Shown piece after piece: positions 1 through 64,000 of a stretch of 64,000 nucleotides of DNA (positions are counted from its first letter, which is position 1; each line of letters begins with the position of its first letter). Source of the stretch: Methylosinus sp. LW4 (GTDB lineage Bacteria > Pseudomonadota > Alphaproteobacteria > Rhizobiales > Beijerinckiaceae); the NCBI RefSeq assembly GCF_000379125.1, contig NZ_KB900627.1, positions 532,563-596,562 on the forward strand. The letters run 5' to 3'. The position numbers were made by a program, and so were the translations under genes. The notes under the pieces were generated by a model. It worked only from the letters and a program-made list of their open reading frames with translations. It was not told the origin of the DNA and ran no database searches.

Positions 1-99
1 TCGGATCTGGTATGGCGAGTATTCGCTCACCTCCCCGAGCCTCCCGACGAATTGAAATCGGCGCTACACTATCCCCCCACCGCTCCGGCTCGCGTCGCC

Positions 100-196
100 G
101 GCTGACTGCCGTTGCGCCAATGATCACCAGCATGCATTAGGTCTGCGGCTCCATCCGCGCTTGCAAATAGACGCCGTCGGCCCAGATATGCACGGG
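100..196 (-). pseudogene. IS256/mutator-family transposase fragment
   Basis: Reading the minus strand from about 196 gives HIWADGVYLQARME, an in-frame TAA, then CMLVIIGAT. This is the signature stretch around the first catalytic aspartate of mutator-type (IS256) transposases, which usually reads W-A-D-G-x-Y-L-Q-A-R followed by a C-x-L-V-x-I-G-A-T strand. The stop codon sits inside the motif and similarity is lost downstream, so this is a dead fragment. It is opposite in strand to the C-terminal fragment at 292-459, so the two are probably not halves of one simply deleted copy. Confidence 0.6.
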
Positions 197-291
197 TCAT
201 GGCGTAACGCTCCTCCGGGAGGTTTGGTCGCCGCCCCCGTTACACCGCCTTCCTCACGCCGTCATCGCCCACTTTCGTCCATAGCTCCGAG

Positions 292-459
292 GTTATCGGC
301 ATCTTTCCGAACGTGAAGGCGATCAAGCGCCTCCTCCGCGCGTTCCTGTTGGAACAAAATGACGAATGGGCCGTCCAGCGCGACCGCTACATGACCCTGG
401 AATCGATCATCGCTTTGAGCGATGATCCGATCGTCAAGCGGCCCGCCGTGGCCGCCTGA
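292..459 (+). pseudogene. IS256-family transposase, C-terminal remnant
   Basis: Fifty-five codons ending at a TGA at 457-459 translate as VIGIFPN, then a short link, then LLEQNDEWAVQRDRYMTLES and LSDDP. This is the conserved extreme C-terminus of IS256-family transposases. No start codon or catalytic region precedes it. A very similar tail in the same orientation lies at the far right edge of the window (63864-64000). Confidence 0.65.
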
Positions 460-538
460 TCAAACCGGCTGCCGCCGGAGTCCGTCGAACGGGACCGAGC
501 TGAGCTACACCAGGTTCCGGGACGCGATCCTCAAAAAG

Positions 539-904
539 CTATCTGACTGACGAGGGCCAGCGGCCGGTCCAGGCCTGCAGACGACGTCGCAATTCGTCGA
601 CCCACTCGGGTTCTGGGAGGCACTTAGACGATCCGCTTCTGAGTTCTGATTCGGACAGGAGACGGAGACAAGGGGATCGCGGCGAGCAAGGTCGCATCGC
701 CGACACCATGGCAATATCCATTCCTTGGCTGGCGACCCATTGCTCCAGATCCGTGAGATAGGCGTCGAGAGCCACCATATCTATACATATAGCAAGTATT
801 GCACGATGAGAATCGCCGTCGACCTCGCTCAAATAAGCCTGTCGTAGCTCTTTACAGGCCACATAATCCTGAGGATCAAAATAATATATGGCTCTGCTTT
901 TCAT
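539..904 (-). CDS. Hypothetical protein, doubtful
   Basis: An open frame of 121 codons begins with an ATG at 904 and ends at 539. The first two thirds (about 67 residues, MKSRAIYYFDPQDY onward) have a normal amino-acid mix with acidic and hydrophobic alternation. The last third is arginine- and proline-rich, like a non-coding frame of this GC-rich DNA. No Shine-Dalgarno sequence is obvious and I recognise no family. It may be a truncated gene whose 3' end was replaced when the neighbouring insertion-sequence debris arrived. Confidence 0.3.
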   Translation of the reverse strand: MKSRAIYYFDPQDYVACKELRQAYLSEVDGDSHRAILAICIDMVALDAYLTDLEQWVASQGMDIAMVSAMRPCSPRSPCLRLLSESELRSGSSKCLPEPEWVDELRRRLQAWTGRWPSSVR

Positions 905-1279
905 CTATATGCTCTGCCTGGCCGCTTTCGGTGAAGCTTTAGTTAATTGGAGAAAGCGAAAAATGCGTTGCGAAAATACGACCACTTTTTCGTTTCGAGT
1001 CGATGCCCGTGCGGTCCGAGGAAAAAATGCGTGATCCGCTCTACCGACGCCGTGAAAATCAACCCAAGTCGCGGCGTAGCTGTTGATCGGCGACGGGCTC
1101 CAGGCCGACAATCAAAGTTCCGGCCCCCAGAGCGATCAAGCTCCCGTCGGGCGCTTGTTCTCACCCTGGATTTGGCCCTGCGCCGCATCTCCGCGTAGTG
1201 CGAACGACATTCCTTTTCGTCGAGGGCGCGCTCAGGGAGGATGGCGCCTGCGGTCGACAACATTGCTGGACGGGGAGCT

Positions 1280-1537
1280 TGCTCCAGGCAGCCCGCCAGC
1301 CTGTGCGAGCGCGAAGACCAGATCGACCCGGACATGCTTCGCCGCCCAGCGGACATGACCGTTGTCGAGAGTCTTTTTCGGCCGGTATTTTAGCGGCGTG
1401 TCGAGCCAGCGGCCGTCGGAGTTGAGCGCATGGACGACGCCGCCGATCACCCGGCTTTCGTCACCACGCGCCTTGCCTCTCGTATCGATCGAGAGGTGAG
1501 GCGCAATCTTCGAAAGCCGCGCGTCCGTCAGCCTGAA
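1280..1537 (-). pseudogene. IS5-family transposase fragment (N-terminal part)
   Basis: On the minus strand the translation contains FRLTDARLSKIAPHL, then DTRGKARGDESRVIGGVVHA, then GRWLDTP, and ends near RWAAKHVRVDLVFALA. This order matches the N-terminal domain of IS5-family transposases (F-x-L-S/T-D-x-Q, then R-x-V-I-S-G-I-V-x-V-L, then G-C-R-W-x-D-x-P, then R-W). The catalytic DDE region is not recognisable downstream, so it is a decayed fragment. It lies just beyond the 3' end of the GGDEF-EAL gene. Confidence 0.55.
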
Positions 1538-1608
1538 TTGATTATGCCAGCCAGCGCTCTTTGGGCGCGTTGCAGCCAAACTTGCGACGGAACCACCTCG
1601 CGAACTCG

Positions 1609-3618
1609 TCATCTCGGCGTGTTCGACGCTCGATCTTCTGGAGCGATGACGCCTCGTCGTAACAGTTGCGTAACCTCCTCGGCAGGCACAGGACGACTGA
1701 AGTAGAAACCTTGAACGCTCTGACATCCCGCCTGAACCAGGAAATCGAGTTGCCCGACGGTTTCGACGCCCTCGGCGAGCATTTCACATCCGAACTCTCG
1801 CACGAGGCCGATCGTGGCGCGAACGATGGTTCCGCTCACCGGATCGTGCGGCAGTCCGCGCACGAATTGCTGTGCGATCTTGATTCGGTTCACGCGATAG
1901 GTGAGCAAATATTCGAGCGAAGAATACCCGGTGCCGAAATCATCGATCGCGATGCGAACGCCCAAGGCTCGAATTCGATCGATTGCCGTCGTCTCACCGC
2001 GGGAGGATTGCATGAGAACCGATTCTGTCAGCTCGATCTCGATCGTTCCCGGATCGAGATCACGCATGTCGAGCTCACGCGCGAGATCGGACTCGAATCG
2101 CGACGCAGTGAAGAGCTGGGCGGCCGAGACATTGACGCCGACGATCGGCGGACAGATTCCGAGATCGCGCCAGAGTCGGGCCTGGCGACAAACATTCGCG
2201 AGCGCCCATGCGCCGATCGGCGTGATGAGGCCCGTCCGTTCGGCGAGCGGTATGAAACCGCCCGGTCCCAGCAGCCCGCGACTGGGATGATTCCATCTGA
2301 GCAGCGCCTCGACGCCGATGATCCGTCCAGACGGCCATTCGATCTCCGGCTGATAATGGAGCTCGAACTCCTCCCTTTCGAGCGCCGAGTTGAGCTCCTC
2401 GAACAGGGTCACGCGCTCACGCACAGCGCGGTCGTGCGCCTCCGAATAGAAGCGGCGCTGATTATATCCCGCGGACTTTGCTTCATAGAGGGCGAGATCG
2501 GCGCGCCTCAACAATTCTTCCGGCCCAACGATAGCCGCTCCGAATACCGAAACGCCGATGCTCACGGAGACAGGGACTTGCTTTCCCATTATCGTGAACG
2601 GCGCCGCCACAGAATGGATTATTTTTTCCGCGACCTCCTCGACCGCCTCTCGGCGTGCGGCGTCCTTGATGAAAATCCCGAATTCGTCGCCGCCGATGCG
2701 CGCGATCGAGGCCGTATCGCCTATAGCCTGGCCGATGCGCTCTGCGGCGGCCCGTAGCAACTCGTCTCCGAACGAATGACCGAGCGTCTCGTTCACTTCC
2801 TTGAAGCGATCCAGATCGAGATACAGAACAGCGAATGACGCGCCGTCTTTTTCGCCGCCGTGAAACGCTTCGGTCACCCATTCCTTGAAGGTCTCGCGAT
2901 TGGGCAGGCCCGTCAGGAGATCGGTGCGCATCGCACGCGCCATTTCCTGCTCGGCCTTTTCACGAACCTCGATCTGCTTTTCGAGATCGGCGGCGAGCGC
3001 GGCCTGCGCCAGCTCGCGTCGGGCCAACGATACGATCCAACGATTGGCGCGCACGCCCAGTAGCAGAAGCGCTAGGACAAAAGCCGCGGACATGAGGCCC
3101 ATAGTGCTGGACGTCGGCTCCGGCCGGGCGAAAAAAGCCAAAATGGCCGGCATGGCCGTCGGCGTCCCGAAGCCGAGCATAGCCGGCAGAAACGCCGCGT
3201 CGATCGTCACGGAACCCGCGATCATGCCGCCCAGCACGAAGGCGATGAAAACGTGAAAAGATGGATCGTCGGTGAGCAGGAGGATCGACGCAGACAGCCC
3301 CCATAGGCAACCCGTCGCCGTAGCCCCGGCGGCGAAGCGCAGCGCCCAGCGGCGCGCGGCGTCGTTCGGCTGCGGCTCGCTCTTGTAGAGCCACGAATTG
3401 TAGAGCCGCAAGGAGATGACGACGGTCAGCGAACCCACCCATAGAAGCAATACCCATCTCGGGTACAAACCCTGCGCTACCCAGGCGGTGAGGACGGCGT
3501 TGAGTAGATTGACGGGCAATACCGCCGTGTTTCCATAAAGGACGCGAACCTGTTCGCTCAGCACCGCCGGATCGAGCGCTCTGGGATCGGCGATCTGCGC
3601 TTGCTCTTCGTACGTCAT
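1609..3618 (-). CDS. Membrane-bound diguanylate cyclase/phosphodiesterase (GGDEF-EAL)
   Basis: The protein has about 669 residues. The N-terminal 190 residues contain five or so hydrophobic segments forming a membrane sensor module. A short coiled linker, a GGDEF domain (RIGGDEF near residue 310) and an EAL domain (EALLRW near 437) follow. The EAL core looks catalytically complete: ELTES, the DDFGTGYSS loop, the lysine of the usual K-I-D motif and EGVET are all present. The usual K-I-D-x-x-F reads KIAQQF, with alanine for aspartate. The inhibitory RxxD site before GGDEF is absent. It should turn over cyclic di-GMP at the inner membrane; which activity dominates is not decidable here. I prefer the ATG at 3618, preceded by GGAGG; an in-frame ATG at 3660 would add 14 residues. 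Confidence 0.9.
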   Translation of the reverse strand: MTYEEQAQIADPRALDPAVLSEQVRVLYGNTAVLPVNLLNAVLTAWVAQGLYPRWVLLLWVGSLTVVISLRLYNSWLYKSEPQPNDAARRWALRFAAGATATGCLWGLSASILLLTDDPSFHVFIAFVLGGMIAGSVTIDAAFLPAMLGFGTPTAMPAILAFFARPEPTSSTMGLMSAAFVLALLLLGVRANRWIVSLARRELAQAALAADLEKQIEVREKAEQEMARAMRTDLLTGLPNRETFKEWVTEAFHGGEKDGASFAVLYLDLDRFKEVNETLGHSFGDELLRAAAERIGQAIGDTASIARIGGDEFGIFIKDAARREAVEEVAEKIIHSVAAPFTIMGKQVPVSVSIGVSVFGAAIVGPEELLRRADLALYEAKSAGYNQRRFYSEAHDRAVRERVTLFEELNSALEREEFELHYQPEIEWPSGRIIGVEALLRWNHPSRGLLGPGGFIPLAERTGLITPIGAWALANVCRQARLWRDLGICPPIVGVNVSAAQLFTASRFESDLARELDMRDLDPGTIEIELTESVLMQSSRGETTAIDRIRALGVRIAIDDFGTGYSSLEYLLTYRVNRIKIAQQFVRGLPHDPVSGTIVRATIGLVREFGCEMLAEGVETVGQLDFLVQAGCQSVQGFYFSRPVPAEEVTQLLRRGVIAPEDRASNTPR

Positions 3619-3993
3619 CCATCCTCCGCCAATTCGACCGCCCCCTTCCAAAATCGTCATTTGTCAGGCGAATCCTCGTCGAGGAATCGAAAGACGCTCG
3701 TCGAGCGCACGCTACTTATCTTTCATGAAAACAACAACTCCCTCTCCACAACGATGTGCCATAGTATATCTATAGTTGCAATCAATGAGCTACTATCGCC
3801 GATTAGAGGCTCTTCGCTGCTCGGCGATGACTAAAATTGGCTCATCCTCATTTTCCGTGCTGCGGATTGCCGCTTCGAATTCGAACCACTCGGAAAAGGC
3901 ATGGGATATTGAAATGCGTGTCGCTCGAGAAACATGAGAACCGCGGAGGTAAGGTCAACGTGACAGCCGGAGCCGGCCAAGGCGCTGTCGCGG
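3619..3993. other. Non-coding stretch upstream of the GGDEF-EAL gene
   Basis: No convincing reading frame on either strand. The part around 3740-3800 is less GC-rich than its surroundings and probably carries the promoter of the minus-strand GGDEF-EAL gene. I see no clear repeat or terminator. Confidence 0.4.
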
Positions 3994-4050
3994 GTGCGAT
4001 GCGACGACGTGTTCATGATGGCTCGGCTCGACCGATTGGCGCGGTCGCTG
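3994..4050 (+). pseudogene. Serine recombinase (resolvase/invertase) fragment
   Basis: A short stretch translates as CDDVFMMARLDRLARSL. This closely resembles the D-x-L-x-V-x-R-L-D-R-L-A-R-S segment of the catalytic domain in Tn3-type resolvases and DNA invertases. The catalytic serine region and helix-turn-helix are missing on either side. It fits with the other transposon debris here. Confidence 0.5.
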
Positions 4051-4265
4051 TCGCCACGATCGGAACCCCGGCGTCACGCGCTCGCTCATGCTTTCGTGAG
4101 AAGGAACCTCCAAGGACGCGTGTCCGAGCAGCCCCTCTCACGCGCGAGTGCGAATAGCTCCGGCCTTATGCGCGGAGCCAAATTTCTCACGGGCCCCGAC
4201 AATCGCTCGATGATGCGCCTCGGCCCAGCCGATCAGCGCCCTCAAAGGTTCTAGCGACGGACGTC

Positions 4266-4445
4266 GTGCTTTGGTGGCCCCGGAACGGCAAATGGCGTGA
4301 CGCCTTCACCCGGAAATGGCCAGCGAAATCGGAACGGCTGAACTACGATATCCCCCGCCTGTCAGGAGTCTTCCTTCTGCCTGTCGCTCTCGCCGTGCTG
4401 CTGTCGGGGGGCTACTTCAATCTGCCGACGCAGTTTGCTCAGTAG
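4266..4445 (+). pseudogene. PepSY-associated TM protein, C-terminal fragment
   Basis: Fifty-nine codons ending at a TAG at 4443-4445 read LWWPRNGKWRDAF, then RLNYDIPRLSGVFLLPVALA, then LSGGYFNLP. This matches the conserved W-W-P-R-x-G-x-W ... L-N-x-D-x-H-x-x-x-G-x-x-x-x-P-x-L block and adjoining membrane helix of PepSY-associated TM proteins, which often accompany TonB receptors and iron reductases. No start codon or upstream domain is found, so it is a truncated relic. The usual histidine of the D-x-H motif is replaced by proline. Confidence 0.5.
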
Positions 4446-4471
4446 TCGAACTGTTCTCGCCGCTTACGAAC

Positions 4472-4525
4472 GGCGGGTTGATCGTCAGCCAGGCGCTGAC
4501 GCTCTACACGACGCCGGTCGTATAC
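4472..4525 (+). pseudogene. RND efflux transporter, C-terminal scrap
   Basis: Eighteen codons read GGLIVSQALTLYTTPVVY, the near-invariant last transmembrane helix of MdtB/MdtC-type RND transporters. The rest of a roughly 1000-residue transporter is absent. The complete RND genes at 37.5 and 49.1 kb have a different sequence at this position, so this came from another transporter. Confidence 0.55.
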
Positions 4526-4618
4526 CGCGCCAGCTTGTCAGCGAACCATCTCGCTATGGCGCGGTACGGGCGGGACGGGAGGAAGGCAAGGGGCGGGATC
4601 CTACACGGCCCGTCGCTC

Positions 4619-6493
4619 TCAATAATTCAGCGTCGTTCCAGCGATGTGGAAGATCAGGAAGACATAAGCGATGACAAGTCCACTCGCCGCAAGTCCGCTC
4701 TGGTGGAGACACGTCCAATTCCCGCCGACCCGCCTGCGCCAGAAATCGATGGCCACGAAAACGGCGAATGCAGCGCCGACGACGCCGAGCCAGGCGAAAA
4801 CATAGATCGCGATCAGCGCCGGATCGAAAGAGTCGTTCAAAAGGCTGGCGTCGTTTCGCACGGCGAGCATGATGAGAGCCCCGACGACGAGGAGATCGAC
4901 GAGCAGCGCCGATCTGACGAAAGCGAGCCGATGACGATCCGCGGCCGGCAGGCGGGACGATCGCTTGCGCCAGCGCCGCCATAGGGCGGCGAGAGGCCAG
5001 ACCAGCAGCGACAGCAGCGCAAATACGACGCTAGCCGCGAAGGCGGGGACGATCCAGCGAGCGTCGATCGGCCAGGGGGCGCGCTCCAGCCGCTGTGCGC
5101 CGCCGTTGAAGTAGGGCTCGGACCCGAGAACGGCCGACAAGCGCCAGCCGCTCGATCCCTCGAAGACATTGGCGCCGACGGGCTTCATCGCGCGGCCGGC
5201 GCCAAACGGCCAAAAGGCCGTCCGAAGCGTCAGGCCGCCGTCGGCCTCGACGCGAATGACCTGCTGCTCCGCCAGCGCCAAGACGCTCAGGAAATTGGTC
5301 TGCGCCCGGCGGCTTCCCTGATAGTCGCCGGCGAGACGCGGATCGGCCGGAGAGACGGCTGAGAACGCCTCTTGCGGCCCGATGCGATCCGCCAAGGCCC
5401 GCGCGATGTCCTGGGGCTGCGGCTGATCGCTGAAACCGTCGCGCGAGACGAAAACGCCGAGGCCCTTGTCGCGGAACAGCTCCAGATCGCTGAAAAAGGC
5501 CTGCGTGCCGCCACCATGGCCGGTGGCGTCGACGCCGCCAAGGCGTCGCAGAAAGAAGACGAGTCCGACCTCGGAGCCCGGCTCGGCCAGCGTCAACATC
5601 TGCTCGAGCCGAGCAGACGGTAGGATGCGCGCGCCGTCGAGTTCCCCGCCGTTCAGCAGCGCCCGCATGAATCGGCCCATATCCTCGCCCGTCGCCGTCA
5701 GCGCGCCGGCCGGGGCGGCGGCTATGGTCTCGAAATAATCGACCGGCGGCAGGCCGCGGCTGCGATAGCCTTTCGCCATCATCGGCCCGAGCGCTTCCGG
5801 CAGCGGTTGGCGGAAAGTGGCGCGCTCCATGCGCAGCGGCGCGAGAATGTGACGCTCGACATAATCGACAAAGCTCTCACCCGAGACACGCTCGACGACA
5901 TAGCCGGCGAGCGCCACGCCGTAATTCGAATAGGCGGTGACGTCGCCATTAGGAAAAATTCGCGGCGGCAGAGATTTCGTGACCCAGGCGGAGAGCGGCA
6001 TGGGCTCGACCGAGCGGGAAAAGAGATCCTTGAAATGCTCTTCGAAACCAGCGCGATGCGTCAGCAGGAGACGCAATGTGACGGGCCGTCCGCCCGGCGG
6101 CGTCGGAATGGAGAAACCGACATAGTCGGAGACGTCCTTATCGAGATCGAGCTTTCCTTCGTCGATGAGCTGCATCACCGCTATTCCGGTGAAGAGCTTG
6201 GAGATGGAGCCCGGACGAACCAGCGTCCGATCGGCGGTGAAGGGGCGGCTCGCCTCCTTGTCGGCGACGCCATAGCCCTTGGAAAAGAGCGGGCGTTCGC
6301 GATCCACCACCACCACGACGGCGCCCGCGCCGCCATGGTCGAGCCATTCCTTCATGATCGGATCGACGACCTCAGCGATATCTCTTTCCTCGACAGTGGC
6401 GGGCTCGGCCAAAACGCTGAGACCGGCCGCGAACAAAAAGCCAATGGCGAGCAGGAAAAGCCCCGCCATCCGCGCGAAACGAAAACGCCGCAT
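4619..6493 (-). CDS. Membrane-anchored class C beta-lactamase-family serine hydrolase
   Basis: This 624-residue protein has an N-terminal signal or anchor (FARMAGLFLLAIGFLFAAG) and a penicillin-binding-like serine hydrolase domain of about 340 residues. The class C motifs are visible in order: S-x-x-K as SISK within GSISKLFTG, Y-x-N as YSNYG, and the H-x-G triad as GHGGG. The C-terminal 170 residues carry four hydrophobic helices (for example WIVPAFAASVVFALLSLLVW), giving a periplasmic hydrolase tethered to the inner membrane. Such proteins are usually esterases, D-aminopeptidases or peptidoglycan-modifying enzymes rather than true beta-lactamases; the substrate cannot be told here. It stands alone, with no operon partner on its strand. 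Confidence 0.85.
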   Translation of the reverse strand: MRRFRFARMAGLFLLAIGFLFAAGLSVLAEPATVEERDIAEVVDPIMKEWLDHGGAGAVVVVVDRERPLFSKGYGVADKEASRPFTADRTLVRPGSISKLFTGIAVMQLIDEGKLDLDKDVSDYVGFSIPTPPGGRPVTLRLLLTHRAGFEEHFKDLFSRSVEPMPLSAWVTKSLPPRIFPNGDVTAYSNYGVALAGYVVERVSGESFVDYVERHILAPLRMERATFRQPLPEALGPMMAKGYRSRGLPPVDYFETIAAAPAGALTATGEDMGRFMRALLNGGELDGARILPSARLEQMLTLAEPGSEVGLVFFLRRLGGVDATGHGGGTQAFFSDLELFRDKGLGVFVSRDGFSDQPQPQDIARALADRIGPQEAFSAVSPADPRLAGDYQGSRRAQTNFLSVLALAEQQVIRVEADGGLTLRTAFWPFGAGRAMKPVGANVFEGSSGWRLSAVLGSEPYFNGGAQRLERAPWPIDARWIVPAFAASVVFALLSLLVWPLAALWRRWRKRSSRLPAADRHRLAFVRSALLVDLLVVGALIMLAVRNDASLLNDSFDPALIAIYVFAWLGVVGAAFAVFVAIDFWRRRVGGNWTCLHQSGLAASGLVIAYVFLIFHIAGTTLNY

Positions 6494-6780
6494 TTTGCAA
6501 ATCCCTTCTACGAAATCATGGCGGCATCACCGCTCGAGGACGACCGTGAGCCCCGCAAGCAAGGATGCTCCGACAAAGTCGAGCGTCGGCGACTTCTCGG
6601 GCGCGATTCTGGCGCGAAACGCCATACGACACAAGTTACGGATTCGACAGCATCTGGCGCGATTTTCACGTTCCTGAGCTTGAACGAGTTCATCGGAATT
6701 GGAAAATGCAAATAGGCGTGCAATCTCATTCTAAACGGCGATGCTCATTATGCGCGACCCGCCACTGCGCGCATGCCCAG

Positions 6781-6805
6781 TCGACCTACGGTACGCGTAG
6801 GTCGA
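6781..6805. repeat. Perfect 10-bp inverted repeat
   Basis: TCGACCTACG at 6781-6790 is the exact reverse complement of CGTAGGTCGA at 6796-6805, with a 5-base spacer. There is no T-run on either side, so an operator-like dyad or an mRNA 3' structure is as likely as a terminator. Confidence 0.5.
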
Positions 6806-6860
6806 ACGGCCGATATGGCGGAGTTATCGGCTTTCATGGGGCGGTTCTCATAGGGTAGGC

Positions 6861-6893
6861 TGCGGCGCGGCCCTGGAAGCCGGCCACGCCGCA
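6861..6893 (-). terminator. GC-rich hairpin after the TonB receptor gene
   Basis: Arms 6861-6872 and 6882-6893 pair over 12 bases with one G-T pair and a 9-base loop, beginning 9 bases beyond the stop codon of the minus-strand receptor gene. No U-tract follows, so it is a weak or Rho-assisted terminator, or a 3' stabilising structure. Confidence 0.4.
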
Positions 6894-6901
6894 AAGCTCG
6901 A

Positions 6902-9112
6902 TCAGAATTCCACTTTCAGCGAGCCGGTAAAGGCCCGCGGCGATTGCGGAGACACATTCCAGCCGCCGCCGAAGACCTGATAGTAGGTTTTATCGAGGAG
7001 ATTGTTGATGTTGAGCTGCAGAGTGAGCCGCGTTCCCTGCCAAGCAAAGGAATAGCGCGTCATGAAATTGACTGTCGCATAGCCGGGCACGAGGAAGGTA
7101 TTGCCGTTGTTGATCGGCGTGTCGCCGCGCGCATAGACGCCGGCGCCGATCGCCAGACCACGCAGGGGCTCATATTGCGGCTCATAGACGCCCCAGACGC
7201 TGCCGCTGAAACGCGGCGCGCCATAAAAGCGATTACCCTTGTTGCCGGTGTCGTCCTTGACGATCCTCGCATCGAGATACGAGAAGCTGCCGATGAATTT
7301 CAGCTCCGGCGTCAATTGTCCCGAAGCGTCGACATCGACGCCGCGATTGCGAACGGCGCCAGTCGGAACCTGGATGCCCAGCGCTGCGGAAATCGGATCG
7401 GAGGCGGGTGACGGGACGTTGGTTTTCTCTATGTCGAACCAAGCGACCGTGCCGGTCAGTCGGCCGTCCCAGAGGCTCGTCTTGACGCCGGCCTCCCATT
7501 GGCGGGCTTCCTCCGGCGGCAGATTGTACTGATAAGGCGAGTCATTCGAAAAAATATTCGCCGTGAAGCCTTCGACATAATCGCCGAACAGGCTCACTTC
7601 GGGAATTGGCTGCCATAATAGGCCGACGCGCGGCTTGATCACCGCCTGCGCCTCGCGCCCGCTCGATATCTGCAGCGAGGGCGCATAAACCGTCTGCGTG
7701 CCGAGCGAGCGCACATTGTCGTAGCGAAAGCCCGCCAGCACATGGAAATTATACGGCAGCTCGATCTGGTCCTGGAGATAGAGTCCGAAAAGGCTCTGAT
7801 GCTTCTCGAGAGAATAGCTCCAATCGGGCGCGCCGAGCAGATAGAGCGGCAGACCGGTGTGAACCGGATTGTAGAGATCGATCGACGGAGCGGAGAAATT
7901 GAACGAACGCGTTCCAGTGCGATGATAGAGCGAGAGATCCGTTCCCGCGAGCACAGTATGGGCGAGGCCGAAGGTCGAGAAATGTCCGGTGACGTCGACG
8001 CTCGTGTAATAATTCTGCTCCTTGCTGTCGGGGTTGCTGATCATGCGCTCGACCGTGCAGGACGTTGCGCCGCAGGCGTTGAACGGGCCGATCGCAAGGA
8101 GGGCCACTCCCTTGTTGTCGATGAAATTGGCGTCGAAACGATGGGTGAGCGACCAGTCGGCGGAGAAGTCATGCGTCCATTTGAAGCCGACACGGATATT
8201 CGTATTGTCGAATTGGCTTCCCGACTCTCCGTAATTGCGTGAGCGCGAGACGGGCGCGATCGCTCTCGGCGTTCCATTCCCGTCGACGAGCAGCGGCGTG
8301 CCTAGCTCGAGCGGGCCGGAGCCGTCGAGATAGCGTAGATAAAGGTCGAAACGTGTGTCGGCGGAAGGCTCCCAGTGAATGCGCGGGGCCAGGAATATAT
8401 GGTGACTATGGACGTATTCGCGGAAAGACTGATCGTTCTCATAGGCGGCGTTGAAGCGATAGAGGATGCTCTTGTCGGCGGTCAGCGGGCCCGTCGCGTC
8501 GAGTGTGGTGCGATAATTGGCAAAAGAGCCGATCTGCTGCTGAATGCTGTAATAGGGAGCGTCGAGCGGCTTTTTGGTGGTGAGCTCGATGATTCCGCCG
8601 GGATTGATGCGACCGTAGAGGATCGACGCCGGCCCTTTGAGCACTTCCACCTGCTCGACGTCGGCGGTCTCTTCTCTTATCGGCGTGTTGTAATTTTCGA
8701 CGCGGACGCCGTCGATGAAATATTTATATGTGTCGAAGCCGCGGATCTGATAGCCGGACTGCAGGCCGCCGATCGATGTCGCATAGACGCTGCTGACGTT
8801 CTGGACCGCGTCGTCGATGGTGATGACTTGCTGATCCTTCAGCACCTGTTGAGGCACGACGACCACATCGACCGGCGTTTTCATGATCGGCGTGTCTGTG
8901 CGCGTCGCGAGGCTCGTATCGGTCCGCGTGTAGGACTGCGGTCCATTCGCCTCTCCTCCGGCGGCCCGCGGGCGAGCGCTGTCGCGCGCCGCCATATCCT
9001 TGCCGATTTCGATCGTCGGCAAGGATTCCTGCGCGAAGGAAAAGGAGGGTGAGGCGAGCGCTATCGTCAGCGCGCCAAAAGAGGCGGAGACCCGTCGTTT
9101 GGAACGTAGCAT
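6902..9112 (-). CDS. TonB-dependent siderophore-type receptor
   Basis: An outer-membrane receptor of about 736 residues. A signal peptide (MLRSKRRVSASFG ... SFAQE) is followed by ESLPTIEIG, a TonB-box-like start. The plug domain carries TPVDVVVVPQQ, IRGFD and VEVLKGPASILYGRINPGG. The 22-strand barrel ends in the terminal phenylalanine of LKVEF. The pattern is that of ferric-siderophore receptors; the ligand is unknown. I chose the ATG at 9112 because AAGGAG lies six bases upstream; an in-frame start at 9175 lacks this and adds an unlikely charged leader. A small DUF2946-like gene lies 78 bp upstream on the same strand, probably in the same transcript. No FecI/FecR-type regulators are nearby. 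Confidence 0.92.
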   Translation of the reverse strand: MLRSKRRVSASFGALTIALASPSFSFAQESLPTIEIGKDMAARDSARPRAAGGEANGPQSYTRTDTSLATRTDTPIMKTPVDVVVVPQQVLKDQQVITIDDAVQNVSSVYATSIGGLQSGYQIRGFDTYKYFIDGVRVENYNTPIREETADVEQVEVLKGPASILYGRINPGGIIELTTKKPLDAPYYSIQQQIGSFANYRTTLDATGPLTADKSILYRFNAAYENDQSFREYVHSHHIFLAPRIHWEPSADTRFDLYLRYLDGSGPLELGTPLLVDGNGTPRAIAPVSRSRNYGESGSQFDNTNIRVGFKWTHDFSADWSLTHRFDANFIDNKGVALLAIGPFNACGATSCTVERMISNPDSKEQNYYTSVDVTGHFSTFGLAHTVLAGTDLSLYHRTGTRSFNFSAPSIDLYNPVHTGLPLYLLGAPDWSYSLEKHQSLFGLYLQDQIELPYNFHVLAGFRYDNVRSLGTQTVYAPSLQISSGREAQAVIKPRVGLLWQPIPEVSLFGDYVEGFTANIFSNDSPYQYNLPPEEARQWEAGVKTSLWDGRLTGTVAWFDIEKTNVPSPASDPISAALGIQVPTGAVRNRGVDVDASGQLTPELKFIGSFSYLDARIVKDDTGNKGNRFYGAPRFSGSVWGVYEPQYEPLRGLAIGAGVYARGDTPINNGNTFLVPGYATVNFMTRYSFAWQGTRLTLQLNINNLLDKTYYQVFGGGWNVSPQSPRAFTGSLKVEF

Positions 9113-9190
9113 GAAATTCTCCTTGAGCGGCCGCTCTGGGCCGTCTCGACCGAAGTAGGGAATACGCAGCCGCAAGGCCGCGCCGTCGGT

Positions 9191-9580
9191 TCAGGAGAAG
9201 AAGGGAGGCGCGCGCGAGCACCAGCCGCCACCCCAACCGAGCGGGGGGCCGCCGGCTCGCTCAGAGGGCATATTGGCGATACGCGTGAGGTCTCGCGCGG
9301 GAGCGGGAAGTTCGGCGTCCGAACGAGCGGAGACGAGCGGAAGGCCGGCCGCCGCCGGACAGGCGAGACAGCAAGTCTGACAATCGCGCCGATGATCGTG
9401 CTTATGCCCGCGCTCGCCGTCGCATTGTCCGGAGTCGCTCGCCTGCACGGCGCTCGTGCGCAGAATCTCCGCCTCGGCGGAGAATGGCGCGGGAGCCACG
9501 GCCTGGGCGACGAGCAGCCAAGCGGCCGCGAGCACGAAAATCGCGCGCGTGAAGAGCCGCAGCTGTCGAAAACATCGCAT
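9191..9580 (-). CDS. DUF2946-like small secreted/membrane protein
   Basis: About 129 residues. It has an N-terminal hydrophobic helix (RAIFVLAAAWLLVAQAVAP), then a His/Cys cluster (HKHDHRRDCQTCCLACP), and ends in SRAPPFFS. The C-x-x-C/C cluster after a leader helix, with a C-terminal R-A/G-P-P, is characteristic of DUF2946 proteins, which are often encoded beside TonB receptors and have been linked to copper or other metals. The cluster could bind a metal in the periplasm. A second protein of this design precedes the TonB receptor gene at 56.8-59.1 kb. The start is uncertain: the ATG at 9580 begins just before the hydrophobic helix. Confidence 0.6.
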   Translation of the reverse strand: MRCFRQLRLFTRAIFVLAAAWLLVAQAVAPAPFSAEAEILRTSAVQASDSGQCDGERGHKHDHRRDCQTCCLACPAAAGLPLVSARSDAELPAPARDLTRIANMPSERAGGPPLGWGGGWCSRAPPFFS

Positions 9581-9795
9581 CAGCGATTTGACCCATGGAG
9601 GCCGGACCGATCGACCCGAGCATCGGTTCCTCGCATGTGAATATCTCACGAAACTCTCACCCGAGCGCCGGGCCCGAAATTCCTACGTGCTGTGGCGCCT
9701 TTGCCACATGGACGTGACGCTTACGGCGCAGATTCGGGGCGCTTGTCAGCGGAGGCCGGATCGGGAAGAGTCGGACGGTCCTGCTCGTGGCGAGC

Positions 9796-10134
9796 CTATA
9801 GGATTGTAGACGCAGGGAGCGGCGCGTAAAGGCGCAAGTATCCGTGATAACTCGCGACCTGCGAGACGTCGTGCTCGTAATATCGAAAGGCGAGGCGCTT
9901 CTCGCGTCGCTCGCGCCCCCAATATTCATTCACGAAATCCGTGCGCGAATAGATCAGGCCTCGAGGTCGAGGAACCTCCACCCTATCGAAGCCGCGCTGG
10001 ATGGCCAGCCGCTTGGCGACGCGAAACGCCTCGCAGTGCGGCTGCGAAGATTCCGGCGTGATCTGGCCCGAGGCGGCTCATGGCGCGACGGGCGGCCATT
10101 CGCGTGAGGCGTCGCTCGAGGCCGCGTCAGACAT
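9796..10134 (-). pseudogene. Small protein ORF interrupted by an in-frame TGA, last gene of the importer operon
   Basis: An ATG at 10134, eleven bases after the stop of the ATPase gene, opens a frame that reads 18 codons, meets a TGA at 10080-10078, and then continues open for 93 codons to 9796. The part after the TGA (for example AFRVAKRLAIQRGFDRVEVP and YYEHDVSQVASYHGYLRLYA) looks like real protein in composition. Read through, it would give 112 residues of an unrecognised, aromatic- and charge-rich protein. It may be a nonsense-mutated gene, a gene with another start downstream of the TGA (a GTG at 9981 has no clear ribosome site), or recoded. Its position as third gene of the ABC importer operon suggests a related job. 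Confidence 0.4.
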
Positions 10135-10145
10135 ACCCGAGCCTC

Positions 10146-10946
10146 TCACTCGGCGCTGAGTGTCTCGTCGGAACGATGACGCGCCGACTTCGCCATGAGG
10201 ATCGGCGTGATCGTCTCGATCTCGCAGCCTTCGTGCTCGAAGGCGATGCGTTTCAGCGGCGCGCGATAGAGCGAGCAGAGATTGTCCTCGGTCAAAATCT
10301 CGCGCGCCCTGCCGCAAAGATAATCGCCTTGCCCGCGCATCAGCAGCGCCTCGTCGGCGACCGCCAGAGCATGATGCGGATGATGCGTCGTCATCACGAT
10401 CGTCAGCCCGTCGTCGCGCGCGAGGGCGGAGATGCGCTCGAGGACGAACGATTGGTTCTCGAGGTCGAGCGCCGATGTCGGTTCGTCGAGAACGAGAATA
10501 TCGGCTTCCGCGACGAGCGCCCGCGCGAAGATGACAAGCTGACGCTGGCCGCCCGAGAGCTCTCCGAAGGACCGCTCCGCGTAGTCGGCCATGCCGAAGC
10601 GATCGAGCGCAGCGAGCGCCGCCGCCTCGTCGGCGCGCGAGGGCTGCGAGAACAAGCCGATCTTTCGGGCGCGCCCCATCAGCGCCATGTCGAGCGCGGT
10701 ATAGTCGAAGGTGACCTCGAAGAGCTGCGGCACGAAAGCGATGCGCCCATTCACCGTGAGGGCGCCCTCGCAGGGCTTCAGCGCGCCGATGAGGAGATGC
10801 AGCAGCGTCGTCTTGCCCCGCCCATTGGGGCCGAGCAGCGCGAAGACGCGGCCGCGCGCGACGCGTAGGTCGCAATGGCGCAGCACCCATTGGTTCGGCC
10901 GATAGAAATAGCCGAGGTCGGTAAGGGCGATCGCCGGCTCACTCAC
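10146..10946 (-). CDS. ABC importer ATP-binding protein (FecE/BtuD type)
   Basis: A 266-residue cytoplasmic ATPase of the iron-chelate/cobalamin importer class. It shows Walker A GPNGRGKTT near residue 38, the Q-loop region FVPQLFEV, signature LSGGQRQ, Walker B ILVLDEPTSALD and the switch histidine in MTTHHPHHAL. All catalytic residues seem intact. Its start overlaps the end of the permease gene by 8 bp, so the two are translationally coupled. The partner binding protein is most likely the one at 16355-17464 in the divergent operon. Substrate class (siderophore, heme, cobalamin or other metal chelate) cannot be resolved from the ATPase. Confidence 0.92.
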   Translation of the reverse strand: MSEPAIALTDLGYFYRPNQWVLRHCDLRVARGRVFALLGPNGRGKTTLLHLLIGALKPCEGALTVNGRIAFVPQLFEVTFDYTALDMALMGRARKIGLFSQPSRADEAAALAALDRFGMADYAERSFGELSGGQRQLVIFARALVAEADILVLDEPTSALDLENQSFVLERISALARDDGLTIVMTTHHPHHALAVADEALLMRGQGDYLCGRAREILTEDNLCSLYRAPLKRIAFEHEGCEIETITPILMAKSARHRSDETLSAE

Positions 10947-11988
10947 GCATCCAGCCTTTCGATTGCGTCTTCCAGAACAGGAAAGCGAAGATCGGCGCGC
11001 CGACCGCGCTGGTCAGCAGACCGATCGGAATCTCCTGCTCGGTCGCGCTGCGCGCGATATCATCCATGGCGAGGAGATAAATGCCGCCGAGACAAGCGGA
11101 GGTGGGCAAGAGGCGTGTATGCTCCGGCCCGACCAGCATGCGCGCGAGATGCGGCACGATGAGCCCGACCCAGCCGACGCCGCCCGAGACGGAGACTTGC
11201 GCGGCGACGAGCAGGGCCACGAGACCCATCAGCCCCCAGCGCAAGGCTTCGACATTGGCGCCGAGCGCCGCAGCGTCGGTCTCGCCGAGCGAGAGCAGAT
11301 TGATGCGCCAGCGCAAAGCGAGCAGCGCCGCGCCCGCAAAGAGCGTGACGCCGGCGACGACCGCCACCTTTTCGTAAGTGGCGCCGGCGAAGCTGCCGAG
11401 CAGCCAATAGACGATGGAGGGCAGCTTCACCAAAGGATCGGCGAGGGTCTGCAACAGGCCGACGAGCGAGCCGCAGAAGCCGCCGACGATGACGCCGGAG
11501 AGCACGAGAGCGAGCGTGCTGGCGCGTCCGGTGAGCCGAGCGAGCGCGAAAGCGGCGGCGAGCGCGCCGAGGCCGGAGCCGAAGGCCAGACCGACGATGG
11601 CGAGCGGCGGCCAGGACAGCATGATGGCGGCGACGCCGCCGAGCGCTGCGCCGGAGGAGACGCCGGCGATCTCCGGCCCGACGAGCGGATTGCGAAAGAC
11701 GCCCTGCATCGCCGCGCCCGACATCGCGAGCCCCATGCCGCAGAGCGTGACGAGCAGAATGCGCGGCATGCGCACGATCTCGACGACGACCCAGGGGGCG
11801 TTCTCGTAATCGCCGACGGCGTTGATCGGGAAGGTGGTGAAGACAATGCGCGCGACATCGGCGAAGGGGACGGGATAGCGGCCCAGAGTCAGCGAAAACA
11901 GCATGAGGAGAGCAATGGCTATCGAGAGAAGGATGGAAACATGATCGGTGCCCGGCTTGTGAAGCATTTCCGACCCGATCCCCATCAT
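10939..11988 (-). CDS. ABC importer permease, FecCD/BtuC family
   Basis: A 349-residue integral membrane protein with about ten helices. It carries FecCD family landmarks: RMPRILLVTLCGMGLAMSG, MQGVFRNPLVGPEIAG, SGVIVGGFCGSL, LGANVEALRWGL and VGWVGLIVPHLARMLVGPEH. It forms the inner-membrane channel of a metal-chelate importer together with the ATPase encoded immediately downstream (8-bp overlap). The start at 11988 is preceded by AGGA; a second ATG follows directly. It is divergent from the NifD-like/TonB/binding-protein operon, and only one FecCD gene is present, so a homodimeric permease as in BtuCD is expected. Confidence 0.93.
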   Translation of the reverse strand: MMGIGSEMLHKPGTDHVSILLSIAIALLMLFSLTLGRYPVPFADVARIVFTTFPINAVGDYENAPWVVVEIVRMPRILLVTLCGMGLAMSGAAMQGVFRNPLVGPEIAGVSSGAALGGVAAIMLSWPPLAIVGLAFGSGLGALAAAFALARLTGRASTLALVLSGVIVGGFCGSLVGLLQTLADPLVKLPSIVYWLLGSFAGATYEKVAVVAGVTLFAGAALLALRWRINLLSLGETDAAALGANVEALRWGLMGLVALLVAAQVSVSGGVGWVGLIVPHLARMLVGPEHTRLLPTSACLGGIYLLAMDDIARSATEQEIPIGLLTSAVGAPIFAFLFWKTQSKGWMRE

Positions 11989-12519
11989 AAGGTCCTGCCT
12001 GCGCGCTGAAATGCGCTGTCTATGTAATTACGTTATATTGATTTTTCGACGAGAAAAAGCCGTTTCTTCGAGCGCCCGTGGCCTCGACATGCGGCGCAGG
12101 CGCGCCGCCCGCTTCGGCGCCCATGGTCGACCGCGCGAATTCGGACAAATAACGGAATAGCGAGATCGAATAGGATCCGAGGTCCAATATCTTTATCTGG
12201 AACGGCTTCGATAAAGAGAGGACGTTTGGGGAGAAGGGATGCCGTTCTGCGTCCGTCGAGAGCAGCCGGGACAGTGGGCGGCGGCGGCCGGCCTCCAATA
12301 TCGATTCGTGCAAATATTGTGTTACATAACGGACAAAATTTCTATTCGTTTCCAGACAAATAAAAAAGCGTTGACTGCTTTCAGCTATTCTGTTGGCTAT
12401 ATGGCGTCGCCCTTTCGTTCGAGCTCGCCGTGCCTCGCAACCCGCTGCTTCCGAAACTGCAGAAAAAGCCGATCCGTTGGCGCATCGGAGCCCTCAAAGG
12501 CACGATCGGAGTCCCTTCG
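11989..12519. promoter_or_regulatory. Divergent promoter region with inverted AT-rich motifs
   Basis: This 531-bp gap separates the importer operon (minus) from the NifD-like operon (plus) and must contain both promoters. CGTTATAT occurs at 12031-12038, next to the palindrome GTAATTAC (12024-12031). The opposite-strand counterpart ACATAACG lies at 12324-12331 inside the near-palindrome GTTACATAAC. Each motif lies on its own side of the gap, as expected for one regulator acting on both operons. CGTTATRT resembles a half of the ModE molybdate-regulator box, but no full box is present. No Fur, RirA or cobalamin-riboswitch core is evident. Confidence 0.4.
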
Positions 12520-13959
12520 ATGGCGGCCGCGGCGCCTCTCGCGACAATCGAAGCGTCCTGCGAGCCCTTTTACAAAAAGGATCCTCGCGGCCGGAAACCA
12601 AAGCCGCCCGCGAAGGCGCGCCCGACTCGGGATCTTCGACGAGATTCGGGTCATTTCGAGACGATCGAAACGCGCACGCCGCCCTCCTATCCGAACGCCG
12701 GAAAAATCGACTTCTGCTCTGGCGGTCTGCTCGGCCATACGGTCGCGAGCTGGGCGTCGGCGCTGGACATGATCCCGCTCGATCACGGCCCGGTCGGCTG
12801 CGGCGCCTATGGGCAGACCATGCGCCTGACGACGCCCGGCCAGCTCCAAGGGGTCGAGAGCTTCAGCGCGCTTCATGCCTGCACCGATCTTCGAAGCGAG
12901 GATATCGGCGACGCCGGTGATCGCCGCCTCGCACGCGCGATCGACGAAATCGCGGAGCTATTTCCACTGGCGCGCGGAACTGTCATCGCGAGCGAAGAGC
13001 CGATGCCCGCGCTCGGCGCCAATATCGCCGGAATTGCGAAAGCCAAAATGGCCGAGCAGCGAAGGCTGATTCTGCCGCTCTGCGGCTACCGATCCTGGGT
13101 GGTCGAGACCGCGGCCACGCTGCGCGCCGCCGAGCTGCTGCATCCGCTCGCGACGAGCAACAGCAAGCGCGTGGTTCTCCCCTATTCCCGGGAGGCGACC
13201 GCGCTCGTCTGGATCGTCAGCAAGCTGCTGATGGAGATCGGCCTCGAGCCTGTTCATGAAATGACGCAATCATCTGCGATCGATCTCGCCCGCGTGAGCG
13301 ATTGCAAATTGGTGATTGGATTCGCGAGCAAGGCGGACGCGCTCGACGAGCGATTGCGCGGCGGCTACGCCGATCTGCTGCATCGATGGTTCGCGACGCC
13401 GATCGTCTGGACATGCTTCGAGAGCCCATCCATGACGACGGCCTCTTTGCGCTCCATCGCGAAGCGCTTCGATCGCCGTGTCGCGCGTCGCGTCGACGAG
13501 GCGATCGTGAAGGGCGAGGCGCTCGTAGCGAAGACCATCGAGCTTTATCGGCCGCGGCTAGAGGGAAAGCTGGTTCTGTTCTTTCGGCCGATGACCGAGG
13601 CGCAGCTCGAGCCCTATCGTCTTCTCGGGCTCCGCATCGGCGACGCATCGGGCTGGACAGGCAAGACCGGCAAGCAGCGCACGCCACGCCTGAAATGCGA
13701 CGGCGACGATCCAGACGAGAGAGCGATCGACTCGTACATATCCGAAGCGAAGCCCGATCTCGTGATGCATTTCGGCAATGGCGAAACGCGCGGCGAATAT
13801 GAGTGGCGCAAGCGCGGTCAGGTCGCGCTTCCCTTCTCGCCTTTCTTCGACCGAAAGGGCAACGCCTTCTGGGGCTATGATGGCTTCGCGTGTCTCGCGG
13901 CCGCTCTCGACCGCGCGATGAATGCGACTTGGCGGGATCTCGTTCAGCCGCCTTGGTGA
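12520..13959 (+). CDS. Orphan nitrogenase component-1-like protein (NifD-like)
   Basis: A 479-residue protein aligning by eye with NifD over its whole length. KIDFCSGG and DHGPVGCGAY correspond to the segments bearing P-cluster ligands Cys62 and Cys88. LARAIDEIAELFPLARG precedes the Cys154 segment, where S-E-C-P reads SEEP. LPLCGYRSW, ESPSMTTASLRSIAKRFD, YRPRLEGK and the end WGYDGFACLAAALDRAMN match NifD blocks in order. The FeMo-cofactor ligands Cys275 and His442 are not found at the equivalent positions. It therefore belongs to oxidoreductase/nitrogenase component 1 but is unlikely to reduce N2. No NifH-like reductase and no NifK/E/N partner is in the window. It heads an operon with a TonB receptor, a binding protein and a radical SAM protein. 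The ATG at 12520 has GGAG eight bases upstream; a GTG at 12430 would add 30 residues but lacks a ribosome site. Confidence 0.9.
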   Translation: MAAAAPLATIEASCEPFYKKDPRGRKPKPPAKARPTRDLRRDSGHFETIETRTPPSYPNAGKIDFCSGGLLGHTVASWASALDMIPLDHGPVGCGAYGQTMRLTTPGQLQGVESFSALHACTDLRSEDIGDAGDRRLARAIDEIAELFPLARGTVIASEEPMPALGANIAGIAKAKMAEQRRLILPLCGYRSWVVETAATLRAAELLHPLATSNSKRVVLPYSREATALVWIVSKLLMEIGLEPVHEMTQSSAIDLARVSDCKLVIGFASKADALDERLRGGYADLLHRWFATPIVWTCFESPSMTTASLRSIAKRFDRRVARRVDEAIVKGEALVAKTIELYRPRLEGKLVLFFRPMTEAQLEPYRLLGLRIGDASGWTGKTGKQRTPRLKCDGDDPDERAIDSYISEAKPDLVMHFGNGETRGEYEWRKRGQVALPFSPFFDRKGNAFWGYDGFACLAAALDRAMNATWRDLVQPPW

Positions 13960-14117
13960 CGTTTCTGCGTCGATATTTTCAGCCATGACCGGAGCTTTGA
14001 AAGTCGCACCTTCGCGGCGCGGGGACGCGCGTCCGTGCGGCTCTCATCGACGAGCTCCGTGTCACGGCTAGCGAACTCAGTCCGGCCGCCGAGCGGCAAC
14101 CACGGGGGTGCTGAAGG

Positions 14118-16343
14118 ATGAAGACCACGACACATTCTGCGAGCTGCATGATCGCTCGCGCTCTGCTGGCCAGCGCTTCGGTCGTCGCCATCATGGGCTC
14201 GTTCGGCCGAGCCAGCGCGCAGGAAGCGACGACGCTTCCTCCAATCGATATCGCCGCCGCGCGCGCCGCCAGCGATCACCGAGGCGGTGGCGCGAATGGC
14301 GGCGCCGCGGCCGGCTATCGTTTCGACGCGACATCGACGACCGGCCCTTGGGGCGAAAGGGCGTTACAGGATACGCCTTATTCGGTCTATTCGGTGAGCA
14401 CTCCTTATATAGAAAACCGCGTCTTCTCGACGACGGACGAGGTCTTCCGCGTCAATCCGCTCACCCAGCTCAATATGGGGCAGGGGCGCGGCTACGGCTC
14501 GGCGATCTTTATTCGTGGCGTCAAGCAGCAGAGCGGCTTCAGCCAGATCGACGGCCTCAACATGTCGGGCGTCACCGATCTCGTGCTGTCCTTGGAGGAC
14601 AAGGAGCGCGTCGATGTTCTCTCCGGCCTCTCCGGCTTCCTCTATGGGCCGGCGCATGTCGGCGGACTGGTCAATTTCGTCACCAAGCGGCCGACGCCGA
14701 CGCCATTCTCGAGCGTGACTTTCGGCAATTACGGCGGCTCGCAACCTTTCGTGCATGTCGATCTCGGCGGCCCGTTCGAGAAGGGAAGCGACTTCGGATA
14801 TAGGCTCAACTTCGTGAAGAGCAGCGGCGAAACGGCGATCGACGACAATTTCGTCGACAGATGGCTCGTCAGCGGCGCGCTCGATTGGCGGCCGCTGCAG
14901 GAGCTGCTGTTTCAGATCAATTATTCGCATCAGCATATCTATGAGAAAGGCACGCTCGCCGATTGGGGATCGTTCAACGGAACCTTTCCGCATTTCAGCG
15001 CGAGCATTCTCGATCCCGCGAAAAATTATGGCCAGCCATGGACGTTCAACAAGAACGACATGGACGTGCTCGGAGCCAATGTCACCTATGACGTGACGCG
15101 CAATGTGAAATTTCGCGCCGCCTATCAATATGTCGACATCGAGAGCGAGAACCTCTATGCGGGCGATAATATCGCATATAGCAATGGTTCATACTCCTAT
15201 TCCCTCGCGTCTCTTTATAATGCGCCGCATGTGCAGCGAAATCAGGCATGGTACGCCTTTACCGACTATGACCTCGACCTTCTCCCGATAAAAGCCAAGA
15301 CGACATTCGGGCTCTATGGATCCAGCTACTCGCTACGCCAGCATCAGGACAACACGCTGTTCAAGGGCCTCGGGACTTTCCCCGTTGCCGCTGATCCCGT
15401 CTATGTCACGCGTCCGATCTTCACGAATGGCGCGCAACCGTATTTCCGACAGCAGCAGCTGGATCAAACGAATTGGATCATCGGCGAGGACATCGCTTTC
15501 AACGATCAGTGGTCGCTGCTCGCCGGCGCGAGCCTCGCCAATATAAAGGCGACGAATTTCAATACCAATGGAACGGTGTCGAGCTATTTCGACAAGACCA
15601 GGCTCACGCCGACCGCCTCCCTGATCTATAAGCCGCTGCCCTGGCTGACAGGCTATGGAACCTACATCCAATCGCTCCAAAATGGCGGAACCGCCTCGAC
15701 CAGCTTCTCCTCATTGCCAGTGACCAACGCCAGTCAGGCGCTCAGTCCGACGACCAGCGAGCAGGTCGAGATCGGCGCGAAAGCCAATGTCTCGCAAATT
15801 CTTCTGACTGCCGCTCTGTTCCAGATCGACAAAGCCAACACCTTTTACAAAGCGAATGGCGCCAGCTACACATTCACCAATGATGGGCGGCAGCTTCATC
15901 GCGGTCTCGAAATGACGGCGACGGGCAAGATATTCGATGATCTCACCGTCACCGGCGGCTTCACGCTGCTCGATGCGAAGATCACCCAGACCAACACATT
16001 CTATCTTCTCGGCCAGCCTCCCGCAGGCTCGGCGAAAAACATGGGGAAGCTCTATGTCGAATATCGCCTGCCCTTCGTGCCGGGGCTGACATTGACAGGC
16101 GGCTTCAACTATGTCGGCCCACAGGTCGGCAATGTCTTCGCGCCGACGAATGTGCGCGCGATCGAATGGCTGCCCTCTTACGTGACCGGCGACATCGGGC
16201 TACGCTACGAGACCCGCATTTTCGATACGGAGACGATCTGGCGCGTCGACATGACCAATATCGCCAACGCATCCTATTGGCAGCAGACTGAAATGCTGGG
16301 AGCGCCGCGCACCGTCGCTTTTTCGGCGACCGCGAAATTCTAA
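14118..16343 (+). CDS. TonB-dependent outer-membrane receptor
   Basis: A 741-residue receptor with a signal peptide (ALLASASVVAIMGSFGRASA|QE), a plug domain (IFIRGVKQQSGFSQIDGLNM, VDVLSGLSGFLYGPAHVGG) and a barrel ending in the terminal phenylalanine of SATAKF. A glycine-rich insert (GGGANGGAAAG) separates the TonB-box region from the plug. It sits between the NifD-like gene (158 bp upstream) and the binding-protein gene (11 bp downstream), so it is probably the outer-membrane gate of the same import system. The ligand is unknown; sequence alone does not distinguish siderophore, cobalamin-like or other metal complexes. The start ATG follows a G-rich stretch (GGGGG, then GAAGG). Confidence 0.92.
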   Translation: MKTTTHSASCMIARALLASASVVAIMGSFGRASAQEATTLPPIDIAAARAASDHRGGGANGGAAAGYRFDATSTTGPWGERALQDTPYSVYSVSTPYIENRVFSTTDEVFRVNPLTQLNMGQGRGYGSAIFIRGVKQQSGFSQIDGLNMSGVTDLVLSLEDKERVDVLSGLSGFLYGPAHVGGLVNFVTKRPTPTPFSSVTFGNYGGSQPFVHVDLGGPFEKGSDFGYRLNFVKSSGETAIDDNFVDRWLVSGALDWRPLQELLFQINYSHQHIYEKGTLADWGSFNGTFPHFSASILDPAKNYGQPWTFNKNDMDVLGANVTYDVTRNVKFRAAYQYVDIESENLYAGDNIAYSNGSYSYSLASLYNAPHVQRNQAWYAFTDYDLDLLPIKAKTTFGLYGSSYSLRQHQDNTLFKGLGTFPVAADPVYVTRPIFTNGAQPYFRQQQLDQTNWIIGEDIAFNDQWSLLAGASLANIKATNFNTNGTVSSYFDKTRLTPTASLIYKPLPWLTGYGTYIQSLQNGGTASTSFSSLPVTNASQALSPTTSEQVEIGAKANVSQILLTAALFQIDKANTFYKANGASYTFTNDGRQLHRGLEMTATGKIFDDLTVTGGFTLLDAKITQTNTFYLLGQPPAGSAKNMGKLYVEYRLPFVPGLTLTGGFNYVGPQVGNVFAPTNVRAIEWLPSYVTGDIGLRYETRIFDTETIWRVDMTNIANASYWQQTEMLGAPRTVAFSATAKF

Positions 16344-16354
16344 AGGGACGGAGA

Positions 16355-17464
16355 TTGCGTTCTTTCACGACTGTGAGCCTCGCTTTCCTGCCGATCCTGG
16401 GCCTGGGATTGGCGGCGGCAGGCCCGCATGTCGCATCGCCTTCGCCACATAGATCGATCAAGGATATGAGAGGCCGCGACGTCACCGCCGCGGTCCCGGC
16501 GCGCCACGCCCTCATCTTTGCGCCAGTGGCCTCGATCTATCTCACGGTAGACGGAGATCCCGGACATATCGCCGCTACCAGCAGTTCACGTTCCAGCGGA
16601 AACGAATTGAGCCGCGGGTTGCTGCGTCGCGTGTTTCCCTCGGTGCGCGACCTCGCGCCGGCGCCGACGTCAGGAGGCGACACCGTCGTGCCCGGCGACC
16701 CGGAAGCTATTCTGATGACGCGCAGCGACGCGATCCTGTCATGGTCCTGGTTCGCCGCGCCCTTGCTGAGAATCGGCGCGCCATTGGCGCAGCTCGATAG
16801 CCGAGCGTCTGGCGATGTGTCGCACAGCGTGGAACAGCTCTGGCGCTTGATCGGCGCCCTCGCCGATAGGCGAGAGCGTGTGGATTTCCTGATTCGTCGT
16901 CACCAGGCGGAGCTCGGCGCTTTTTCGAAGGAGCGCCCCGCCGCGCCAATTCGTCGCAAGGTCGCTTATCTCTTCCAGATCGACCCGCTGATCATGGCTT
17001 TCGGCGGAACGGGCATCGACGCCGACCTCGATCAGGTGAATGCGGAAAATGTCGCAGCCTCGCTCCATTCCCCTCATATGACGATCGAGGAGCTGATCGC
17101 GCGCGCGCCGGATGTCATCATAATTTCCGGCTATCCGAAAGACGACGCCGTTCATCGCTTGCTCGACAATGCGGCGTTACGATGCGTGCCCGCGGTCCGA
17201 TCACGACGAGTCTATCGCGAGCCGCGTGGTGGAATGCGCATGGAAGGATTGGTCGAGGAGCCGATCATGCTGCAATGGATGTCCGAAATCATCTATCCAG
17301 AGACGGAGCGACGATTTCGCAGTAAGCTGCGGCAGGCTTATGCGGATGTCTATGGCTTCAGCCTCACGGACGATGCGATCGACGAGACCCTGGTTTTGCG
17401 AGAGAATGCGGACTCTGCGGATTACGCCCGCTTCCTCGCTTCGACCGACACGGAGCGACGCTGA
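16355..17464 (+). CDS. Periplasmic class III substrate-binding protein (FepB/BtuF type)
   Basis: About 369 residues, starting with TTG at 16355 (GGGACGGAGA just upstream). A signal sequence (FTTVSLAFLPILGLGLAAA) precedes SIKDMRGRDVTAAVP, the typical first strand of metal-chelate binding proteins. Later parts include RSDAILSWSW, the long interdomain helix region (SVEQLWRLIGALADRRERVD), GGTGIDADLDQVNAENVA and ARAPDVIIISGYPKD, all in the expected order. It should deliver substrate to the FecCD/FecE-type importer encoded divergently at 10.1-12.0 kb, which has no binding protein of its own. The C-terminal 60 residues after the usual fold (YADVYGFSL onward) are a little longer than in BtuF. Confidence 0.85.
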   Translation: MRSFTTVSLAFLPILGLGLAAAGPHVASPSPHRSIKDMRGRDVTAAVPARHALIFAPVASIYLTVDGDPGHIAATSSSRSSGNELSRGLLRRVFPSVRDLAPAPTSGGDTVVPGDPEAILMTRSDAILSWSWFAAPLLRIGAPLAQLDSRASGDVSHSVEQLWRLIGALADRRERVDFLIRRHQAELGAFSKERPAAPIRRKVAYLFQIDPLIMAFGGTGIDADLDQVNAENVAASLHSPHMTIEELIARAPDVIIISGYPKDDAVHRLLDNAALRCVPAVRSRRVYREPRGGMRMEGLVEEPIMLQWMSEIIYPETERRFRSKLRQAYADVYGFSLTDDAIDETLVLRENADSADYARFLASTDTERR

Positions 17465-17467
17465 GCC

Positions 17468-18487
17468 ATGCCGCGAGAAATCATCGTCACCGGCGTTCAT
17501 CTTCACGCCAACGCCGCGCCATGCTTCCATCATTGCCGCTATTGCCAGCTGAAGAGCTACCGGCTGCGACCAGCGCCTATCGAACGTTTTGTCGCCCTGG
17601 TCGAACGCTTCATCGAATGGCGCAATGCCGGACACCAAGATTTCGAGATCGCGCCTTGGTATGGGAACAGCCATGATTATTCATTGGCGACCACCAAAGC
17701 GCTTCGCGAGCTGGAGAAGAAGCTCGGCTGGACAAGCCATGTCGTTCTGCTCGGCGGCGTCGCGCATCGATCGCGACAAGAGATGAAGCAATGGCTGCTG
17801 GAGCGGCGTGATCTCGGGATCGACACAGTGGTCGCGACGTTCAGCGGCCATGGCGCTCGCCACGATCATTGGAACAATATGGCCGGCAACTACCAATTCC
17901 AGCTCGACGCCCTTCACTTGGCGGCGGAGATCGGCATGAAGCTGCAACAGCGTATTTTGTTGATCCGCGACAGTGTTCCGAGCTTGGACGAGCTGCTGGA
18001 CGATCTGGACCGCGGTCCAGCGACGTCTCGCGAACGCTGGGCCGTCCCGCTTTTCTATTCCGGCGTGGCGCGTGGTCTCGAGGAGCAGCGTCTGACCGAG
18101 GTGGAGATCGATTCGCTTCCGGCGCGCGTCAAGGATTGTCTTCGTGATGATAGGCCCAATTGGCGATCCGAAAAAAATTGGATCGAGCATGTCCGCCAGT
18201 CGCCCGATGACGAAGCGGAAGCGATGGCCATCAGCCTCCCGCTCGATGAGCAAAGTCTCGATTGGGCGGATGCGCGCTCCTGCGATCAAATCATCACAGA
18301 ACTCATAGCGCGCTGGCGTGCGGCCCATCTCGCCGCGCCCTCTCGCAAGGAATTATGCGAAGGCTATGGCGACGTCGCCAATGATAGGCTGTATTTCAAC
18401 GTGCAGCAGATGGAAAAAGCTTGGTTCGATCGCTACAAGAAGGACAACATCTGTCGGTTCGATATCAGTGCCACAAAATTTTCGTGA
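17468..18487 (+). CDS. Radical SAM protein
   Basis: A 339-residue protein whose start ATG lies 3 bp after the stop of the binding-protein gene. The N-terminus carries C-F-H-H-C-R-Y-C, the CX3CX2C motif (Cys19, 23, 26) that binds the [4Fe-4S] cluster and S-adenosylmethionine. A partial TIM barrel follows (FEIAPWYGNSHDY, VVLLGGVAHRS, GIDTVVATFSGHGARHDHWN). No C-terminal SPASM-type cysteine cluster and no B12-binding domain is visible; only three other cysteines are scattered beyond the motif. I cannot place it in a named subfamily. Co-transcription with a NifD-like protein and metal-chelate import genes suggests modification, cleavage or assembly of an imported or nascent cofactor. It is not NifB: it lacks the NifX-like tail and NifB-type extra motifs. 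Confidence 0.88.
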   Translation: MPREIIVTGVHLHANAAPCFHHCRYCQLKSYRLRPAPIERFVALVERFIEWRNAGHQDFEIAPWYGNSHDYSLATTKALRELEKKLGWTSHVVLLGGVAHRSRQEMKQWLLERRDLGIDTVVATFSGHGARHDHWNNMAGNYQFQLDALHLAAEIGMKLQQRILLIRDSVPSLDELLDDLDRGPATSRERWAVPLFYSGVARGLEEQRLTEVEIDSLPARVKDCLRDDRPNWRSEKNWIEHVRQSPDDEAEAMAISLPLDEQSLDWADARSCDQIITELIARWRAAHLAAPSRKELCEGYGDVANDRLYFNVQQMEKAWFDRYKKDNICRFDISATKFS

Positions 18488-18592
18488 ATTCCACGACTCC
18501 ATTGCCGCCCGCGCGGGAGGGCCGCCGAGCATCTCGAATTTGAGGCGTAGGCCCGCGAAAAACAAAATTCGATCGACATATTTCGCCGCGCG

Positions 18593-19357
18593 TCAGCCCG
18601 ACGGATCGTTACGCAGCTTCGACTCGACGACCGCGGCGATGTCGCGGAGTCGCGGATCGGCGCGTCGTCGCGGACGCGCGACGTCGATCGCGACCGAGGC
18701 GCGAACCTCGCCCGGCTTGCCGCCGAGCGCGATCACGCGATCAGCGAGATAGACCGCTTCGTCGATATCATGCGTCACGAAGAGAATCGTCTTGCCCGTC
18801 TCGCGCCAGAGCATAAGCAGATCATCCTGCAAGCGTTGCCGCGTCGGCGTGTCGAGCGCGGAGAACGGCTCGTCCATCAGCAGCAGGTCGGGCCGCACTG
18901 CGAGCGCGCGCGCCAGAGCGACGCGCTGCCTCTGTCCGCCGGAGAGCTGATGCGGAAAGCGTTCGCCATAGCCCTCGAGACCGACGCCGCGCAATGCCTC
19001 CAGCGCGCGGATGTGGCGCTCCTCTTTCGAGAGCTTTGTCTTCTCGAGGCCGAGCGCCACATTGGCCTCGACGCGTCGCCAGGGAAGCAATCGCGCATCC
19101 TGGAACACCAGCGCCATCGCGCACTCGGATCGCGAGTCGAAACGCAGCACGCCGGCCGAAGGTTCCGCGAGGCCGATGAGCACGCGCAGCAAGGTCGATT
19201 TTCCGACGCCGGAGGCGCCGAGAATCGCGATGAATTCCCCGCGCGCGATGGAAAGATCGAGCCGCTCCAGCACAGCGACATGAGCGCCGTCATGGTCATA
19301 GCCGAGCGCCAGCTCCTCGATCTCGATGAGCGGCGGCGGAGGCGTCACGCCTTCCAT
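18593..19357 (-). CDS. ABC importer ATPase, SsuB/TauB type
   Basis: A 254-residue ATPase with Walker A GASGVGKST, Q-loop VFQDARLLPWR, signature LSGGQRQRVALARAL, Walker B LLLMDEPFSALD and switch VTHDIDEAVYLADRV. The D-x-R-L-L-P-W Q-loop is typical of the nitrate/sulfonate/taurine importer group. Its ATG at 19357 overlaps the permease 3' end by 13 bp, indicating coupled translation. It is the last gene of the operon hydrolase-permease-ATPase and energises the permease at 19345-20088. Confidence 0.92.
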   Translation of the reverse strand: MEGVTPPPPLIEIEELALGYDHDGAHVAVLERLDLSIARGEFIAILGASGVGKSTLLRVLIGLAEPSAGVLRFDSRSECAMALVFQDARLLPWRRVEANVALGLEKTKLSKEERHIRALEALRGVGLEGYGERFPHQLSGGQRQRVALARALAVRPDLLLMDEPFSALDTPTRQRLQDDLLMLWRETGKTILFVTHDIDEAVYLADRVIALGGKPGEVRASVAIDVARPRRRADPRLRDIAAVVESKLRNDPSG

Positions 19358-20088
19358 GTGAGAAGCCTCGATTGTGCGAAGATGAAGGCCATGTCGATCA
19401 GGCCATAGAGCGCCGCCATGGTCAGCATGTAGACGACGACGATATCGGTGGCGAGCAGGCTGGATGCCTGATTCATGCGCTGCCCAAGGCCGGCGACCCC
19501 GAACAATTCGGCCGCGACCACCGCCATCCACGCCTGGCCGAGCGAGGTGCGCACGCCGACGAGAATGCCAGGCAGGCTCGCCGGAAACTGCACCTTCACC
19601 AGTTTCTCCCAGCTGGTTCTGAAACCGAATGCGGCCGCCACCTCGACGAGATCGCGATCGACATTGCGAATGGCCCCGTGAGCCGAGAAATAGACGATCC
19701 AAAACACGCCGACGGCGATGATGAACACCGCCGCCTTCTCCTCGACGCCGAACCAGAGAATAGCGAAAGGAATCCAGGCGAGTCCGGGGATGGGACGAAG
19801 AATGCGCGTGATCCAGGCAGTCGCCCATTCGAGCGGCGGATGCGCGCCGGTCGCCACGCCCGCCGCAGCGCCGAGCGTCACGCCGACGAGCAGCCCGGCG
19901 AGATAATGCGAGAGGCTCGCGCCGACGCAGGCGAGCCAGACGCCATTCTGCAGCTCGCGCCAGAAGGCGCCGGGCAATTGGCTGGGCACGGGCAGAAGCG
20001 CGCGCGCTCCCGGCGTGAACAATGGCGCCAGCTCCCATGCGCCGAGGAATAGCGCGAGACCAAGCAAGGAGGCGAGGCGCTGTTTCAC
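19345..20088 (-). CDS. ABC importer permease, SsuC/TauC type
   Basis: A 247-residue inner-membrane permease with about six helices. The EAA loop appears as EVAAAFGFRTSWEKLVKVQF followed by PASLPGILVGVRTSLGQAW, the hallmark of sulfonate/nitrate-type BPD permeases. The start is a GTG at 20088 that overlaps the TGA of the upstream hydrolase gene (GTGA), so translation is coupled. Its likely binding protein is encoded divergently at 22595. Substrates of the family include aliphatic sulfonates, taurine, nitriles and thiamine precursors; none can be singled out here. Confidence 0.92.
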   Translation of the reverse strand: MKQRLASLLGLALFLGAWELAPLFTPGARALLPVPSQLPGAFWRELQNGVWLACVGASLSHYLAGLLVGVTLGAAAGVATGAHPPLEWATAWITRILRPIPGLAWIPFAILWFGVEEKAAVFIIAVGVFWIVYFSAHGAIRNVDRDLVEVAAAFGFRTSWEKLVKVQFPASLPGILVGVRTSLGQAWMAVVAAELFGVAGLGQRMNQASSLLATDIVVVYMLTMAALYGLIDMAFIFAQSRLLTWKA

Positions 20089-22502
20089 TTCGCCTCTCCT
20101 GCGTCCTGTCCATCGCCGAAGGTGATGAACAGCGCCGACGACCACACTTTCGCGTCGTCGCGCTGACGGCCGAATAGATAGATCGGGCGGAATCCGAACG
20201 GGCCGTTGCGCGGCTCGAGCGTGAATCGTCCCGCGATGTCGCGTGGAAGCGGCGCGTCTGTGAGACGCTCGAAAGCAACGAACATTTCGGCCCCGCCGAG
20301 CTCCCATCGCAACTCGCCCTTCTCGAGCAGCTCGCTTCCCGTCGCCTCGAAGCGAAACTCCGGCGCATGGACGAAAGGCGCGGGAAAACGCGGATCGCCG
20401 ACCTTCACGAAACCGCCGATCGTTCCCTCGATGATAAAGCGCGCGGCGGAAAGATCATCGATCTCGAGCTCCAACGCGTCGGAGTCGCCATAGGTCTCCG
20501 AGCGAAAAGCGATGTCGGTCGCTCCCGAGCGCCAAGCGCTCTCCTCGTCATGCTCGAAGCCGACGCTCGCAAAGCTGCGCACGACGGCGCCCTGCACGCG
20601 CAGACGGCCGTTCCAGCTCGCCCAGCGATAGCGATCCTTTATTCGCGCGCCGCCCCAGCGCAGCCGCACACGCTTGCGCGAGAAGCCGAGCTCGGCATGG
20701 AGATTCCGGCGCCAGAGCAGCCCCTCATGGTCGAAGGCGGCGATCTCGTCGAAGCCGACGTCGCCGAGGAAGCGATAGTCGATCTCGGCCGGCCCTCGAT
20801 GCGCGAAGGCGTCGCCTTGGAGGCGATCGCCGCACCGGACGATGAGCGCGACATGTTCCCCGGTCGTCGCGAAACTATGACGCGCGCGCAAGGCGCGGCC
20901 GATCGTGACACGGTCGAGGCTTTCGGCGAAAACGCCGGTCAGCCCTCCGCGCACGCCGAACACTTGCACGCCGGGCGCGCCGCCGCCCGGCCGACCGCGA
21001 TGCTCGTCGCTGTTCGCGCAGACGCCGAGCCGATAGCCGCGGGCGATCACGTCATGATAGAGCCAGGGGAAATGCCCCCACGCCGAGGCGATCTCGACGA
21101 GCCGCTCGAGCTCGGGGTGGTGCCAATCGGCGATATAGCGCCGCCCGCCGACATGTGGCACGACGAGATGGGTCTCCGGCGAATGGCCGTAAGCGTCCCA
21201 CAGCTCGTTCACCGGCCAGCGGCCGAGCTCGACCTTCGGAGACTTCATGTCCTCGTTCCAGGACAGGGTGCGATTGTGCCGCCCTTGTGCGTCATATGGA
21301 AAGTCTGGCTCGTCGTCGCCGAGGAAGATCACCTTGTGATCGCCTCCCGCCGTCGAGCTTCCGCACCATTCCTGCACCGGATAGGTCACAAAGCGTCCTG
21401 GCGCGTCGAGCGCGTTCACGGCGGCGACGCCGTCATGCCAATTGGCGTCGGTGATCTGAAAATCATTCGCCGTGTAGCCGAACACATCGACGCCGCCGAC
21501 ATCGCGCGCGAAGGCGGCGTTGTAGGAGGGGCTGTTGGTGCCGACCGTGTCATGCGCATGAACATGCAGATCGGCGTAGAAGCCGCGCGGCGCCGGCGCG
21601 TCCGCGAAGACCGTGAGATAGGCCCGAGCCGTGGGAATCGCGTGCGCCTCCGGCTCGGCGGCCAGCGTCACGTCTCCCCGATCGGTAGGAACATCCTCTA
21701 TTGCGACGCTCGCCCAGCCTTTTTCGGGAAAGACGAGCTCGCGGGACGCGATCGTGTCGGCGCCCGCGAGAATCGAGAGATGGATGCGGCCGGGAAAGTC
21801 GCTGACGATATTACCCCAGCGATCGAGCGCCGAGAGCCGGAATGGCGCGCGAGCGCCCGGGCGCGCGAAACGCGGGCCGACGAGCGACAGCCGCGCCGGC
21901 GCGCCGGCGACGACGCGCAGCGAGACATCCCCCGGCACCGCGACGTAACGTGACGTGCCGAGCGGGTCGACATAGGCGCGAAAGCGAAAATCATCGTCGA
22001 CGAAGGTCTGGACCCGCGTGCCGGGTCCGCCGGCCCGTCGATCGCCCAACCGGATGACGATATGGTCGCCCATGTTGAGATAGCCGTCGATCACATCGAC
22101 GATCAGGGCCTTCTGATAAGGCCGCTCATGTCCCTTTTGATCGAAGCGGACCGAAAGATGCTGCACGCTCGCCGGTGATTGTCCGGGAGCCAGCGGGCCG
22201 GCCTGATATTCGACGCTGAGATAATCGGCGCCTTTCGGGTCGACGGTCTGGAACAGCGCCCAGTCCGAATAAAATTTGAACGTGGCCTTGAAGGTCGCGC
22301 CGTCGGCGACGCCGCTCGCGCCGACTTCATAGTCCAGAAGGATTTCCTGCCAGGATCCGGCCTCCGCTTCGTCGAGGCTGCAAGTGAGCTGGCCGGCGAA
22401 GGGAGCTTGCTTCATCTTCTCATAGAGCCCTTCCGGCGCGACCGGCGCCGAGGGTCGCGCTCCCGATGGCCGGGTCCGCGCGCTATCCTTCTCATCCGAC
22501 AA
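20085..22502 (-). CDS. DUF3604/PHP-type metal-dependent hydrolase
   Basis: An 805-residue protein without a clear signal peptide. The first 330 residues are beta-rich and Ig-like, then ADLHVHAHDTVGTNS begins a PHP-type metallohydrolase core. Further metal-ligand blocks are TANDFQITDANW, EWCGSSTAGGDHKVIF, VVPHVGGRRY, SAWGHFPWLYHD and CANSDEHRGRPG. This is the arrangement in DUF3604 proteins, related to the CehA/McbA phosphoesterase-like group. Substrates of the family are poorly known. The gene opens the operon of an SsuBC-type importer (4-bp overlap) and is divergent from its SsuA-like binding protein, so it probably acts on the imported compound or on a precursor. The cellular location is unclear. 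Confidence 0.8.
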   Translation of the reverse strand: MSDEKDSARTRPSGARPSAPVAPEGLYEKMKQAPFAGQLTCSLDEAEAGSWQEILLDYEVGASGVADGATFKATFKFYSDWALFQTVDPKGADYLSVEYQAGPLAPGQSPASVQHLSVRFDQKGHERPYQKALIVDVIDGYLNMGDHIVIRLGDRRAGGPGTRVQTFVDDDFRFRAYVDPLGTSRYVAVPGDVSLRVVAGAPARLSLVGPRFARPGARAPFRLSALDRWGNIVSDFPGRIHLSILAGADTIASRELVFPEKGWASVAIEDVPTDRGDVTLAAEPEAHAIPTARAYLTVFADAPAPRGFYADLHVHAHDTVGTNSPSYNAAFARDVGGVDVFGYTANDFQITDANWHDGVAAVNALDAPGRFVTYPVQEWCGSSTAGGDHKVIFLGDDEPDFPYDAQGRHNRTLSWNEDMKSPKVELGRWPVNELWDAYGHSPETHLVVPHVGGRRYIADWHHPELERLVEIASAWGHFPWLYHDVIARGYRLGVCANSDEHRGRPGGGAPGVQVFGVRGGLTGVFAESLDRVTIGRALRARHSFATTGEHVALIVRCGDRLQGDAFAHRGPAEIDYRFLGDVGFDEIAAFDHEGLLWRRNLHAELGFSRKRVRLRWGGARIKDRYRWASWNGRLRVQGAVVRSFASVGFEHDEESAWRSGATDIAFRSETYGDSDALELEIDDLSAARFIIEGTIGGFVKVGDPRFPAPFVHAPEFRFEATGSELLEKGELRWELGGAEMFVAFERLTDAPLPRDIAGRFTLEPRNGPFGFRPIYLFGRQRDDAKVWSSALFITFGDGQDAGEAK

Positions 22503-22594
22503 TCCGGCCCTCCTTCTGTTCTATTTCGACCATAGACTAAATCATCATATTGACGCAAACTCACCCCGTCACAATTCGAGACGGAGGAAAATCA

Positions 22595-23617
22595 GTGTCG
22601 AAGAAGCTCGTCGCGATGGCCATGGCTTTCGCCTTCCACGCCAGTTGCGCCGCGGCCGAAACAGTGACCGCGCGCGTCGGGGTCATCCCGGTCATCGGCG
22701 CGGCCCCCCTGTTCGTGGCGGAGAAGGAAGGCTGGCTCCACGAGAGCGGACTCGATCTGCAGACCAAGGTCTTCGAGAGCGGCCCCAATATCGTTCAGGC
22801 GGCCGCGAGCGGCGGCATCGACATTTACATCGGGGGCGTCGCGCCGGCCGCCGCGGGACGGGCGAAAGGCATCGATCTGCGCGTCGTGGCGGCCCTCGCC
22901 GTCGACGAGAATGTGCTCGTCGGCGGCCCCAAGCTCAAAGCGTTCTTCAAAAAAGGGGTCGCGCCAGCGGCGGCTTTCAAGGCCTTCCGAGTCGCCAACG
23001 GCCGGCCGGCCAGAATCGCCACCCAGCCGCCCGGCTCGGTGCCGGCGGCCAATTTACAATATTGGCTGCGCGAGGCGACGCATACCGATCCGTCCGACGT
23101 CGAGATCGTCTCCATCGGCATAGACGCGACGCAGCAGGCTCTGCTCGCGAACGCCGTGGAAGCCGCGACGGTCCGCGAGCCGACGCTGACGATCGTGCAA
23201 AAGGCCAATCCCGAGATCACGCTGATCGCCGGAGGCTCGGAGCTGTTTCCCGGTCAGCCGGGCACCGTTGCGGCGATCTCGAAGGATTTTCTCGAGAAGC
23301 ACCCGCAGCAGACGCGAGCGCTGGTTGACGGGCTCGTCCGCGCCGTGGAGGAACTGCAGAAAAATCCCGATCGCGCCGCGCCCCATGTCGAAGCGGCCTT
23401 GTCCAAGGGAATCGTCGACGGCGCGACCATTCGAAAATCGCTGTCGTCGCCGGCCGTCCATTTCGTGGTCGATCCGAAATCGATCATAGAATCGACCAAA
23501 GCGCTTCTCGCCTATCAGGTGAAGCTCGGCGTCGCCGACAAGGCGCCGAGCGTCGACGGTCTCTTCGATTCGAGCTTCTTCGACAAGGTGACGAGCGAGA
23601 AATCCTCGAAGAAGTGA
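22595..23617 (+). CDS. SsuA/NMT1-like periplasmic substrate-binding protein
   Basis: About 340 residues starting with GTG at 22595, eight bases after GGAGG. The signal peptide is MAMAFAFHASCAAAE. The mature part follows the SsuA/TauA/NMT1 pattern: GVIPVIGAAPLFVAEKEGWL, QAAASGGIDIYIGGVAPAAA, ARIATQPPGSVPAANLQYWL and AATVREPTLTIV. It is divergent from the hydrolase-permease-ATPase operon, with under 100 bp between starts, so a shared regulatory region is likely. It should feed the SsuBC-type importer. An in-frame TTG at 22550 would add an implausible 15-residue leader. Confidence 0.88.
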   Translation: MSKKLVAMAMAFAFHASCAAAETVTARVGVIPVIGAAPLFVAEKEGWLHESGLDLQTKVFESGPNIVQAAASGGIDIYIGGVAPAAAGRAKGIDLRVVAALAVDENVLVGGPKLKAFFKKGVAPAAAFKAFRVANGRPARIATQPPGSVPAANLQYWLREATHTDPSDVEIVSIGIDATQQALLANAVEAATVREPTLTIVQKANPEITLIAGGSELFPGQPGTVAAISKDFLEKHPQQTRALVDGLVRAVEELQKNPDRAAPHVEAALSKGIVDGATIRKSLSSPAVHFVVDPKSIIESTKALLAYQVKLGVADKAPSVDGLFDSSFFDKVTSEKSSKK

Positions 23618-23751
23618 GCCAATGTCGCGCCGCCGTCGATCCGCGTCGCTCCCGGATCGAAGCTATGGGCGCAAGTGAAAGCGGTCAGCGCTGCTGAGCG
23701 TAGAGAGATAATGCGGGCCGGATCGCGGCAAGCCGCCGGCGCCGCGGACGC

Positions 23752-25146
23752 TCACCAGCCGCCGCCCAGCGCGCGATAGAGCTGGATAGTCACGGCCGAC
23801 TGCGCCATCTGTGTTTCGAGCAGATCATTCTCGCGCTCGAAGACATCGAGCTCGGCGTTCAGCACGTCGCCGAACGTCTTGCGGCCGCCTTCGTATAGGC
23901 CTCTCGAGGCCTGATGATTGCGCCTAGCGCCGATGAGCGCGGCGTAGAGACGCTCGCTGCGCCGATCCAGTCCACGGCGTCGGCCATAGGCGTTCTCGAC
24001 ATCTTCGAGCGCCTGGAGGACGGATTTGTCGTAGTCGGCGACAGCGGCTTCGAGACGCGCGTCATTCGCCGCTATATTGGCTTCGATGCGCCCGGCCGTG
24101 AAGATCGGCAGATGCGCGGTGAGGCCGACCAGGCCGCCCGTGCCTTGAAGGCCAGGGATTCCCTGAAAGTGCAGCCGGCCGTCCTGACCGAGGAACTCGA
24201 TCTGGAAGCGCGGCAGCAGATCCGTCTTCGCGCTGGTCAGGCTGGCGATGCGAGCGCGCACGACATCGACGCGGGCGCGCACGTCGGGGCGACGCTCCAG
24301 CACCTCGCTGGGGAGCTGGCCTCGCGGAGGCGACGGGATGAGGAAAGGCCCGGGCGCCGGCAACGAGACGGGCGGCTCCGGCGGGCGGCCGGTCAAGACC
24401 GCGAGCCGGCGCTGGCGCGTTTCGAGCGCAGAAAGCAGGTCCGGCCGCTTGCTTCGCTGGGTTTCCAATCGCTCTCGAACCAGCGTCACATCATAGGCGA
24501 GCGCCTGCCCCGCCTGATAGCGAGCCTCCACATAGCGGAGAAGCTTGCCGAGAGTCTCGACGGAATGGTCGAGAACCAGAAGCCGTCGCTGCAGCCCTTT
24601 GGTGTCCTGATAGTTCTGGGCGACCTCGGAGACGACGATCATCCGCGCCCCGTTCGATTGCTCCTCGACTCCCGCGGCGTTGGCGCGGGCGGCTTCGGCG
24701 TCATAGCTGCGGCCGCCGAAAATATCCGGCTCCCAGCTCGCCGTGAGGCCGCCGATATGGGCATCGACGCGGCGCGCCTTGCCCGGGATGAAATCAACGA
24801 CCGGATTGCGCCATTTCACATCCGCCTCCCAGAGACCGGCGTCGGCGCCGAGCGTCGGATAGAGAGCGGATTCCGCGACCGTGACAAGGGCGCGCGCTTC
24901 CTCGACGCGCGCCTTCGCGATGCGCAAATCAGGATTGCCGGCGAGCGCCTCGGCGATCAGACGATCGAGTAGCGGATCGCGCCAGACAATCCACCAATGG
25001 GCGAGGTCGAGCGAAGCGGAGGGAGCGCCGATCGACGACGTCTCGTCGAATGACGCTGGCGCCACGACGGTCGGCGACGGCGGCGTGACGTCGAGCTCAC
25101 GACAGCCGACGACGAGAAGGGAGATGAAGATGGCGGCGCGCCTCAT
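23752..25146 (-). CDS. NodT-family outer-membrane efflux lipoprotein
   Basis: A 464-residue TolC-like channel subunit with a lipoprotein signal (MRRAAIFISLLVVGC; lipobox Cys15). The ATG at 25146 overlaps the permease stop codon (ATGA). Two OEP repeats are visible, with ALAGNPDLRIAKARVEEARA and the conserved LLVLDHSVETLGKLLRYVEA region, then ERRPDVRARVDVVRARIASL and a C-terminal LYRALGGGW. It should form the outer-membrane exit duct for the ABC exporter encoded just upstream. An in-frame upstream extension is low-complexity and belongs to the permease gene in another frame. Confidence 0.9.
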   Translation of the reverse strand: MRRAAIFISLLVVGCRELDVTPPSPTVVAPASFDETSSIGAPSASLDLAHWWIVWRDPLLDRLIAEALAGNPDLRIAKARVEEARALVTVAESALYPTLGADAGLWEADVKWRNPVVDFIPGKARRVDAHIGGLTASWEPDIFGGRSYDAEAARANAAGVEEQSNGARMIVVSEVAQNYQDTKGLQRRLLVLDHSVETLGKLLRYVEARYQAGQALAYDVTLVRERLETQRSKRPDLLSALETRQRRLAVLTGRPPEPPVSLPAPGPFLIPSPPRGQLPSEVLERRPDVRARVDVVRARIASLTSAKTDLLPRFQIEFLGQDGRLHFQGIPGLQGTGGLVGLTAHLPIFTAGRIEANIAANDARLEAAVADYDKSVLQALEDVENAYGRRRGLDRRSERLYAALIGARRNHQASRGLYEGGRKTFGDVLNAELDVFERENDLLETQMAQSAVTIQLYRALGGGW

Positions 25147-26270
25147 CCCTGCCTCGCCAGCATGGAGCGGAAGCGTGAAAGCGCGAGAGACAGAAATATC
25201 GCCCCCGAGACAATCACCACCGCGATCTGCGGCCAGACCGTGTCGAGCCCGGCGCTGCGATAGAGGACCGCCTGCGTCATCGAGACGAATTGCGTGGTCG
25301 GCGCGAATCTCACCAGTCCCTGCACCGCCTCCGGCATGCTCTCGACCGGAGTCGCAGCGCCCGAGAGGAGGTAGGCGATGGCGTAGACCGGGACAGAGAG
25401 CAGGCCGAATTGCGGCATCGTCGGAGCGAGCGTCGCCAGCCACATGCCGAGCGAGGTGACGGAGAAGAGATAGAGCAGGGCGCCGAAGGCGAAGAGGCCG
25501 ATGGAGCCTGCGATCGGCACGCCCAGCCATTTCTGCACGACGAGCCAGAGGGACAGCATCGTCGCCGCGAGAATGACGAGGCCATTGGTCATGATCTTCG
25601 CGATGGCGATCTCGCTCGCCCGCACCGGCATCACCAGCAGATGCTCGATCGTCCCATGCTCGCGCTCGCGGATCACGGCGGCGCCGACCAGGATGATCGA
25701 CAGAACGGTCAGATTGACGACGATCTGCATCACGGAGGTGAACCAGAAGGAATCGGTATTGGGGTTGAATTCTATGCGGCTGACGACGCGGATCGGCAAG
25801 CTCGACTCTATGCTCCGCGCGCCGAGGAATTTTTGCGTCTCGACGACGAATATCTCGTTCAGATAGCCGGCGCCGAGACCGGCTTGCGTCATCGCCGTGG
25901 CGTCGACCAGCACCTGCACGGCGGGCTTGCGCCCTGCGAGGACGTCGGCCTCGAAGCGCGGGGGAATCTCGATCACGAAAATATAGCGGCTCTGGTTCAT
26001 CGCGGCCGCGACATCCTCCCGCGCGATCTCTTCGGGCGCGATGAAATAGGGGGGAAGGATCGCGTCGCGCAGGCGTCGCGACAATTCCGAATGATCGCCG
26101 TCCATCATGGCGACGGAGGCGTGCGAGACCTCCGCCTTCACGCCTTCGGACATCAGCTGAACGGCGGCGGTGAAGGCGAAGACGATGAGCGCCATCAGCG
26201 TCACATCCTGCAGCAGGCTGCGGAGCTCTTTTCCGCTGAGCAGAGCGACATTGACGAGCCAGCGTCCCAT
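25143..26270 (-). CDS. ABC-2 type exporter permease (YhhJ/YbhR type)
   Basis: A 375-residue ABC-2 membrane protein. It has one helix near the N-terminus (LIVFAFTAAVQLM), a large periplasmic domain of about 150 residues, then five helices from WFTSVMQIVVNLTVLSIILV. The segment VIREREHGTIEHLLVMP is the conserved ABC-2 EAA-like motif. It lies 6 bp after the double-ATPase/permease gene and overlaps the NodT gene by 4 bp. It most likely pairs with the permease domain of the upstream fused protein to make a heterodimeric channel. Confidence 0.9.
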   Translation of the reverse strand: MGRWLVNVALLSGKELRSLLQDVTLMALIVFAFTAAVQLMSEGVKAEVSHASVAMMDGDHSELSRRLRDAILPPYFIAPEEIAREDVAAAMNQSRYIFVIEIPPRFEADVLAGRKPAVQVLVDATAMTQAGLGAGYLNEIFVVETQKFLGARSIESSLPIRVVSRIEFNPNTDSFWFTSVMQIVVNLTVLSIILVGAAVIREREHGTIEHLLVMPVRASEIAIAKIMTNGLVILAATMLSLWLVVQKWLGVPIAGSIGLFAFGALLYLFSVTSLGMWLATLAPTMPQFGLLSVPVYAIAYLLSGAATPVESMPEAVQGLVRFAPTTQFVSMTQAVLYRSAGLDTVWPQIAVVIVSGAIFLSLALSRFRSMLARQG

Positions 26271-26276
26271 GGATCG

Positions 26277-29036
26277 CTACGCCTCCTGCTTGCGGAGGAG
26301 AAGCCGCGCGCCGATGAGATACAGCGCCGCGAAGCCGCCGAGCGCGAGATAGTTCGGAGCAAAGCTCGAAAGGCCGAGCCCCTTTGTGAAGCAGCCGAGG
26401 CTCACGATCTGAAACCAGGAGGAAGGAAAGCCGATGCCGACGGCGTAGGCGCCGCCGGTGAGCGTCGAGATCGGATAGAGCAGGCCGGAGAAATTCACCG
26501 AGGGGATGAGGCAGATGATCGCCGTGCCGAATATCGCTGCGACCTGCGAGCGAACGAAGGCCGAAATCAAGAGCCCGAGCGCCGTCACTGCGAGAATGAA
26601 CAGCAACGCGCCGAGCGTGAGCGCGAGAAAGGAGCCGTGCAGCGGCACGCGGAGAATGAAGATGGTGATGAGCGTCAGGCTCAGATAGGAGACCATCGCC
26701 ACGCCGACATAGGGCAATTGCTTGCCGACGAGAAACTCGCCGATCGTGGCGGGCGAGGCGTAGAGATTGACGATGGAACCGATCTCCTTTTCGCGGACGA
26801 CGCCGAGCGCCGTCAGCATCGTCGGGATCAGGATCAGCGCCAGCATGACGACGCCGGGCGTGATCGCATAAATGCTGCGGAACTCCTGATTGTAGATGAA
26901 GCGAGGCTCGACGGAAATCGGCAGCGAGGCCGCGGCTCTCGCGCGATCGAGGCTCGTGACATATTCGAGGACGACGCCCGTCGCATAGGCGCGAATGTTC
27001 GAGGCGGTGAAAGGCGCGGCTCCATCGATGAAGAAGCCGACCTCGGGTTGCCGACCGGCTTCGAGGTCGCGGCCGAATGAGGGCGGAATCTCGATGGCGA
27101 GCTGGGCCTCGTGGCTGCGCAGACGCACCTCCATCTCCGCATGACTGCGCGAAGGCGCCATCTCGACGAAATAGCGCGAGCCCGCGAAGCCGCGCAGAAA
27201 TTCCCGGCTGGCGAAGGTCTGGTCGCTGTCGAAATTCGTGAAGCGAATATTCTCGACATCGAAGGAGATGCTGTAAGCGGAGACCAGGAGAAGAACGATC
27301 GGGCCGAGCAGCGCGAAGGCGAGGCGTGCCGGATCGCGCGCGAGCTCCATCGTCTCGCGGCGCGCAAAGGCGAGAATGCGTCCCGCCCAGCCGGTCGCGC
27401 GATCGTCGAACATATCGGTCGGCTCCGGCTCGGGCGGCGATGCTTCGGCCAACGACGGCGCGGGGCGTGGAGCTACAGCCGATGCGCTCTCTTCCGCCTG
27501 CTCGAGATAGAGGATGAAGGCGTCCTCCAATGTCGCCGCATCCTTCTCGCGCCGCAGCTCGTCCGGCGCGCCGACGGCCAGAACCTCTCCGCGATGCATC
27601 AGCGATATGCGATCGCAGCGCTCCGCCTCGTTCATGAAATGCGTCGAAAGGAAGATCGTCACCTGCTTCTCGCGCGAGAGGCGGATGAGATGACGCCAGA
27701 ACATGTCGCGCGCGCCCGGATCGACGCCGGACGTCGGCTCGTCGAGGATCAGCACCTCGGGCGAATGCAGGCAGGCGGCGGCGAGCTGAAGCCGCTGACG
27801 AATGCCGAGCGGCAGAGACGCGGGCGAATGGTCCGCATGTTCCGCGAGCGCGAAATCGATCAGCGCGGCGTCGACGAGCGACTGCGCGCGATTGCCGCCG
27901 ACGCGATAGAGCCGCGCGTGCAGCGTCAAATTCTGCCGCACCGTCAATTCTTCGTAGAGGGAGAAGGATTGCGACATATAGCCGACGCGCAGCCGCGTCT
28001 GCATGTCGCCGGCGTCGATCGTCCGGCCGAGCAGCTTCGCCGTCCCGCTCGTGGCGTCCAGCAAGCCGGTCAGCATTTTCATCGTCGTCGATTTGCCGCA
28101 GCCATTGGAGCCCAGAAAGCCGAATATCTCGCCGCGTCCGATGCGGAAGCTCACATTGTCGACGGCGACGAAATCATCGAAGCGACGGGTCAGCGCCTCC
28201 GCCTCGATCGCCGGCGCGCCGCCAGGGTCGCGATAGGGCGGAATCTCGACTCCCGACGCCTGCGCGCGTCGGCTCTCCGGCAGCAGCGAGACATAGGCCT
28301 TCTCGAGCGTCGCCGCGCCCGTGCGGGCGAGCACATCCGCCTTGGCGTCCGCGATGAGAATGCGGCCATTATCCATCGCCACGAGATATTCGAAGCGCTC
28401 GGCTTCCTCCATATAGGCGGTGGCGACGATCACCGTCATCTGGTCGCTCTCGCTGCGCAGCTCGTCGACGAGCTCCCAGAACTGACGACGCGACAGCGGA
28501 TCGACGCCGGTCGTCGGCTCGTCCAGGATCAGGAGCTGCGGATCGTGCACGAGCGCGCAGCAGAGCGCGAGCTTCTGCTTCATGCCGCCAGAGAGCTTTC
28601 CTGCGGGGCGATCGGGAAATGGATCGAGGCCCGTCGCTCGCAGCAGCCTGCGAATGCGCGCGTCGCGCCGCCCTGCGCCGAGGCCGAAGAGACGGCCGAA
28701 AAAGTCGATGTTCTCATAGACGGACAGCGTCGGATAGAGATTGCGGCCGAGCCCCTGCGGCATGAAGGCGACATGGGGGAGAAAGGCCTCCCTCTCCCGT
28801 CGCTCGCGCAGATCGGCCCCCAAGACGTGGACCGCTCCCGTCTGAATCTTCTTCACCCCCGCGATGACGCCGAGCAGCGTCGACTTGCCGACGCCGTCCG
28901 GGCCGATCATCGCGATCGTCGCGCGCGCCGGCAAGGACAGTGAGACATTCTCGAGCCCGCGAACATCGCCATAGTCGTGGTAGAGGCCCGAGATTTGGAT
29001 GGCGGCCGGCGCCTTCGTCTCCTCGGTGGCGGTCAT
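26277..29036 (-). CDS. Fused ATPase-ATPase-permease ABC exporter (RbbA-like)
   Basis: A 919-residue fusion. Nucleotide-binding domain 1 has Walker A GPDGVGKST, signature LSGGMKQ and Walker B LLILDEPTTGVDP. Domain 2 has GSNGCGKST, a shifted signature LPLGIRQ and LILDEPTSGVDP. The last 380 residues are an ABC-2 permease with a large extracytoplasmic loop and the GVVREKEIGSIVNLYASP motif. The L-P-L-G signature in the second ATPase is normal for the RbbA/YhiH family. The protein is flanked by a HlyD-type adaptor (4-bp overlap) and a second permease. Homologous operons export drugs or other toxic compounds; the RbbA ribosome link known in E. coli is not implied here. Confidence 0.92.
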   Translation of the reverse strand: MTATEETKAPAAIQISGLYHDYGDVRGLENVSLSLPARATIAMIGPDGVGKSTLLGVIAGVKKIQTGAVHVLGADLRERREREAFLPHVAFMPQGLGRNLYPTLSVYENIDFFGRLFGLGAGRRDARIRRLLRATGLDPFPDRPAGKLSGGMKQKLALCCALVHDPQLLILDEPTTGVDPLSRRQFWELVDELRSESDQMTVIVATAYMEEAERFEYLVAMDNGRILIADAKADVLARTGAATLEKAYVSLLPESRRAQASGVEIPPYRDPGGAPAIEAEALTRRFDDFVAVDNVSFRIGRGEIFGFLGSNGCGKSTTMKMLTGLLDATSGTAKLLGRTIDAGDMQTRLRVGYMSQSFSLYEELTVRQNLTLHARLYRVGGNRAQSLVDAALIDFALAEHADHSPASLPLGIRQRLQLAAACLHSPEVLILDEPTSGVDPGARDMFWRHLIRLSREKQVTIFLSTHFMNEAERCDRISLMHRGEVLAVGAPDELRREKDAATLEDAFILYLEQAEESASAVAPRPAPSLAEASPPEPEPTDMFDDRATGWAGRILAFARRETMELARDPARLAFALLGPIVLLLVSAYSISFDVENIRFTNFDSDQTFASREFLRGFAGSRYFVEMAPSRSHAEMEVRLRSHEAQLAIEIPPSFGRDLEAGRQPEVGFFIDGAAPFTASNIRAYATGVVLEYVTSLDRARAAASLPISVEPRFIYNQEFRSIYAITPGVVMLALILIPTMLTALGVVREKEIGSIVNLYASPATIGEFLVGKQLPYVGVAMVSYLSLTLITIFILRVPLHGSFLALTLGALLFILAVTALGLLISAFVRSQVAAIFGTAIICLIPSVNFSGLLYPISTLTGGAYAVGIGFPSSWFQIVSLGCFTKGLGLSSFAPNYLALGGFAALYLIGARLLLRKQEA

Positions 29037-30016
29037 TTGGCGTATCCGAGAGCGAGCGAGGACGGCCAGCGGCCCGTCGGGTCGACGCGCACATAGCCAT
29101 TGCCGGTCATGCCGGCCTTCAGCCTGCCGTCGAGACGGCGGGCGGCCTCGACCGGAATTCTCAGCTTCACGCGATAGACGAGCTTCTCGCGCTCGCTGGC
29201 GGTCTCCACATATTTCGGCGTGAATTGCGCTTCGGCCGCGACAAAGGAGATGGTCGCCGGCAAAGGCGGCCCGTCGAACGCGTCCAGGGCGACGCGCGCC
29301 TCGTCGCCGATCGTCAGCCGTCCCGCCACGGCCATTGGGAAGAAGACGGTCATATAGACGTCGTCCGTCTCCAGCAGCGAGGCGATCCGCCCGCCGGAGG
29401 GAAGCACAGCATCCTTCTCCACGATTCGATATTCGATGCGCCCGTTCACCGGGGCGCGTATCGTCGTCTCGTCGAGGATCGCCTTCAACCGGGCGATTTG
29501 CGCCTCGACCTCCGAGAGCGCGTTGCGCGCCTCCTTCACGGCGGCCTCGGCGGCGGCGGCGCCGGCTGTCTCCGCATCCTTGGCGATACGCCGCCGATCG
29601 AGCTCGACCTGCGAGACGAGCGCCTTGCCCCGCATCGTCGCGGTCTCGGTCATCTCGAGGCCGGCGAGCCGCAGATTGTTGCGGCGGACGTCGAGCTCCG
29701 CCTCGGCGCGTCCTATGGCGCTGATGGCGCGCTGACGCTGCGCTTCGGCTCCGGCGATCTGCGCTTTGATCTCGGCCGCGTCCTGGCGAGCGAGCACGGC
29801 TCCAGGGCGCACGACATCGCCCTCGCGGATCGGCAAATCGATGATGCGCCCTGCATATTTGACGGCGATGTCGATGCGCGTCATTTCCAGCCGCCCATTC
29901 GCGCGCGAGACATAGGCCGGCAGAGCGGGCCTATGGCTGCGCCACCACCAATAGCCCGCAGCGGCCGCGCCGATGACCAGCAGAGCGAGGAGGGTTCGGG
30001 CGATCCCACGGTTCAT
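29033..30016 (-). CDS. HlyD-family periplasmic adaptor of the ABC exporter
   Basis: A 327-residue membrane-fusion protein (YhiI/EmrA-like). It has one N-terminal anchor helix (TLLALLVIGAAAAGYWWWR), lipoyl halves around MTRIDIAVKYAGRIIDLPIREGD and IRAPVNGRIEYRIVEKDAVL, a long alpha-helical hairpin between them (AEIKAQIAGAEAQRQRAISA onward) and a beta-barrel end. It is the first gene of the exporter operon and overlaps the fused ATPase gene by 4 bp. I chose the ATG at 30016, directly before the anchor helix, over an in-frame start at 30088. Confidence 0.9.
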   Translation of the reverse strand: MNRGIARTLLALLVIGAAAAGYWWWRSHRPALPAYVSRANGRLEMTRIDIAVKYAGRIIDLPIREGDVVRPGAVLARQDAAEIKAQIAGAEAQRQRAISAIGRAEAELDVRRNNLRLAGLEMTETATMRGKALVSQVELDRRRIAKDAETAGAAAAEAAVKEARNALSEVEAQIARLKAILDETTIRAPVNGRIEYRIVEKDAVLPSGGRIASLLETDDVYMTVFFPMAVAGRLTIGDEARVALDAFDGPPLPATISFVAAEAQFTPKYVETASEREKLVYRVKLRIPVEAARRLDGRLKAGMTGNGYVRVDPTGRWPSSLALGYAK

Positions 30017-30294
30017 CGAGAGCGCCTCAACCCTTCCTCCGGCGGCCGGCGGGGGCAATGGCCGAACGCAACATTCGACGAACCCCACGGCCCGACTCTG
30101 CGATACGCATCGGCTTGCTCACGTCTACACAATGGGTTCGAGCATAGCGAAAGCTCAGAGGGAAGCCGTCTGATGGGCGGTGGCCGAAATTCCTGTGGAA
30201 GTCGGAAAGCATCGGCGAGCGGCGAGAGGATGCGGCCTCACATGGCGACGACCTCACATGTCGGATGGCGATCTCTCGACGAAAAGTATGAGAC

Positions 30295-30942
30295 TCACGC
30301 GCCTTTGGTCGGCGCCGCCCGATAGGCGCTCAAGAATACGAACACTCCCGCCTCCATCACTCTCTCCGCCTCCGCCTCATTCGGCAGGTCGAGGCCCAGA
30401 GCGACGCGCATCGGCAGATCTGACAATATGAGATTGAGGAACTGATTTGCCGCGAGATGAGCGTCGCCAAAGGTCAACCAGCCTTGCGCTTTGGCGTCTT
30501 CGAGAAAAGCGGCGACAAATTCATTCGCCTTGTTTTGGCCCGTGCGAAAATAGAGTTGGCAGAGTCCAGGAAAGCGGAGCCGCTCGCTGGACACGGTCTG
30601 GAAGAATTTGGTTTCGTCTTGTGAGAGAAAATGGAGAATGAATTCCTTTCCCAGACCTCGAAGAGCCGAGTCGATGCAGCTTCCGATCATCGGCGCAGGC
30701 TTGAACATGCGCTTCTCATCGCATTCCGACTCGATCAAATGGCTGAAGAGCGCTTCCTTGCTTTGGAAATAGGCGTAGAGCGTCGTTTTCGACACGCCCG
30801 CAGCGCGCGCGATCGACTCCATGCTGGTTTCCCCGAATCCGCGCTTCAGAAACTCGTTTCGGGCCGCAGAGACGATCTGGGTCTCTTTCCGACCCGCCGA
30901 AGATTCCAGCGCTTCCGCCGGCGCAAGGGGTGAGGGTCTCAT
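30295..30942 (-). CDS. TetR/AcrR-family transcriptional regulator
   Basis: A 215-residue regulator with a typical TetR DNA-binding domain: QIVSAARNEFLKRGF, ETSMESIARAAGVSKTTLYA, YFQSKEALFSHLIESE. The rest is the helical ligand-binding and dimerisation domain, including a segment like the TetR_C AefR-type domain (TGQNKANEFVAAFLEDAKAQ). It lies about 280 bp upstream of the ABC exporter operon on the same strand and is the obvious candidate repressor of it. Confidence 0.9.
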   Translation of the reverse strand: MRPSPLAPAEALESSAGRKETQIVSAARNEFLKRGFGETSMESIARAAGVSKTTLYAYFQSKEALFSHLIESECDEKRMFKPAPMIGSCIDSALRGLGKEFILHFLSQDETKFFQTVSSERLRFPGLCQLYFRTGQNKANEFVAAFLEDAKAQGWLTFGDAHLAANQFLNLILSDLPMRVALGLDLPNEAEAERVMEAGVFVFLSAYRAAPTKGA

Positions 30943-31142
30943 AGCGATCGATCCAAAGCCCCTTTGCCCCGTGGACTAGACTGAACGGTTTAGTTTACCA
31001 CTGCAGCCGCTGTCGTAAAGCCTCGAACGAGGCGAGAGCGCGCGACCGAAGGGTCTCCACACCTCAAATTCGACGCTCAAACTGCGTCGACACGGGTTTC
31101 GGCCGCCTCGGGGCGCCCCGCCCGACGCCTTCGTGACCACGA

Positions 31143-31175
31143 ATGATGGCAGGTCTCCTGGCTCGCGGGTCAGAC
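31143..31175 (-). promoter_or_regulatory. Cobalamin-riboswitch-like 3' box, probably a remnant
   Basis: The minus strand reads CGAGCCAGGAGACCTGCC, the highly conserved 3' segment of cobalamin riboswitches. The other conserved pieces (the GGGAA/GGTG, CGCAACTGT and GCCACTG blocks) are not recognisable upstream, where a palindromic repeat occupies the expected position. The next gene on this strand is the TetR regulator about 200 bp away, an unusual target. I regard it as a riboswitch broken by the repeat, unless a covariance model finds a complete aptamer. Confidence 0.45.
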
Positions 31176-31205
31176 GACTTCCGATCGATCCATTCGGATG
31201 AAACA

Positions 31206-31320
31206 TCCGTCCCTCGCCCCGAGGAGCCCGCGAAGCGGGCGTCTCGAAGGGTCTCGCCGCTGTGTGTCGCTGGAACGTCCTTCGAGGCTTTTTGCGCGCC
31301 GCAAAAAGCGCCTCACGACG
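31206..31320. repeat. Palindromic intergenic repeat
   Basis: A compound palindromic element. GCCCGCGAAGCGGGC lies within a GAGGAGCC...CTCGAAGGG context typical of short dispersed repeats in Rhizobiales, followed by a second strong hairpin (GCTTTTTGCGCGCCGCAAAAAGC region). It separates the riboswitch-like box from any upstream half. Confidence 0.45.
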
Positions 31321-31392
31321 AGGGGATTGTATTTGCCGCACCGAAGCAATCAGCCGGAAGCCGTATCACTGCCTTGGACCACCTTCCCAGGG

Positions 31393-31530
31393 AACGATTC
31401 GAGAACGACGCCGCTCTTCGTCAGCGAACTTCGAAATCTCACGAAGACCGACATCCAGTCGGCGGAAAAGACGCTCCCGATGGAATTGCGCACGCGCTAT
31501 TTCAATCCGAAATGGCGACAGGAAAATCAA
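31393..31530 (+). pseudogene. Possible CobN-like C-terminal fragment
   Basis: The frame from 31393 reads PLFVSELRNLTKT, then ELRTRYFNPKWRQENQAHSY. This resembles the R-x-R-x-x-N-P-K-W-I-x-x-M-K-x-H-G-Y segment near the end of the large cobaltochelatase subunit CobN and related magnesium-chelatase-type proteins. Similarity is short and no other CobN motifs are present, so it is at best a relic. Its position beside a cobalamin-riboswitch-like box supports an old cobalamin locus. Confidence 0.35.
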
Positions 31531-31842
31531 GCTCACAGCTATGACGCGCGCGGACGCCGCCTCTCCAGGATTCCAATTTGCACCGAGAGTAAAGCAGAGC
31601 CCAATAAGATTTATCCCGACAGTGGATTTAAGGGCAACGTGACTTCTGCTGTGTCGCTGGAAAGCAGAGCATGCGTCCACTCCGAAAGCGGCCGACGACA
31701 TCGCCGCTTAAAAATTCCAGCCGCGCCGGAAATCTCTGTGGCCTTCGTCGGAAGAATACGCAGGACGTGAGGAAGAAGCAGTTCATTCTCCCTCCATCGT
31801 TTCGTCTAGCTCATTTCGAGCCATTCGCGGAGCGGTTCGCCC
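31531..31842. other. No recognisable gene
   Basis: The open frame that crosses this stretch on the plus strand changes to arginine- and serine-rich composition after 31540 and matches nothing I know. It ends convergent with the histidine kinase gene (stop at 31843). No terminator hairpin with a T-run is seen. Confidence 0.4.
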
Positions 31843-33231
31843 TCATGCTTTTCGGAAGAGCTGGATCTCGAAAGCGCAGCCCATGTCGCTGTCTTTGATT
31901 TCGACGTGGAAGCCATGCAGCCGAATAATTGCAGCGACCAGAGTCAAGCCGAGGCCGCTGCCTGTGACGTGTCTCGCTTCCCGAGATCGGTAGAATCTCT
32001 CGAAGACTTGATTGCGTTGATCTGCGGGTATGCCAGGGCCGGAGTCGTGAATTTCGACGATCGGACCCTGAGAGCTTTTCAACACGCGGATCTCGACCGT
32101 TCCGTGCTCAGGCGTGAATTTGATAGCGTTGTCGAGCAAATTCGCGAAGGCCTCCAGCAGCAGGTCGCGATCGCCGCGCGCAAATTCCGCCGTCTCACTC
32201 CGAACGACCAGCTCCATGGCCTTGCATTCTGCCGCAGGCTGGTAGAGATCGACCAGTTCTCGCAACATTTCTGAAACGTCGAATTCAGTGAAGTGAGCGT
32301 CGGTCGATCCAGCGTCGAAATGAGCGACACGAAGCAATGCCGTCGTTGCATTCAAGCTCTGATCTAGACCGCTCATCGCGAGCTCGATCCGGTCTTGCGC
32401 TTCGGGGGGGAGAACGAAATCGGATTGCACTTGCTCGAGATGAGCTCTGACGCGACTGAGCGGCGTTCTCAAGTCATGGGCTATATTATTGCCGACGTGT
32501 TCCAGCTCGTGCATCGCCGCCTCGAGCTGAGCGAGCATCTCGTTCACAGAATGCGCCAAGCTGTCCAACTCGTCGTTCGAACCGCTGATCGTCAAGCGCT
32601 CGTGCAGCACGCCCCTTTTGATGTTGTCCAATTGCTGCTGGGCCGATCTGAGGCGCCGGCTCATCTTGCGGCTGCCGAAGGCGCCGATCATCAGAGCGCC
32701 GAGCGACAATGGAAACACGCCCTCCATAAAAATTCGCTTCATAGCCTCTTCGAGAACAGCGACCTCGGGCGTTTCTCGGCCGATCACGAAAATCCGCTGA
32801 TCTGGAAGCCGCGCTCCGACGAAGAGCGTCTGCGTCGCAAAGCCGCGTTTGGATCGGACATTGGGATCGAATATGAGATGCGCCTTCCCATCCAGAGGCA
32901 GGCTCGTCGGAATCTGGCGCAGATTCCCTTGCAAATAGGATCCGTCGCGTTCGAACAGGCCGGATACAGACAATCGATATGCTTGATTATAGGCCTTGCT
33001 CTCCAGGTTCAGATTCTGCTGCCCTTCGAGATAGGCCGAAATTCCCAAAGCCTGAAGTTCTAGATGGGAGCTGAAGCGTCCGACTTCCCAGGTCGAGAAG
33101 TTCCAATACAGGAACCCGAGCAGCACCAGCGCGCCCGTGACATAAGCCGTCACGCTCACGATCGCTCGACGAAGCGACGGCCAGGATATTTTAGCCGTGG
33201 TGGTCAAAGATATGTCCCTGACCTCTGACAT
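31843..33231 (-). CDS. Sensor histidine kinase (EnvZ/QseC type)
   Basis: A 462-residue membrane kinase. It has two transmembrane helices (about 24-46 and 170-190) around a roughly 120-residue periplasmic domain, a HAMP-like linker and the H-box NNIAHDLRTPLSRVRAHL with the phospho-accepting histidine. The N-box is NLLDNAIKFTP, with G-boxes DSGPGIP and GSGLGLTLV. It overlaps the response-regulator gene upstream by 41 bp, so the pair is co-translated. The pair lies downstream of an RND efflux operon on the same strand and may regulate it. Confidence 0.92.
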   Translation of the reverse strand: MSEVRDISLTTTAKISWPSLRRAIVSVTAYVTGALVLLGFLYWNFSTWEVGRFSSHLELQALGISAYLEGQQNLNLESKAYNQAYRLSVSGLFERDGSYLQGNLRQIPTSLPLDGKAHLIFDPNVRSKRGFATQTLFVGARLPDQRIFVIGRETPEVAVLEEAMKRIFMEGVFPLSLGALMIGAFGSRKMSRRLRSAQQQLDNIKRGVLHERLTISGSNDELDSLAHSVNEMLAQLEAAMHELEHVGNNIAHDLRTPLSRVRAHLEQVQSDFVLPPEAQDRIELAMSGLDQSLNATTALLRVAHFDAGSTDAHFTEFDVSEMLRELVDLYQPAAECKAMELVVRSETAEFARGDRDLLLEAFANLLDNAIKFTPEHGTVEIRVLKSSQGPIVEIHDSGPGIPADQRNQVFERFYRSREARHVTGSGLGLTLVAAIIRLHGFHVEIKDSDMGCAFEIQLFRKA

Positions 33232-33958
33232 TGACGAAAAATCGGCAGCTGCGTCCCCCTTCGATTTTGTGCCTCAGCTTGCTGATGTGTTGGTCGACGA
33301 CATTCGTCTGCGGTAAAAAGTGGAATTTCCATACATCTCGGAGCAACATTTGCCGCGTCACCAGGCGGCCGGCGTTCGACATGAAATATTCGAGCAGCTG
33401 GAACTCGCGCGCCGACAGCTCGATCTTTTCCTCGCCCAGATAAGCGGTGCGTCGCAACAAATCGAGCGTCAATGGGCCAACTTGCAGCTTGGTGGCGCAG
33501 CTCTGCAACGGTCTTCGCAGAAGCGCATCGACCCTCGCTCCAAGCTCCTCCAGACTGAATGGCTTGATCAAATAATCGTCCGCGCCGGCCTCGAGGCCGA
33601 GAACGCGCTCATCCACCGCGTCCAGCCCGCTGATAATCAGAACCGGAACATTGAAATTTTGTCGGCGCAGCTCCTGAACGATGCTAATTCCGAAGACTTC
33701 CGGCAAAATGCGATCGATGACGAGGATGTCGAAGCCTCCTTCGCCGACCTTGCAGAGCCCCTCGCTGCCGTTGCAGATATGAAGGACCTCATACTGTCGT
33801 TTCCCCAGAGCGTCGATGATCGCGCCCGCGAGCTGCTCGTCGTCTTCGACAAGCAGCACTTTGGCGCGCGGCGAAAAGCCTAGGTCCGAAACTTTATCGA
33901 CGCTCAACGCTTTTCGTCCCTTTCCACGACCATCGGCGCTCGCGGAGCGTCCATCCAT
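33191..33958 (-). CDS. OmpR-family response regulator
   Basis: The receiver domain starts at KVLLVEDDEQLAGAI with the acidic pair. The phospho-acceptor aspartate lies in ILVIDRILPE, and the lysine in DDYLIKPFSLEEL. The C-terminal winged helix (LSAREFQLLEYFMSNAGRLV, RDVWKFHFLPQTNVVDQHIS) is intact. The start is uncertain: the ATG at 33958 gives 255 residues; a TTG at 33907 with GGGA upstream gives a more usual 238; an ATG at 34036 is also in frame but adds a basic, unlikely leader. It partners the kinase gene that overlaps its 3' end. Confidence 0.88.
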   Translation of the reverse strand: MDGRSASADGRGKGRKALSVDKVSDLGFSPRAKVLLVEDDEQLAGAIIDALGKRQYEVLHICNGSEGLCKVGEGGFDILVIDRILPEVFGISIVQELRRQNFNVPVLIISGLDAVDERVLGLEAGADDYLIKPFSLEELGARVDALLRRPLQSCATKLQVGPLTLDLLRRTAYLGEEKIELSAREFQLLEYFMSNAGRLVTRQMLLRDVWKFHFLPQTNVVDQHISKLRHKIEGGRSCRFFVNVRGQGHIFDHHG

Positions 33959-34327
33959 CGCGAATGGACGCCGCAACGGCGCTCTCCTCGACGCTGTCGG
34001 ACGAGGAAGACCCGGCATTGCAGCTTCGACGTCCATCTTTCAGCGCTAAAGATTATGATTTGTACCACCTGGAATGGCCGCGCACAAACCAAACAACGAA
34101 TTGCAACCATGTCACTTCGTCGCGCGTTACGCGACGAATGGCGCCGTTGAAGCCAGGATATATATTCGATATGTCTGTGAACGATATTTTCAAAGATAAT
34201 TGTCGGGCTCGTTTCTTCATGAAAGCTCATGTCATATGTAGATCGATGCATCGGCAGGTGGAGTTGCGCGTTCATTTTACGTATGAATCCCGAAGGTCCG
34301 TCGTACGGCTCGCTGCGAGCTCGTAGA
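33959..34327. other. Intergenic region between RND operon and two-component genes
   Basis: No convincing gene on either strand. The AT-richer part around 34130-34290 is where the promoter of the minus-strand regulator/kinase pair is most likely to lie. No T-tailed hairpin was found after the cysteine-rich gene, so readthrough from the RND operon is possible. Confidence 0.35.
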
Positions 34328-34723
34328 TCACCGAGCGGCTCCATCGAAACAGCCGTCAGCTTCGTGAGTTGCACGCCAGAACGCCCTGTTGCCGGGCTGG
34401 CCGTCCGGCGACGGCGCTAGGCGAATGCAGCGACCCGCGTGAGCCCACCAGTCGTGCGGCTGGTCTTTGCGGTCGACTGGGCTCATGCCGTGCTCGGGCT
34501 GCCGCCAGTAGACGCAGGCTCCACAGTATAAGGTTACGATCGACCCGTCGGCGTTCCATTCGCCACATGCATCGTTGTCGTGGGTGCGCGGCCAATGCGC
34601 AATCTCGTCGCTGCTGGCGCTCGCGCTCGGAGCCCGTCGGTGGCACGCTCCTCCGTCGCTGTCCGTGCGCCTCCAAAAGGTACAGCTGTTGCAGCGCTGC
34701 TGCGATCGTGACCGATCCGTCAC
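34328..34723 (-). CDS. Small cysteine-rich protein with a duplicated four-Cys module
   Basis: A 131-residue soluble protein, no signal peptide. It contains two copies of the same pattern. The first is CNSCTFWRR...GGACHRRAP...HWPRTHDNDACGEW. The second is CGACVYWRQ...GRCIRLAP...ATHEADGC. Each repeat supplies four cysteines (C-x2-C, then G-x-C-x3-A-P, then D-x-C), as expected for a structural zinc or iron-sulfur site. The start is a GTG overlapping the TGA of the NodT gene (GTGA), so it is translationally coupled to the RND efflux operon. I do not know its function; a cytoplasmic metal-binding or redox-sensing accessory is an inference. Confidence 0.6.
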   Translation of the reverse strand: MTDRSRSQQRCNSCTFWRRTDSDGGACHRRAPSASASSDEIAHWPRTHDNDACGEWNADGSIVTLYCGACVYWRQPEHGMSPVDRKDQPHDWWAHAGRCIRLAPSPDGQPGNRAFWRATHEADGCFDGAAR

Positions 34724-36258
34724 AGCTGGCCTCCTATTCTCTCATTGTCGGACCGGGTGGCGATCAGCGAACTCTCGGGATGCAAAAGCTCGGCCGAGGA
34801 CCAGCCGCCACCGAGCGAGAGCATCAGCGCAATCGCCGCCTGAAGCCTTTTCCCTTTGAGGGTCAGCAAAGCCTCTCGCGCGTCGAGAGCCGCTGTCTGA
34901 GCTGTGATCACATCGAGATAATTGGTGGCGCCGTCGCGATAGAGGACGAGAGAGATGTCGAGCACCTTTTGCGTCGACGCAACCGCAGCGCTGATGCTTT
35001 TCTCTTGCTCGGCGAGCCAATGCAGATTCGAGAGGCTGTCTTCGACCTCCTGGAAAGCGCGCAGCACAGATCCGCGGTACTCGGCGACGGCATGAGCGTG
35101 ACTAGCCTTCGACGCGTCGAGCTCGGCGATCCGCGCATCGCCGTCGAAGAGAGGCAGGGTGATCGCCGGGCCGACCGACCATAGGCTGTTTTTGAAATTG
35201 AGCAGGCTGAGGCCCGTGTCCTGTGTTCCGCCGGAAAGATTAATGGTCAGCCGCGGGAAAAACGCGGCCGTGGCGACTCCGATCGTCGCATTTGCCGCCG
35301 CCACCCGTCTCTCGGCCGCCGCGACGTCGGGCCGGCGCTCGAGCAAGGTGAGCGGAGCGGCTCGCGGAACCGTCGGCTGAGCAATCGACCGAGACGAAGG
35401 CCGAATGGAGAGTGAAGAGGCTGCTCTGCCGAGAAGCGCCGCAATGGCGTGTTCATACATCGCCCGTCTCGCTTCGAGATCGGCTCTGCGCGCGCGCGCG
35501 ACCTCGAGCTGAGCTCTTGCGCGGGGCTCATCGGAAGGGGCGCCGACATTTCCATTCACGAGCGTCCTGGTGAGATCAAGCGCCAACGCATAGCTCGCGA
35601 CGACATGATTGTACAAGTCGATCTCGCTGTCAGTAGTCCGCAGCGCAACATAATCACGCGCGACTTCGGCCTGCAGGCCGAGGCGAGCCGATTCGACATC
35701 CGCCGCGCTCGCCTGGGTCTGCGCCTCTCGCGCCGCGATCGAATTCCTGACCCTGCCCCAGAGGTCGACCTCGTAACTCGATTGCAGGCCCAGCAAATTG
35801 TTTCCATAATGCGAGGGCTGATTGTATGGCCTGCCATCGATCAACGCCTGCTCGAGCCCTTGGGCCGACGCCACGCGATTGGAATTTCGAAGTGGTCGAT
35901 GCGCAGACTGCTTGTTCGAGGAATAGCTGTTGCCGAAATCGATCGTCGGCGTCAGCCCGGCCTCCGCCTGCGCCGCGAAAGCGCGCGACTGATCCAGCAA
36001 GGCGACAGATGCAGCCAGGCTCTGATTTCCGACATCGATTTGCTCCTCGAGCTCATTCAATGTTCGATCGTTCAAAGTGCGCCACCATGCTCCTCTCGAT
36101 TGGTCGTCGCGCGGGCGCGCTTCGCTCCACGTCTTGTCCTCCTTGAACTTTGCAGGCGTTTCGACGACAGGAGGAGAATAGTCCGGCGCGAAGCTGCAGC
36201 CCGAGAGGCCGAGAGTCAGGAAGGACAGCATCGACAGCAAGCCAGAACGCGCCTTCAT
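34720..36258 (-). CDS. NodT-family outer-membrane efflux lipoprotein
   Basis: A 512-residue TolC-like protein with a lipoprotein signal ending LGLSGC (Cys21). The channel repeats include WGRVRNSIAAREAQTQASAA and LLERRPDVAAAERRVAAANA, and the sequence ends with MLSLGGGWSSAELL plus a 20-residue tail. It is the outer-membrane part of the RND pump encoded upstream. Its ATG overlaps the adaptor stop codon by 4 bp and its stop overlaps the cysteine-rich gene. It is clearly paralogous to the protein at 53455-55047. Confidence 0.92.
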   Translation of the reverse strand: MKARSGLLSMLSFLTLGLSGCSFAPDYSPPVVETPAKFKEDKTWSEARPRDDQSRGAWWRTLNDRTLNELEEQIDVGNQSLAASVALLDQSRAFAAQAEAGLTPTIDFGNSYSSNKQSAHRPLRNSNRVASAQGLEQALIDGRPYNQPSHYGNNLLGLQSSYEVDLWGRVRNSIAAREAQTQASAADVESARLGLQAEVARDYVALRTTDSEIDLYNHVVASYALALDLTRTLVNGNVGAPSDEPRARAQLEVARARRADLEARRAMYEHAIAALLGRAASSLSIRPSSRSIAQPTVPRAAPLTLLERRPDVAAAERRVAAANATIGVATAAFFPRLTINLSGGTQDTGLSLLNFKNSLWSVGPAITLPLFDGDARIAELDASKASHAHAVAEYRGSVLRAFQEVEDSLSNLHWLAEQEKSISAAVASTQKVLDISLVLYRDGATNYLDVITAQTAALDAREALLTLKGKRLQAAIALMLSLGGGWSSAELLHPESSLIATRSDNERIGGQL

Positions 36259-37481
36259 TTTCTCCGCTCTCCGCGGGCCGACGACCCTTCCTCGCCCTTG
36301 ACCATCGACTGCGAAATCTCGACGACATCGCCGTCTCTCAGAAATTCGGACGGATAATCGATGATCTTGTCTGTCGCCTTCACCCCGGACGTCACCAGAA
36401 CCTCGGTCCCCAGATCTCGATCCACGGAAATCTTTTCGAGAGAGACCGTGTTGTCCGCTCCGACCGTGGCGACTCGCAGCTCGTTGCGCCGAAACAGCAA
36501 AGCGGTCGCAGGAATCCGAATTACATTGGGGGCATCGGGAATTTGAAAATGAACCTCGGTGAAAGAGCCGGGCAATAGCGCGCCGTCGCTATTGTCCATG
36601 AGCAGCTGAACGAGCAATGTCCGCGAGCTTCCCGCGATCGCTTCGGAAGTGGCGACCACAGAGGCGTTGAAATTCCGGTCGGGATATTGTGAGAGCTTCA
36701 ATGTCGCCGTCATTCCTTGCTTGATCCGGTTCGCAAAGGACTGCGGAACGCGCACATAGACGCGCATCTGATGAATGTCGGCGATATCGAAGAGTTCTAT
36801 CGGATTTCCCGGACCGACCAGCACTCCGACGTCCACCTTTCGCGCCGTCACGATGCCGGTGAATGGGGCTGTGATCGAGGTGAAGCTTTTCAGCGCCTTC
36901 AGCCTATCCATATTTGCGCGGGCGGCCGCGACATCGGCCAATCGCGTGTCGACTTCCCCGCCCTTTTCGTCGACGCTCTGCTGCGACACGGCCGAAGACG
37001 CCCGTAGCGCGGCCCATCGCTGCGACGTCAATTTGGCGAGCCTCGCCTGAGCCTCGGCCTTTCCCAGCTCGCTCTTTGCCTGCTCATATTGCTGATCCAG
37101 CTCTGGAGCGTCGATCGTCGCGAGAACAGCCTCCGCTTTCACGCGTGCGCCGATGTCATATTTCCAGCTCTTCAAATAGCCGTTCACTCGCGCGCGAATT
37201 TGCGCTTCGTTGAATGCTTTGATCTCTCCGGGGAGAATCAGCGCTTCTCCGCCGCTCTCCGTCTTGATCGTCGCCAATTGTACCGTCGGAGCGGCCTGTC
37301 TCTGCGTCCATTCTGTCAACCGTGCTTCTTCACGCCAGCGCAACGCTATGCCGCATGCGCCCAACGTCACCGCCATCAGCGCCCCGAGCGTCGGCCACAG
37401 CATGCGGCGCCCCATGGTCAGCGGCGCAGTCCCGGAGACCTGCGTGGGCTGATCCGATATCCATATGGGCTCATTACTCAT
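36255..37481 (-). CDS. RND efflux periplasmic adaptor
   Basis: A 408-residue membrane-fusion protein. A single anchor helix (LWPTLGALMAVTLGACGIAL) is followed by the lipoyl-like RARVNGYLKSWKYDIGARVK and an alpha-hairpin (YEQAKSELGKAEAQARLAKL onward). The second lipoyl half is ITAPFTGIVTARKVDVGVLV, and beta-barrel and membrane-proximal domains complete it. It couples the RND pump to the NodT channel. Its start overlaps the pump gene by 8 bp. Confidence 0.92.
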   Translation of the reverse strand: MSNEPIWISDQPTQVSGTAPLTMGRRMLWPTLGALMAVTLGACGIALRWREEARLTEWTQRQAAPTVQLATIKTESGGEALILPGEIKAFNEAQIRARVNGYLKSWKYDIGARVKAEAVLATIDAPELDQQYEQAKSELGKAEAQARLAKLTSQRWAALRASSAVSQQSVDEKGGEVDTRLADVAAARANMDRLKALKSFTSITAPFTGIVTARKVDVGVLVGPGNPIELFDIADIHQMRVYVRVPQSFANRIKQGMTATLKLSQYPDRNFNASVVATSEAIAGSSRTLLVQLLMDNSDGALLPGSFTEVHFQIPDAPNVIRIPATALLFRRNELRVATVGADNTVSLEKISVDRDLGTEVLVTSGVKATDKIIDYPSEFLRDGDVVEISQSMVKGEEGSSARGERRK

Positions 37482-40400
37482 CGGAGGTCCTCGATCTGCG
37501 TGCTTCAGAGTGGATAAGCGAGAAAACGACAGGAACGAGGACGAGCGTTGCGACGGTCGACCACATGAGTCCGCCGATCACGGCGCGTCCGAGGGGCGCA
37601 TTTTGCTCGGCGCTGAGCGCCATCGGCGCCATGCCGATGATCATCGCGAGCGATGTCATCAGAACCGGTCTGAAACGGGAAAAGCCGGCGTCCGCCGCCG
37701 CGGTCAGCGCCGCGGCCCCTTCCGCAATGCGGCCGCGGGCGAAGCTAACCACCAGAATACTATTCGCTGTCGCGACGCCCATGCACATGATCGCCCCGGT
37801 CAAGGCAGGAACAGACAGCGTCGTAAAGCTGAGGAACAGGATCCAGACAATGCCCGCCAATGCCGTGGGAAGCGCGCACACTATGACGAAGGCGTCGAGC
37901 CAAGACTGAAAATTCACCACGATCAGAAGGTAGATGAGCACGATTGCGAGAGCGAGCCCACTGTACAGCTGCGCATAGGTCATCGTCATGGCCGAGACTT
38001 GTCCACGCAGCGCAACGGTCGAACCGGCTGGACGCTGCGCCGCTGTCTCGTCCAGAATTTTCTGCACATCGTCGGCGACCGCCCCCAAATCGCGTCGATG
38101 AACGCTCGCATAGATATCGATCGCTTGCTGAACATTATAGTGCGAGACCACCGCCGCGCTCTGTCCACGAGAAATATCGGCGACGCCTTGTAGGATTTGT
38201 GGTCCTTTCGAGGACGACATCGGGGTCGTCCGCAACGCATCCATGCTGTTCAGCCACATTTGCGGCGTCTGCGCCACGATAGGATAGGACACGCCATTCT
38301 TCGGGTTGAGCCAAAACGTCGGCGCGGTTTGCACGCTTCCTGCCAAATTCACCTGCAGAGTGACGGCGATATCGCGTTCTGTCAGCCCAACGTCGAGGGC
38401 GGCGGGCCGGTCTACGTCGACGTTGAGAGTCGGCGCGTTGAATGCTTGTTGAATGCGCGCATCGGCGACGGCCGGAACTGCGGCGATCTTGCGAAGCAGC
38501 TGTTCCGAATAGGCGCGATTGGCTTCGATATCGGGCCCGCTGACCTGCACATCGATCGGCGCCGGCAGGCCGAAGTTGAGAATCTGCGTCACAATGTCCG
38601 CCGGGAGAAAAGCGAAGGAGACGCCCGGAAAAAGTCGCGGAAGCCGTTCCCGAAGAAGCTCGAGATAATGTTCTGTTTCTTGCTCTCGGCCTTCGCGAAG
38701 CGTGATCATGACGTCCGCGTCTGCGGCGCCGATCGTTCCAGAATTGCCATACGCGAGATTGATGCCGCTGATCGGCAGGCCGACGTTGTCGACGATCGAC
38801 TCGAGCGCTTTTGGCGGTATGAGCTGGCGGATCGCCCGCTCGACCCTGTCGCAGACCTTCGTAGTCTCTTCTATTCGAGCGCCGGTCGGCGCCCGAAGAT
38901 GCAGCTTCAGCTGCCCGGCTTGAACTGTCGGAAAGAAATTGCGTCCGAGGACCGGGGTCAGAACGAAAGAGGAGAGGACAACCGCCATAAAAGCGGCGAC
39001 GAAGGCGCCGGGTCGCAAGAGAGCGGAATCGAGAAATCGCTTGTATCGCGCTCGCGCCGATTCGAAACTTCGCTCGAAGGCATGCTGAATGCGCGCGAAG
39101 AGGTTGGTAGGCCGTGCGATCGGCTCGCGATCGTGAGCAGGAGTGGCGAGCAAGTAGTGAGCGAGAGTCGAGACGAGCGTGCGGGAAAGGATATAGGAAG
39201 CGAGCAGCGCGAAGAGAACGGCTTCTGCCATCGGCCGGAAAAGATAGCCGGCGACGCCGCCGAGACCGAACATGGGAAGAAACACGATGCAGATGCAAAG
39301 GAGAGAGATCGTGGCGGGAATGATGATCTGGCGCGCCCCGTCCATGATCGCGTCCTCGATCGCTTTGCCTTGCTCGAGATGCGCATTGATATTTTCGATA
39401 GTCACTGTGGCGTCATCGACGAGAATTCCGACGGCGAGCGCCAGTCCACCGAGCGTCATGACATTAATTGTCTCGCCGACGAGCGAAAGTGCGACGATAG
39501 AGGAGAGGATTGCGAGCGGAATCGACGTGATAATGATGACCGTCGAACGCCAGCTGCCGAGAAACAGCATGATCATTAGTCCGGTCAGAACGGCCGCCAT
39601 CAGCCCCTCGGTGATGACGCTCGAGACAGCGGAATTGACGAAGGTGGACTGATCGCCGACGGCGACGAGCTGGATTTCGGATGGCAGCCCTTCGCGAATT
39701 TTCGGCAGCAGGGAATTTACGCCATTGATGACATCCAATGTCGAAGCCGAGCCGGACTTTTGGATGGCCATGAGAACCGCCGCCCCGCCGTCGACGCGAA
39801 CGACATTTGTCTGTGGCGGGCTTCCGTCATGGACAAATGCGACATCTCGTACGAAGATAATCGCGCCGTCGGCGGCCTTGATCGGTAGATCGTTGAGCTC
39901 ATCGATTTGCCTCGGGGCGTCATTCAGCGACACGACATATTCGTAGACGCCGATTTTCTGTGTGCCGACCGGCAATATCAAATTCTGGCGCGCTATTGCA
40001 TCGACGACGTCTTGCGCCGAGAGACCGTAGGATTGCAGCTTGCGTGGATCGATATCCGCCTGAACCTGTCGCGCCTTTCCACCAAAGGGAGAGGGAACCG
40101 CGGCTCCGGCGACGGTTGCGAGCTGTGGCCGAATGAAGTTTTGCGCATAATCGAATAATTGCGTCTCGGACAGAGTTCGACTCGATAGTGCGAGCTGGAG
40201 GACCGGAACGCTGGAGGCATTGAATGTCAGCACGTAAGGCGGCGTAATGCCGGCCGGCAAAAACTTCAAAACGGTCTGTGACGCCGCCGTCACCTGTGAG
40301 AGGGCCGTGTCGATTCTCACCGTGGGCTGGAAGTAGATTTTGACGATGCCGTATCCCGCCAGAGACTGCGATTCGATGTGCTGGATATCGTTGACCTGCG

Positions 40401-40677
40401 CGCTCAACGCGCGCTCGTAGAAGTATATGATGCGACCGGACATGTCCTCAGGCGGCAGTCCATTATAGGTCCACACGACGCTGATTACGGGAATGCCGAT
40501 GTTCGGAAAAATGTCGGTCGGCGTAGATCTCCACGCCTTCACGCCAAAAATCAGTATGAGAAGAGCCACGACGACGAATGTGTAAGGGCGTTGTAGGGCG
40601 ACGCGAACGATACCGAGCATAGCGGCTTGCATACCGGGCGAAACTCCGACCTTGAGTCGTAATGTGGGCGGAGCCAT
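37474..40677 (-). CDS. RND multidrug-type efflux transporter (HAE1-like)
   Basis: About 1050-1067 residues, the usual size for an RND pump. The first helix is RPYTFVVVALLILIFGVKAW, followed by TDIFPNIGIPVISVVWTYNG. The fourth helix contains GGLALAVGILVDDATVTIEN with the paired aspartates of the proton path, and GVATANSILVVSFARGR marks the second half. It sits in the inner membrane and exports hydrophobic or amphipathic compounds with the adaptor and NodT lipoprotein that follow. The substrate is unknown. In-frame ATGs at 40632 and 40620 are likely true starts by comparison with the paralogue at 49051, which begins directly at the first helix. Confidence 0.93.
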   Translation of the reverse strand: MAPPTLRLKVGVSPGMQAAMLGIVRVALQRPYTFVVVALLILIFGVKAWRSTPTDIFPNIGIPVISVVWTYNGLPPEDMSGRIIYFYERALSAQVNDIQHIESQSLAGYGIVKIYFQPTVRIDTALSQVTAASQTVLKFLPAGITPPYVLTFNASSVPVLQLALSSRTLSETQLFDYAQNFIRPQLATVAGAAVPSPFGGKARQVQADIDPRKLQSYGLSAQDVVDAIARQNLILPVGTQKIGVYEYVVSLNDAPRQIDELNDLPIKAADGAIIFVRDVAFVHDGSPPQTNVVRVDGGAAVLMAIQKSGSASTLDVINGVNSLLPKIREGLPSEIQLVAVGDQSTFVNSAVSSVITEGLMAAVLTGLMIMLFLGSWRSTVIIITSIPLAILSSIVALSLVGETINVMTLGGLALAVGILVDDATVTIENINAHLEQGKAIEDAIMDGARQIIIPATISLLCICIVFLPMFGLGGVAGYLFRPMAEAVLFALLASYILSRTLVSTLAHYLLATPAHDREPIARPTNLFARIQHAFERSFESARARYKRFLDSALLRPGAFVAAFMAVVLSSFVLTPVLGRNFFPTVQAGQLKLHLRAPTGARIEETTKVCDRVERAIRQLIPPKALESIVDNVGLPISGINLAYGNSGTIGAADADVMITLREGREQETEHYLELLRERLPRLFPGVSFAFLPADIVTQILNFGLPAPIDVQVSGPDIEANRAYSEQLLRKIAAVPAVADARIQQAFNAPTLNVDVDRPAALDVGLTERDIAVTLQVNLAGSVQTAPTFWLNPKNGVSYPIVAQTPQMWLNSMDALRTTPMSSSKGPQILQGVADISRGQSAAVVSHYNVQQAIDIYASVHRRDLGAVADDVQKILDETAAQRPAGSTVALRGQVSAMTMTYAQLYSGLALAIVLIYLLIVVNFQSWLDAFVIVCALPTALAGIVWILFLSFTTLSVPALTGAIMCMGVATANSILVVSFARGRIAEGAAALTAAADAGFSRFRPVLMTSLAMIIGMAPMALSAEQNAPLGRAVIGGLMWSTVATLVLVPVVFSLIHSEARRSRTSDE

Positions 40678-41154
40678 ACGCCCCTATGAGTGGTGGCCTT
40701 TGAGCGGCTTTTCGATTCATTCGCAACGCCAATTCGAGATGCGTTTGCAAAAGGAAAAGCAGCTCTTCTCCCGCGGGGAATGTCGACTCAAAGCAGCCGG
40801 ACAGCAAGCAATCTAATATAAAAAATAAATTAGAGTTCAGGCGATTGTCGGCAGGCGCCGACTAAATTTTTTTTTAGTAACTCGTTGCGATGGGCGAGTG
40901 TTAGGTAAGCCTATGCCTGAACGTGAGCCGAATTGGGCCGGGCTCTGGCGCCCCAACGGTCGATCTGCAGCTGGGCCCGAACACTAGAGGCCGAGGCGGC
41001 GCTTGCCTGTCGATATGTCGGCCTCGAGAGCGAAGCTCTAACGGCTGAGAAGACTTCCACCCGGCGAAGACGGGGCGGAACAGGATGGTAGGCCACGACT
41101 GTCTCGCTGCCAGGTGCCGCGGCCTCCGTCCGTCAGGGGCGAACTTCGCTTACA
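40678..41154. other. Divergent intergenic region, AT-rich in part
   Basis: This 477-bp gap lies between the RND operon (minus) and the TPR gene (plus). The stretch 40810-40880 is markedly AT-rich and holds an inverted repeat (CTAAT...ATTAG) and the T-tailed hairpin listed separately. The promoter of the RND operon should lie near 40680-40840. No coding frame is convincing. Confidence 0.45.
40847..40877 (+). terminator. T-tailed hairpin without an annotated gene upstream
   Basis: GTCGGC (40847-40852) pairs with GCCGAC (40857-40862) around a 4-base loop, followed by TAAA and nine T residues on the plus strand. This is a classic intrinsic terminator, but the only gene upstream is on the opposite strand. 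It could end a short untranslated RNA starting in 40680-40840. Confidence 0.5.
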
Positions 41155-42246
41155 ATGCCTGATGGGGTTATCATGAAGTCCGATACACGCCCGACATTCG
41201 CTTATATGCCGAACCATTCGAACATGGATGCGGAAGCGCCCGCCGCGGCATCGAAGCGGAACAACGTCGAGAAGCCTTATGTCGGCGCCAAAAAGCTCAT
41301 CGATCGGGCGGCGCGGGCTTTCGAGCGGCAAGACTATACCCGTTCGAAGGCTTTGCTTCTCGAGGCGCTCGGCGACGACGAGGCGACAAAGCCATCGAGC
41401 TATCGGGAGCAAGGCGACATTCTGCTACGTCTTGCGTTGACGGAAGGCAAGCAAGGCAATTCACTGGAAAGCAGAGAGCTTCTCCGTCGCGCGCTCGCGA
41501 TCTTCGAGGAGAACGCAGGGACGACCGAGGTCGAGACGGCCGAGCGCTTGGCTGAAGCGGCTATCGTAGCGCATGCGTTGAATGAGCGAGTCGATGCGAA
41601 GATCTATAGCGAACGCGCTTTGGCAATTTATAATGAGTTGCTGAACGAGCGACGACCGGAGGCGCTCGCCAGCCTCGACGGCTGTGTCGTTCTTCACCTT
41701 TTGTCGGGGAATCACAAAGAAGCGGCGGAGCTGCTCGAGCGCGCCTTGGCCTATCGCGAGCAGATCGCGAGCATGACGCGTAAAGATATAGTGGCGTTCC
41801 TCGATCAGTTCATAGATTTGTTCCTCATGCACGGCGGCGGCGGCGTGATCGAGCCGTTTTTGAGAAGATCGCTTTCAATCCGTGAGAGCATGCTGGGTCC
41901 CGAGCATCTGCAGACGCTGATGACGTTGAACAAGCTCGGCTCGGCGCTGTTCGAGAAAGGCGCTCACAAGGACGCTATGCTGATATTGGAGCGCGTCTAT
42001 ACGACCTGCGAAAAAACAATGGGGTCGGCGCATCCAGACACGGCGACATCTTTGAGCAATATCGGTGATCTGTTGTGTGCGATGGATCATTTGGCGGAGG
42101 CGCAGCTCTGGTTCGAGCAAGCGATCGGCGTGCTCGAGAGAGTTCTGGAGGTCGAGCATTCGACCGGTAGGCGTATGCCGCGAAATTTGCGACGGCTGAA
42201 CGCGAGCGCCGATAACGAAGAATACCTGAGTCACGAAGGTCATTGA
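41155..42246 (+). CDS. Tetratricopeptide-repeat protein
   Basis: A protein of about 360 residues made mainly of TPR-like helix pairs of the kinesin-light-chain type. Repeats are recognisable at DRAARAFERQDYTRSKALLL, GNSLESRELLRRALAIFEEN, GNHKEAAELLERALAYREQI, GPEHLQTLMTLNKLGSALFE and GSAHPDTATSLSNIGDLLCA. No signal peptide or transmembrane helix is seen, so a cytoplasmic scaffold or regulatory partner is likely. An ATG at 41173 (MKSDTRP) is an equally good start. It is monocistronic; no function can be assigned. Confidence 0.75.
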   Translation: MPDGVIMKSDTRPTFAYMPNHSNMDAEAPAAASKRNNVEKPYVGAKKLIDRAARAFERQDYTRSKALLLEALGDDEATKPSSYREQGDILLRLALTEGKQGNSLESRELLRRALAIFEENAGTTEVETAERLAEAAIVAHALNERVDAKIYSERALAIYNELLNERRPEALASLDGCVVLHLLSGNHKEAAELLERALAYREQIASMTRKDIVAFLDQFIDLFLMHGGGGVIEPFLRRSLSIRESMLGPEHLQTLMTLNKLGSALFEKGAHKDAMLILERVYTTCEKTMGSAHPDTATSLSNIGDLLCAMDHLAEAQLWFEQAIGVLERVLEVEHSTGRRMPRNLRRLNASADNEEYLSHEGH

Positions 42247-42767
42247 GCATCGACGGGTAAGCGTCGATCGAATGGCGGCGAGAGGGAGGGCCCTCGCGTA
42301 GCCGATGCAACGCGAGTAGAAGCCGCCTCCATCGGCGTTTTCGGGAACGAAAAGCGCAGCTTCGAAAAACTCCACGCCTTCGGCTGCCCTCTTTCGCTAC
42401 GATCGCTATTTGCCCCAATAGTTCGGCGCTGGCCCGAGAGCTCGATCCTATCGGGAAGGAAGCGAACGTAACGTTTTTTGGTGCATGCTACCGGGTCCGG
42501 CGCAAGGACTGGAGGATTAAAGGCCTTTCGTCTTATTGACCGTGCGCCGATGCGATTTGGCGTCCGAAAGCGTATTGGACTTCGTGAGAGTTGGTCGAGA
42601 AGGGCCAGGAAAAAATTAGCCGCCCGGTGCGTCGCCGGGCGGCGTTTGTCGTTCGAAGATGGCGTCGCATTATAGTGGGCCCTGTTTGCCACAAGCCGAG
42701 ACGCAGCACTTTTTTCTCGGCTTCGAAAGCGAGGGCTCTAGACTTTAGCGCGACGGGCGCCCGAGTC
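42247..42767. other. Convergent intergenic region
   Basis: No gene is convincing in this 521-bp gap between the TPR gene and the porin gene. It holds a small hairpin just after the TPR stop (ATCGACG at 42249-42255 with CGTCGAT at 42262-42268) and the strong minus-strand terminator at 42610-42643. Confidence 0.45.
42610..42643 (-). terminator. Intrinsic terminator of the porin gene
   Basis: On the minus strand a 9-bp GC-rich stem (GCCGCCCGG at 42619-42627 with its complement at 42635-42643) is followed by TAATTTTTT. It lies about 125 bp past the stop codon of the porin gene and is the clearest intrinsic terminator in the window. Confidence 0.8.
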
Positions 42768-44483
42768 TCAGTTGAACGGCATGTAGCGGAGGCTCAAGAA
42801 AATCATGTTCTCCGTGCCCTTGGGCGCGCCGCCGACGCCAATGAAGGAGTCTTTCACCGTGTAGGAATATTGGGCGCCGACGCGAAGCTTTCCGCCAGGG
42901 CCGTCATAGAAGTTATGCCAAACGCCACCCGTCAGCTGGCGTAGCGATTTGGTCTGTCCGACGCAGGACCCGATAAGCCCGTAGGGGCCGCCGGTGTAGG
43001 AGCCTTCAAAGTTGCAGCCGCTATTCACAAAGCCGGGATTTCCGTAGCCGAATGAATAGACGCCGCCTGCGAGATACGCCGTTTTCGGCAGGAAGACGGT
43101 CGAATATTGGGCGCCGGCGAATTCGCCGCCTGCGAAGGCGTAGACATCGGTCTTCGGAGTCGGATGGACCGTCACGCCGACGAGCAGCTGTCGCTCGTGA
43201 ATGGGTTGCGGAGCGCCCGTCCAGTCGAATGTGGCGTCGGCGATCGAGGCCGAGCCGTAACGGCCGTTGGCTCGGCCCCTGACGCCGGACAACTGGAAGT
43301 CGATCAATTTCGGAATGACAGGAACGGTCACGCCGATGAAGCCGCTGCCAGCCCATACATCATGGCTGCCGCCGAAGGTGCGGTCATTGAGGTTGCGCAA
43401 CATACCTCCGCCTTCGACGTGTATCTTGCGATCGAGGATCGTCGGATCCCATGACGCTTTCGACATCAGATCGGGAACATGATTGAATGTCACCGCATTG
43501 AGGCTGTTGTAGAGCGATCCTCCGATCGGGTTTTGCGTGTAGGCGCCGGGATAATATGTCCCGGGAAGCGTTTGCGACACCCCATTTGCAGGAATGGGCG
43601 CCACCGCGCCGGCAAAGTTGACGCCCGGCGCTGCGAAGTTGGTGTAGGCCGCCTCGGCGCCTACGGCGATTTGCAGATCATATGGGAGATCTTTGCTGAT
43701 GCGCAGGCCGGGTTGGCGAGACCATGTGTAGCCGGGCAAATACTGGTCGTCGATCACCGGCGGAACAAGGAACGTGTCGGGAGTCGTGCCGCGAGAGTTC
43801 AGCGACGCGAGAGAATACATCTGGCCGGCGGAGACGTGGAGCCCGTAATCCGAACGATCGAGGCTCGTGTAGAGCTCACGGAAGCGCAGATTGAAGGAGT
43901 CGCTCTGTGTCAAATTCGCGGTTTGGGCCGCCGAGAGAAAGTCGGCCGCGAAATAAAGTCTCGCATGCGTTTCATCGTCGAGATGTGCGTCTGTTTGCAA
44001 AGTGAAACGGCTGCGGCGGGCCGTGAATCTGGTTTCGCCGTCATGGGCGGTGGGATTATTCGCGTAAGGGATATTGCCGAACGGCGTCGCCAGATCTGCG
44101 CCCATGAAACGATCGCGGTGCACCGCGCCGAATTCGAAAAAGCCGCCGGGCTTGAGCGTTATGTTTTTGTAATGGAACACGTCGGGCCACAAGGCGTCTG
44201 ATTTCGCGGAGCCCAGGTCGCTCTTTGCAGCGTGCTCGAGGTCGTGATTGGGTCCTTTGTGGTCTTTTGTGCGAGATTCGAGGCGATGCTCGAGGCGTCG
44301 AACTTGAGCCTTCAACGCCTCCATCTCCGCTCTCATTTCGGCGTCGGAGGCAGACGCTACGGAACTCCAGGAGGAGAACAAAACCGCCAGCAGAACGGAG
44401 CTCGTGTCTCTCGCGATACGCGAGCGACAATTGCTACGTCTCACCCATTCGACCGGCATTACTTTGTTGAGCGCATTTTTCAT
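42768..44483 (-). CDS. DcaP-like outer-membrane porin
   Basis: A 571-residue protein with a signal peptide (SSVLLAVLFSSWSSVASA). A short coiled coil (AEMRAEMEALKAQVRRLEHR) of the kind that trimerises DcaP-type porins comes next. The remainder is a barrel rich in alternating aromatic and glycine residues (LKPGGFFEFGAVHRDRFMG, TRFTARRSRFTLQTDAHLDD). Barrel strands continue to the end, but the last residue is Asn (RYMPFN), with the aromatic one place earlier. Such porins admit small acidic or aromatic solutes; the substrate is unknown. It is monocistronic, terminated by the hairpin at 42610-42643, with a long AT-rich region upstream. Confidence 0.75.
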   Translation of the reverse strand: MKNALNKVMPVEWVRRSNCRSRIARDTSSVLLAVLFSSWSSVASASDAEMRAEMEALKAQVRRLEHRLESRTKDHKGPNHDLEHAAKSDLGSAKSDALWPDVFHYKNITLKPGGFFEFGAVHRDRFMGADLATPFGNIPYANNPTAHDGETRFTARRSRFTLQTDAHLDDETHARLYFAADFLSAAQTANLTQSDSFNLRFRELYTSLDRSDYGLHVSAGQMYSLASLNSRGTTPDTFLVPPVIDDQYLPGYTWSRQPGLRISKDLPYDLQIAVGAEAAYTNFAAPGVNFAGAVAPIPANGVSQTLPGTYYPGAYTQNPIGGSLYNSLNAVTFNHVPDLMSKASWDPTILDRKIHVEGGGMLRNLNDRTFGGSHDVWAGSGFIGVTVPVIPKLIDFQLSGVRGRANGRYGSASIADATFDWTGAPQPIHERQLLVGVTVHPTPKTDVYAFAGGEFAGAQYSTVFLPKTAYLAGGVYSFGYGNPGFVNSGCNFEGSYTGGPYGLIGSCVGQTKSLRQLTGGVWHNFYDGPGGKLRVGAQYSYTVKDSFIGVGGAPKGTENMIFLSLRYMPFN

Positions 44484-45148
44484 GCGAGCACCTCCAGACT
44501 TGACCGATGCTGGACTAACGGTAGCCGAATGACGCTTCAGTGAAAGAATACTAAATTATTTTTTAATATCAAAATTAGATATTATTGCGTAATAGGCTAC
44601 TCAATGTCCGCCTGCTCGAGAGGGATGAGGTTGCAATGCAGGCGCATTGGACCGGCATAATTTGATGAGTATATTTTAAAAATATGGCATTAGTGTAATT
44701 TAATATAATTTTGAATCTGGAAAGCGGCTGGACAGGCCTCCACTTTTCTATGTACCCGCGTTTGATATACGAGTAATTGTTAGGGCGGACACGGTCGGGC
44801 TTGGGGCCGAGCTAATAGCTCATAGGCTCGAATATTTACCGTAGCATATATGGGCACATGTACAAATAGATAGAAAATATATATTTGTACATGTGTCCGC
44901 ATATATGTATTGATATATGTAGCTCGTATATATATGCACGCCACAAGGCGATCGCGCGCAGTTCTTTAACTGTTGTACTATTGCAACGGCCGTGCAATAA
45001 TCTGTAAAATCCATGCTGACACAGCATTAAACAGCTTCTCATTCGATATAGCATGTAAATATATTGCGATGCGCGCCGCGCAGGCAGACTCCTTAGAGGA
45101 TCGTCGAACGCGCGATCGGCGCATTGCCGCTAGATCGGAAGTGAGAAA
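44484..45148. other. Long AT-rich spacer between two outer-membrane protein genes
   Basis: These 665 bp are far more AT-rich than the rest of the window, especially 44540-44720 and 44820-45060. They separate the divergent porin and two-domain outer-membrane protein genes and should hold both promoters. Runs of TATATA and a long inverted repeat are present. Short open frames on the minus strand (such as one ending near 44820) are low-complexity readings of the TA-rich sequence, not genes. The base composition suggests foreign DNA or a nucleoid-protein target. Confidence 0.6.
44845..44907. repeat. Long near-perfect inverted repeat
   Basis: The left arm 44845-44867 begins CATATATGGGCACATGT and the right arm 44883-44907 is its complement, apart from a two-base bulge. 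The loop is 15 bases. This gives a stem of about 23 bp in AT-rich DNA, far longer than a typical operator. No T-tract gives it an obvious terminator polarity. Confidence 0.7.
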
Positions 45149-47074
45149 ATGAAAAAAGGATCGAGATTCCGCTCCAACCTCATAAATGAAAGCGCCTTGC
45201 TACTCGTGCTCGGGGCCAGCGCGCTGGTCGCGCAAGGCGCTCGGGCCGACGCCGGGCAGCAGTCCGCAGTTCGATCTCCGCCCGAGGAGGACGCGGCGCC
45301 TTCGTCGCCTGTCCCTGTGCCTCTCGGGGTTTTCGGCGACAATTTGCCGGAGCCCGGTCGGACGACGCTGTCGATCATTCCAAAGTTCATCATCAACGCC
45401 AATTCGCTGATCGGCACAAAGTCAGTGTCGTCGCAATATATCGCTGGGACGATTCCCTGGTACTGGAATCCATTCGCCGCGACCTTGCGCATCGTCCCGC
45501 AATATCAATTCATCGAATCGCAGACTGTGACTTTGGCCTATGGCTTCGCGAAGAATTTTTCCATCGTGCTGTCCGCGGGCGTGGTCGAGAAGCACTCGCA
45601 TCTGATGGTTTTCGACGGTGCGTCCGGCGTCACCCCACGCAGCATGAGCTTTCCGGGCACCGATAGCCTCGAGGATATGACCGCGTCGGTCGTCTGGCGG
45701 GCCTATCAAGATCCGATCAACCGGATCAAGGTCAATCTCGGAATGTCGTTTCCGACCGGGAGCACCTATAATCAAGGCGGCGCCGTGTCGAGGACCGACG
45801 GCACCTACAATATCGGCCGAGCGTTCTATGGGATGCAATCGGGGACCGGCACCTTCGACGTGCTGCCTGGCGTCCTCTACGCGGGCTCGATCGCTCCATG
45901 GTCATGGGGCGTGTCCTATCGCGCGCGCCTTCCCCTCGCGGTCAATAATGAAGGCTACATGTGGGGTCATTATCAGGAGGCGAACATTTGGGGAGGCTAT
46001 AGCTGGATACCGGGCCTGACGACGACCGTGCGCGCGAATTTCAACATTCAAAGCCCGATCGACGGCAAAGATTACTGGATGAGCGGGAAGCTCCAGAGCG
46101 CCAATCCGAATTATTACGGCGGCAAAAGGATCGAGATGTACGGCGGGGTCGACATCGATGGAAAACTGTTCGGCGCGCCGGGCTATTCCGTCGGTCTCGA
46201 AGGCGGCCTGCCGGTCTACCAGAATCTCAATGGTCCTCAGCTGGCGCGCGCGTGGCAGGCGATGGCGGCCATGCGTTGGAAGCTCGGCGAGCACGGACCC
46301 GCCGTCGCCGCTCCGGGCGTCGGCGTGTTCGAGCGCCCGATCGGCGCAACGGCCACGCCTGTCGCCGATTGGAGCGGGCTTTATCTCGGCGCGAACGGTG
46401 GCTACACTTGGGCCGGCGACACAGAGACGGCCTTCACTTATGGAGGCTCGGGCGGATTCGCTGCGCTAGCGGCGGCGGGCGCGCTGGCGCCCAATGTCGC
46501 GCTCGACAGCAGAGGCTTCATCGGCGGCATTCAAATCGGCTACAATCTCAATCCGAGCGACAAGATTCTCGCCGGGCTAGAGGCGGATTTGCAAGGGCTG
46601 ACGGTCGGCAATAGCACCCTCAGCGCGTGCCGTGGATCAGGCGTCGATTCGACCTTCCTTCAGGCGCAACGCAATCAGCACTACCTCGGAACAGTCCGCG
46701 CCAGATTCGGCTATCTCGTCACGCCCGCCATTCTGGCCTTTGGCACGGGCGGCCTCGCATTCGGCGAAGCCATTCTCAACCCGAGCTACTTCGCCCCACT
46801 CCATTCGCCGATTCTCAACTTCGGCGTCGGCAATAATGGCTTGGTCGGCTATGTCGACATGCGCTCGGGTTGGACGGCTGGCGCCGGACTGGAATGGATG
46901 CCAAGTCCTTCTTGGAGCATCAAGACGGAGTATCTGCGTTACGATCTCGGTACAGCGAACACGGCCAATATCGGTCCATTGTACTACGCCGATAAAGCGG
47001 GCCTTTCGAGCGTCGCCTGGAAAGCTCATATCAACGGGAACATTCTTCGGGCCGGCCTGAACTATCACCTCTGA
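45149..47074 (+). CDS. Two-domain outer-membrane beta-barrel protein
   Basis: A 641-residue protein with a signal peptide (LLLVLGASALVAQGARA|DA). Residues about 60-380 resemble a transporter-type barrel (SIIPKFIINANSLIG, LGMSFPTGSTYNQGG, GLEGGLPVYQNLNGPQLARA). After a linker, residues 405-641 form a second, Omp25/RopB-like eight-strand barrel. That part begins DWSGLYLGANGGYTWAG and continues with GGIQIGYNL, LGTVRARFGYL and the final RAGLNYHL. The two parts normally occur as separate proteins. It is monocistronic and followed by a strong hairpin. Function unknown; a structural or channel role in the outer membrane is inferred. Confidence 0.75.
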   Translation: MKKGSRFRSNLINESALLLVLGASALVAQGARADAGQQSAVRSPPEEDAAPSSPVPVPLGVFGDNLPEPGRTTLSIIPKFIINANSLIGTKSVSSQYIAGTIPWYWNPFAATLRIVPQYQFIESQTVTLAYGFAKNFSIVLSAGVVEKHSHLMVFDGASGVTPRSMSFPGTDSLEDMTASVVWRAYQDPINRIKVNLGMSFPTGSTYNQGGAVSRTDGTYNIGRAFYGMQSGTGTFDVLPGVLYAGSIAPWSWGVSYRARLPLAVNNEGYMWGHYQEANIWGGYSWIPGLTTTVRANFNIQSPIDGKDYWMSGKLQSANPNYYGGKRIEMYGGVDIDGKLFGAPGYSVGLEGGLPVYQNLNGPQLARAWQAMAAMRWKLGEHGPAVAAPGVGVFERPIGATATPVADWSGLYLGANGGYTWAGDTETAFTYGGSGGFAALAAAGALAPNVALDSRGFIGGIQIGYNLNPSDKILAGLEADLQGLTVGNSTLSACRGSGVDSTFLQAQRNQHYLGTVRARFGYLVTPAILAFGTGGLAFGEAILNPSYFAPLHSPILNFGVGNNGLVGYVDMRSGWTAGAGLEWMPSPSWSIKTEYLRYDLGTANTANIGPLYYADKAGLSSVAWKAHINGNILRAGLNYHL

Positions 47075-47086
47075 TCTCGAATCGTT

Positions 47087-47120
47087 CCATTCTCCCGTTT
47101 CGGTCGAAGCGGGAGAATGG
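47087..47120 (+). terminator. Perfect 11-bp hairpin after the two-domain OMP gene
   Basis: CCATTCTCCCG (47087-47097) is exactly complementary to CGGGAGAATGG (47110-47120), 13 bp past the stop codon. No T-run follows, so termination may need Rho, or the structure may protect the mRNA 3' end. Confidence 0.5.
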
Positions 47121-47528
47121 CTCGCCATGCTTTGCGATCGAAGATTTCGTCCGCGGCCGCGGCCTCGTGATCTCGGCGACGCCGTTCGATTTGGCCGGCG
47201 GAAGTCCAGGAAACCAGAGTGTAGAGCTTCCGCTCCACAGAATGCGCCGCGATCCCGCCCCAAGTTTGAATGGATGGCCTGCCGAAATTAAGTCTGATAA
47301 AGCCCTCGCATTGCTAAATTATAATTTAATGAACACGTCGATTTAACACGCCCCTACAAATAATAAATCGTGTAATATGCCGATATGAGGGTACGCCGTC
47401 CCAAGCTTCGATGACGATTCGCGCTGGTGGCAAGCGATAAAGCGAAACAATGCACGCCGTTGATTGTGCAAATATTCGCGCCCATTTTGCTCCCTGCACG
47501 CCAACAAAGAAACCCCGAGGGTGACGTC
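47121..47528. other. Intergenic region upstream of a small secreted protein gene
   Basis: No gene recognised. The stretch around 47290-47380 is AT-rich (TAAATTATAATTTAATG) and is the likely promoter region for the small plus-strand gene at 47529. Confidence 0.4.
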
Positions 47529-47777
47529 ATGCTGAAAGCGATCATTTTCACGCTCGCAATCGCATCTTTGACAATGGGCGGACAATATGCGCGGGCCGCA
47601 TGCCATCCTCATCCGCGTTTTCGGCATCACAAATGGATCCGATCGCAACGCAATGAGGAGCAGTCAGTTCGCGCCACGCAGAATTCCGAGGTCGAAAGCG
47701 CACCTATCATCGGCGCCGGCGAGATCGACGACAATGGCGGCGTCCACCCGGAAGGCCAAGGGCTCTCGATTCCGTGA
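47529..47777 (+). CDS. Small secreted histidine-rich protein
   Basis: An 82-residue protein with a clear signal peptide (MLKAIIFTLAIASLTMGG...ARA). The mature part starts CHPHPRFRHHKW, a His-rich segment, and ends with IIGAGEIDDNGGVHPEGQG. The ATG at 47529 is preceded by GAGG at a suitable distance. A longer in-frame start (47427) would bury the signal. The N-terminal histidines could bind a metal in the periplasm. I recognise no family. Confidence 0.5.
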   Translation: MLKAIIFTLAIASLTMGGQYARAACHPHPRFRHHKWIRSQRNEEQSVRATQNSEVESAPIIGAGEIDDNGGVHPEGQGLSIP

Positions 47778-47934
47778 CGCCGCGCCTCGCCTTCGGAGCG
47801 GCTGAACCGGCAATCGGCGGCGACGCGACAGGAGTATACCCGCAAAAAAATGAAATGGTGGTGTGGCCCCTTGCCGATCAGGGGCAAAGCGTCGAGCCGA
47901 TTCCAGCGTCGACCGTCTCGTCGATCTCCGGGCG

Positions 47935-48828
47935 TTATTTTATTCTGGGCGTATGCTTGCTGCAGCGCGCCTCGAGTTCCGCGAATACGCGCTCGATCCA
48001 CTCGATCACGAGCTTGATGCGCGCGAGACGCTTCAAGTCGGATCGAACCAATAACCAGAGGTCTCGGGTGAGGACAGGTTCGGCTCCACTGAGCCGTACG
48101 AGACCTTGGTCATGGTCTCCCACGCAAATCGGCATCAGCGAGCGACCCAATCCGGCATGAACGGCATTCATGGCCAGGTCGGAGTCGTTGACGATCAAGC
48201 CCGGGCCCAAGTCCGGCTCCTGCTTCACTGCCTCGGCGAGCCAGCGCGCGAGCGGCAGAGCGGACAGGCTCTCTTCATAAGTGACCCACGGGAGCTTCGC
48301 CGTCGATGATCCGACGGCTCCGAAAACCCCGTAAGGCAGCTCGCAGATGCGACGGGCGACCAGGCGATAGTCCTGCTCGGGTCGGGCAAAGCGGACGGCG
48401 ATGTCGATCTCCCTGTTGCCGAGATCCAAATTTCTCGGCTCGGAGACGAGATGCAGCTGCAATTGAGGATGAGCCTGCAGAAACTCCGGGAGCGCGGGCA
48501 TCAGGATCCGGTTCATGATCAGAGCCACCGAGGTCAATCTGACCGTTCCCGCGGCCCTGTCGTCGAGGCCCGTCGCGACGCTTTTGATGCCGCAGACGCT
48601 CATCTCGATCTGCTCGGCGTGCCGGAGAACCTCCTGCCCCATCTCCGTGAGCAGCAGCTGCCCATTGGCGCGCTCGAACAGCCGCGAGCCCAGAGCCCGC
48701 TCGACGCGGGCCACGCGTCGCGCGATCGTCGTTTCGTCGACGTGCAACTGCCGCGCCGCCTTCGCCAAGCGCCCAGTCCGTGACACGACAATGATATAGC
48801 GTAGATCGTCCCAATTCAGATTCTGCAT
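47935..48828 (-). CDS. LysR-family transcriptional regulator
   Basis: A 297-residue LysR regulator. The winged helix-turn-helix lies at the N-terminus (WDDLRYIIVVSRTGRLAKAA, RQLHVDETTIARRVARVERA), followed by a ligand-binding domain (GTVRLTSVALIMNRILMPAL, REIDIAVRFARPEQDYRLVA). It is divergent from the second RND efflux operon, with about 220 bp between start codons, and probably controls it in response to a pump substrate. The ATG at 48828 precedes the HTH by a few residues. An in-frame start at 48990 would add 54 residues without domain character. Confidence 0.92.
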   Translation of the reverse strand: MQNLNWDDLRYIIVVSRTGRLAKAARQLHVDETTIARRVARVERALGSRLFERANGQLLLTEMGQEVLRHAEQIEMSVCGIKSVATGLDDRAAGTVRLTSVALIMNRILMPALPEFLQAHPQLQLHLVSEPRNLDLGNREIDIAVRFARPEQDYRLVARRICELPYGVFGAVGSSTAKLPWVTYEESLSALPLARWLAEAVKQEPDLGPGLIVNDSDLAMNAVHAGLGRSLMPICVGDHDQGLVRLSGAEPVLTRDLWLLVRSDLKRLARIKLVIEWIERVFAELEARCSKHTPRIK

Positions 48829-49050
48829 TTTTGCAGACTGCTCCTGCAAAATCACTTCTGGCAAGGCAAATTTGTCGGTGCTAGCTTGCCCGCGGTCAAG
48901 GCGTGGCGTCGATGCTTCGTCAACGGCTCCCCTATCCGCCGGCCGGATGTTGTCCGCTCGGCGGGCGGAGACGTCGCCGCCGATCGCCAAAAGCGTCGAA
49001 TCTGTCGGCTACCCAGCGCAGGCGGCCGTCTGTCCGGCTAGGACTTCGAA

Positions 49051-52000
49051 ATGCTCCAGCTCGTGCTGATCGCTCTCCGGCGCCCGTACACTTTCGTTGT
49101 GGCGGCGATTCTCATCGTCATACTCGGCGGATTGGCGATTTTCAGGACGCCGGTCGACATATTTCCGGCGGTCGGCATTCCCGTCGTCTCGGTGATCTGG
49201 ACCTATGTCGGCCTTTCTCCAGACGATATGTCCACCCGCATCCTCTATCCCTACGAGCTCGCGTTGACGGCGCTCGTCAACGATATCGACCACGTCGAAT
49301 CGCAGAGCTACAACGGCATCGGCGTCAACAAGATCTATTTTCAGCCGAAGGTGAAAATAGATCTCGCGCTGGCGCAGGTGGGCGCGGCGGGCCAGACCGT
49401 CTTGCGTCTGCTCCCTCCGGGCGTGCAGCCGCCACAGGTCATATTGTTCAACGCATCGACCGTGCCGGTCATACAAATCGCTTTTTCGAGCGCGACGCGA
49501 ACCGAGGCGGAGGTCGCCGACGCCGTCTACACGCTCATCCGTCCGCCATTGACGACAGTGACCGGCGCCGCCGTCCCTTTTCCTTACGGCGGCAAATCGC
49601 GGCAGGTGCGCATAGACCTCGACCAGGAGAAGCTGCTCGGGCTCGGCCTCACGGCGCAAGACGTGGTGACCGCCGTCGAACGGCAAAACCTCATCATACC
49701 CGCCGGCACACAAAAGATCGGCGACTATGAATATGCCGTCCTCATCAACGACGCTCCCGCAGACATCGGGGCGTTGAATGATTTTCCGATAAAGCGCGCC
49801 GACGGCGCGATCGTCTATTTGCGCGACGTGGCCTATGTCCACAACGGCAACGCTCCGCAAACAAATCTGGTGCGCGTCGACGGCGCGCCGGCGGTGCTGC
49901 TGCCCGTGCTGACATCGGGGTCGGCGTCGTCGCTCGACGTGATCAACGGCGTCAAGGCGATGCTGCCGCGATTGAAGCTCGCGCTCCCCGACGGGATCGA
50001 AATGACCGTGATCGGAGACCAATCCGCCTTCATCAGCGGAGCGGTCGTCAGCGTCGCGCGCGAGGCCGCGATCGCCGCCGCGCTCACCGGCCTCATGATC
50101 CTGCTCTTTCTCGGCAGCTGGCGTTCGACGATCATCATCACGATCTCGATCCCGCTCTCTATTCTCGCCGCCCTCTTCGCCTTGTCGGCGCTCGGCGAAA
50201 CGGTCAATGTGATGACGCTCGGCGGTCTCGCGCTCGCCGTCGGCCTCCTTGTCGACGACGCAACCGTCACGATCGAGAATGTCAACCGCCACATGGAGGC
50301 GGGCGAGGCGATCGACGATGCGATCATCAAGGCGGCAAAGGAGATCATCACGCCCGCCACGGTGTCGCTGCTGTGCATCTGCATCGTGTTCGCGCCGCTG
50401 CTGCTTCTCGGCGGCGTCGCTGGCTATCTGTTTCGTCCGCTCGCCGAAGCCGTCGTCTTCGCGATGATCGCATCCTACTTTCTGACCTACACTCTGGTCG
50501 AGACGATGGCCCGCTATTTCCTCAGCGCGCAGCAAGGTGAGGCGCTGCGCGAGGCGAAATACGGCCCGGCCCGGCGCGGCGTCGTCCTCGCGACGTTCAC
50601 GCGCGCGCAAATCGCGTTCGAACGAGGCTTCGAAAAATTGCTCGACGCTTACGCGCGCGTGCTCCAACTGGCGCTCGCGCGCCCGAAGGCTTTCGTCGCC
50701 ATATTCTTCGCGGGCGTCGCGCTCTCATTCACGTTGACGCCCTACCTCGGACGCGATTTCTTCCCCGAGACGGAGAACAGCTCCCTGCGGCTGCACGTTC
50801 GCCTCCCCACGGGAACCCGCCTCGAACAGGCTGGCGTTCTCTGTGATCGGATCGAAGCGGAGATCCGCGACTCTCTGCCGCACGGCGCGCTGACGAGCAT
50901 CGTCGACAATATCGGCCTGCCGATCTCGGGTATCAATCTGAGCTATAATAATTCCGGCACCATCGGCACCAATGACGCCGATCTGACGCTGAGCTTCGAT
51001 CCCGAGAAGGTCGCCGACGCGAGCCCGTTCGCGGAAATATTGCGCGAGCGCTTGCCGCGCGCCTTTCCCGGCGTCGTATTCTCGTTCCTGCCGGCCGACA
51101 TAGTGACGCAGATTCTCAACTTCGGCCTGCCGGCCCCGCTCGACATCCAAATTTCGGGCGGCAAGCGCGAAGAAAATCTCGCCTATCTGCAAAAGACATT
51201 GGAGCGAGTCGCCCGCGTGCCGGGGGTCGCCGACCCGCGCATGCAGCAGGCGGGCGACTTGCCGACGCTTCATGTCGACGTCGATCGAACGCTCGCGCAG
51301 GAGGTCGGCCTCTCGGAGCGCGACGTGACGGTTTCCTTGCAGACAATGCTCGCTGGCTCGTTCCAGACCTCGCCAGCCTTCTGGCTCAACGTCAAAAGCG
51401 GCGTTTCCTATCCGATCGTGACGATGGAGCCGCAATTTTGGAACACGAGCCTCGACGCACTGGCGAGCAAGCCTGTGGCCGCAGGCGACGCGCAGCAAAT
51501 TCTCAGCGGCGTCGCCTCGATTCGACGCGGCTGGAGTTCAGGCGTCGTCACCCATTTCAATAGTCAGTCGGCGTTCGACATCTATGCCGGCGTCCGCGGC
51601 CGCGACCTCGGCGCGATCGCAGACGACGTTCAAAAAATATTGGACGACACCCGCAACGAAGCGCCCGCGGCTTCCAATCTCGTGCTGCGCGGCCAGATCG
51701 CCACGATGCGCAGCGCCTATGCGGATCTGCTGCTCGGCCTCGCCCTGTCGATCGTGTTCGTCTACCTCATCATCGTCGTCAATTTCCAATCCTGGCTGGA
51801 TCCCTTCTTGATCGTCTCTGGACTGCCCACGGCTTTGGCCGGCATCGTCTGGATGCTCTTTTTGAGCGAGACCACCATATCCGTGCCGGCGCTGACCGGA
51901 GCGATCATGTGCATGGGCGTCGCGACGGCGAACAGCAATCTCGTCATCGCCTTCGCGCGCGAGCGGCTCGATCACGGCGACACTCCGCTCCATGCGGCGG

Positions 52001-52272
52001 CGGCGGCGGGCGTGACGCGCTTTCGCCCGGTCATCATGACGGCTCTCGCGATGATCATCGGCATGGCGCCTATGGCGCTCTCAGCCGAGCAGAATGCGCC
52101 GCTCGGTCGCGCCGTGATCGGCGGCCTGACCTTCGCGACCCTGGGCACGCTGCTGTTGCTGCCAGTCACATTCAGTCTCGCGCATGGCTTCCTGGCCCGC
52201 CGCAGAGCGCAGCGCGCGCAAGGCGACGAGCGGAAGAACACGCAATTGGAGCAAGCGAATGTCGCACCCTGA
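49051..52272 (+). CDS. RND efflux transporter (HAE1-like), second copy
   Basis: A 1073-residue pump that starts directly at the first helix (MLQLVLIALRRPYTFVVAA). It carries VDIFPAVGIPVVSVIWTYVG, GGLALAVGLLVDDATVTIEN with the paired helix-4 aspartates, and GVATANSNLVIAFARERLDH. It is a close paralogue of the pump at 37474-40677, matching along its entire length. It forms an operon with the adaptor (14-bp overlap) and NodT lipoprotein (4-bp overlap) downstream and is controlled, by position, by the divergent LysR regulator. Substrate unknown. Confidence 0.94.
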   Translation: MLQLVLIALRRPYTFVVAAILIVILGGLAIFRTPVDIFPAVGIPVVSVIWTYVGLSPDDMSTRILYPYELALTALVNDIDHVESQSYNGIGVNKIYFQPKVKIDLALAQVGAAGQTVLRLLPPGVQPPQVILFNASTVPVIQIAFSSATRTEAEVADAVYTLIRPPLTTVTGAAVPFPYGGKSRQVRIDLDQEKLLGLGLTAQDVVTAVERQNLIIPAGTQKIGDYEYAVLINDAPADIGALNDFPIKRADGAIVYLRDVAYVHNGNAPQTNLVRVDGAPAVLLPVLTSGSASSLDVINGVKAMLPRLKLALPDGIEMTVIGDQSAFISGAVVSVAREAAIAAALTGLMILLFLGSWRSTIIITISIPLSILAALFALSALGETVNVMTLGGLALAVGLLVDDATVTIENVNRHMEAGEAIDDAIIKAAKEIITPATVSLLCICIVFAPLLLLGGVAGYLFRPLAEAVVFAMIASYFLTYTLVETMARYFLSAQQGEALREAKYGPARRGVVLATFTRAQIAFERGFEKLLDAYARVLQLALARPKAFVAIFFAGVALSFTLTPYLGRDFFPETENSSLRLHVRLPTGTRLEQAGVLCDRIEAEIRDSLPHGALTSIVDNIGLPISGINLSYNNSGTIGTNDADLTLSFDPEKVADASPFAEILRERLPRAFPGVVFSFLPADIVTQILNFGLPAPLDIQISGGKREENLAYLQKTLERVARVPGVADPRMQQAGDLPTLHVDVDRTLAQEVGLSERDVTVSLQTMLAGSFQTSPAFWLNVKSGVSYPIVTMEPQFWNTSLDALASKPVAAGDAQQILSGVASIRRGWSSGVVTHFNSQSAFDIYAGVRGRDLGAIADDVQKILDDTRNEAPAASNLVLRGQIATMRSAYADLLLGLALSIVFVYLIIVVNFQSWLDPFLIVSGLPTALAGIVWMLFLSETTISVPALTGAIMCMGVATANSNLVIAFARERLDHGDTPLHAAAAAGVTRFRPVIMTALAMIIGMAPMALSAEQNAPLGRAVIGGLTFATLGTLLLLPVTFSLAHGFLARRRAQRAQGDERKNTQLEQANVAP

Positions 52273-53458
52273 GCCGCCCCATCTCCATGCGCCCGATCCG
52301 CTGGCGCAGGCGGAGCTCTTGCGCAGACTACGTCCGAGAGGCCTCGTCGCTATCGGCGTCATTCTCGCGCTCGCCGGCTTCGGCATCCTCTCGCGGCGCG
52401 CGCGTGACGCCGAGCTCGCGCGCGTCACGCAGGATGCGGCGATTCCGACGGTCGAATTATGCGTGCCGACGCTCTCGACCGCCACCCGAGAGCTCGTGCT
52501 GCCGGCCAATGTCGAGGCGTTCGTCGACGCGCCGATCTATGCGCGCGTCAATGGGTATTTGAAGAGCTGGGCCTATGACATCGGCGCGCAAGTCAAGGCG
52601 GGCGACGTCCTGGGCGTTATCGACGCGCCCGACCTCAACCAGCAGGTCGAGCAGGCCAAAGGCCTTCTCGCGCGCAGCAAGGCGGAGCAAAATCTCGCGC
52701 GGGCGACGGCGAGGCGCTGGACCACGCTCCGTAACGAGGCGGCGGTCTCGCCCCAGAGCGCGGACGAAAAGACCGGAAATCTTGAGGCGGCGGCCGCCTC
52801 TCAGAACGCGGCTCAGGCCAATCTCGATCGGCTCGTCACTCTCGAAGCCTATCTCAATCTGACGTCGCCTTTCGACGGCGTCGTCACCGCGCGCAACGTC
52901 GACGTCGGCGCCTTGGTCGACGCCGGCGCCGGGCGGCGCGAGCTGTTTCGCGTGGCGGACATCCATAAAATGCGCATCTATGTCCGCGCGCCGCAGGCCT
53001 ATGCGGCGAAGATCACGTCGGGATTGACCGCGCGGTTGACGCTGCCGCAATATCCGACGCGCGAATTTTCGGCGAAGATCGTGACGACAGCCAGCGCGAT
53101 CGCCGCCGGCTCCAGAACATTGCTCGTGCAATTCGAGGCGGACAATCCCGATCGCGCGCTGTTGCCGGGCGCTTTCGGACAGATCAGGATCGCTCTTCCT
53201 CCCGAAGGGTCGCCGCTGCTCCTGCCGGCGAGCGCGCTCGTATTCATCAATGCGTCGCCACAAGTGGCGACTGTCGACGACCATGGGGTCGTGCGCATGA
53301 AGACCGTCAAGATCGCTCGCGATCTCGGACCGTCGCTCGAAATATCGGCGGGTCTCTTCGAGACCGATCGCGTGATCCGCACGCCATGGCAATCCGTGCA
53401 TGACGGAGTCGCGGTGAGAATCAAGGACAGCGAGCGGAAGGAAGCGCAGGCGAGATGA
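52259..53458 (+). CDS. RND efflux periplasmic adaptor, second copy
   Basis: A 399-residue membrane-fusion protein: anchor helix (GLVAIGVILALAGFGILS), first lipoyl half YARVNGYLKSWAYDIGAQVK, alpha-hairpin (NQQVEQAKGLLARSKAEQNL), second half LTSPFDGVVTARNVDVGALV and C-terminal barrel. The ATG at 52259 lies inside the 3' end of the pump gene. It is paralogous to the adaptor at 36255-37481. Confidence 0.93.
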   Translation: MSHPEPPHLHAPDPLAQAELLRRLRPRGLVAIGVILALAGFGILSRRARDAELARVTQDAAIPTVELCVPTLSTATRELVLPANVEAFVDAPIYARVNGYLKSWAYDIGAQVKAGDVLGVIDAPDLNQQVEQAKGLLARSKAEQNLARATARRWTTLRNEAAVSPQSADEKTGNLEAAAASQNAAQANLDRLVTLEAYLNLTSPFDGVVTARNVDVGALVDAGAGRRELFRVADIHKMRIYVRAPQAYAAKITSGLTARLTLPQYPTREFSAKIVTTASAIAAGSRTLLVQFEADNPDRALLPGAFGQIRIALPPEGSPLLLPASALVFINASPQVATVDDHGVVRMKTVKIARDLGPSLEISAGLFETDRVIRTPWQSVHDGVAVRIKDSERKEAQAR

Positions 53459-55047
53459 AGTTTTTGCGTCGATTCTTCCTAATGACGGCATGCGTATCTT
53501 TGAGTGGCTGCGATCTCGCGCCGTCCTATGTCACGCCGACCGTGGAGACGCCGGAGAGCTTCAAGGAAGCGAAAGGAGGCGGATCCGCCGCCGAGAAAAA
53601 GCGCGTCGTCCCGAACGATGGCGGCTTACAATGGTCTTCCGCCGATCCGTCGGATCTACGTCCGCGAGGATCATGGTGGCGCGCGTTCCAAGACAAGCGC
53701 CTCGACGCGCTGGAGCGCGACCTCGACCAATTCAATCCAGACCTCGGCCAGGCCATGGCCGTCATGGACCGGGCGCGCGCCTTGGCCACGAAAGCCGCCG
53801 TCGGCCTTTCGCCGACGCTGACGGCGAGCGGCCAACTGACCGAGAACAAGGAATCATTGCACCGCCCGTTTCGATTGGCCAATTCCTATCCGAGCGGCTC
53901 CGATTTCGCGCGATCGGCGCAGTCCCATGGCCTGCCCATAAACGCGCCGACCATTTACGGCGACAATCAGCTGTCGATGCAGTCGAGCTATGAGATCGAT
54001 CTTTGGGGGCGCGTCCGCAATCTCGCCGCCGCGGGCGTCGCGCAGGCGCAGGCGTCCGAAGCAGATCTCGCGGCCGTCGCCTTGAGCCTGCACGCCGAGC
54101 TCGCGCGCGACTACATCAACCTGCAAGGCGCCGACAATGAGATCGCGCTGCAGAAGCGTATCGTCGCGGCCTACGGCCGCTCGCTTTCCCTCGTGCAGAA
54201 ACGTGTCGGCGGCGGCATCACCTCGCCGGCCGACGTGACGCGCGCGCAGACCCAGATCGGCTTCGCGAAGGCCCAGCTCTCGGAGATAGAGGCGCGCCGC
54301 GCGCTGCTCGAACATGCCGTCTCCATTCTCGCTGGCCACACGCCGGAGAGCTTTTCTCTGCCGTCGTCGCAGACGCGCGTCGCCGCTCCGACGATTCCGC
54401 TCGGCGCTCCGTCGCAGCTGCTCGAGCGCCGCCCCGACATCGCCGCCGTCGAGCGGAGGGTCTATGGCGCCAATCTTTCGATCGGAGTCGCGCGCGCCGC
54501 GTTCTTTCCGCGCTTCACGATCAATCTTTCCGGCGGAACGCAAGACACGGGTCTCAGCCTCTTCAACGCGCGCAACAGCCTCTGGTCGCTCGGGCCAGCC
54601 GTGACGCTGCCGATCTTCGACGGCGGCGCGCATTCGGCCGATCTGCACGACGCCGAGGCCGCCTATCTCGAGGCCGTGGCGCATTACCGGAGCGTCGTCC
54701 TGCGCGCCTATGGCGAGGTCGAGGACGCGCTCGCGCTCATTCGCTATTTCGATCGTCAAGAAAAGGATATCGCCGCCGCCGTCATCGCCGGCAATAAGAC
54801 GCTCGATATCTCGCTGAAGCTCTATGAGGAGGGCGTCGTGACCTATGTGGAGGTGGTGACGGCGCAATCCGACGCCTTCGCCGCGCAGCGTCAGGCGATC
54901 GCATTGCGCACGGGACGCTTGCAAGCGGCATTGTCGCTGATGACGGCGCTCGGCGGCGGTTGGAGCGGCCCGGTCTCTCCGCCACCCGCCGCGGAATCGC
55001 CCTGCGCTCTGTGCGAAATGGCGACGCAGGCCGCGACGAAGTCCTAG
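53455..55047 (+). CDS. NodT-family outer-membrane efflux lipoprotein, IS-truncated or -altered 3' end
   Basis: A 530-residue TolC-like lipoprotein (MKFLRRFFLMTACVSLSGC; lipobox Cys19). Channel repeats include SYEIDLWGRVRNLAAAGVAQ and LLERRPDIAAVERRVYGANL. The ATG overlaps the adaptor stop by 4 bp. The stop TAG at 55045-55047 is made of a TA, the target dinucleotide of IS630-type elements, plus the first G of the adjoining IS630 left end. The last residues (about CEMATQAATKS) may therefore stop short of, or differ from, the ancestral C-terminus. The domain core is complete, so it is probably functional. Confidence 0.9.
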   Translation: MKFLRRFFLMTACVSLSGCDLAPSYVTPTVETPESFKEAKGGGSAAEKKRVVPNDGGLQWSSADPSDLRPRGSWWRAFQDKRLDALERDLDQFNPDLGQAMAVMDRARALATKAAVGLSPTLTASGQLTENKESLHRPFRLANSYPSGSDFARSAQSHGLPINAPTIYGDNQLSMQSSYEIDLWGRVRNLAAAGVAQAQASEADLAAVALSLHAELARDYINLQGADNEIALQKRIVAAYGRSLSLVQKRVGGGITSPADVTRAQTQIGFAKAQLSEIEARRALLEHAVSILAGHTPESFSLPSSQTRVAAPTIPLGAPSQLLERRPDIAAVERRVYGANLSIGVARAAFFPRFTINLSGGTQDTGLSLFNARNSLWSLGPAVTLPIFDGGAHSADLHDAEAAYLEAVAHYRSVVLRAYGEVEDALALIRYFDRQEKDIAAAVIAGNKTLDISLKLYEEGVVTYVEVVTAQSDAFAAQRQAIALRTGRLQAALSLMTALGGGWSGPVSPPPAAESPCALCEMATQAATKS

Positions 55048-56092
55048 CACGTTTCACGCGTTTTTGGAATCGCGACCGAATCCCAATTTGAAGGGATTGT
55101 GATTCAAGATGCCGGCTGGGCGGAGGCCAGCATCTATGGTTCGACCTCTCTCCAATGATCTTCGCGAGCGCGTCGTCGCCGCTTCGGCGGCCAGCGAGAG
55201 TTGCCGTTCTGTTGCGCAGCGTTTCGGCGTAGCGGCGTCATCTGTCGTGAAATGGTCGCAGCGTCTTCGATCGACGGGTTCGGTGGCTCCGGCCAAGATC
55301 GGTGGGCGTCGCAAGCCGACCCTGGAGCCGCATCGAGCCTTCATCCTCGAACGGATCATGCAGACGCAGCATCTGACATTGCACGGATTGAAAGACGAAC
55401 TCGCCGCGCATGGCGTGAAGGTCTCTCACAACGCCGTGTGGCTGTTTCTGCGCGCGCCTGCTCGAGGGCGAACAGCGTTTTTTTTTGAACGAGAGGCCTT
55501 CTCGGGTGACGACATCGCTCGCAGGCGTCGACGCTGGCGATCATGGCAGCAACGCCTCGACCCGCAGCGCCTCGTCTTCATCGACGAGACCTGGATCAAG
55601 ACCAACATGGCGCCGCTGCGCGGCTGGGGAGCTAAAGGCGTGCGCCTGCGCGGCTTCGCTCCCCACGGTCATTGGCGCACGCTGACCTTTCTCGGCGCGC
55701 TGCGTCATGACCGTCTCGCCGCGCCTTGCGTCGTCGACGGCCCGATCAACGGCGAAAGCTTCCGCACCTATGTCGAGCAGCGGCTCGTCCCAGCGCTCCG
55801 ACCTGGCGATATCGTCGTCATGGACAATCTCGGCAGCCACAAGTCCGCGGCCGTGCGACGCACAATTCGAGCCGCTGGCGCAAGGCTCTGGTATCTGCCG
55901 CCCTATTCGCCCGATCTCAACCCGATCGAGCAGGCCTTCGCCAAGATCGAGCACTGGATGCGGCAGGCTCAGAAGCGAACGATCGACCACACGTGGCGTC
56001 ACATGGCAGCCTCGTCGAAGCGATCGAGCCTGACGAATGCGCCAACTATCTTGCAAGCGCCGGATACGCTTCCCTCAAAATGTGAAACGCTC
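55047..56092 (+). mobile_element. IS630-family insertion sequence
   Basis: About 1.05 kb bounded by imperfect terminal inverted repeats: GCACGTTTCAC at 55047-55057 and GTGAAACGCTC at 56082-56092 (9 of 11 positions complementary). A TA target dinucleotide precedes the left end, but none directly follows the right end, so the right flank may have been altered after insertion. It contains one frameshifted transposase gene. Confidence 0.6.
55136..56085 (+). pseudogene. IS630-family transposase, frameshifted near the 3' end
   Basis: The N-terminal helix-turn-helix (LSNDLRERVVAASAASESCR, SVAQRFGVAASSVVKWSQRL) and a DDE domain are present. The acidic residues lie in FIDETWIKTNM, VVMDNLGSHKS and NPIEQAFAKIEHWM. 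After THTWRHMA-like codons near 56004 the frame is lost. The expected ending (GSLVEAIEPDECANYLASAG and a stop at 56085) is found one base out of register, consistent with loss of one G in a GGG run. In the original frame translation would run to 56275. Unless frameshifting is programmed, the transposase is probably inactive. Confidence 0.75.
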
Positions 56093-56831
56093 TCGGCGGC
56101 GAGCGCAATGGGCGCATGGCGCCTCGGTCGCGCCGACGCTCGTCGTTTGTTGGACGATCCAGCGTCAGTCGGGAAGCGACGAGGGGAGGGGCGACGGCGG
56201 CTCTACCGAGAGCCCATTGCCCCGACCATTGTTGCGAGGCCCAGCGCAACGTCACCGTCCTCGATCTGGTCGTGATCGCAGCTTCCGCCTTCCCCAACCA
56301 GCCGGACGTCCGAACGCTCAATCGGCGCATCGACGAACTTCGGCTGCGCCGAGCGAGCGGCTGGGTGATATCTTGGTCCTCGCTGGCGTCGCCGAACGGT
56401 CGCCTCCCCCCGCACTCCGCCAGAGTAATGCATGAAGGAGGAACTGTGACCCATCACCGCCCCGCCCGAATTGCCAATGTCCGGTTAATGTCCGAATCGA
56501 CCGCGGGCGCGACGCCTCCGCTCTCCTTCGCTTCCAGTAACAGGCTGACGGACCTCCTCGTCGAAACGCAAGCCCGCACGCGCGAACGTGGTTCGAGAGC
56601 CTTGGCGCGCCGAACGAGTTCGGAGACGTCGAGCCTCGCTCCCTCGCGCTCCCCGGCGTAGGAGCGTAGCGTGAGAAATTAATCGATCTCCGGGCGAACG
56701 CGAGCCGGCTGCCGGTTACGCGGACGACGACGAGAAATCCGACTGCGGAGAAGTCGATAGTCTCGCGAGATAGCGAAACTATCGACTTTCGCATTTGCCG
56801 AACTCTCACCGTCGTCGATCGCGAGCTCGAT
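56093..56831. other. Region without a recognisable gene; dyad near the receptor 3' end
   Basis: These 739 bp between the IS630 element and the TonB receptor gene have long open frames on both strands. None has a family match, a ribosome site or a protein-like composition. A perfect 10-bp inverted repeat, AGTCGATAGT at 56752-56761 with ACTATCGACT at 56778-56787, lies about 45 bp past the receptor stop and may act in transcript ending. Confidence 0.4.
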
Positions 56832-59086
56832 TCAGAACTTCATCGTGAGCCCGAATGTGATACTTCGCGGCGCGCCGAGGATCACCTCGCCTGGGTACGA
56901 TACTTCCGCCCAATTCACATAGGTCTTGTCGAAGAGATTGTTGACGCGGAACATTGCGTCGACTCCTGGCGTGACGTGATAGGTGAGACCAACATCCGCG
57001 ACCACATAGCTCTCGAGGAAGAGCGTATTGGCGTTGTTGCCGGCGCGCGAGTCGACGAAGCGCAAACCGAAGCCGGCGTCGAAGGGAAGGTCGGCGATGT
57101 TGGAATAGGAGGTCCAAAGATTGGCCGTCCAAGTCGGCACATTCGGGGGACGGTTTCCCGTCCCGATCACGAGAGTCGCCGGATCGACGAAGAAGCCGTA
57201 GCGCGCATAGGCGTAGGCGGCGTTGACCGAGACCTTCCATTGCGGCGTGATCAAGAAATTTGCCGAGGCTTCGACGCCGCGCGACATCTGGCTTCCGATG
57301 TCGGACGCGGTGTTCTGCGTCGTCTGCGTCAAAATATTCGCGCGGTGAATTTCATAGAGTGCGAGAGTCGCCTCGCCCTTGCCGTCTTGAAAGGAGGCCT
57401 TGGCGCCGACCTCATATTGGCGCGAGCTGCTCAGATTGAAATTCTGCGCCGCGTTGACGACATAGATCGCCGAGCCGATCGGGTCCTTCGCGGTGGTATA
57501 TTGCCCATAGAACGAAATATCCTTGGTTACGTCATAGATCATACCGACGCGGAAGTTGAACGGACGGAAATTGCGCCGGAAGCTCGTCGTGTTGGAGAAC
57601 GTCCCATTCTGATTGTAGTTGACGCGATCCAACCGCTCGAATTCATAGCGCGCGCCGGTCACGAGCTTGAGATCTGGACGCAGAGCGAGGACGTCCTCGA
57701 ACAGGCCGGCGTAATCATCTATGCGCGTCGGCGCGCGGCGAATCGGCCATTCGCCGGCATAGAGGCCCCATGTTCCCTGACTCGGATTCCAGGCGTCGAC
57801 ATAATCGGCGATCGATGCGCTCGGAAAGCCACGGTCGCGGACGAAATGCGTCGAATTGACGTCGGCGCCGAGCAGGAATTTGTTATCGAAGCCGAAAATC
57901 GGGCGATCGACCGTCATCGTCAGCGTGTTACCGAGCTTATGCTGATCGTGATAGACATAGAAGCGATCACGGGCGATCGATCCAGCGGGAATCGGATTGC
58001 CGAGAGCGTCCGTTCTGCCATTGTTCGCGCCGAGGAACGTGTAGGTCTCGGCATTTTGCCATTTGCGGTCGGCGAAAAAATAATAGGCGTCGTCGGTGAA
58101 GGCGATCTCGCCCGTCGGCTTGTAGACGACATGCGCAGTCGGCATGAATTGCGTGGTCGCCAATAGCGCGTCGCCGACATTGTAATTGTTGAAGCGCATC
58201 GTCTGGTCGAGCACGAGGCCCGAGGTGGACGAAATCACGCCGCCCATCGGCGAGCGCGCATAGGCGAGCGGGACGAGAGGCGTGCCGTAATAAGGCGACA
58301 TATTATCGTCCAAAAAATCCATGCCGAGCTTGACGCTGAAATTCTCGAGCGGCCTCCACAATAGGCTCGCGGTGAGATTGAGCGAGTCGGAGGGCGTGTT
58401 CTTCACGAAGCCAGAGGAGCGGCTGCGGCTGACATCGAGCCGAGCGGCCAAATCGTCGGAAAGCTGCGCGCCGACGCCTACGCCGAGATTGATCGTCCCG
58501 AAGCTCCCGCCGTTCACGAATGCGTCGAAACGCGTCGGACCGAAGCTCGGCTCCTTGGTGCGAATATCGACGACGCCGCCGATCGCGCCCTGGCCATGCA
58601 GCAGCGACGCCACCCCTTTGAGCACTTCGACGCTCTCGACATTGAAGCTATTGGCCGGACGATTGATGAAATTGGCCGGGCCGAGATAGACCCCGTCACG
58701 CAGCACGGTAATCTGATTGCCTGTGAAGCCTCGCATGGAATAGCTCGTCGGACTGATCGGATTATTGCCGACGATGACGCCTGGAAAAGCCGCGACCGCG
58801 TCTTGCGCCTGGTCGAATCCGCGCTCGCGCATCTCGTCGCTCGTCATCGAATGGACAGAGGCCGGGGTCTGGCGCGGCGTCAGATCGAGCCGGCTCGCCG
58901 CGCCGGCGTCACCGTGTCGAGCGGCGCGCGCGGCTCGCCTCGCCTGGGTGCGCGGTCGCCGGCGCCGGCTCCGGCCGCCCCGATGTCGATGCTAGGCAGG
59001 GATTCTTGGGGAAATGCAGCGGACGCATCGACGACGAAAAGGAGCGCGACGAAGGAGGCGCCGCGCGATAGGCTGTTGTGAAACAT
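56832..59086 (-). pseudogene. TonB-dependent receptor with a frameshift after the signal-peptide region
   Basis: The 5' part starts with ATG at 59086 (GGAG upstream) and reads a signal peptide (SFVALLFVVDASAAFPQE) and ESLPSIDIG, then stops at 58880. One base out of register, the sequence continues as GAASRLDLTPRQTPASVHS, the usual start of an FpvA/FecA-type plug. It then runs open through MRGFTGNQITVLRDGVYLGP, VEVLKGVASLLHGQGAIGG and the full barrel to the terminal FGLTMKF at 56832. A one-base deletion in the GC-rich stretch near 58890-58905 explains this. Without correction the receptor would lack its signal peptide. A sequencing error, a recent null mutation or phase variation are all possible. 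A DUF2946-like gene lies 72 bp upstream. Confidence 0.8.
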
Positions 59087-59157
59087 GAAATTTCTCCTGA
59101 CGCGGCCATGGGCGCGCGATGCGAGTTCAACGCTTTTTCGAGCAGTGCTCGGTCGGC

Positions 59158-59586
59158 TCAGGAGAAGACGGGCGGCGCGCGGGAAGACCACGAACGACCG
59201 AAACTTTCGGTTCGTCGCGCACCCCGGCCGCGGAAAGCCCCGCCGTCGACTATCGCGGGCTCGGCGCGGGGATAGACGAGGCTGGTAGCCGAAGGAGCGA
59301 ATCCACCGCATGCTATAGAGCAGCAGATCGCACAGGCGTGCGTGTGCCGATCGCTGGGCGCTATCGGATCAGCAAGTCCGGACGTCGGCCTCGCGCAATC
59401 CACGGCCGCTTGGCCGAGGGCCAACGCCTGGGCGCGGGTCTCATGCCGCGCCATGGTCTCGGCGCTCTGCGCGCATGACGGATGGAAAGCCAATAGCACG
59501 GCGATAAGGAGCGCGACGAGGGAGCGCGGCGCGATGGAAAGAATGCGCCGATCGCCGCCGAAACTACCCCCGCCTCTATGTGACAT
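59158..59586 (-). CDS. DUF2946-like small secreted/membrane protein, second copy
   Basis: About 142 residues. It has a leader helix (RSLVALLIAVLLAFHPSCA), a central HTHACAICCSIAC cluster and the ending SRAPPVFS, nearly the same as the SRAPPFFS of the protein at 9191-9580. The Cys/His cluster may bind a metal. Like the first copy it directly precedes a TonB receptor gene on the same strand. The ATG at 59586 is chosen; an in-frame start at 59745 would reach into the divergent regulator promoter. Confidence 0.55.
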   Translation of the reverse strand: MSHRGGGSFGGDRRILSIAPRSLVALLIAVLLAFHPSCAQSAETMARHETRAQALALGQAAVDCARPTSGLADPIAPSDRHTHACAICCSIACGGFAPSATSLVYPRAEPAIVDGGAFRGRGARRTESFGRSWSSRAPPVFS

Positions 59587-59840
59587 TTGCCTTCCGCCCG
59601 AACACGGGGCCCGCGGAACGCCACTTCTAGCCCCGCTTCCGATCGCCGCCGCTTCAGCTCTCCCTCCTAAGTTCGCAACCTGTCGAGTTTCTGGCGTGGC
59701 AGTCGCTGCGCAAGAATTCACGCGACTGTGGCCGACGCGCCACACCCGGAATGCTCCAAAGCACGACGAACGCGAGGAGAAACTTGCTTCTACGGAAGAT
59801 TTACGTCAGCAATCGCAAGGCCCTGTTCACATCGGCGGAT

Positions 59841-60533
59841 ATGAGGGAGCGTCGGTTGCGGATCTTGCTCATCGAAGACGAGCGGGAAATGGCGCGCCTC
59901 ATTGCGTCACTGGTCGCTCACGCGGGCTTCGTCGTCGATAAGGCGTCGTCTCTCGCCGAAGCGCTCGCCGCTCTGCGCATGCGGGCCTATGACCTCATGC
60001 TGCTGGATCGCCGTCTGCCAGACGGAGACGGCATATCGCTCTTGGCCAGCGCTCGCGCGATCCGCCCGGGCATCAGAGTGATGATGATCACGGCGCTGGA
60101 TGGGCTGAGCGACAAAATCTCCGGGCTCGAGGCGGGCGCTGACGACTATCTCACCAAGCCGTTCCAGGGAGAAGAGCTGATCGCGCGCATTCGCGCCTGC
60201 ATGCGACGGCCAGGAGGCAATGCGCTGCCTCCCATCGTCGCCGGCGCCGTCGCCTTTGACCTCGAAAGCAATGAAGTTACCATAGCTGGCGCTCCGATCA
60301 TGCTGAATCGACGCGAGATGATGCTGCTGCGATCCTTGATGCAGCGTGTGAGTCGCGTCGCCGCAAGGGAGACGTTGATTCAGGAGATTTATGGGATCGA
60401 CGAGGACGTGCAAGCCAATGCGCTGGATTCGATCGTCTCGCGCCTGCGCCGCCAATTGACGACACTCGACGCGCAAATAGAGATTCACACGGTGAAGGGC
60501 CGGGGATATCTGTTGACGGAACAAGCGCGTTGA
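59841..60533 (+). CDS. OmpR-family response regulator
   Basis: A 230-residue regulator. The receiver has LRILLIEDEREMARLIASLV, the phospho-acceptor aspartate in LMLLDRRLPDGDG, and the lysine in DDYLTKPFQGEEL. The winged-helix effector contains LNRREMMLLRSLMQRVSRVA and VQANALDSIVSRLRRQL. The ATG at 59841 begins just before the receiver fold. The gene is coupled to the kinase gene (4-bp overlap) and divergent from the DUF2946-like/TonB receptor pair, which it may control. Confidence 0.93.
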   Translation: MRERRLRILLIEDEREMARLIASLVAHAGFVVDKASSLAEALAALRMRAYDLMLLDRRLPDGDGISLLASARAIRPGIRVMMITALDGLSDKISGLEAGADDYLTKPFQGEELIARIRACMRRPGGNALPPIVAGAVAFDLESNEVTIAGAPIMLNRREMMLLRSLMQRVSRVAARETLIQEIYGIDEDVQANALDSIVSRLRRQLTTLDAQIEIHTVKGRGYLLTEQAR

Positions 60534-61903
60534 TCACGAAATCGCTCGCGCATCGCATCGTCCTCTATCTGATCCTCGCCCAACTCGCCGCGTTTCTGCT
60601 CGGCTGGATCCTCACGCTCGGCCTCGGAATGGCGGGGGTCGAACTTTTCGCGACGACATGGGACGAGCTAGCCAAAGCGCGCGCGGAAAAGCAGGTCGTC
60701 GTCTCAGTGGCGCTGGGAGCCGATGGATCGGCGATCCTCGCGCCGACGCCGGACCTACAGAGGGAACTCGAGCGCGCTCCCAAGATGAAAATCGCCGCCT
60801 TCGATCTTCAGAAGCGGCCTCTCGCCGGCTCGTCGCCGGAGCTCGTAACGGTTCTCGGCCCATTGATCGGGGTCAGTCCGACGCATACGCATTTCATCCT
60901 GCCCGGCGACGAGGAGTCGACGCCTCTCGGCCTGATGGAACAAAAATGGACTCCTTACGGACGATTTCACATCGCCGTCTACGGCCAGAAATTCCGGTGG
61001 GACGATCTCTTCGACGCATGGCAGAGGGAATTTCGCTGGCTCAACATCTATGTCGTCATGGCCGTATCTCTCTCGACCGCCACCGCATGGTTCGCGATGC
61101 GGCGAGGCTTGTCGCCGTTACGGGCGGTCGCGGAAGAGGCCGCGTGCATAGACATGGACTCTCTCGATCAACGGCTCACCTCGAGCTTAGTGCCCACAGA
61201 AATAACCCCTCTGGTCGGCGCGATGAACGAAGCGCTCGAGCGGCTCGACCACGGCGCCGCCCGCCAGCGTCGCTTCACGGCCAATGCGGCGCACGAGTTG
61301 CGCACGCCCGTCGCGGTGCTCGCCGCACGGCTCGACGCGCCGGAAGAGGCGAGCTTCAAGAATGATCTGAGACGCGACGCCTATCGCATCAAATATATCG
61401 TCGAGCAATTGCTGGCGACGCTCCGAGCGGGCGTGCAGCCTGCGCTTCTCGAAGAGCGGGTCGACCTTGGAGCAGTGGCGCGCGCCGTCGTCGACGATGC
61501 GGCGCTGCTGGCCATTCGCGATCGCCGGCAAATCGAGTTCTCGGGGCCGTCGGCGGCGGTCGATGTGCATGGCAATGGGGCGGCCATCGCTGCGATCATC
61601 AGCAATCTGATCGACAACGCCCTTCGCGCCGAGCCCCCGGGCGGAGAAATTGTCGTCAGAGTCGACGATAATGCGCTTATATCGATAAGCGACCATGGTC
61701 CAGGCGTGCCGGAAAGCGAGCGCGAAATGATTTTCGAACCGTTCTGGCGGAAAAGCGAAGCGACGCCGGGCGCCGGTCTCGGGCTCGCCATCGCAAAGGA
61801 TCTGACGGCGAAGCTCGGGGGCCGCATTTGGTTGGAAGACACGCCGAGCGGAGGCGCGACGTTCAAGCTATCATTTCCTTTGTCGACCTCTTTGAGGAAA
61901 TGA
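60530..61903 (+). CDS. Sensor histidine kinase (QseC/PmrB type)
   Basis: A 457-residue membrane kinase starting with TTG at 60530, overlapping the regulator stop (TTGA). Helices at about 9-30 and 175-193 flank a periplasmic sensor domain. A HAMP-like linker follows (MRRGLSPLRAVAEEAACIDM). The H-box is ANAAHELRTPVAVLAARLD, the N-box is ISNLIDNALRA and the ATP lid is DHGPGVP ... GAGLGLAIAKDL. It phosphorylates the adjacent regulator. The signal is unknown; location beside a metal-uptake receptor suggests metal or envelope sensing. Confidence 0.92.
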   Translation: MITKSLAHRIVLYLILAQLAAFLLGWILTLGLGMAGVELFATTWDELAKARAEKQVVVSVALGADGSAILAPTPDLQRELERAPKMKIAAFDLQKRPLAGSSPELVTVLGPLIGVSPTHTHFILPGDEESTPLGLMEQKWTPYGRFHIAVYGQKFRWDDLFDAWQREFRWLNIYVVMAVSLSTATAWFAMRRGLSPLRAVAEEAACIDMDSLDQRLTSSLVPTEITPLVGAMNEALERLDHGAARQRRFTANAAHELRTPVAVLAARLDAPEEASFKNDLRRDAYRIKYIVEQLLATLRAGVQPALLEERVDLGAVARAVVDDAALLAIRDRRQIEFSGPSAAVDVHGNGAAIAAIISNLIDNALRAEPPGGEIVVRVDDNALISISDHGPGVPESEREMIFEPFWRKSEATPGAGLGLAIAKDLTAKLGGRIWLEDTPSGGATFKLSFPLSTSLRK

Positions 61904-62072
61904 GACCAGGCCGCGCTTCGGCGTCATGTTTCAGATCGAAGTCCGTAGTGGCGTCGCCTCCGTGATCTTCGTGACCTTCTTCTCGGCCATATACTTCGCC
62001 ACCGCTGTCGCAAGGCCATTTTCGACAAGCTGGCCCGAGTCCCAGCTCCTTCCGTCTGAGTCCTGAGCCTAG

Positions 62073-63131
62073 CTAAGCGTGGATGAGCACCAGCAACTCG
62101 CGTGCAGCGGCGATCGGGTCTTTCAGGACGAATTCGCCGGAGAATGCTGACCCGTCTGTGCTCCGAAACATACCCCCAGGCTGGTAAAAGTACGCGGCGT
62201 CGGCATTTGTGACGGAATCGATGAGCTTGAAATTGGAGTTCGTCCTCTCCGCCGCATGGACGCCTATGATTCTCGGGACAGACTTGCAAAAAGCGCTGAC
62301 ATGAAACGCCGAGCCCGTCGTTCCGAGAATGGTATCCGTGCTCTCGAGAAGTGAAATTTGCTCCGTCAAGGAAATGGACTCCGGATAGACAATATCGATG
62401 CCAGCTTCTCGCAGATGGCGCTCGATCTCATATTCGTTAACGATGCGGCTGACGCCTCCGACGAGCCTTGTCTTCGATAGATAGACAGGGATTTTTCTGT
62501 CGCGCTCTTTGGAGACTGAGTCCCTCAACGGGTTCGCGGCCAAAGCCAAATCTCGAAATGACGAGTAAATGTAAAACTGAGCCCTGAGCGACGGCTCTGG
62601 GATCGTCAGCTTATCGAAGCGCATCGGCTCGATTACGTGGAGAAAATTTCGTGGACCGAGCCGCAGTGAGGCCATGATGGCGGACAACCACGGATATGAG
62701 AAAACATTTGCAACAGTGAATACTTCCGGGGCTGTGTAGCAGATTTGGAAATCTCGCTCTTCGAATTGAGGCAGCGTGACGAACCAAAGTCTGGATAGGA
62801 AATCCGTTATAAAATGCCCGAAGTGCAGGTTGAGCAGTCCGCCGTAGATATAACGAAGGCCAGCCGGCGCCGGTGACGGGCGTATCGCATCGATCTCTAG
62901 GAAGAACGGCTGCTTGATATGGGCCGCGACGCCGTAACATGAGTCTAAATCCATTCGAGGCGAGAGGTCGATCGCGGACATGCAAAGATCGCCTGTGCTC
63001 CGATAAAGCCCCCATGGCAAGATCGCGTTCTTGAATGGGACGAAGGTCGCACCTTCTTCGTGATTGATTGCTGGCTGTCCATGCCGGCTGTCCACGCCTC
63101 CCCAAAAGCCAGATGGCAAAAGTTCCGTCAT
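62073..63131 (-). CDS. GT61-like (DUF563) glycosyltransferase
   Basis: A 352-residue protein resembling DUF563/GT61 enzymes of capsule and exopolysaccharide synthesis. It contains YGGLLNLHFGHFITDFLSRL (compare the family's N-Y-Y-H-F-L-x-D-x-L-P-R-L), KIPVYLSKTRLVGGVSRIVN, IDIVYPESISLTEQISLLES and TDTILGTTGSAFHVSAFCKS, where the family typically has G-x-H-G-A-x-x-x-N. No signal peptide; a cytoplasmic sugar transferase is likely. It stands alone and its upstream side abuts an IS6-type transposase gene, so the promoter region may have been replaced. An in-frame ATG at 63212 is less likely than the one at 63131. Confidence 0.75.
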   Translation of the reverse strand: MTELLPSGFWGGVDSRHGQPAINHEEGATFVPFKNAILPWGLYRSTGDLCMSAIDLSPRMDLDSCYGVAAHIKQPFFLEIDAIRPSPAPAGLRYIYGGLLNLHFGHFITDFLSRLWFVTLPQFEERDFQICYTAPEVFTVANVFSYPWLSAIMASLRLGPRNFLHVIEPMRFDKLTIPEPSLRAQFYIYSSFRDLALAANPLRDSVSKERDRKIPVYLSKTRLVGGVSRIVNEYEIERHLREAGIDIVYPESISLTEQISLLESTDTILGTTGSAFHVSAFCKSVPRIIGVHAAERTNSNFKLIDSVTNADAAYFYQPGGMFRSTDGSAFSGEFVLKDPIAAARELLVLIHA

Positions 63132-63208
63132 GAAATTTTCTCTCTCTCGTCGGAGGGATGGTTGCGGTGCAAATTTTGCGGATGGCCACGCGAAGGGGAA
63201 CAGGCAGC

Positions 63209-63865
63209 TCATGAGGATGAGGCAGCGAGCACGGCGCTCCAGATTTCGGGCGCAGTTTTGCCCGCGGCTCTGAATTTGCTCAGTGCAAATTGACCCTTTC
63301 TGATGCGATGCATGAACTCGACGCAGGCAATCGTCGTGGCCGCATGTGGGAAGCGCTTGAACCCGAGCAAAGGACCCAAACGAAGCTTGATGGATCGGTG
63401 ATCCTGTTCGATCAGATTATTCAGGTATTTCGAAGATCGAATTCGAATCCGTGCGCCGCCTCGATGCTGTGCGAGAAGCTCGCGCGCCGCTCGATGCGAC
63501 GCCTGATATCCGTCGAGCGTAATTTTGCGCGGCAGCCGCCCGTGGCTCGCGAACGCACGACGGAAAAACGCTTTGGCGGCGGAGACATCTCGCTTCGCGC
63601 GCAGCAAAAAATCCACTGTTTTTCCCGTCTTGTCGACCGCGCGGTAGAGATAGACCCAGCGCCCCTTGATCTTGACACAGGTCTCATCGACGCGCCACGA
63701 TTCGCCGACTTGGCGCGCCAAACGGTTCCACCGCTTTTTGAACTCCGGGAATGTTAGCATTGAACCCAGCGGATGATGGTCGCATGGGCCAATGACAGCC
63801 CGCGCCGCCATCATTTCCACGAGATCTCGGAAGCTGAGCTTGTATCGCAAATACCAGCGCGCCAT
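63209..63865 (-). pseudogene. IS6-family transposase with a double frameshift
   Basis: It begins MARWYLRYKLSFRDLVEMMA, the standard IS6/IS26 start, and has the DDE pieces in ESWRVDETCVKIKGRWVYLY, ITLDGYQASH and LNNLIEQDHRSIKLRLGP. Between residues 23 and 42 the expected segment (L-S-L-A-H-A-T-I-I-R-W-V-Q) is present only in another frame, around 63745-63800, and contains a stop there. The gene frame instead reads VIGPCDHHPLGSMLTF. Two compensating indels thus scramble the helix-turn-helix region while keeping the frame open. Upstream of the ATG the sequence changes at once to IS256 debris, so the left end of the element is missing. Confidence 0.7.
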
Positions 63866-64000
63866 CACCCGTCTCGTCGGCGCGATCCTGCTCGAGACCA
63901 ACGATGAATGGGCCGTGCAGCGCGGTCGCTACATGACGCTGGCAACCATCGCGCCTTTGAGCGATGATCCGATCGTCAGACTGTCCGCCGTGACCGCCTG
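63864..64000 (+). pseudogene. IS256-family transposase, C-terminal remnant at the window edge
   Basis: The frame reads ITRLVGAILLETNDEWAVQR, GRYMTLATIAPLSDDPIV and runs off the window two bases into the probable TGA stop. It is the same conserved C-terminal block as at 292-459, same orientation, with high nucleotide similarity. It begins exactly at the start codon of the IS6-type transposase gene on the other strand, marking a junction between two elements. Confidence 0.65.

Follow-up and report, generated by a model that had tools for sequence, protein, structure and literature searches.

A recurring TonB-dependent import module with a NifD-like and a radical SAM protein in nitrogen-fixing methanotrophs, possibly for chelated molybdenum

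The window analysed here is a stretch of 64,000 nucleotides from Methylosinus sp. LW4 and is located on a contig of 842,783 bp (C2). The genes and promoter elements of the locus are as follows.

10146-10946, minus strand: ABC ATPase of a FecCD-type importer (PF00005, 86.5 bits; homologues in related modules)
10939-11988, minus strand: FecCD permease (PF01032, 266.4 bits)
12308-12331, plus strand: ModE-box-like palindrome (12/18 matches to the printed ModE consensus)
12320-12335, plus strand: TGT-N10-ACA operator-like palindrome, 51 nt upstream of TTGAC
12357-12367, plus strand: AT-rich tract CAAATAAAAAA, read from the promoter alignment
12371-12375, plus strand: TTGAC, putative -35 element
12395-12403, plus strand: GGCTATATG, ModE half-site-like, close to the expected -10 position
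12430-13959, plus strand: NifD-like protein, 509 aa (PF00148, 55.2 bits)
14118-16343, plus strand: TonB-dependent receptor of the siderophore-receptor type (TIGR01783, 222.6 bits, slightly below the cut-off of 223.5)
16355-17464, plus strand: class III periplasmic binding protein (PF01497, 31.4 bits)
17468-18487, plus strand: radical SAM protein with a CxxxCxxC motif (assigned by motif and predicted fold)

A sequence-only reading had described six genes in two divergent operons, and all of them are present according to Pfam/NCBIfam matches and coordinates. Its complementary split was also found: the permease/ATPase pair has no adjoining binding protein and the NifD-like operon has no permease. 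As it had stated, a NifH-like partner is absent from the locus (0 matches to PF00142 within the window). Receptor, binding protein, FecCD permease, and ATPase all occur together, as in a TonB-dependent class III importer.

The gene set recurs in related nitrogen-fixing methanotrophs. Among 199 genomes of the family, the NifD-like family was found in seven, the radical SAM family in seven, and both in six; all seven radical SAM genomes fall within the 40 that show a true NifD at the cut-off used. The genome of M. trichosporium OB3b has three NifD-like copies. Because the arrangement recurs in related genomes, it is more than a chance neighbourhood, and the two operons can be treated as one import unit, as had been proposed; the proposed association of the NifD-like and radical SAM genes with the importer likewise survived this comparison. 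Beyond G000, the radical SAM profile had no match in 397 order-drawn and 398 phylum-drawn genomes, samples which contain few close relatives and overlap with the family set; a scan of the genome_contigs set returned a single locus. Six locus tags of two OB3b module copies are not mentioned in the texts of the papers searched.

Neither the NifD-like nor the radical SAM gene is obligatory, since the former is missing from 2 of 13 modules (G089 and the second one of G174) and the latter from 3 of 13 (Methyloferula a, MAG G050, and M. parvus). In M. parvus, the protein in the radical SAM slot has no similarity to the radical SAM protein (E 0.71) and no Pfam match. As each of the two is found without the other, it is unlikely that the radical SAM enzyme modifies the N-terminus of the NifD-like protein. 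Where present, the NifD-like gene precedes all other module genes of its strand (11/11 modules).

Pairwise distances correlate among the binding protein, radical SAM protein, NifD-like protein, and receptor (r 0.73-0.91) and do so more weakly with FecCD (r 0.27-0.50) and the ATPase (r 0.27-0.57). In a comparison of nine modules, FecCD identity is 71-100% among eight of them, and the permease of Methyloferula a reaches 46-50% to the others; the window FecCD is 92% identical to that of M. parvus. As judged from these distances, the four substrate-side proteins diversify jointly and FecCD is nearly constant.

For the NifD-like gene, GTG 12430 is the most likely start codon, since the conserved N-terminal peptide of the family begins there; a database copy of the protein (P0001) is shorter (479 aa). 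An N-terminal NPLLPK peptide is followed by an AT-hook-like sequence (YKKDPRGRKPK) and by the nitrogenase component 1 domain, which exceeds the Pfam cut-off for PF00148 and matches in fold. The score against TIGR01282 (NifD, MoFe alpha) is 125.7 bits, far below the curated cut-off of 653.55, and the NifD-like clade is separate from NifD (support 100/100). The FeMo-cofactor ligands are gone (Cys275 in 0/32 and His442 in 0/33 ungapped rows). From the P-cluster, Cys88 is kept in 33/33 rows, Cys154 in only one of 33, and Cys62 in 0/26 in the alignment, although in some rows, including that of the window, a Cys lies only a few positions away. Arg96 is conserved in the clade, as are Cys292 (30/33 rows) and Cys329 (31/33). 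While NifD has the cofactor ligands and all P-cluster cysteines and pairs with NifK, the NifD-like protein has lost the ligands and two of the cysteines, is without a NifK partner, and has an extra N-terminal tail; nifK and nifH were sought in its operon and neither was found. The residues thus lost suggest a degenerate nitrogenase relative in which neither a P-cluster nor FeMo-cofactor could be bound as it is in NifD.

The radical SAM protein scores 23.3 bits against PF04055, less than the cut-off of 29.5. The CxxxCxxC motif is present in 22 of 23 database rows (the remaining row lacks its N-terminus) and in 10/10 module copies, and the structure model shows a radical SAM barrel fold (pLDDT 93.3). 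Motif and fold outweigh the Pfam score, so that we retain the protein as a radical SAM family member. When the PDB was searched with a 13-row profile of the binding protein, class III binding proteins were matched. The best PDB matches of permease and ATPase are HI1471 (250.7 bits) and HI1470, respectively. Kinship to MolB, as in a MolABC-type molybdate importer, was considered and dropped because the permease match is uninformative: when FecCD permeases served as controls, all three others of the same genome also matched HI1471 best (262.4, 235.3, and 189.3 bits), as did one FecCD of Methyloferula a.

In the promoters of the NifD-like genes, 10 of 11 have TGT-N10-ACA at positions -49 to -51 relative to TTGAC, and 8 of 11 have CAAATAAA. 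ModE-like sites with at least 12/18 matches occur in 10 of 12 module promoters, in 3 of 85 control stretches, many of which are not true promoters because the ORFs behind them were called automatically (one or more being spurious), and in 0 of 6 stretches upstream of chromosomal modA. The latter all scored only 9-11, so the printed consensus failed to recover the chromosomal modA sites. Upstream of modA in G089, a ModE-like string was spotted by eye about 340 nt from the ORF start, beyond the scored stretch. With dinucleotide shuffles, 11 of 12 promoters reached p <= 0.043 under a looser consensus that was partly built from the same promoters. Matches are weak in G076 (11/18) and G009 copy a (10/18), and in the window and plasmid pOB3b1 the best ModE-like site (12/18) is located about 85 nt upstream of the position usual in other promoters. 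TGT-N10-ACA is also the pattern of the NifA UAS. A NifA/sigma-54 promoter was nevertheless rejected, as no -24/-12 element was detected on the coding strand between this palindrome and the gene start with the patterns tried; loose matches occur elsewhere in L050, L051, L052, and L055.

Several modules have neighbours related to molybdenum, vanadium, or nitrogenase. On pOB3b1, the radical SAM gene and modABC stand tail to tail, and a ModE-like gene is found within the G174 cluster. The G089 module adjoins a vnf cluster with VnfD above its cut-off (990.4 vs. 823.1 bits) and VnfK slightly below (861.7 vs. 873.95); NifH, NifE, NifN, and NifB exceed their cut-offs, and NifX-like and NifA-like proteins fall below theirs. 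This vnf-linked module is one of those without a NifD-like gene, which counts against the reading favoured below. Strain OB3b has a Mo-containing formate dehydrogenase besides nitrogenase (PMC3615186). From the ModE-like palindromes and the gene neighbours, the imported metal is probably one of those of nitrogenase, a conclusion that is new to this analysis.

Our favoured, though still tentative, reading is that the module is a TonB-dependent importer of chelated molybdenum, possibly vanadium, under ModE-type repression. The metal-chelate would cross the outer membrane via the receptor and be passed by the binding protein to the FecCD/ATPase pair for entry into the cytosol. There, the NifD-like protein may bind the chelate on its arrival, and alteration of the ligand by the radical SAM enzyme may set the metal free. 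A ModE-type repressor would keep the module down when the metal is plentiful. The metal, most likely molybdenum but possibly vanadium, would serve nitrogenase and other Mo enzymes.

An ordinary siderophore importer for iron with two acquired accessory genes, its nitrogenase neighbours reflecting the iron demand of nitrogenase, seems rather unlikely but has points in its favour. Receptor and binding protein belong to siderophore families, a similarity that fits iron too, and OB3b plasmid pOB3b3, on which one of the modules is located, is described as also having a putative siderophore cluster (PMC12811070). It is the ModE-like boxes, the ModE-like gene, and the modABC and vnf neighbours that speak against iron. 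We regard as considerably less probable that the NifD-like protein, with the NifH of the nif cluster, reduces an imported compound, Cys88 together with Cys292 or Cys329 holding a simple cluster. The conservation of these cysteines and a full-length NifH in 7/7 genomes searched would fit, but Cys62 and Cys154 are lost and the model is of low confidence around Cys124 (equivalent to NifD Cys88). CfbD and DPOR act with their own NifH-like partners; whereas CfbD/BchN-type reductases have such a gene alongside, PF00142 had no match in NifD-like modules of the six genomes searched that carry them, and the annotation of the M. parvus stretch shows none. The sequence-only reading had named, as an argument against itself, a full set of Nif proteins encoded elsewhere in the genome and pairing with the NifD-like protein; such a set does exist, with the single full-length NifH and nifDKEN on C1 (3.905-3.912 Mb), so that the existence part of this argument holds.

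Least probable of all, in our view, is the scavenging of a corrinoid, tetrapyrrole, or metal cofactor, as originally suggested. The radical SAM enzymes HutW and HmuW are reported to act on haem in haem-uptake loci, and the best NCBIfam match of the permease is BtuC (229.5 bits, cut-off 461). However, B12 receptor models match the receptor weakly (37.2 vs. 599.7 bits), no Rfam family reaches threshold within the window and hence no cobalamin riboswitch is present there, and the neighbours relate to Mo and V. The evidence on the metal favours Mo or V, and nothing that was found points to a corrinoid or tetrapyrrole.

It is conceivable, but unlikely, that the NifD-like protein is a nitrogenase-derived transcription factor, its component 1 domain sensing the chelate or nitrogenase-metal state and its AT-hook-like arm binding the AT-rich tract upstream of its own gene. 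The motif [x]GR[KP]PK is found in all 22 rows with a long N-terminus (35 rows in total) and in 9 of 253 automatic ORFs of at least 200 aa from the loci, all nine being NifD-like. Scanning seven genomes for the composite TGT-N10-ACA/TTGAC site returned 9 promoters of NifD-like genes, 7 of which have the tract, and 13 further positions, all without it; the two modules without a NifD-like gene lack the site and adjoin a ModE-like or NifA-type regulator. The hook is absent in P0030 and Methyloferula b, the latter also lacking the tract; MAG G050 has a weaker hook (SGRKPK) and no tract, and Methyloferula a has a variant tract. Against a sensor, M. parvus has a NifD-like gene plus a sigma-54-type activator gene, and the correlation between hook, tract, and regulator is based on few modules.

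The claim that no system of such composition had been described proved too strong. An A. vinelandii operon with TonB receptor and ABC importer genes is reported to end in a NifD-like gene, Avin_39870; the operon is strongly activated only without Mo and V, and the NifD-like gene is stated to be without influence on N2 growth with Mo (PMC9542535). This precedent favours the Mo or V reading. Receptor, importer, and NifD-like gene are common to both systems; the description mentions no radical SAM gene, the NifD-like gene is last there and first here, and control is by VnfA1 and sigma-54, whereas at our locus no -24/-12 element was detected between the TGT-N10-ACA palindrome and the gene start. 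No row scoring above NifD in the NifD-like searches is named Azotobacter, most rows being without a name. The HutW/HmuW systems, likened by description only, also have a radical SAM gene among genes for the uptake of a metal complex but act on haem, to which no link was found at the window locus. In the diazotroph R. capsulatus, the Mo uptake genes mopA-modABC and morAB have Mo-boxes and ModE-like repression (PMC6925177). This is the type of control proposed for our module, but theirs are molybdate ABC transporters, with no TonB receptor mentioned in the accessible text. FecCD/BtuCD-type importers with a class III binding protein share permease, ATPase, binding protein, and TonB receptor with the module, in which the cytosolic NifD-like and radical SAM proteins are extra.

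To our knowledge, the passage of chelated Mo or V across the outer membrane of diazotrophs has not been settled. The module would supply candidate receptors for such chelates in cultured methanotrophs, for example M. trichosporium OB3b. Its NifD-like protein is a nitrogenase relative that seems to have departed from nitrogenase catalysis, in a setting that may allow a search for its ligand.

Gene calls together with Pfam and NCBIfam matches bear out the six genes that the sequence-only reading had described in the window: ATPase and FecCD permease genes on the minus strand, and genes for a NifD-like protein (12430-13959), a TonB receptor, a class III binding protein and a radical SAM protein on the plus strand. 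The host, which belongs to the same genus as Methylosinus trichosporium OB3b, has a genome of 4.8 Mb in 3 contigs. This import module is located on contig C2 (842,783 bp); the true nifDKEN genes are on contig C1, with one full-length NifH encoded upstream of them. Because nifDKEN account for four of the five PF00148 matches, this search revealed no V- or Fe-only nitrogenase in the host genome. A separate siderophore receptor gene adjoins the permease operon (window 6902-9175; 325.7 bits to TIGR01783), and an SsuABC/TauABC-like transporter and a DUF3604 protein are encoded downstream of the module (18593-23617).

Of 199 family genomes, 7 contain a match to the radical SAM profile and 7 a NifD-like protein scoring over 300 bits, the level taken for the family proper; 6 have both, genome G089 has the radical SAM protein without the NifD-like one, and the MAG G050 the reverse. 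At 1e-60, 41 genomes pass the NifD-like search. The other 34 reach at most 251 bits, the level of true NifD, and the 7 proteins from them that were placed in a tree all group with NifD. We examined 13 modules in 12 stretches (10 from family genomes, one carrying two modules; M. parvus; the window). By homology, receptor and binding protein are encoded in all 13, the NifD-like protein in 11, the radical SAM protein in 10 and both in 8. Modules devoid of the radical SAM gene are Methyloferula a, G050 and M. parvus; those devoid of the NifD-like gene are G089 and the second G174 module. A tonB gene is near 7 of the 13, twice together with exbB and exbD homologues. An apparently frameshifted FecCD gene lies between both G174 modules (L051:7120-7988), and a 337-aa M. 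parvus protein without Pfam match occupies the radical SAM gene slot (L059:17223-18236). In OB3b, annotation covers only part of the radical SAM gene (L057:14040-15059), as a hypothetical gene at 14355-15059 next to an antisense ORF; the NifD-like gene at this locus is annotated about 110 residues too short.

The NifD-like family comprises 33 database clusters, followed by a score drop to NifD (209 to 134 bits in one search, 328 to 257 in a second). In a tree of 48 rows, one branch parts 18 NifD-like from 29 NifD rows (support 100/100), its long stem making the deep branching uncertain. In the alignment, the P-cluster ligand Cys88 and Arg96 are retained in 33/33 rows; a further P-cluster ligand, Cys154, is found in 1/33, the FeMo-cofactor ligands Cys275 and His442 in 0/32 and 0/33, and the His195 position is gapped in 34/35. 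Cys292 (30/33) and Cys329 (31/33) are conserved cysteines of the family itself. The structure model (mean pLDDT 71.3, good mainly from about residue 150) best matches MoFe alpha chains. The N-terminal tail carries an NP[FL]LP-type peptide (20/22 rows) and an AT-hook-like motif (22/22). The G076 genome, by inference that of Methylocella silvestris, has a further two NifH-like and four component-1 genes (C1:2209542-2229935), which possibly represent BchLNB and BchXYZ.

Several modules have neighbours related to molybdenum, vanadium or nitrogenase. On the OB3b plasmid pOB3b1, the radical SAM gene is tail to tail with modC, modB and modA. A 151-aa protein with a ModE repressor domain (66.4 bits, below the cut-off of 98.5) is encoded between the two G174 modules. 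The G089 module adjoins vnfK, vnfD, nifH, nifE, nifN, NifX-like, NifU-like and nifB genes and a NifA-type activator gene (478.8 against a cut-off of 528.85); no NCBIfam model matched the 137-aa ORF between vnfD and vnfK, which leaves vnfG unconfirmed. In M. parvus, a sigma-54-type activator gene is upstream of the module. Near the G089 vnf genes, a PhnC-like ABC ATPase (L134:10190-11014; 206 bits, below the cut-off of 266.1) could, we infer, be part of a vanadate importer. Beside the pOB3b1 module (L057:1826-6220) are genes for a family 2A encapsulin, its cysteine desulfurase cargo, an Rrf2-type regulator and a cupin protein.

Eleven NifD-like promoters were aligned on TTGAC as anchor. Ten share TGT-N10-ACA at -49 to -51 (chance level about 0.0055 per promoter for a 38-base stretch, from letter shuffles), and ten share [CG]G[TC]TAT[AG]T at +16 to +26. 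Using the ModE consensus as printed in PMC2700814 (spacer 6 or 7), at least 12 of 18 matches were obtained for 10/12 module promoters versus 3/85 control stretches, and for 8/9 when three stretches longer than the controls' 165 bases are omitted; the window copy nearly duplicates that on pOB3b1, and the same holds for G078 and G174. A score of 15 is reached by 4/12 module promoters, and 14 by 0/85 controls. FecCD-side promoters score at least 13 in 3/8 cases (11 in the window), the intergenic stretch beside the ModE-like gene of the second G174 module scores 13, and the region upstream of pOB3b1 modA scores 12 within 340 bases. Six chromosomal modA stretches score 9-11 only, which weakens the ModE-box inference.

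Mean pairwise identity is lower for the NifD-like protein (0.50), receptor (0.40), radical SAM protein (0.41) and binding protein (0.29), and higher for the inner-membrane step (FecCD 0.74, ATPase 0.70). Distances correlate at r=0.91 between binding and radical SAM proteins and at 0.82 between the NifD-like protein and either of these; FecCD reaches 0.27 with both NifD-like and radical SAM proteins, and ATPase correlations go up to 0.57. M. parvus was left out, pairs are non-independent, and linked genes have a history in common. On the simplest reading of these sequence comparisons, the four variable proteins would vary with the ligand, the inner-membrane step remaining constant.

A precedent exists in A. 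vinelandii. According to PMC9542535, three VnfA1-dependent TonB receptor genes lie in operons with ABC components, strong activation occurs only without Mo and V, and one operon ends with a NifD-like gene, Avin_39870. These operons support the metal reading and limit the novelty of the system. Possibly new, and not met in literature searches, are the presence of a radical SAM partner, the module's recurrence among methanotrophs, the co-diversification, the ModE-like boxes and the AT-hook-like tail. We consider it fairly probable that the module imports a Mo or V chelate for nitrogenase. That the NifD-like protein handles this chelate together with the radical SAM enzyme is a more tentative proposal, to which we give about one chance in three. 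Import system and chelate-handling role taken together, with most weight on the former, fall slightly short of an even chance.
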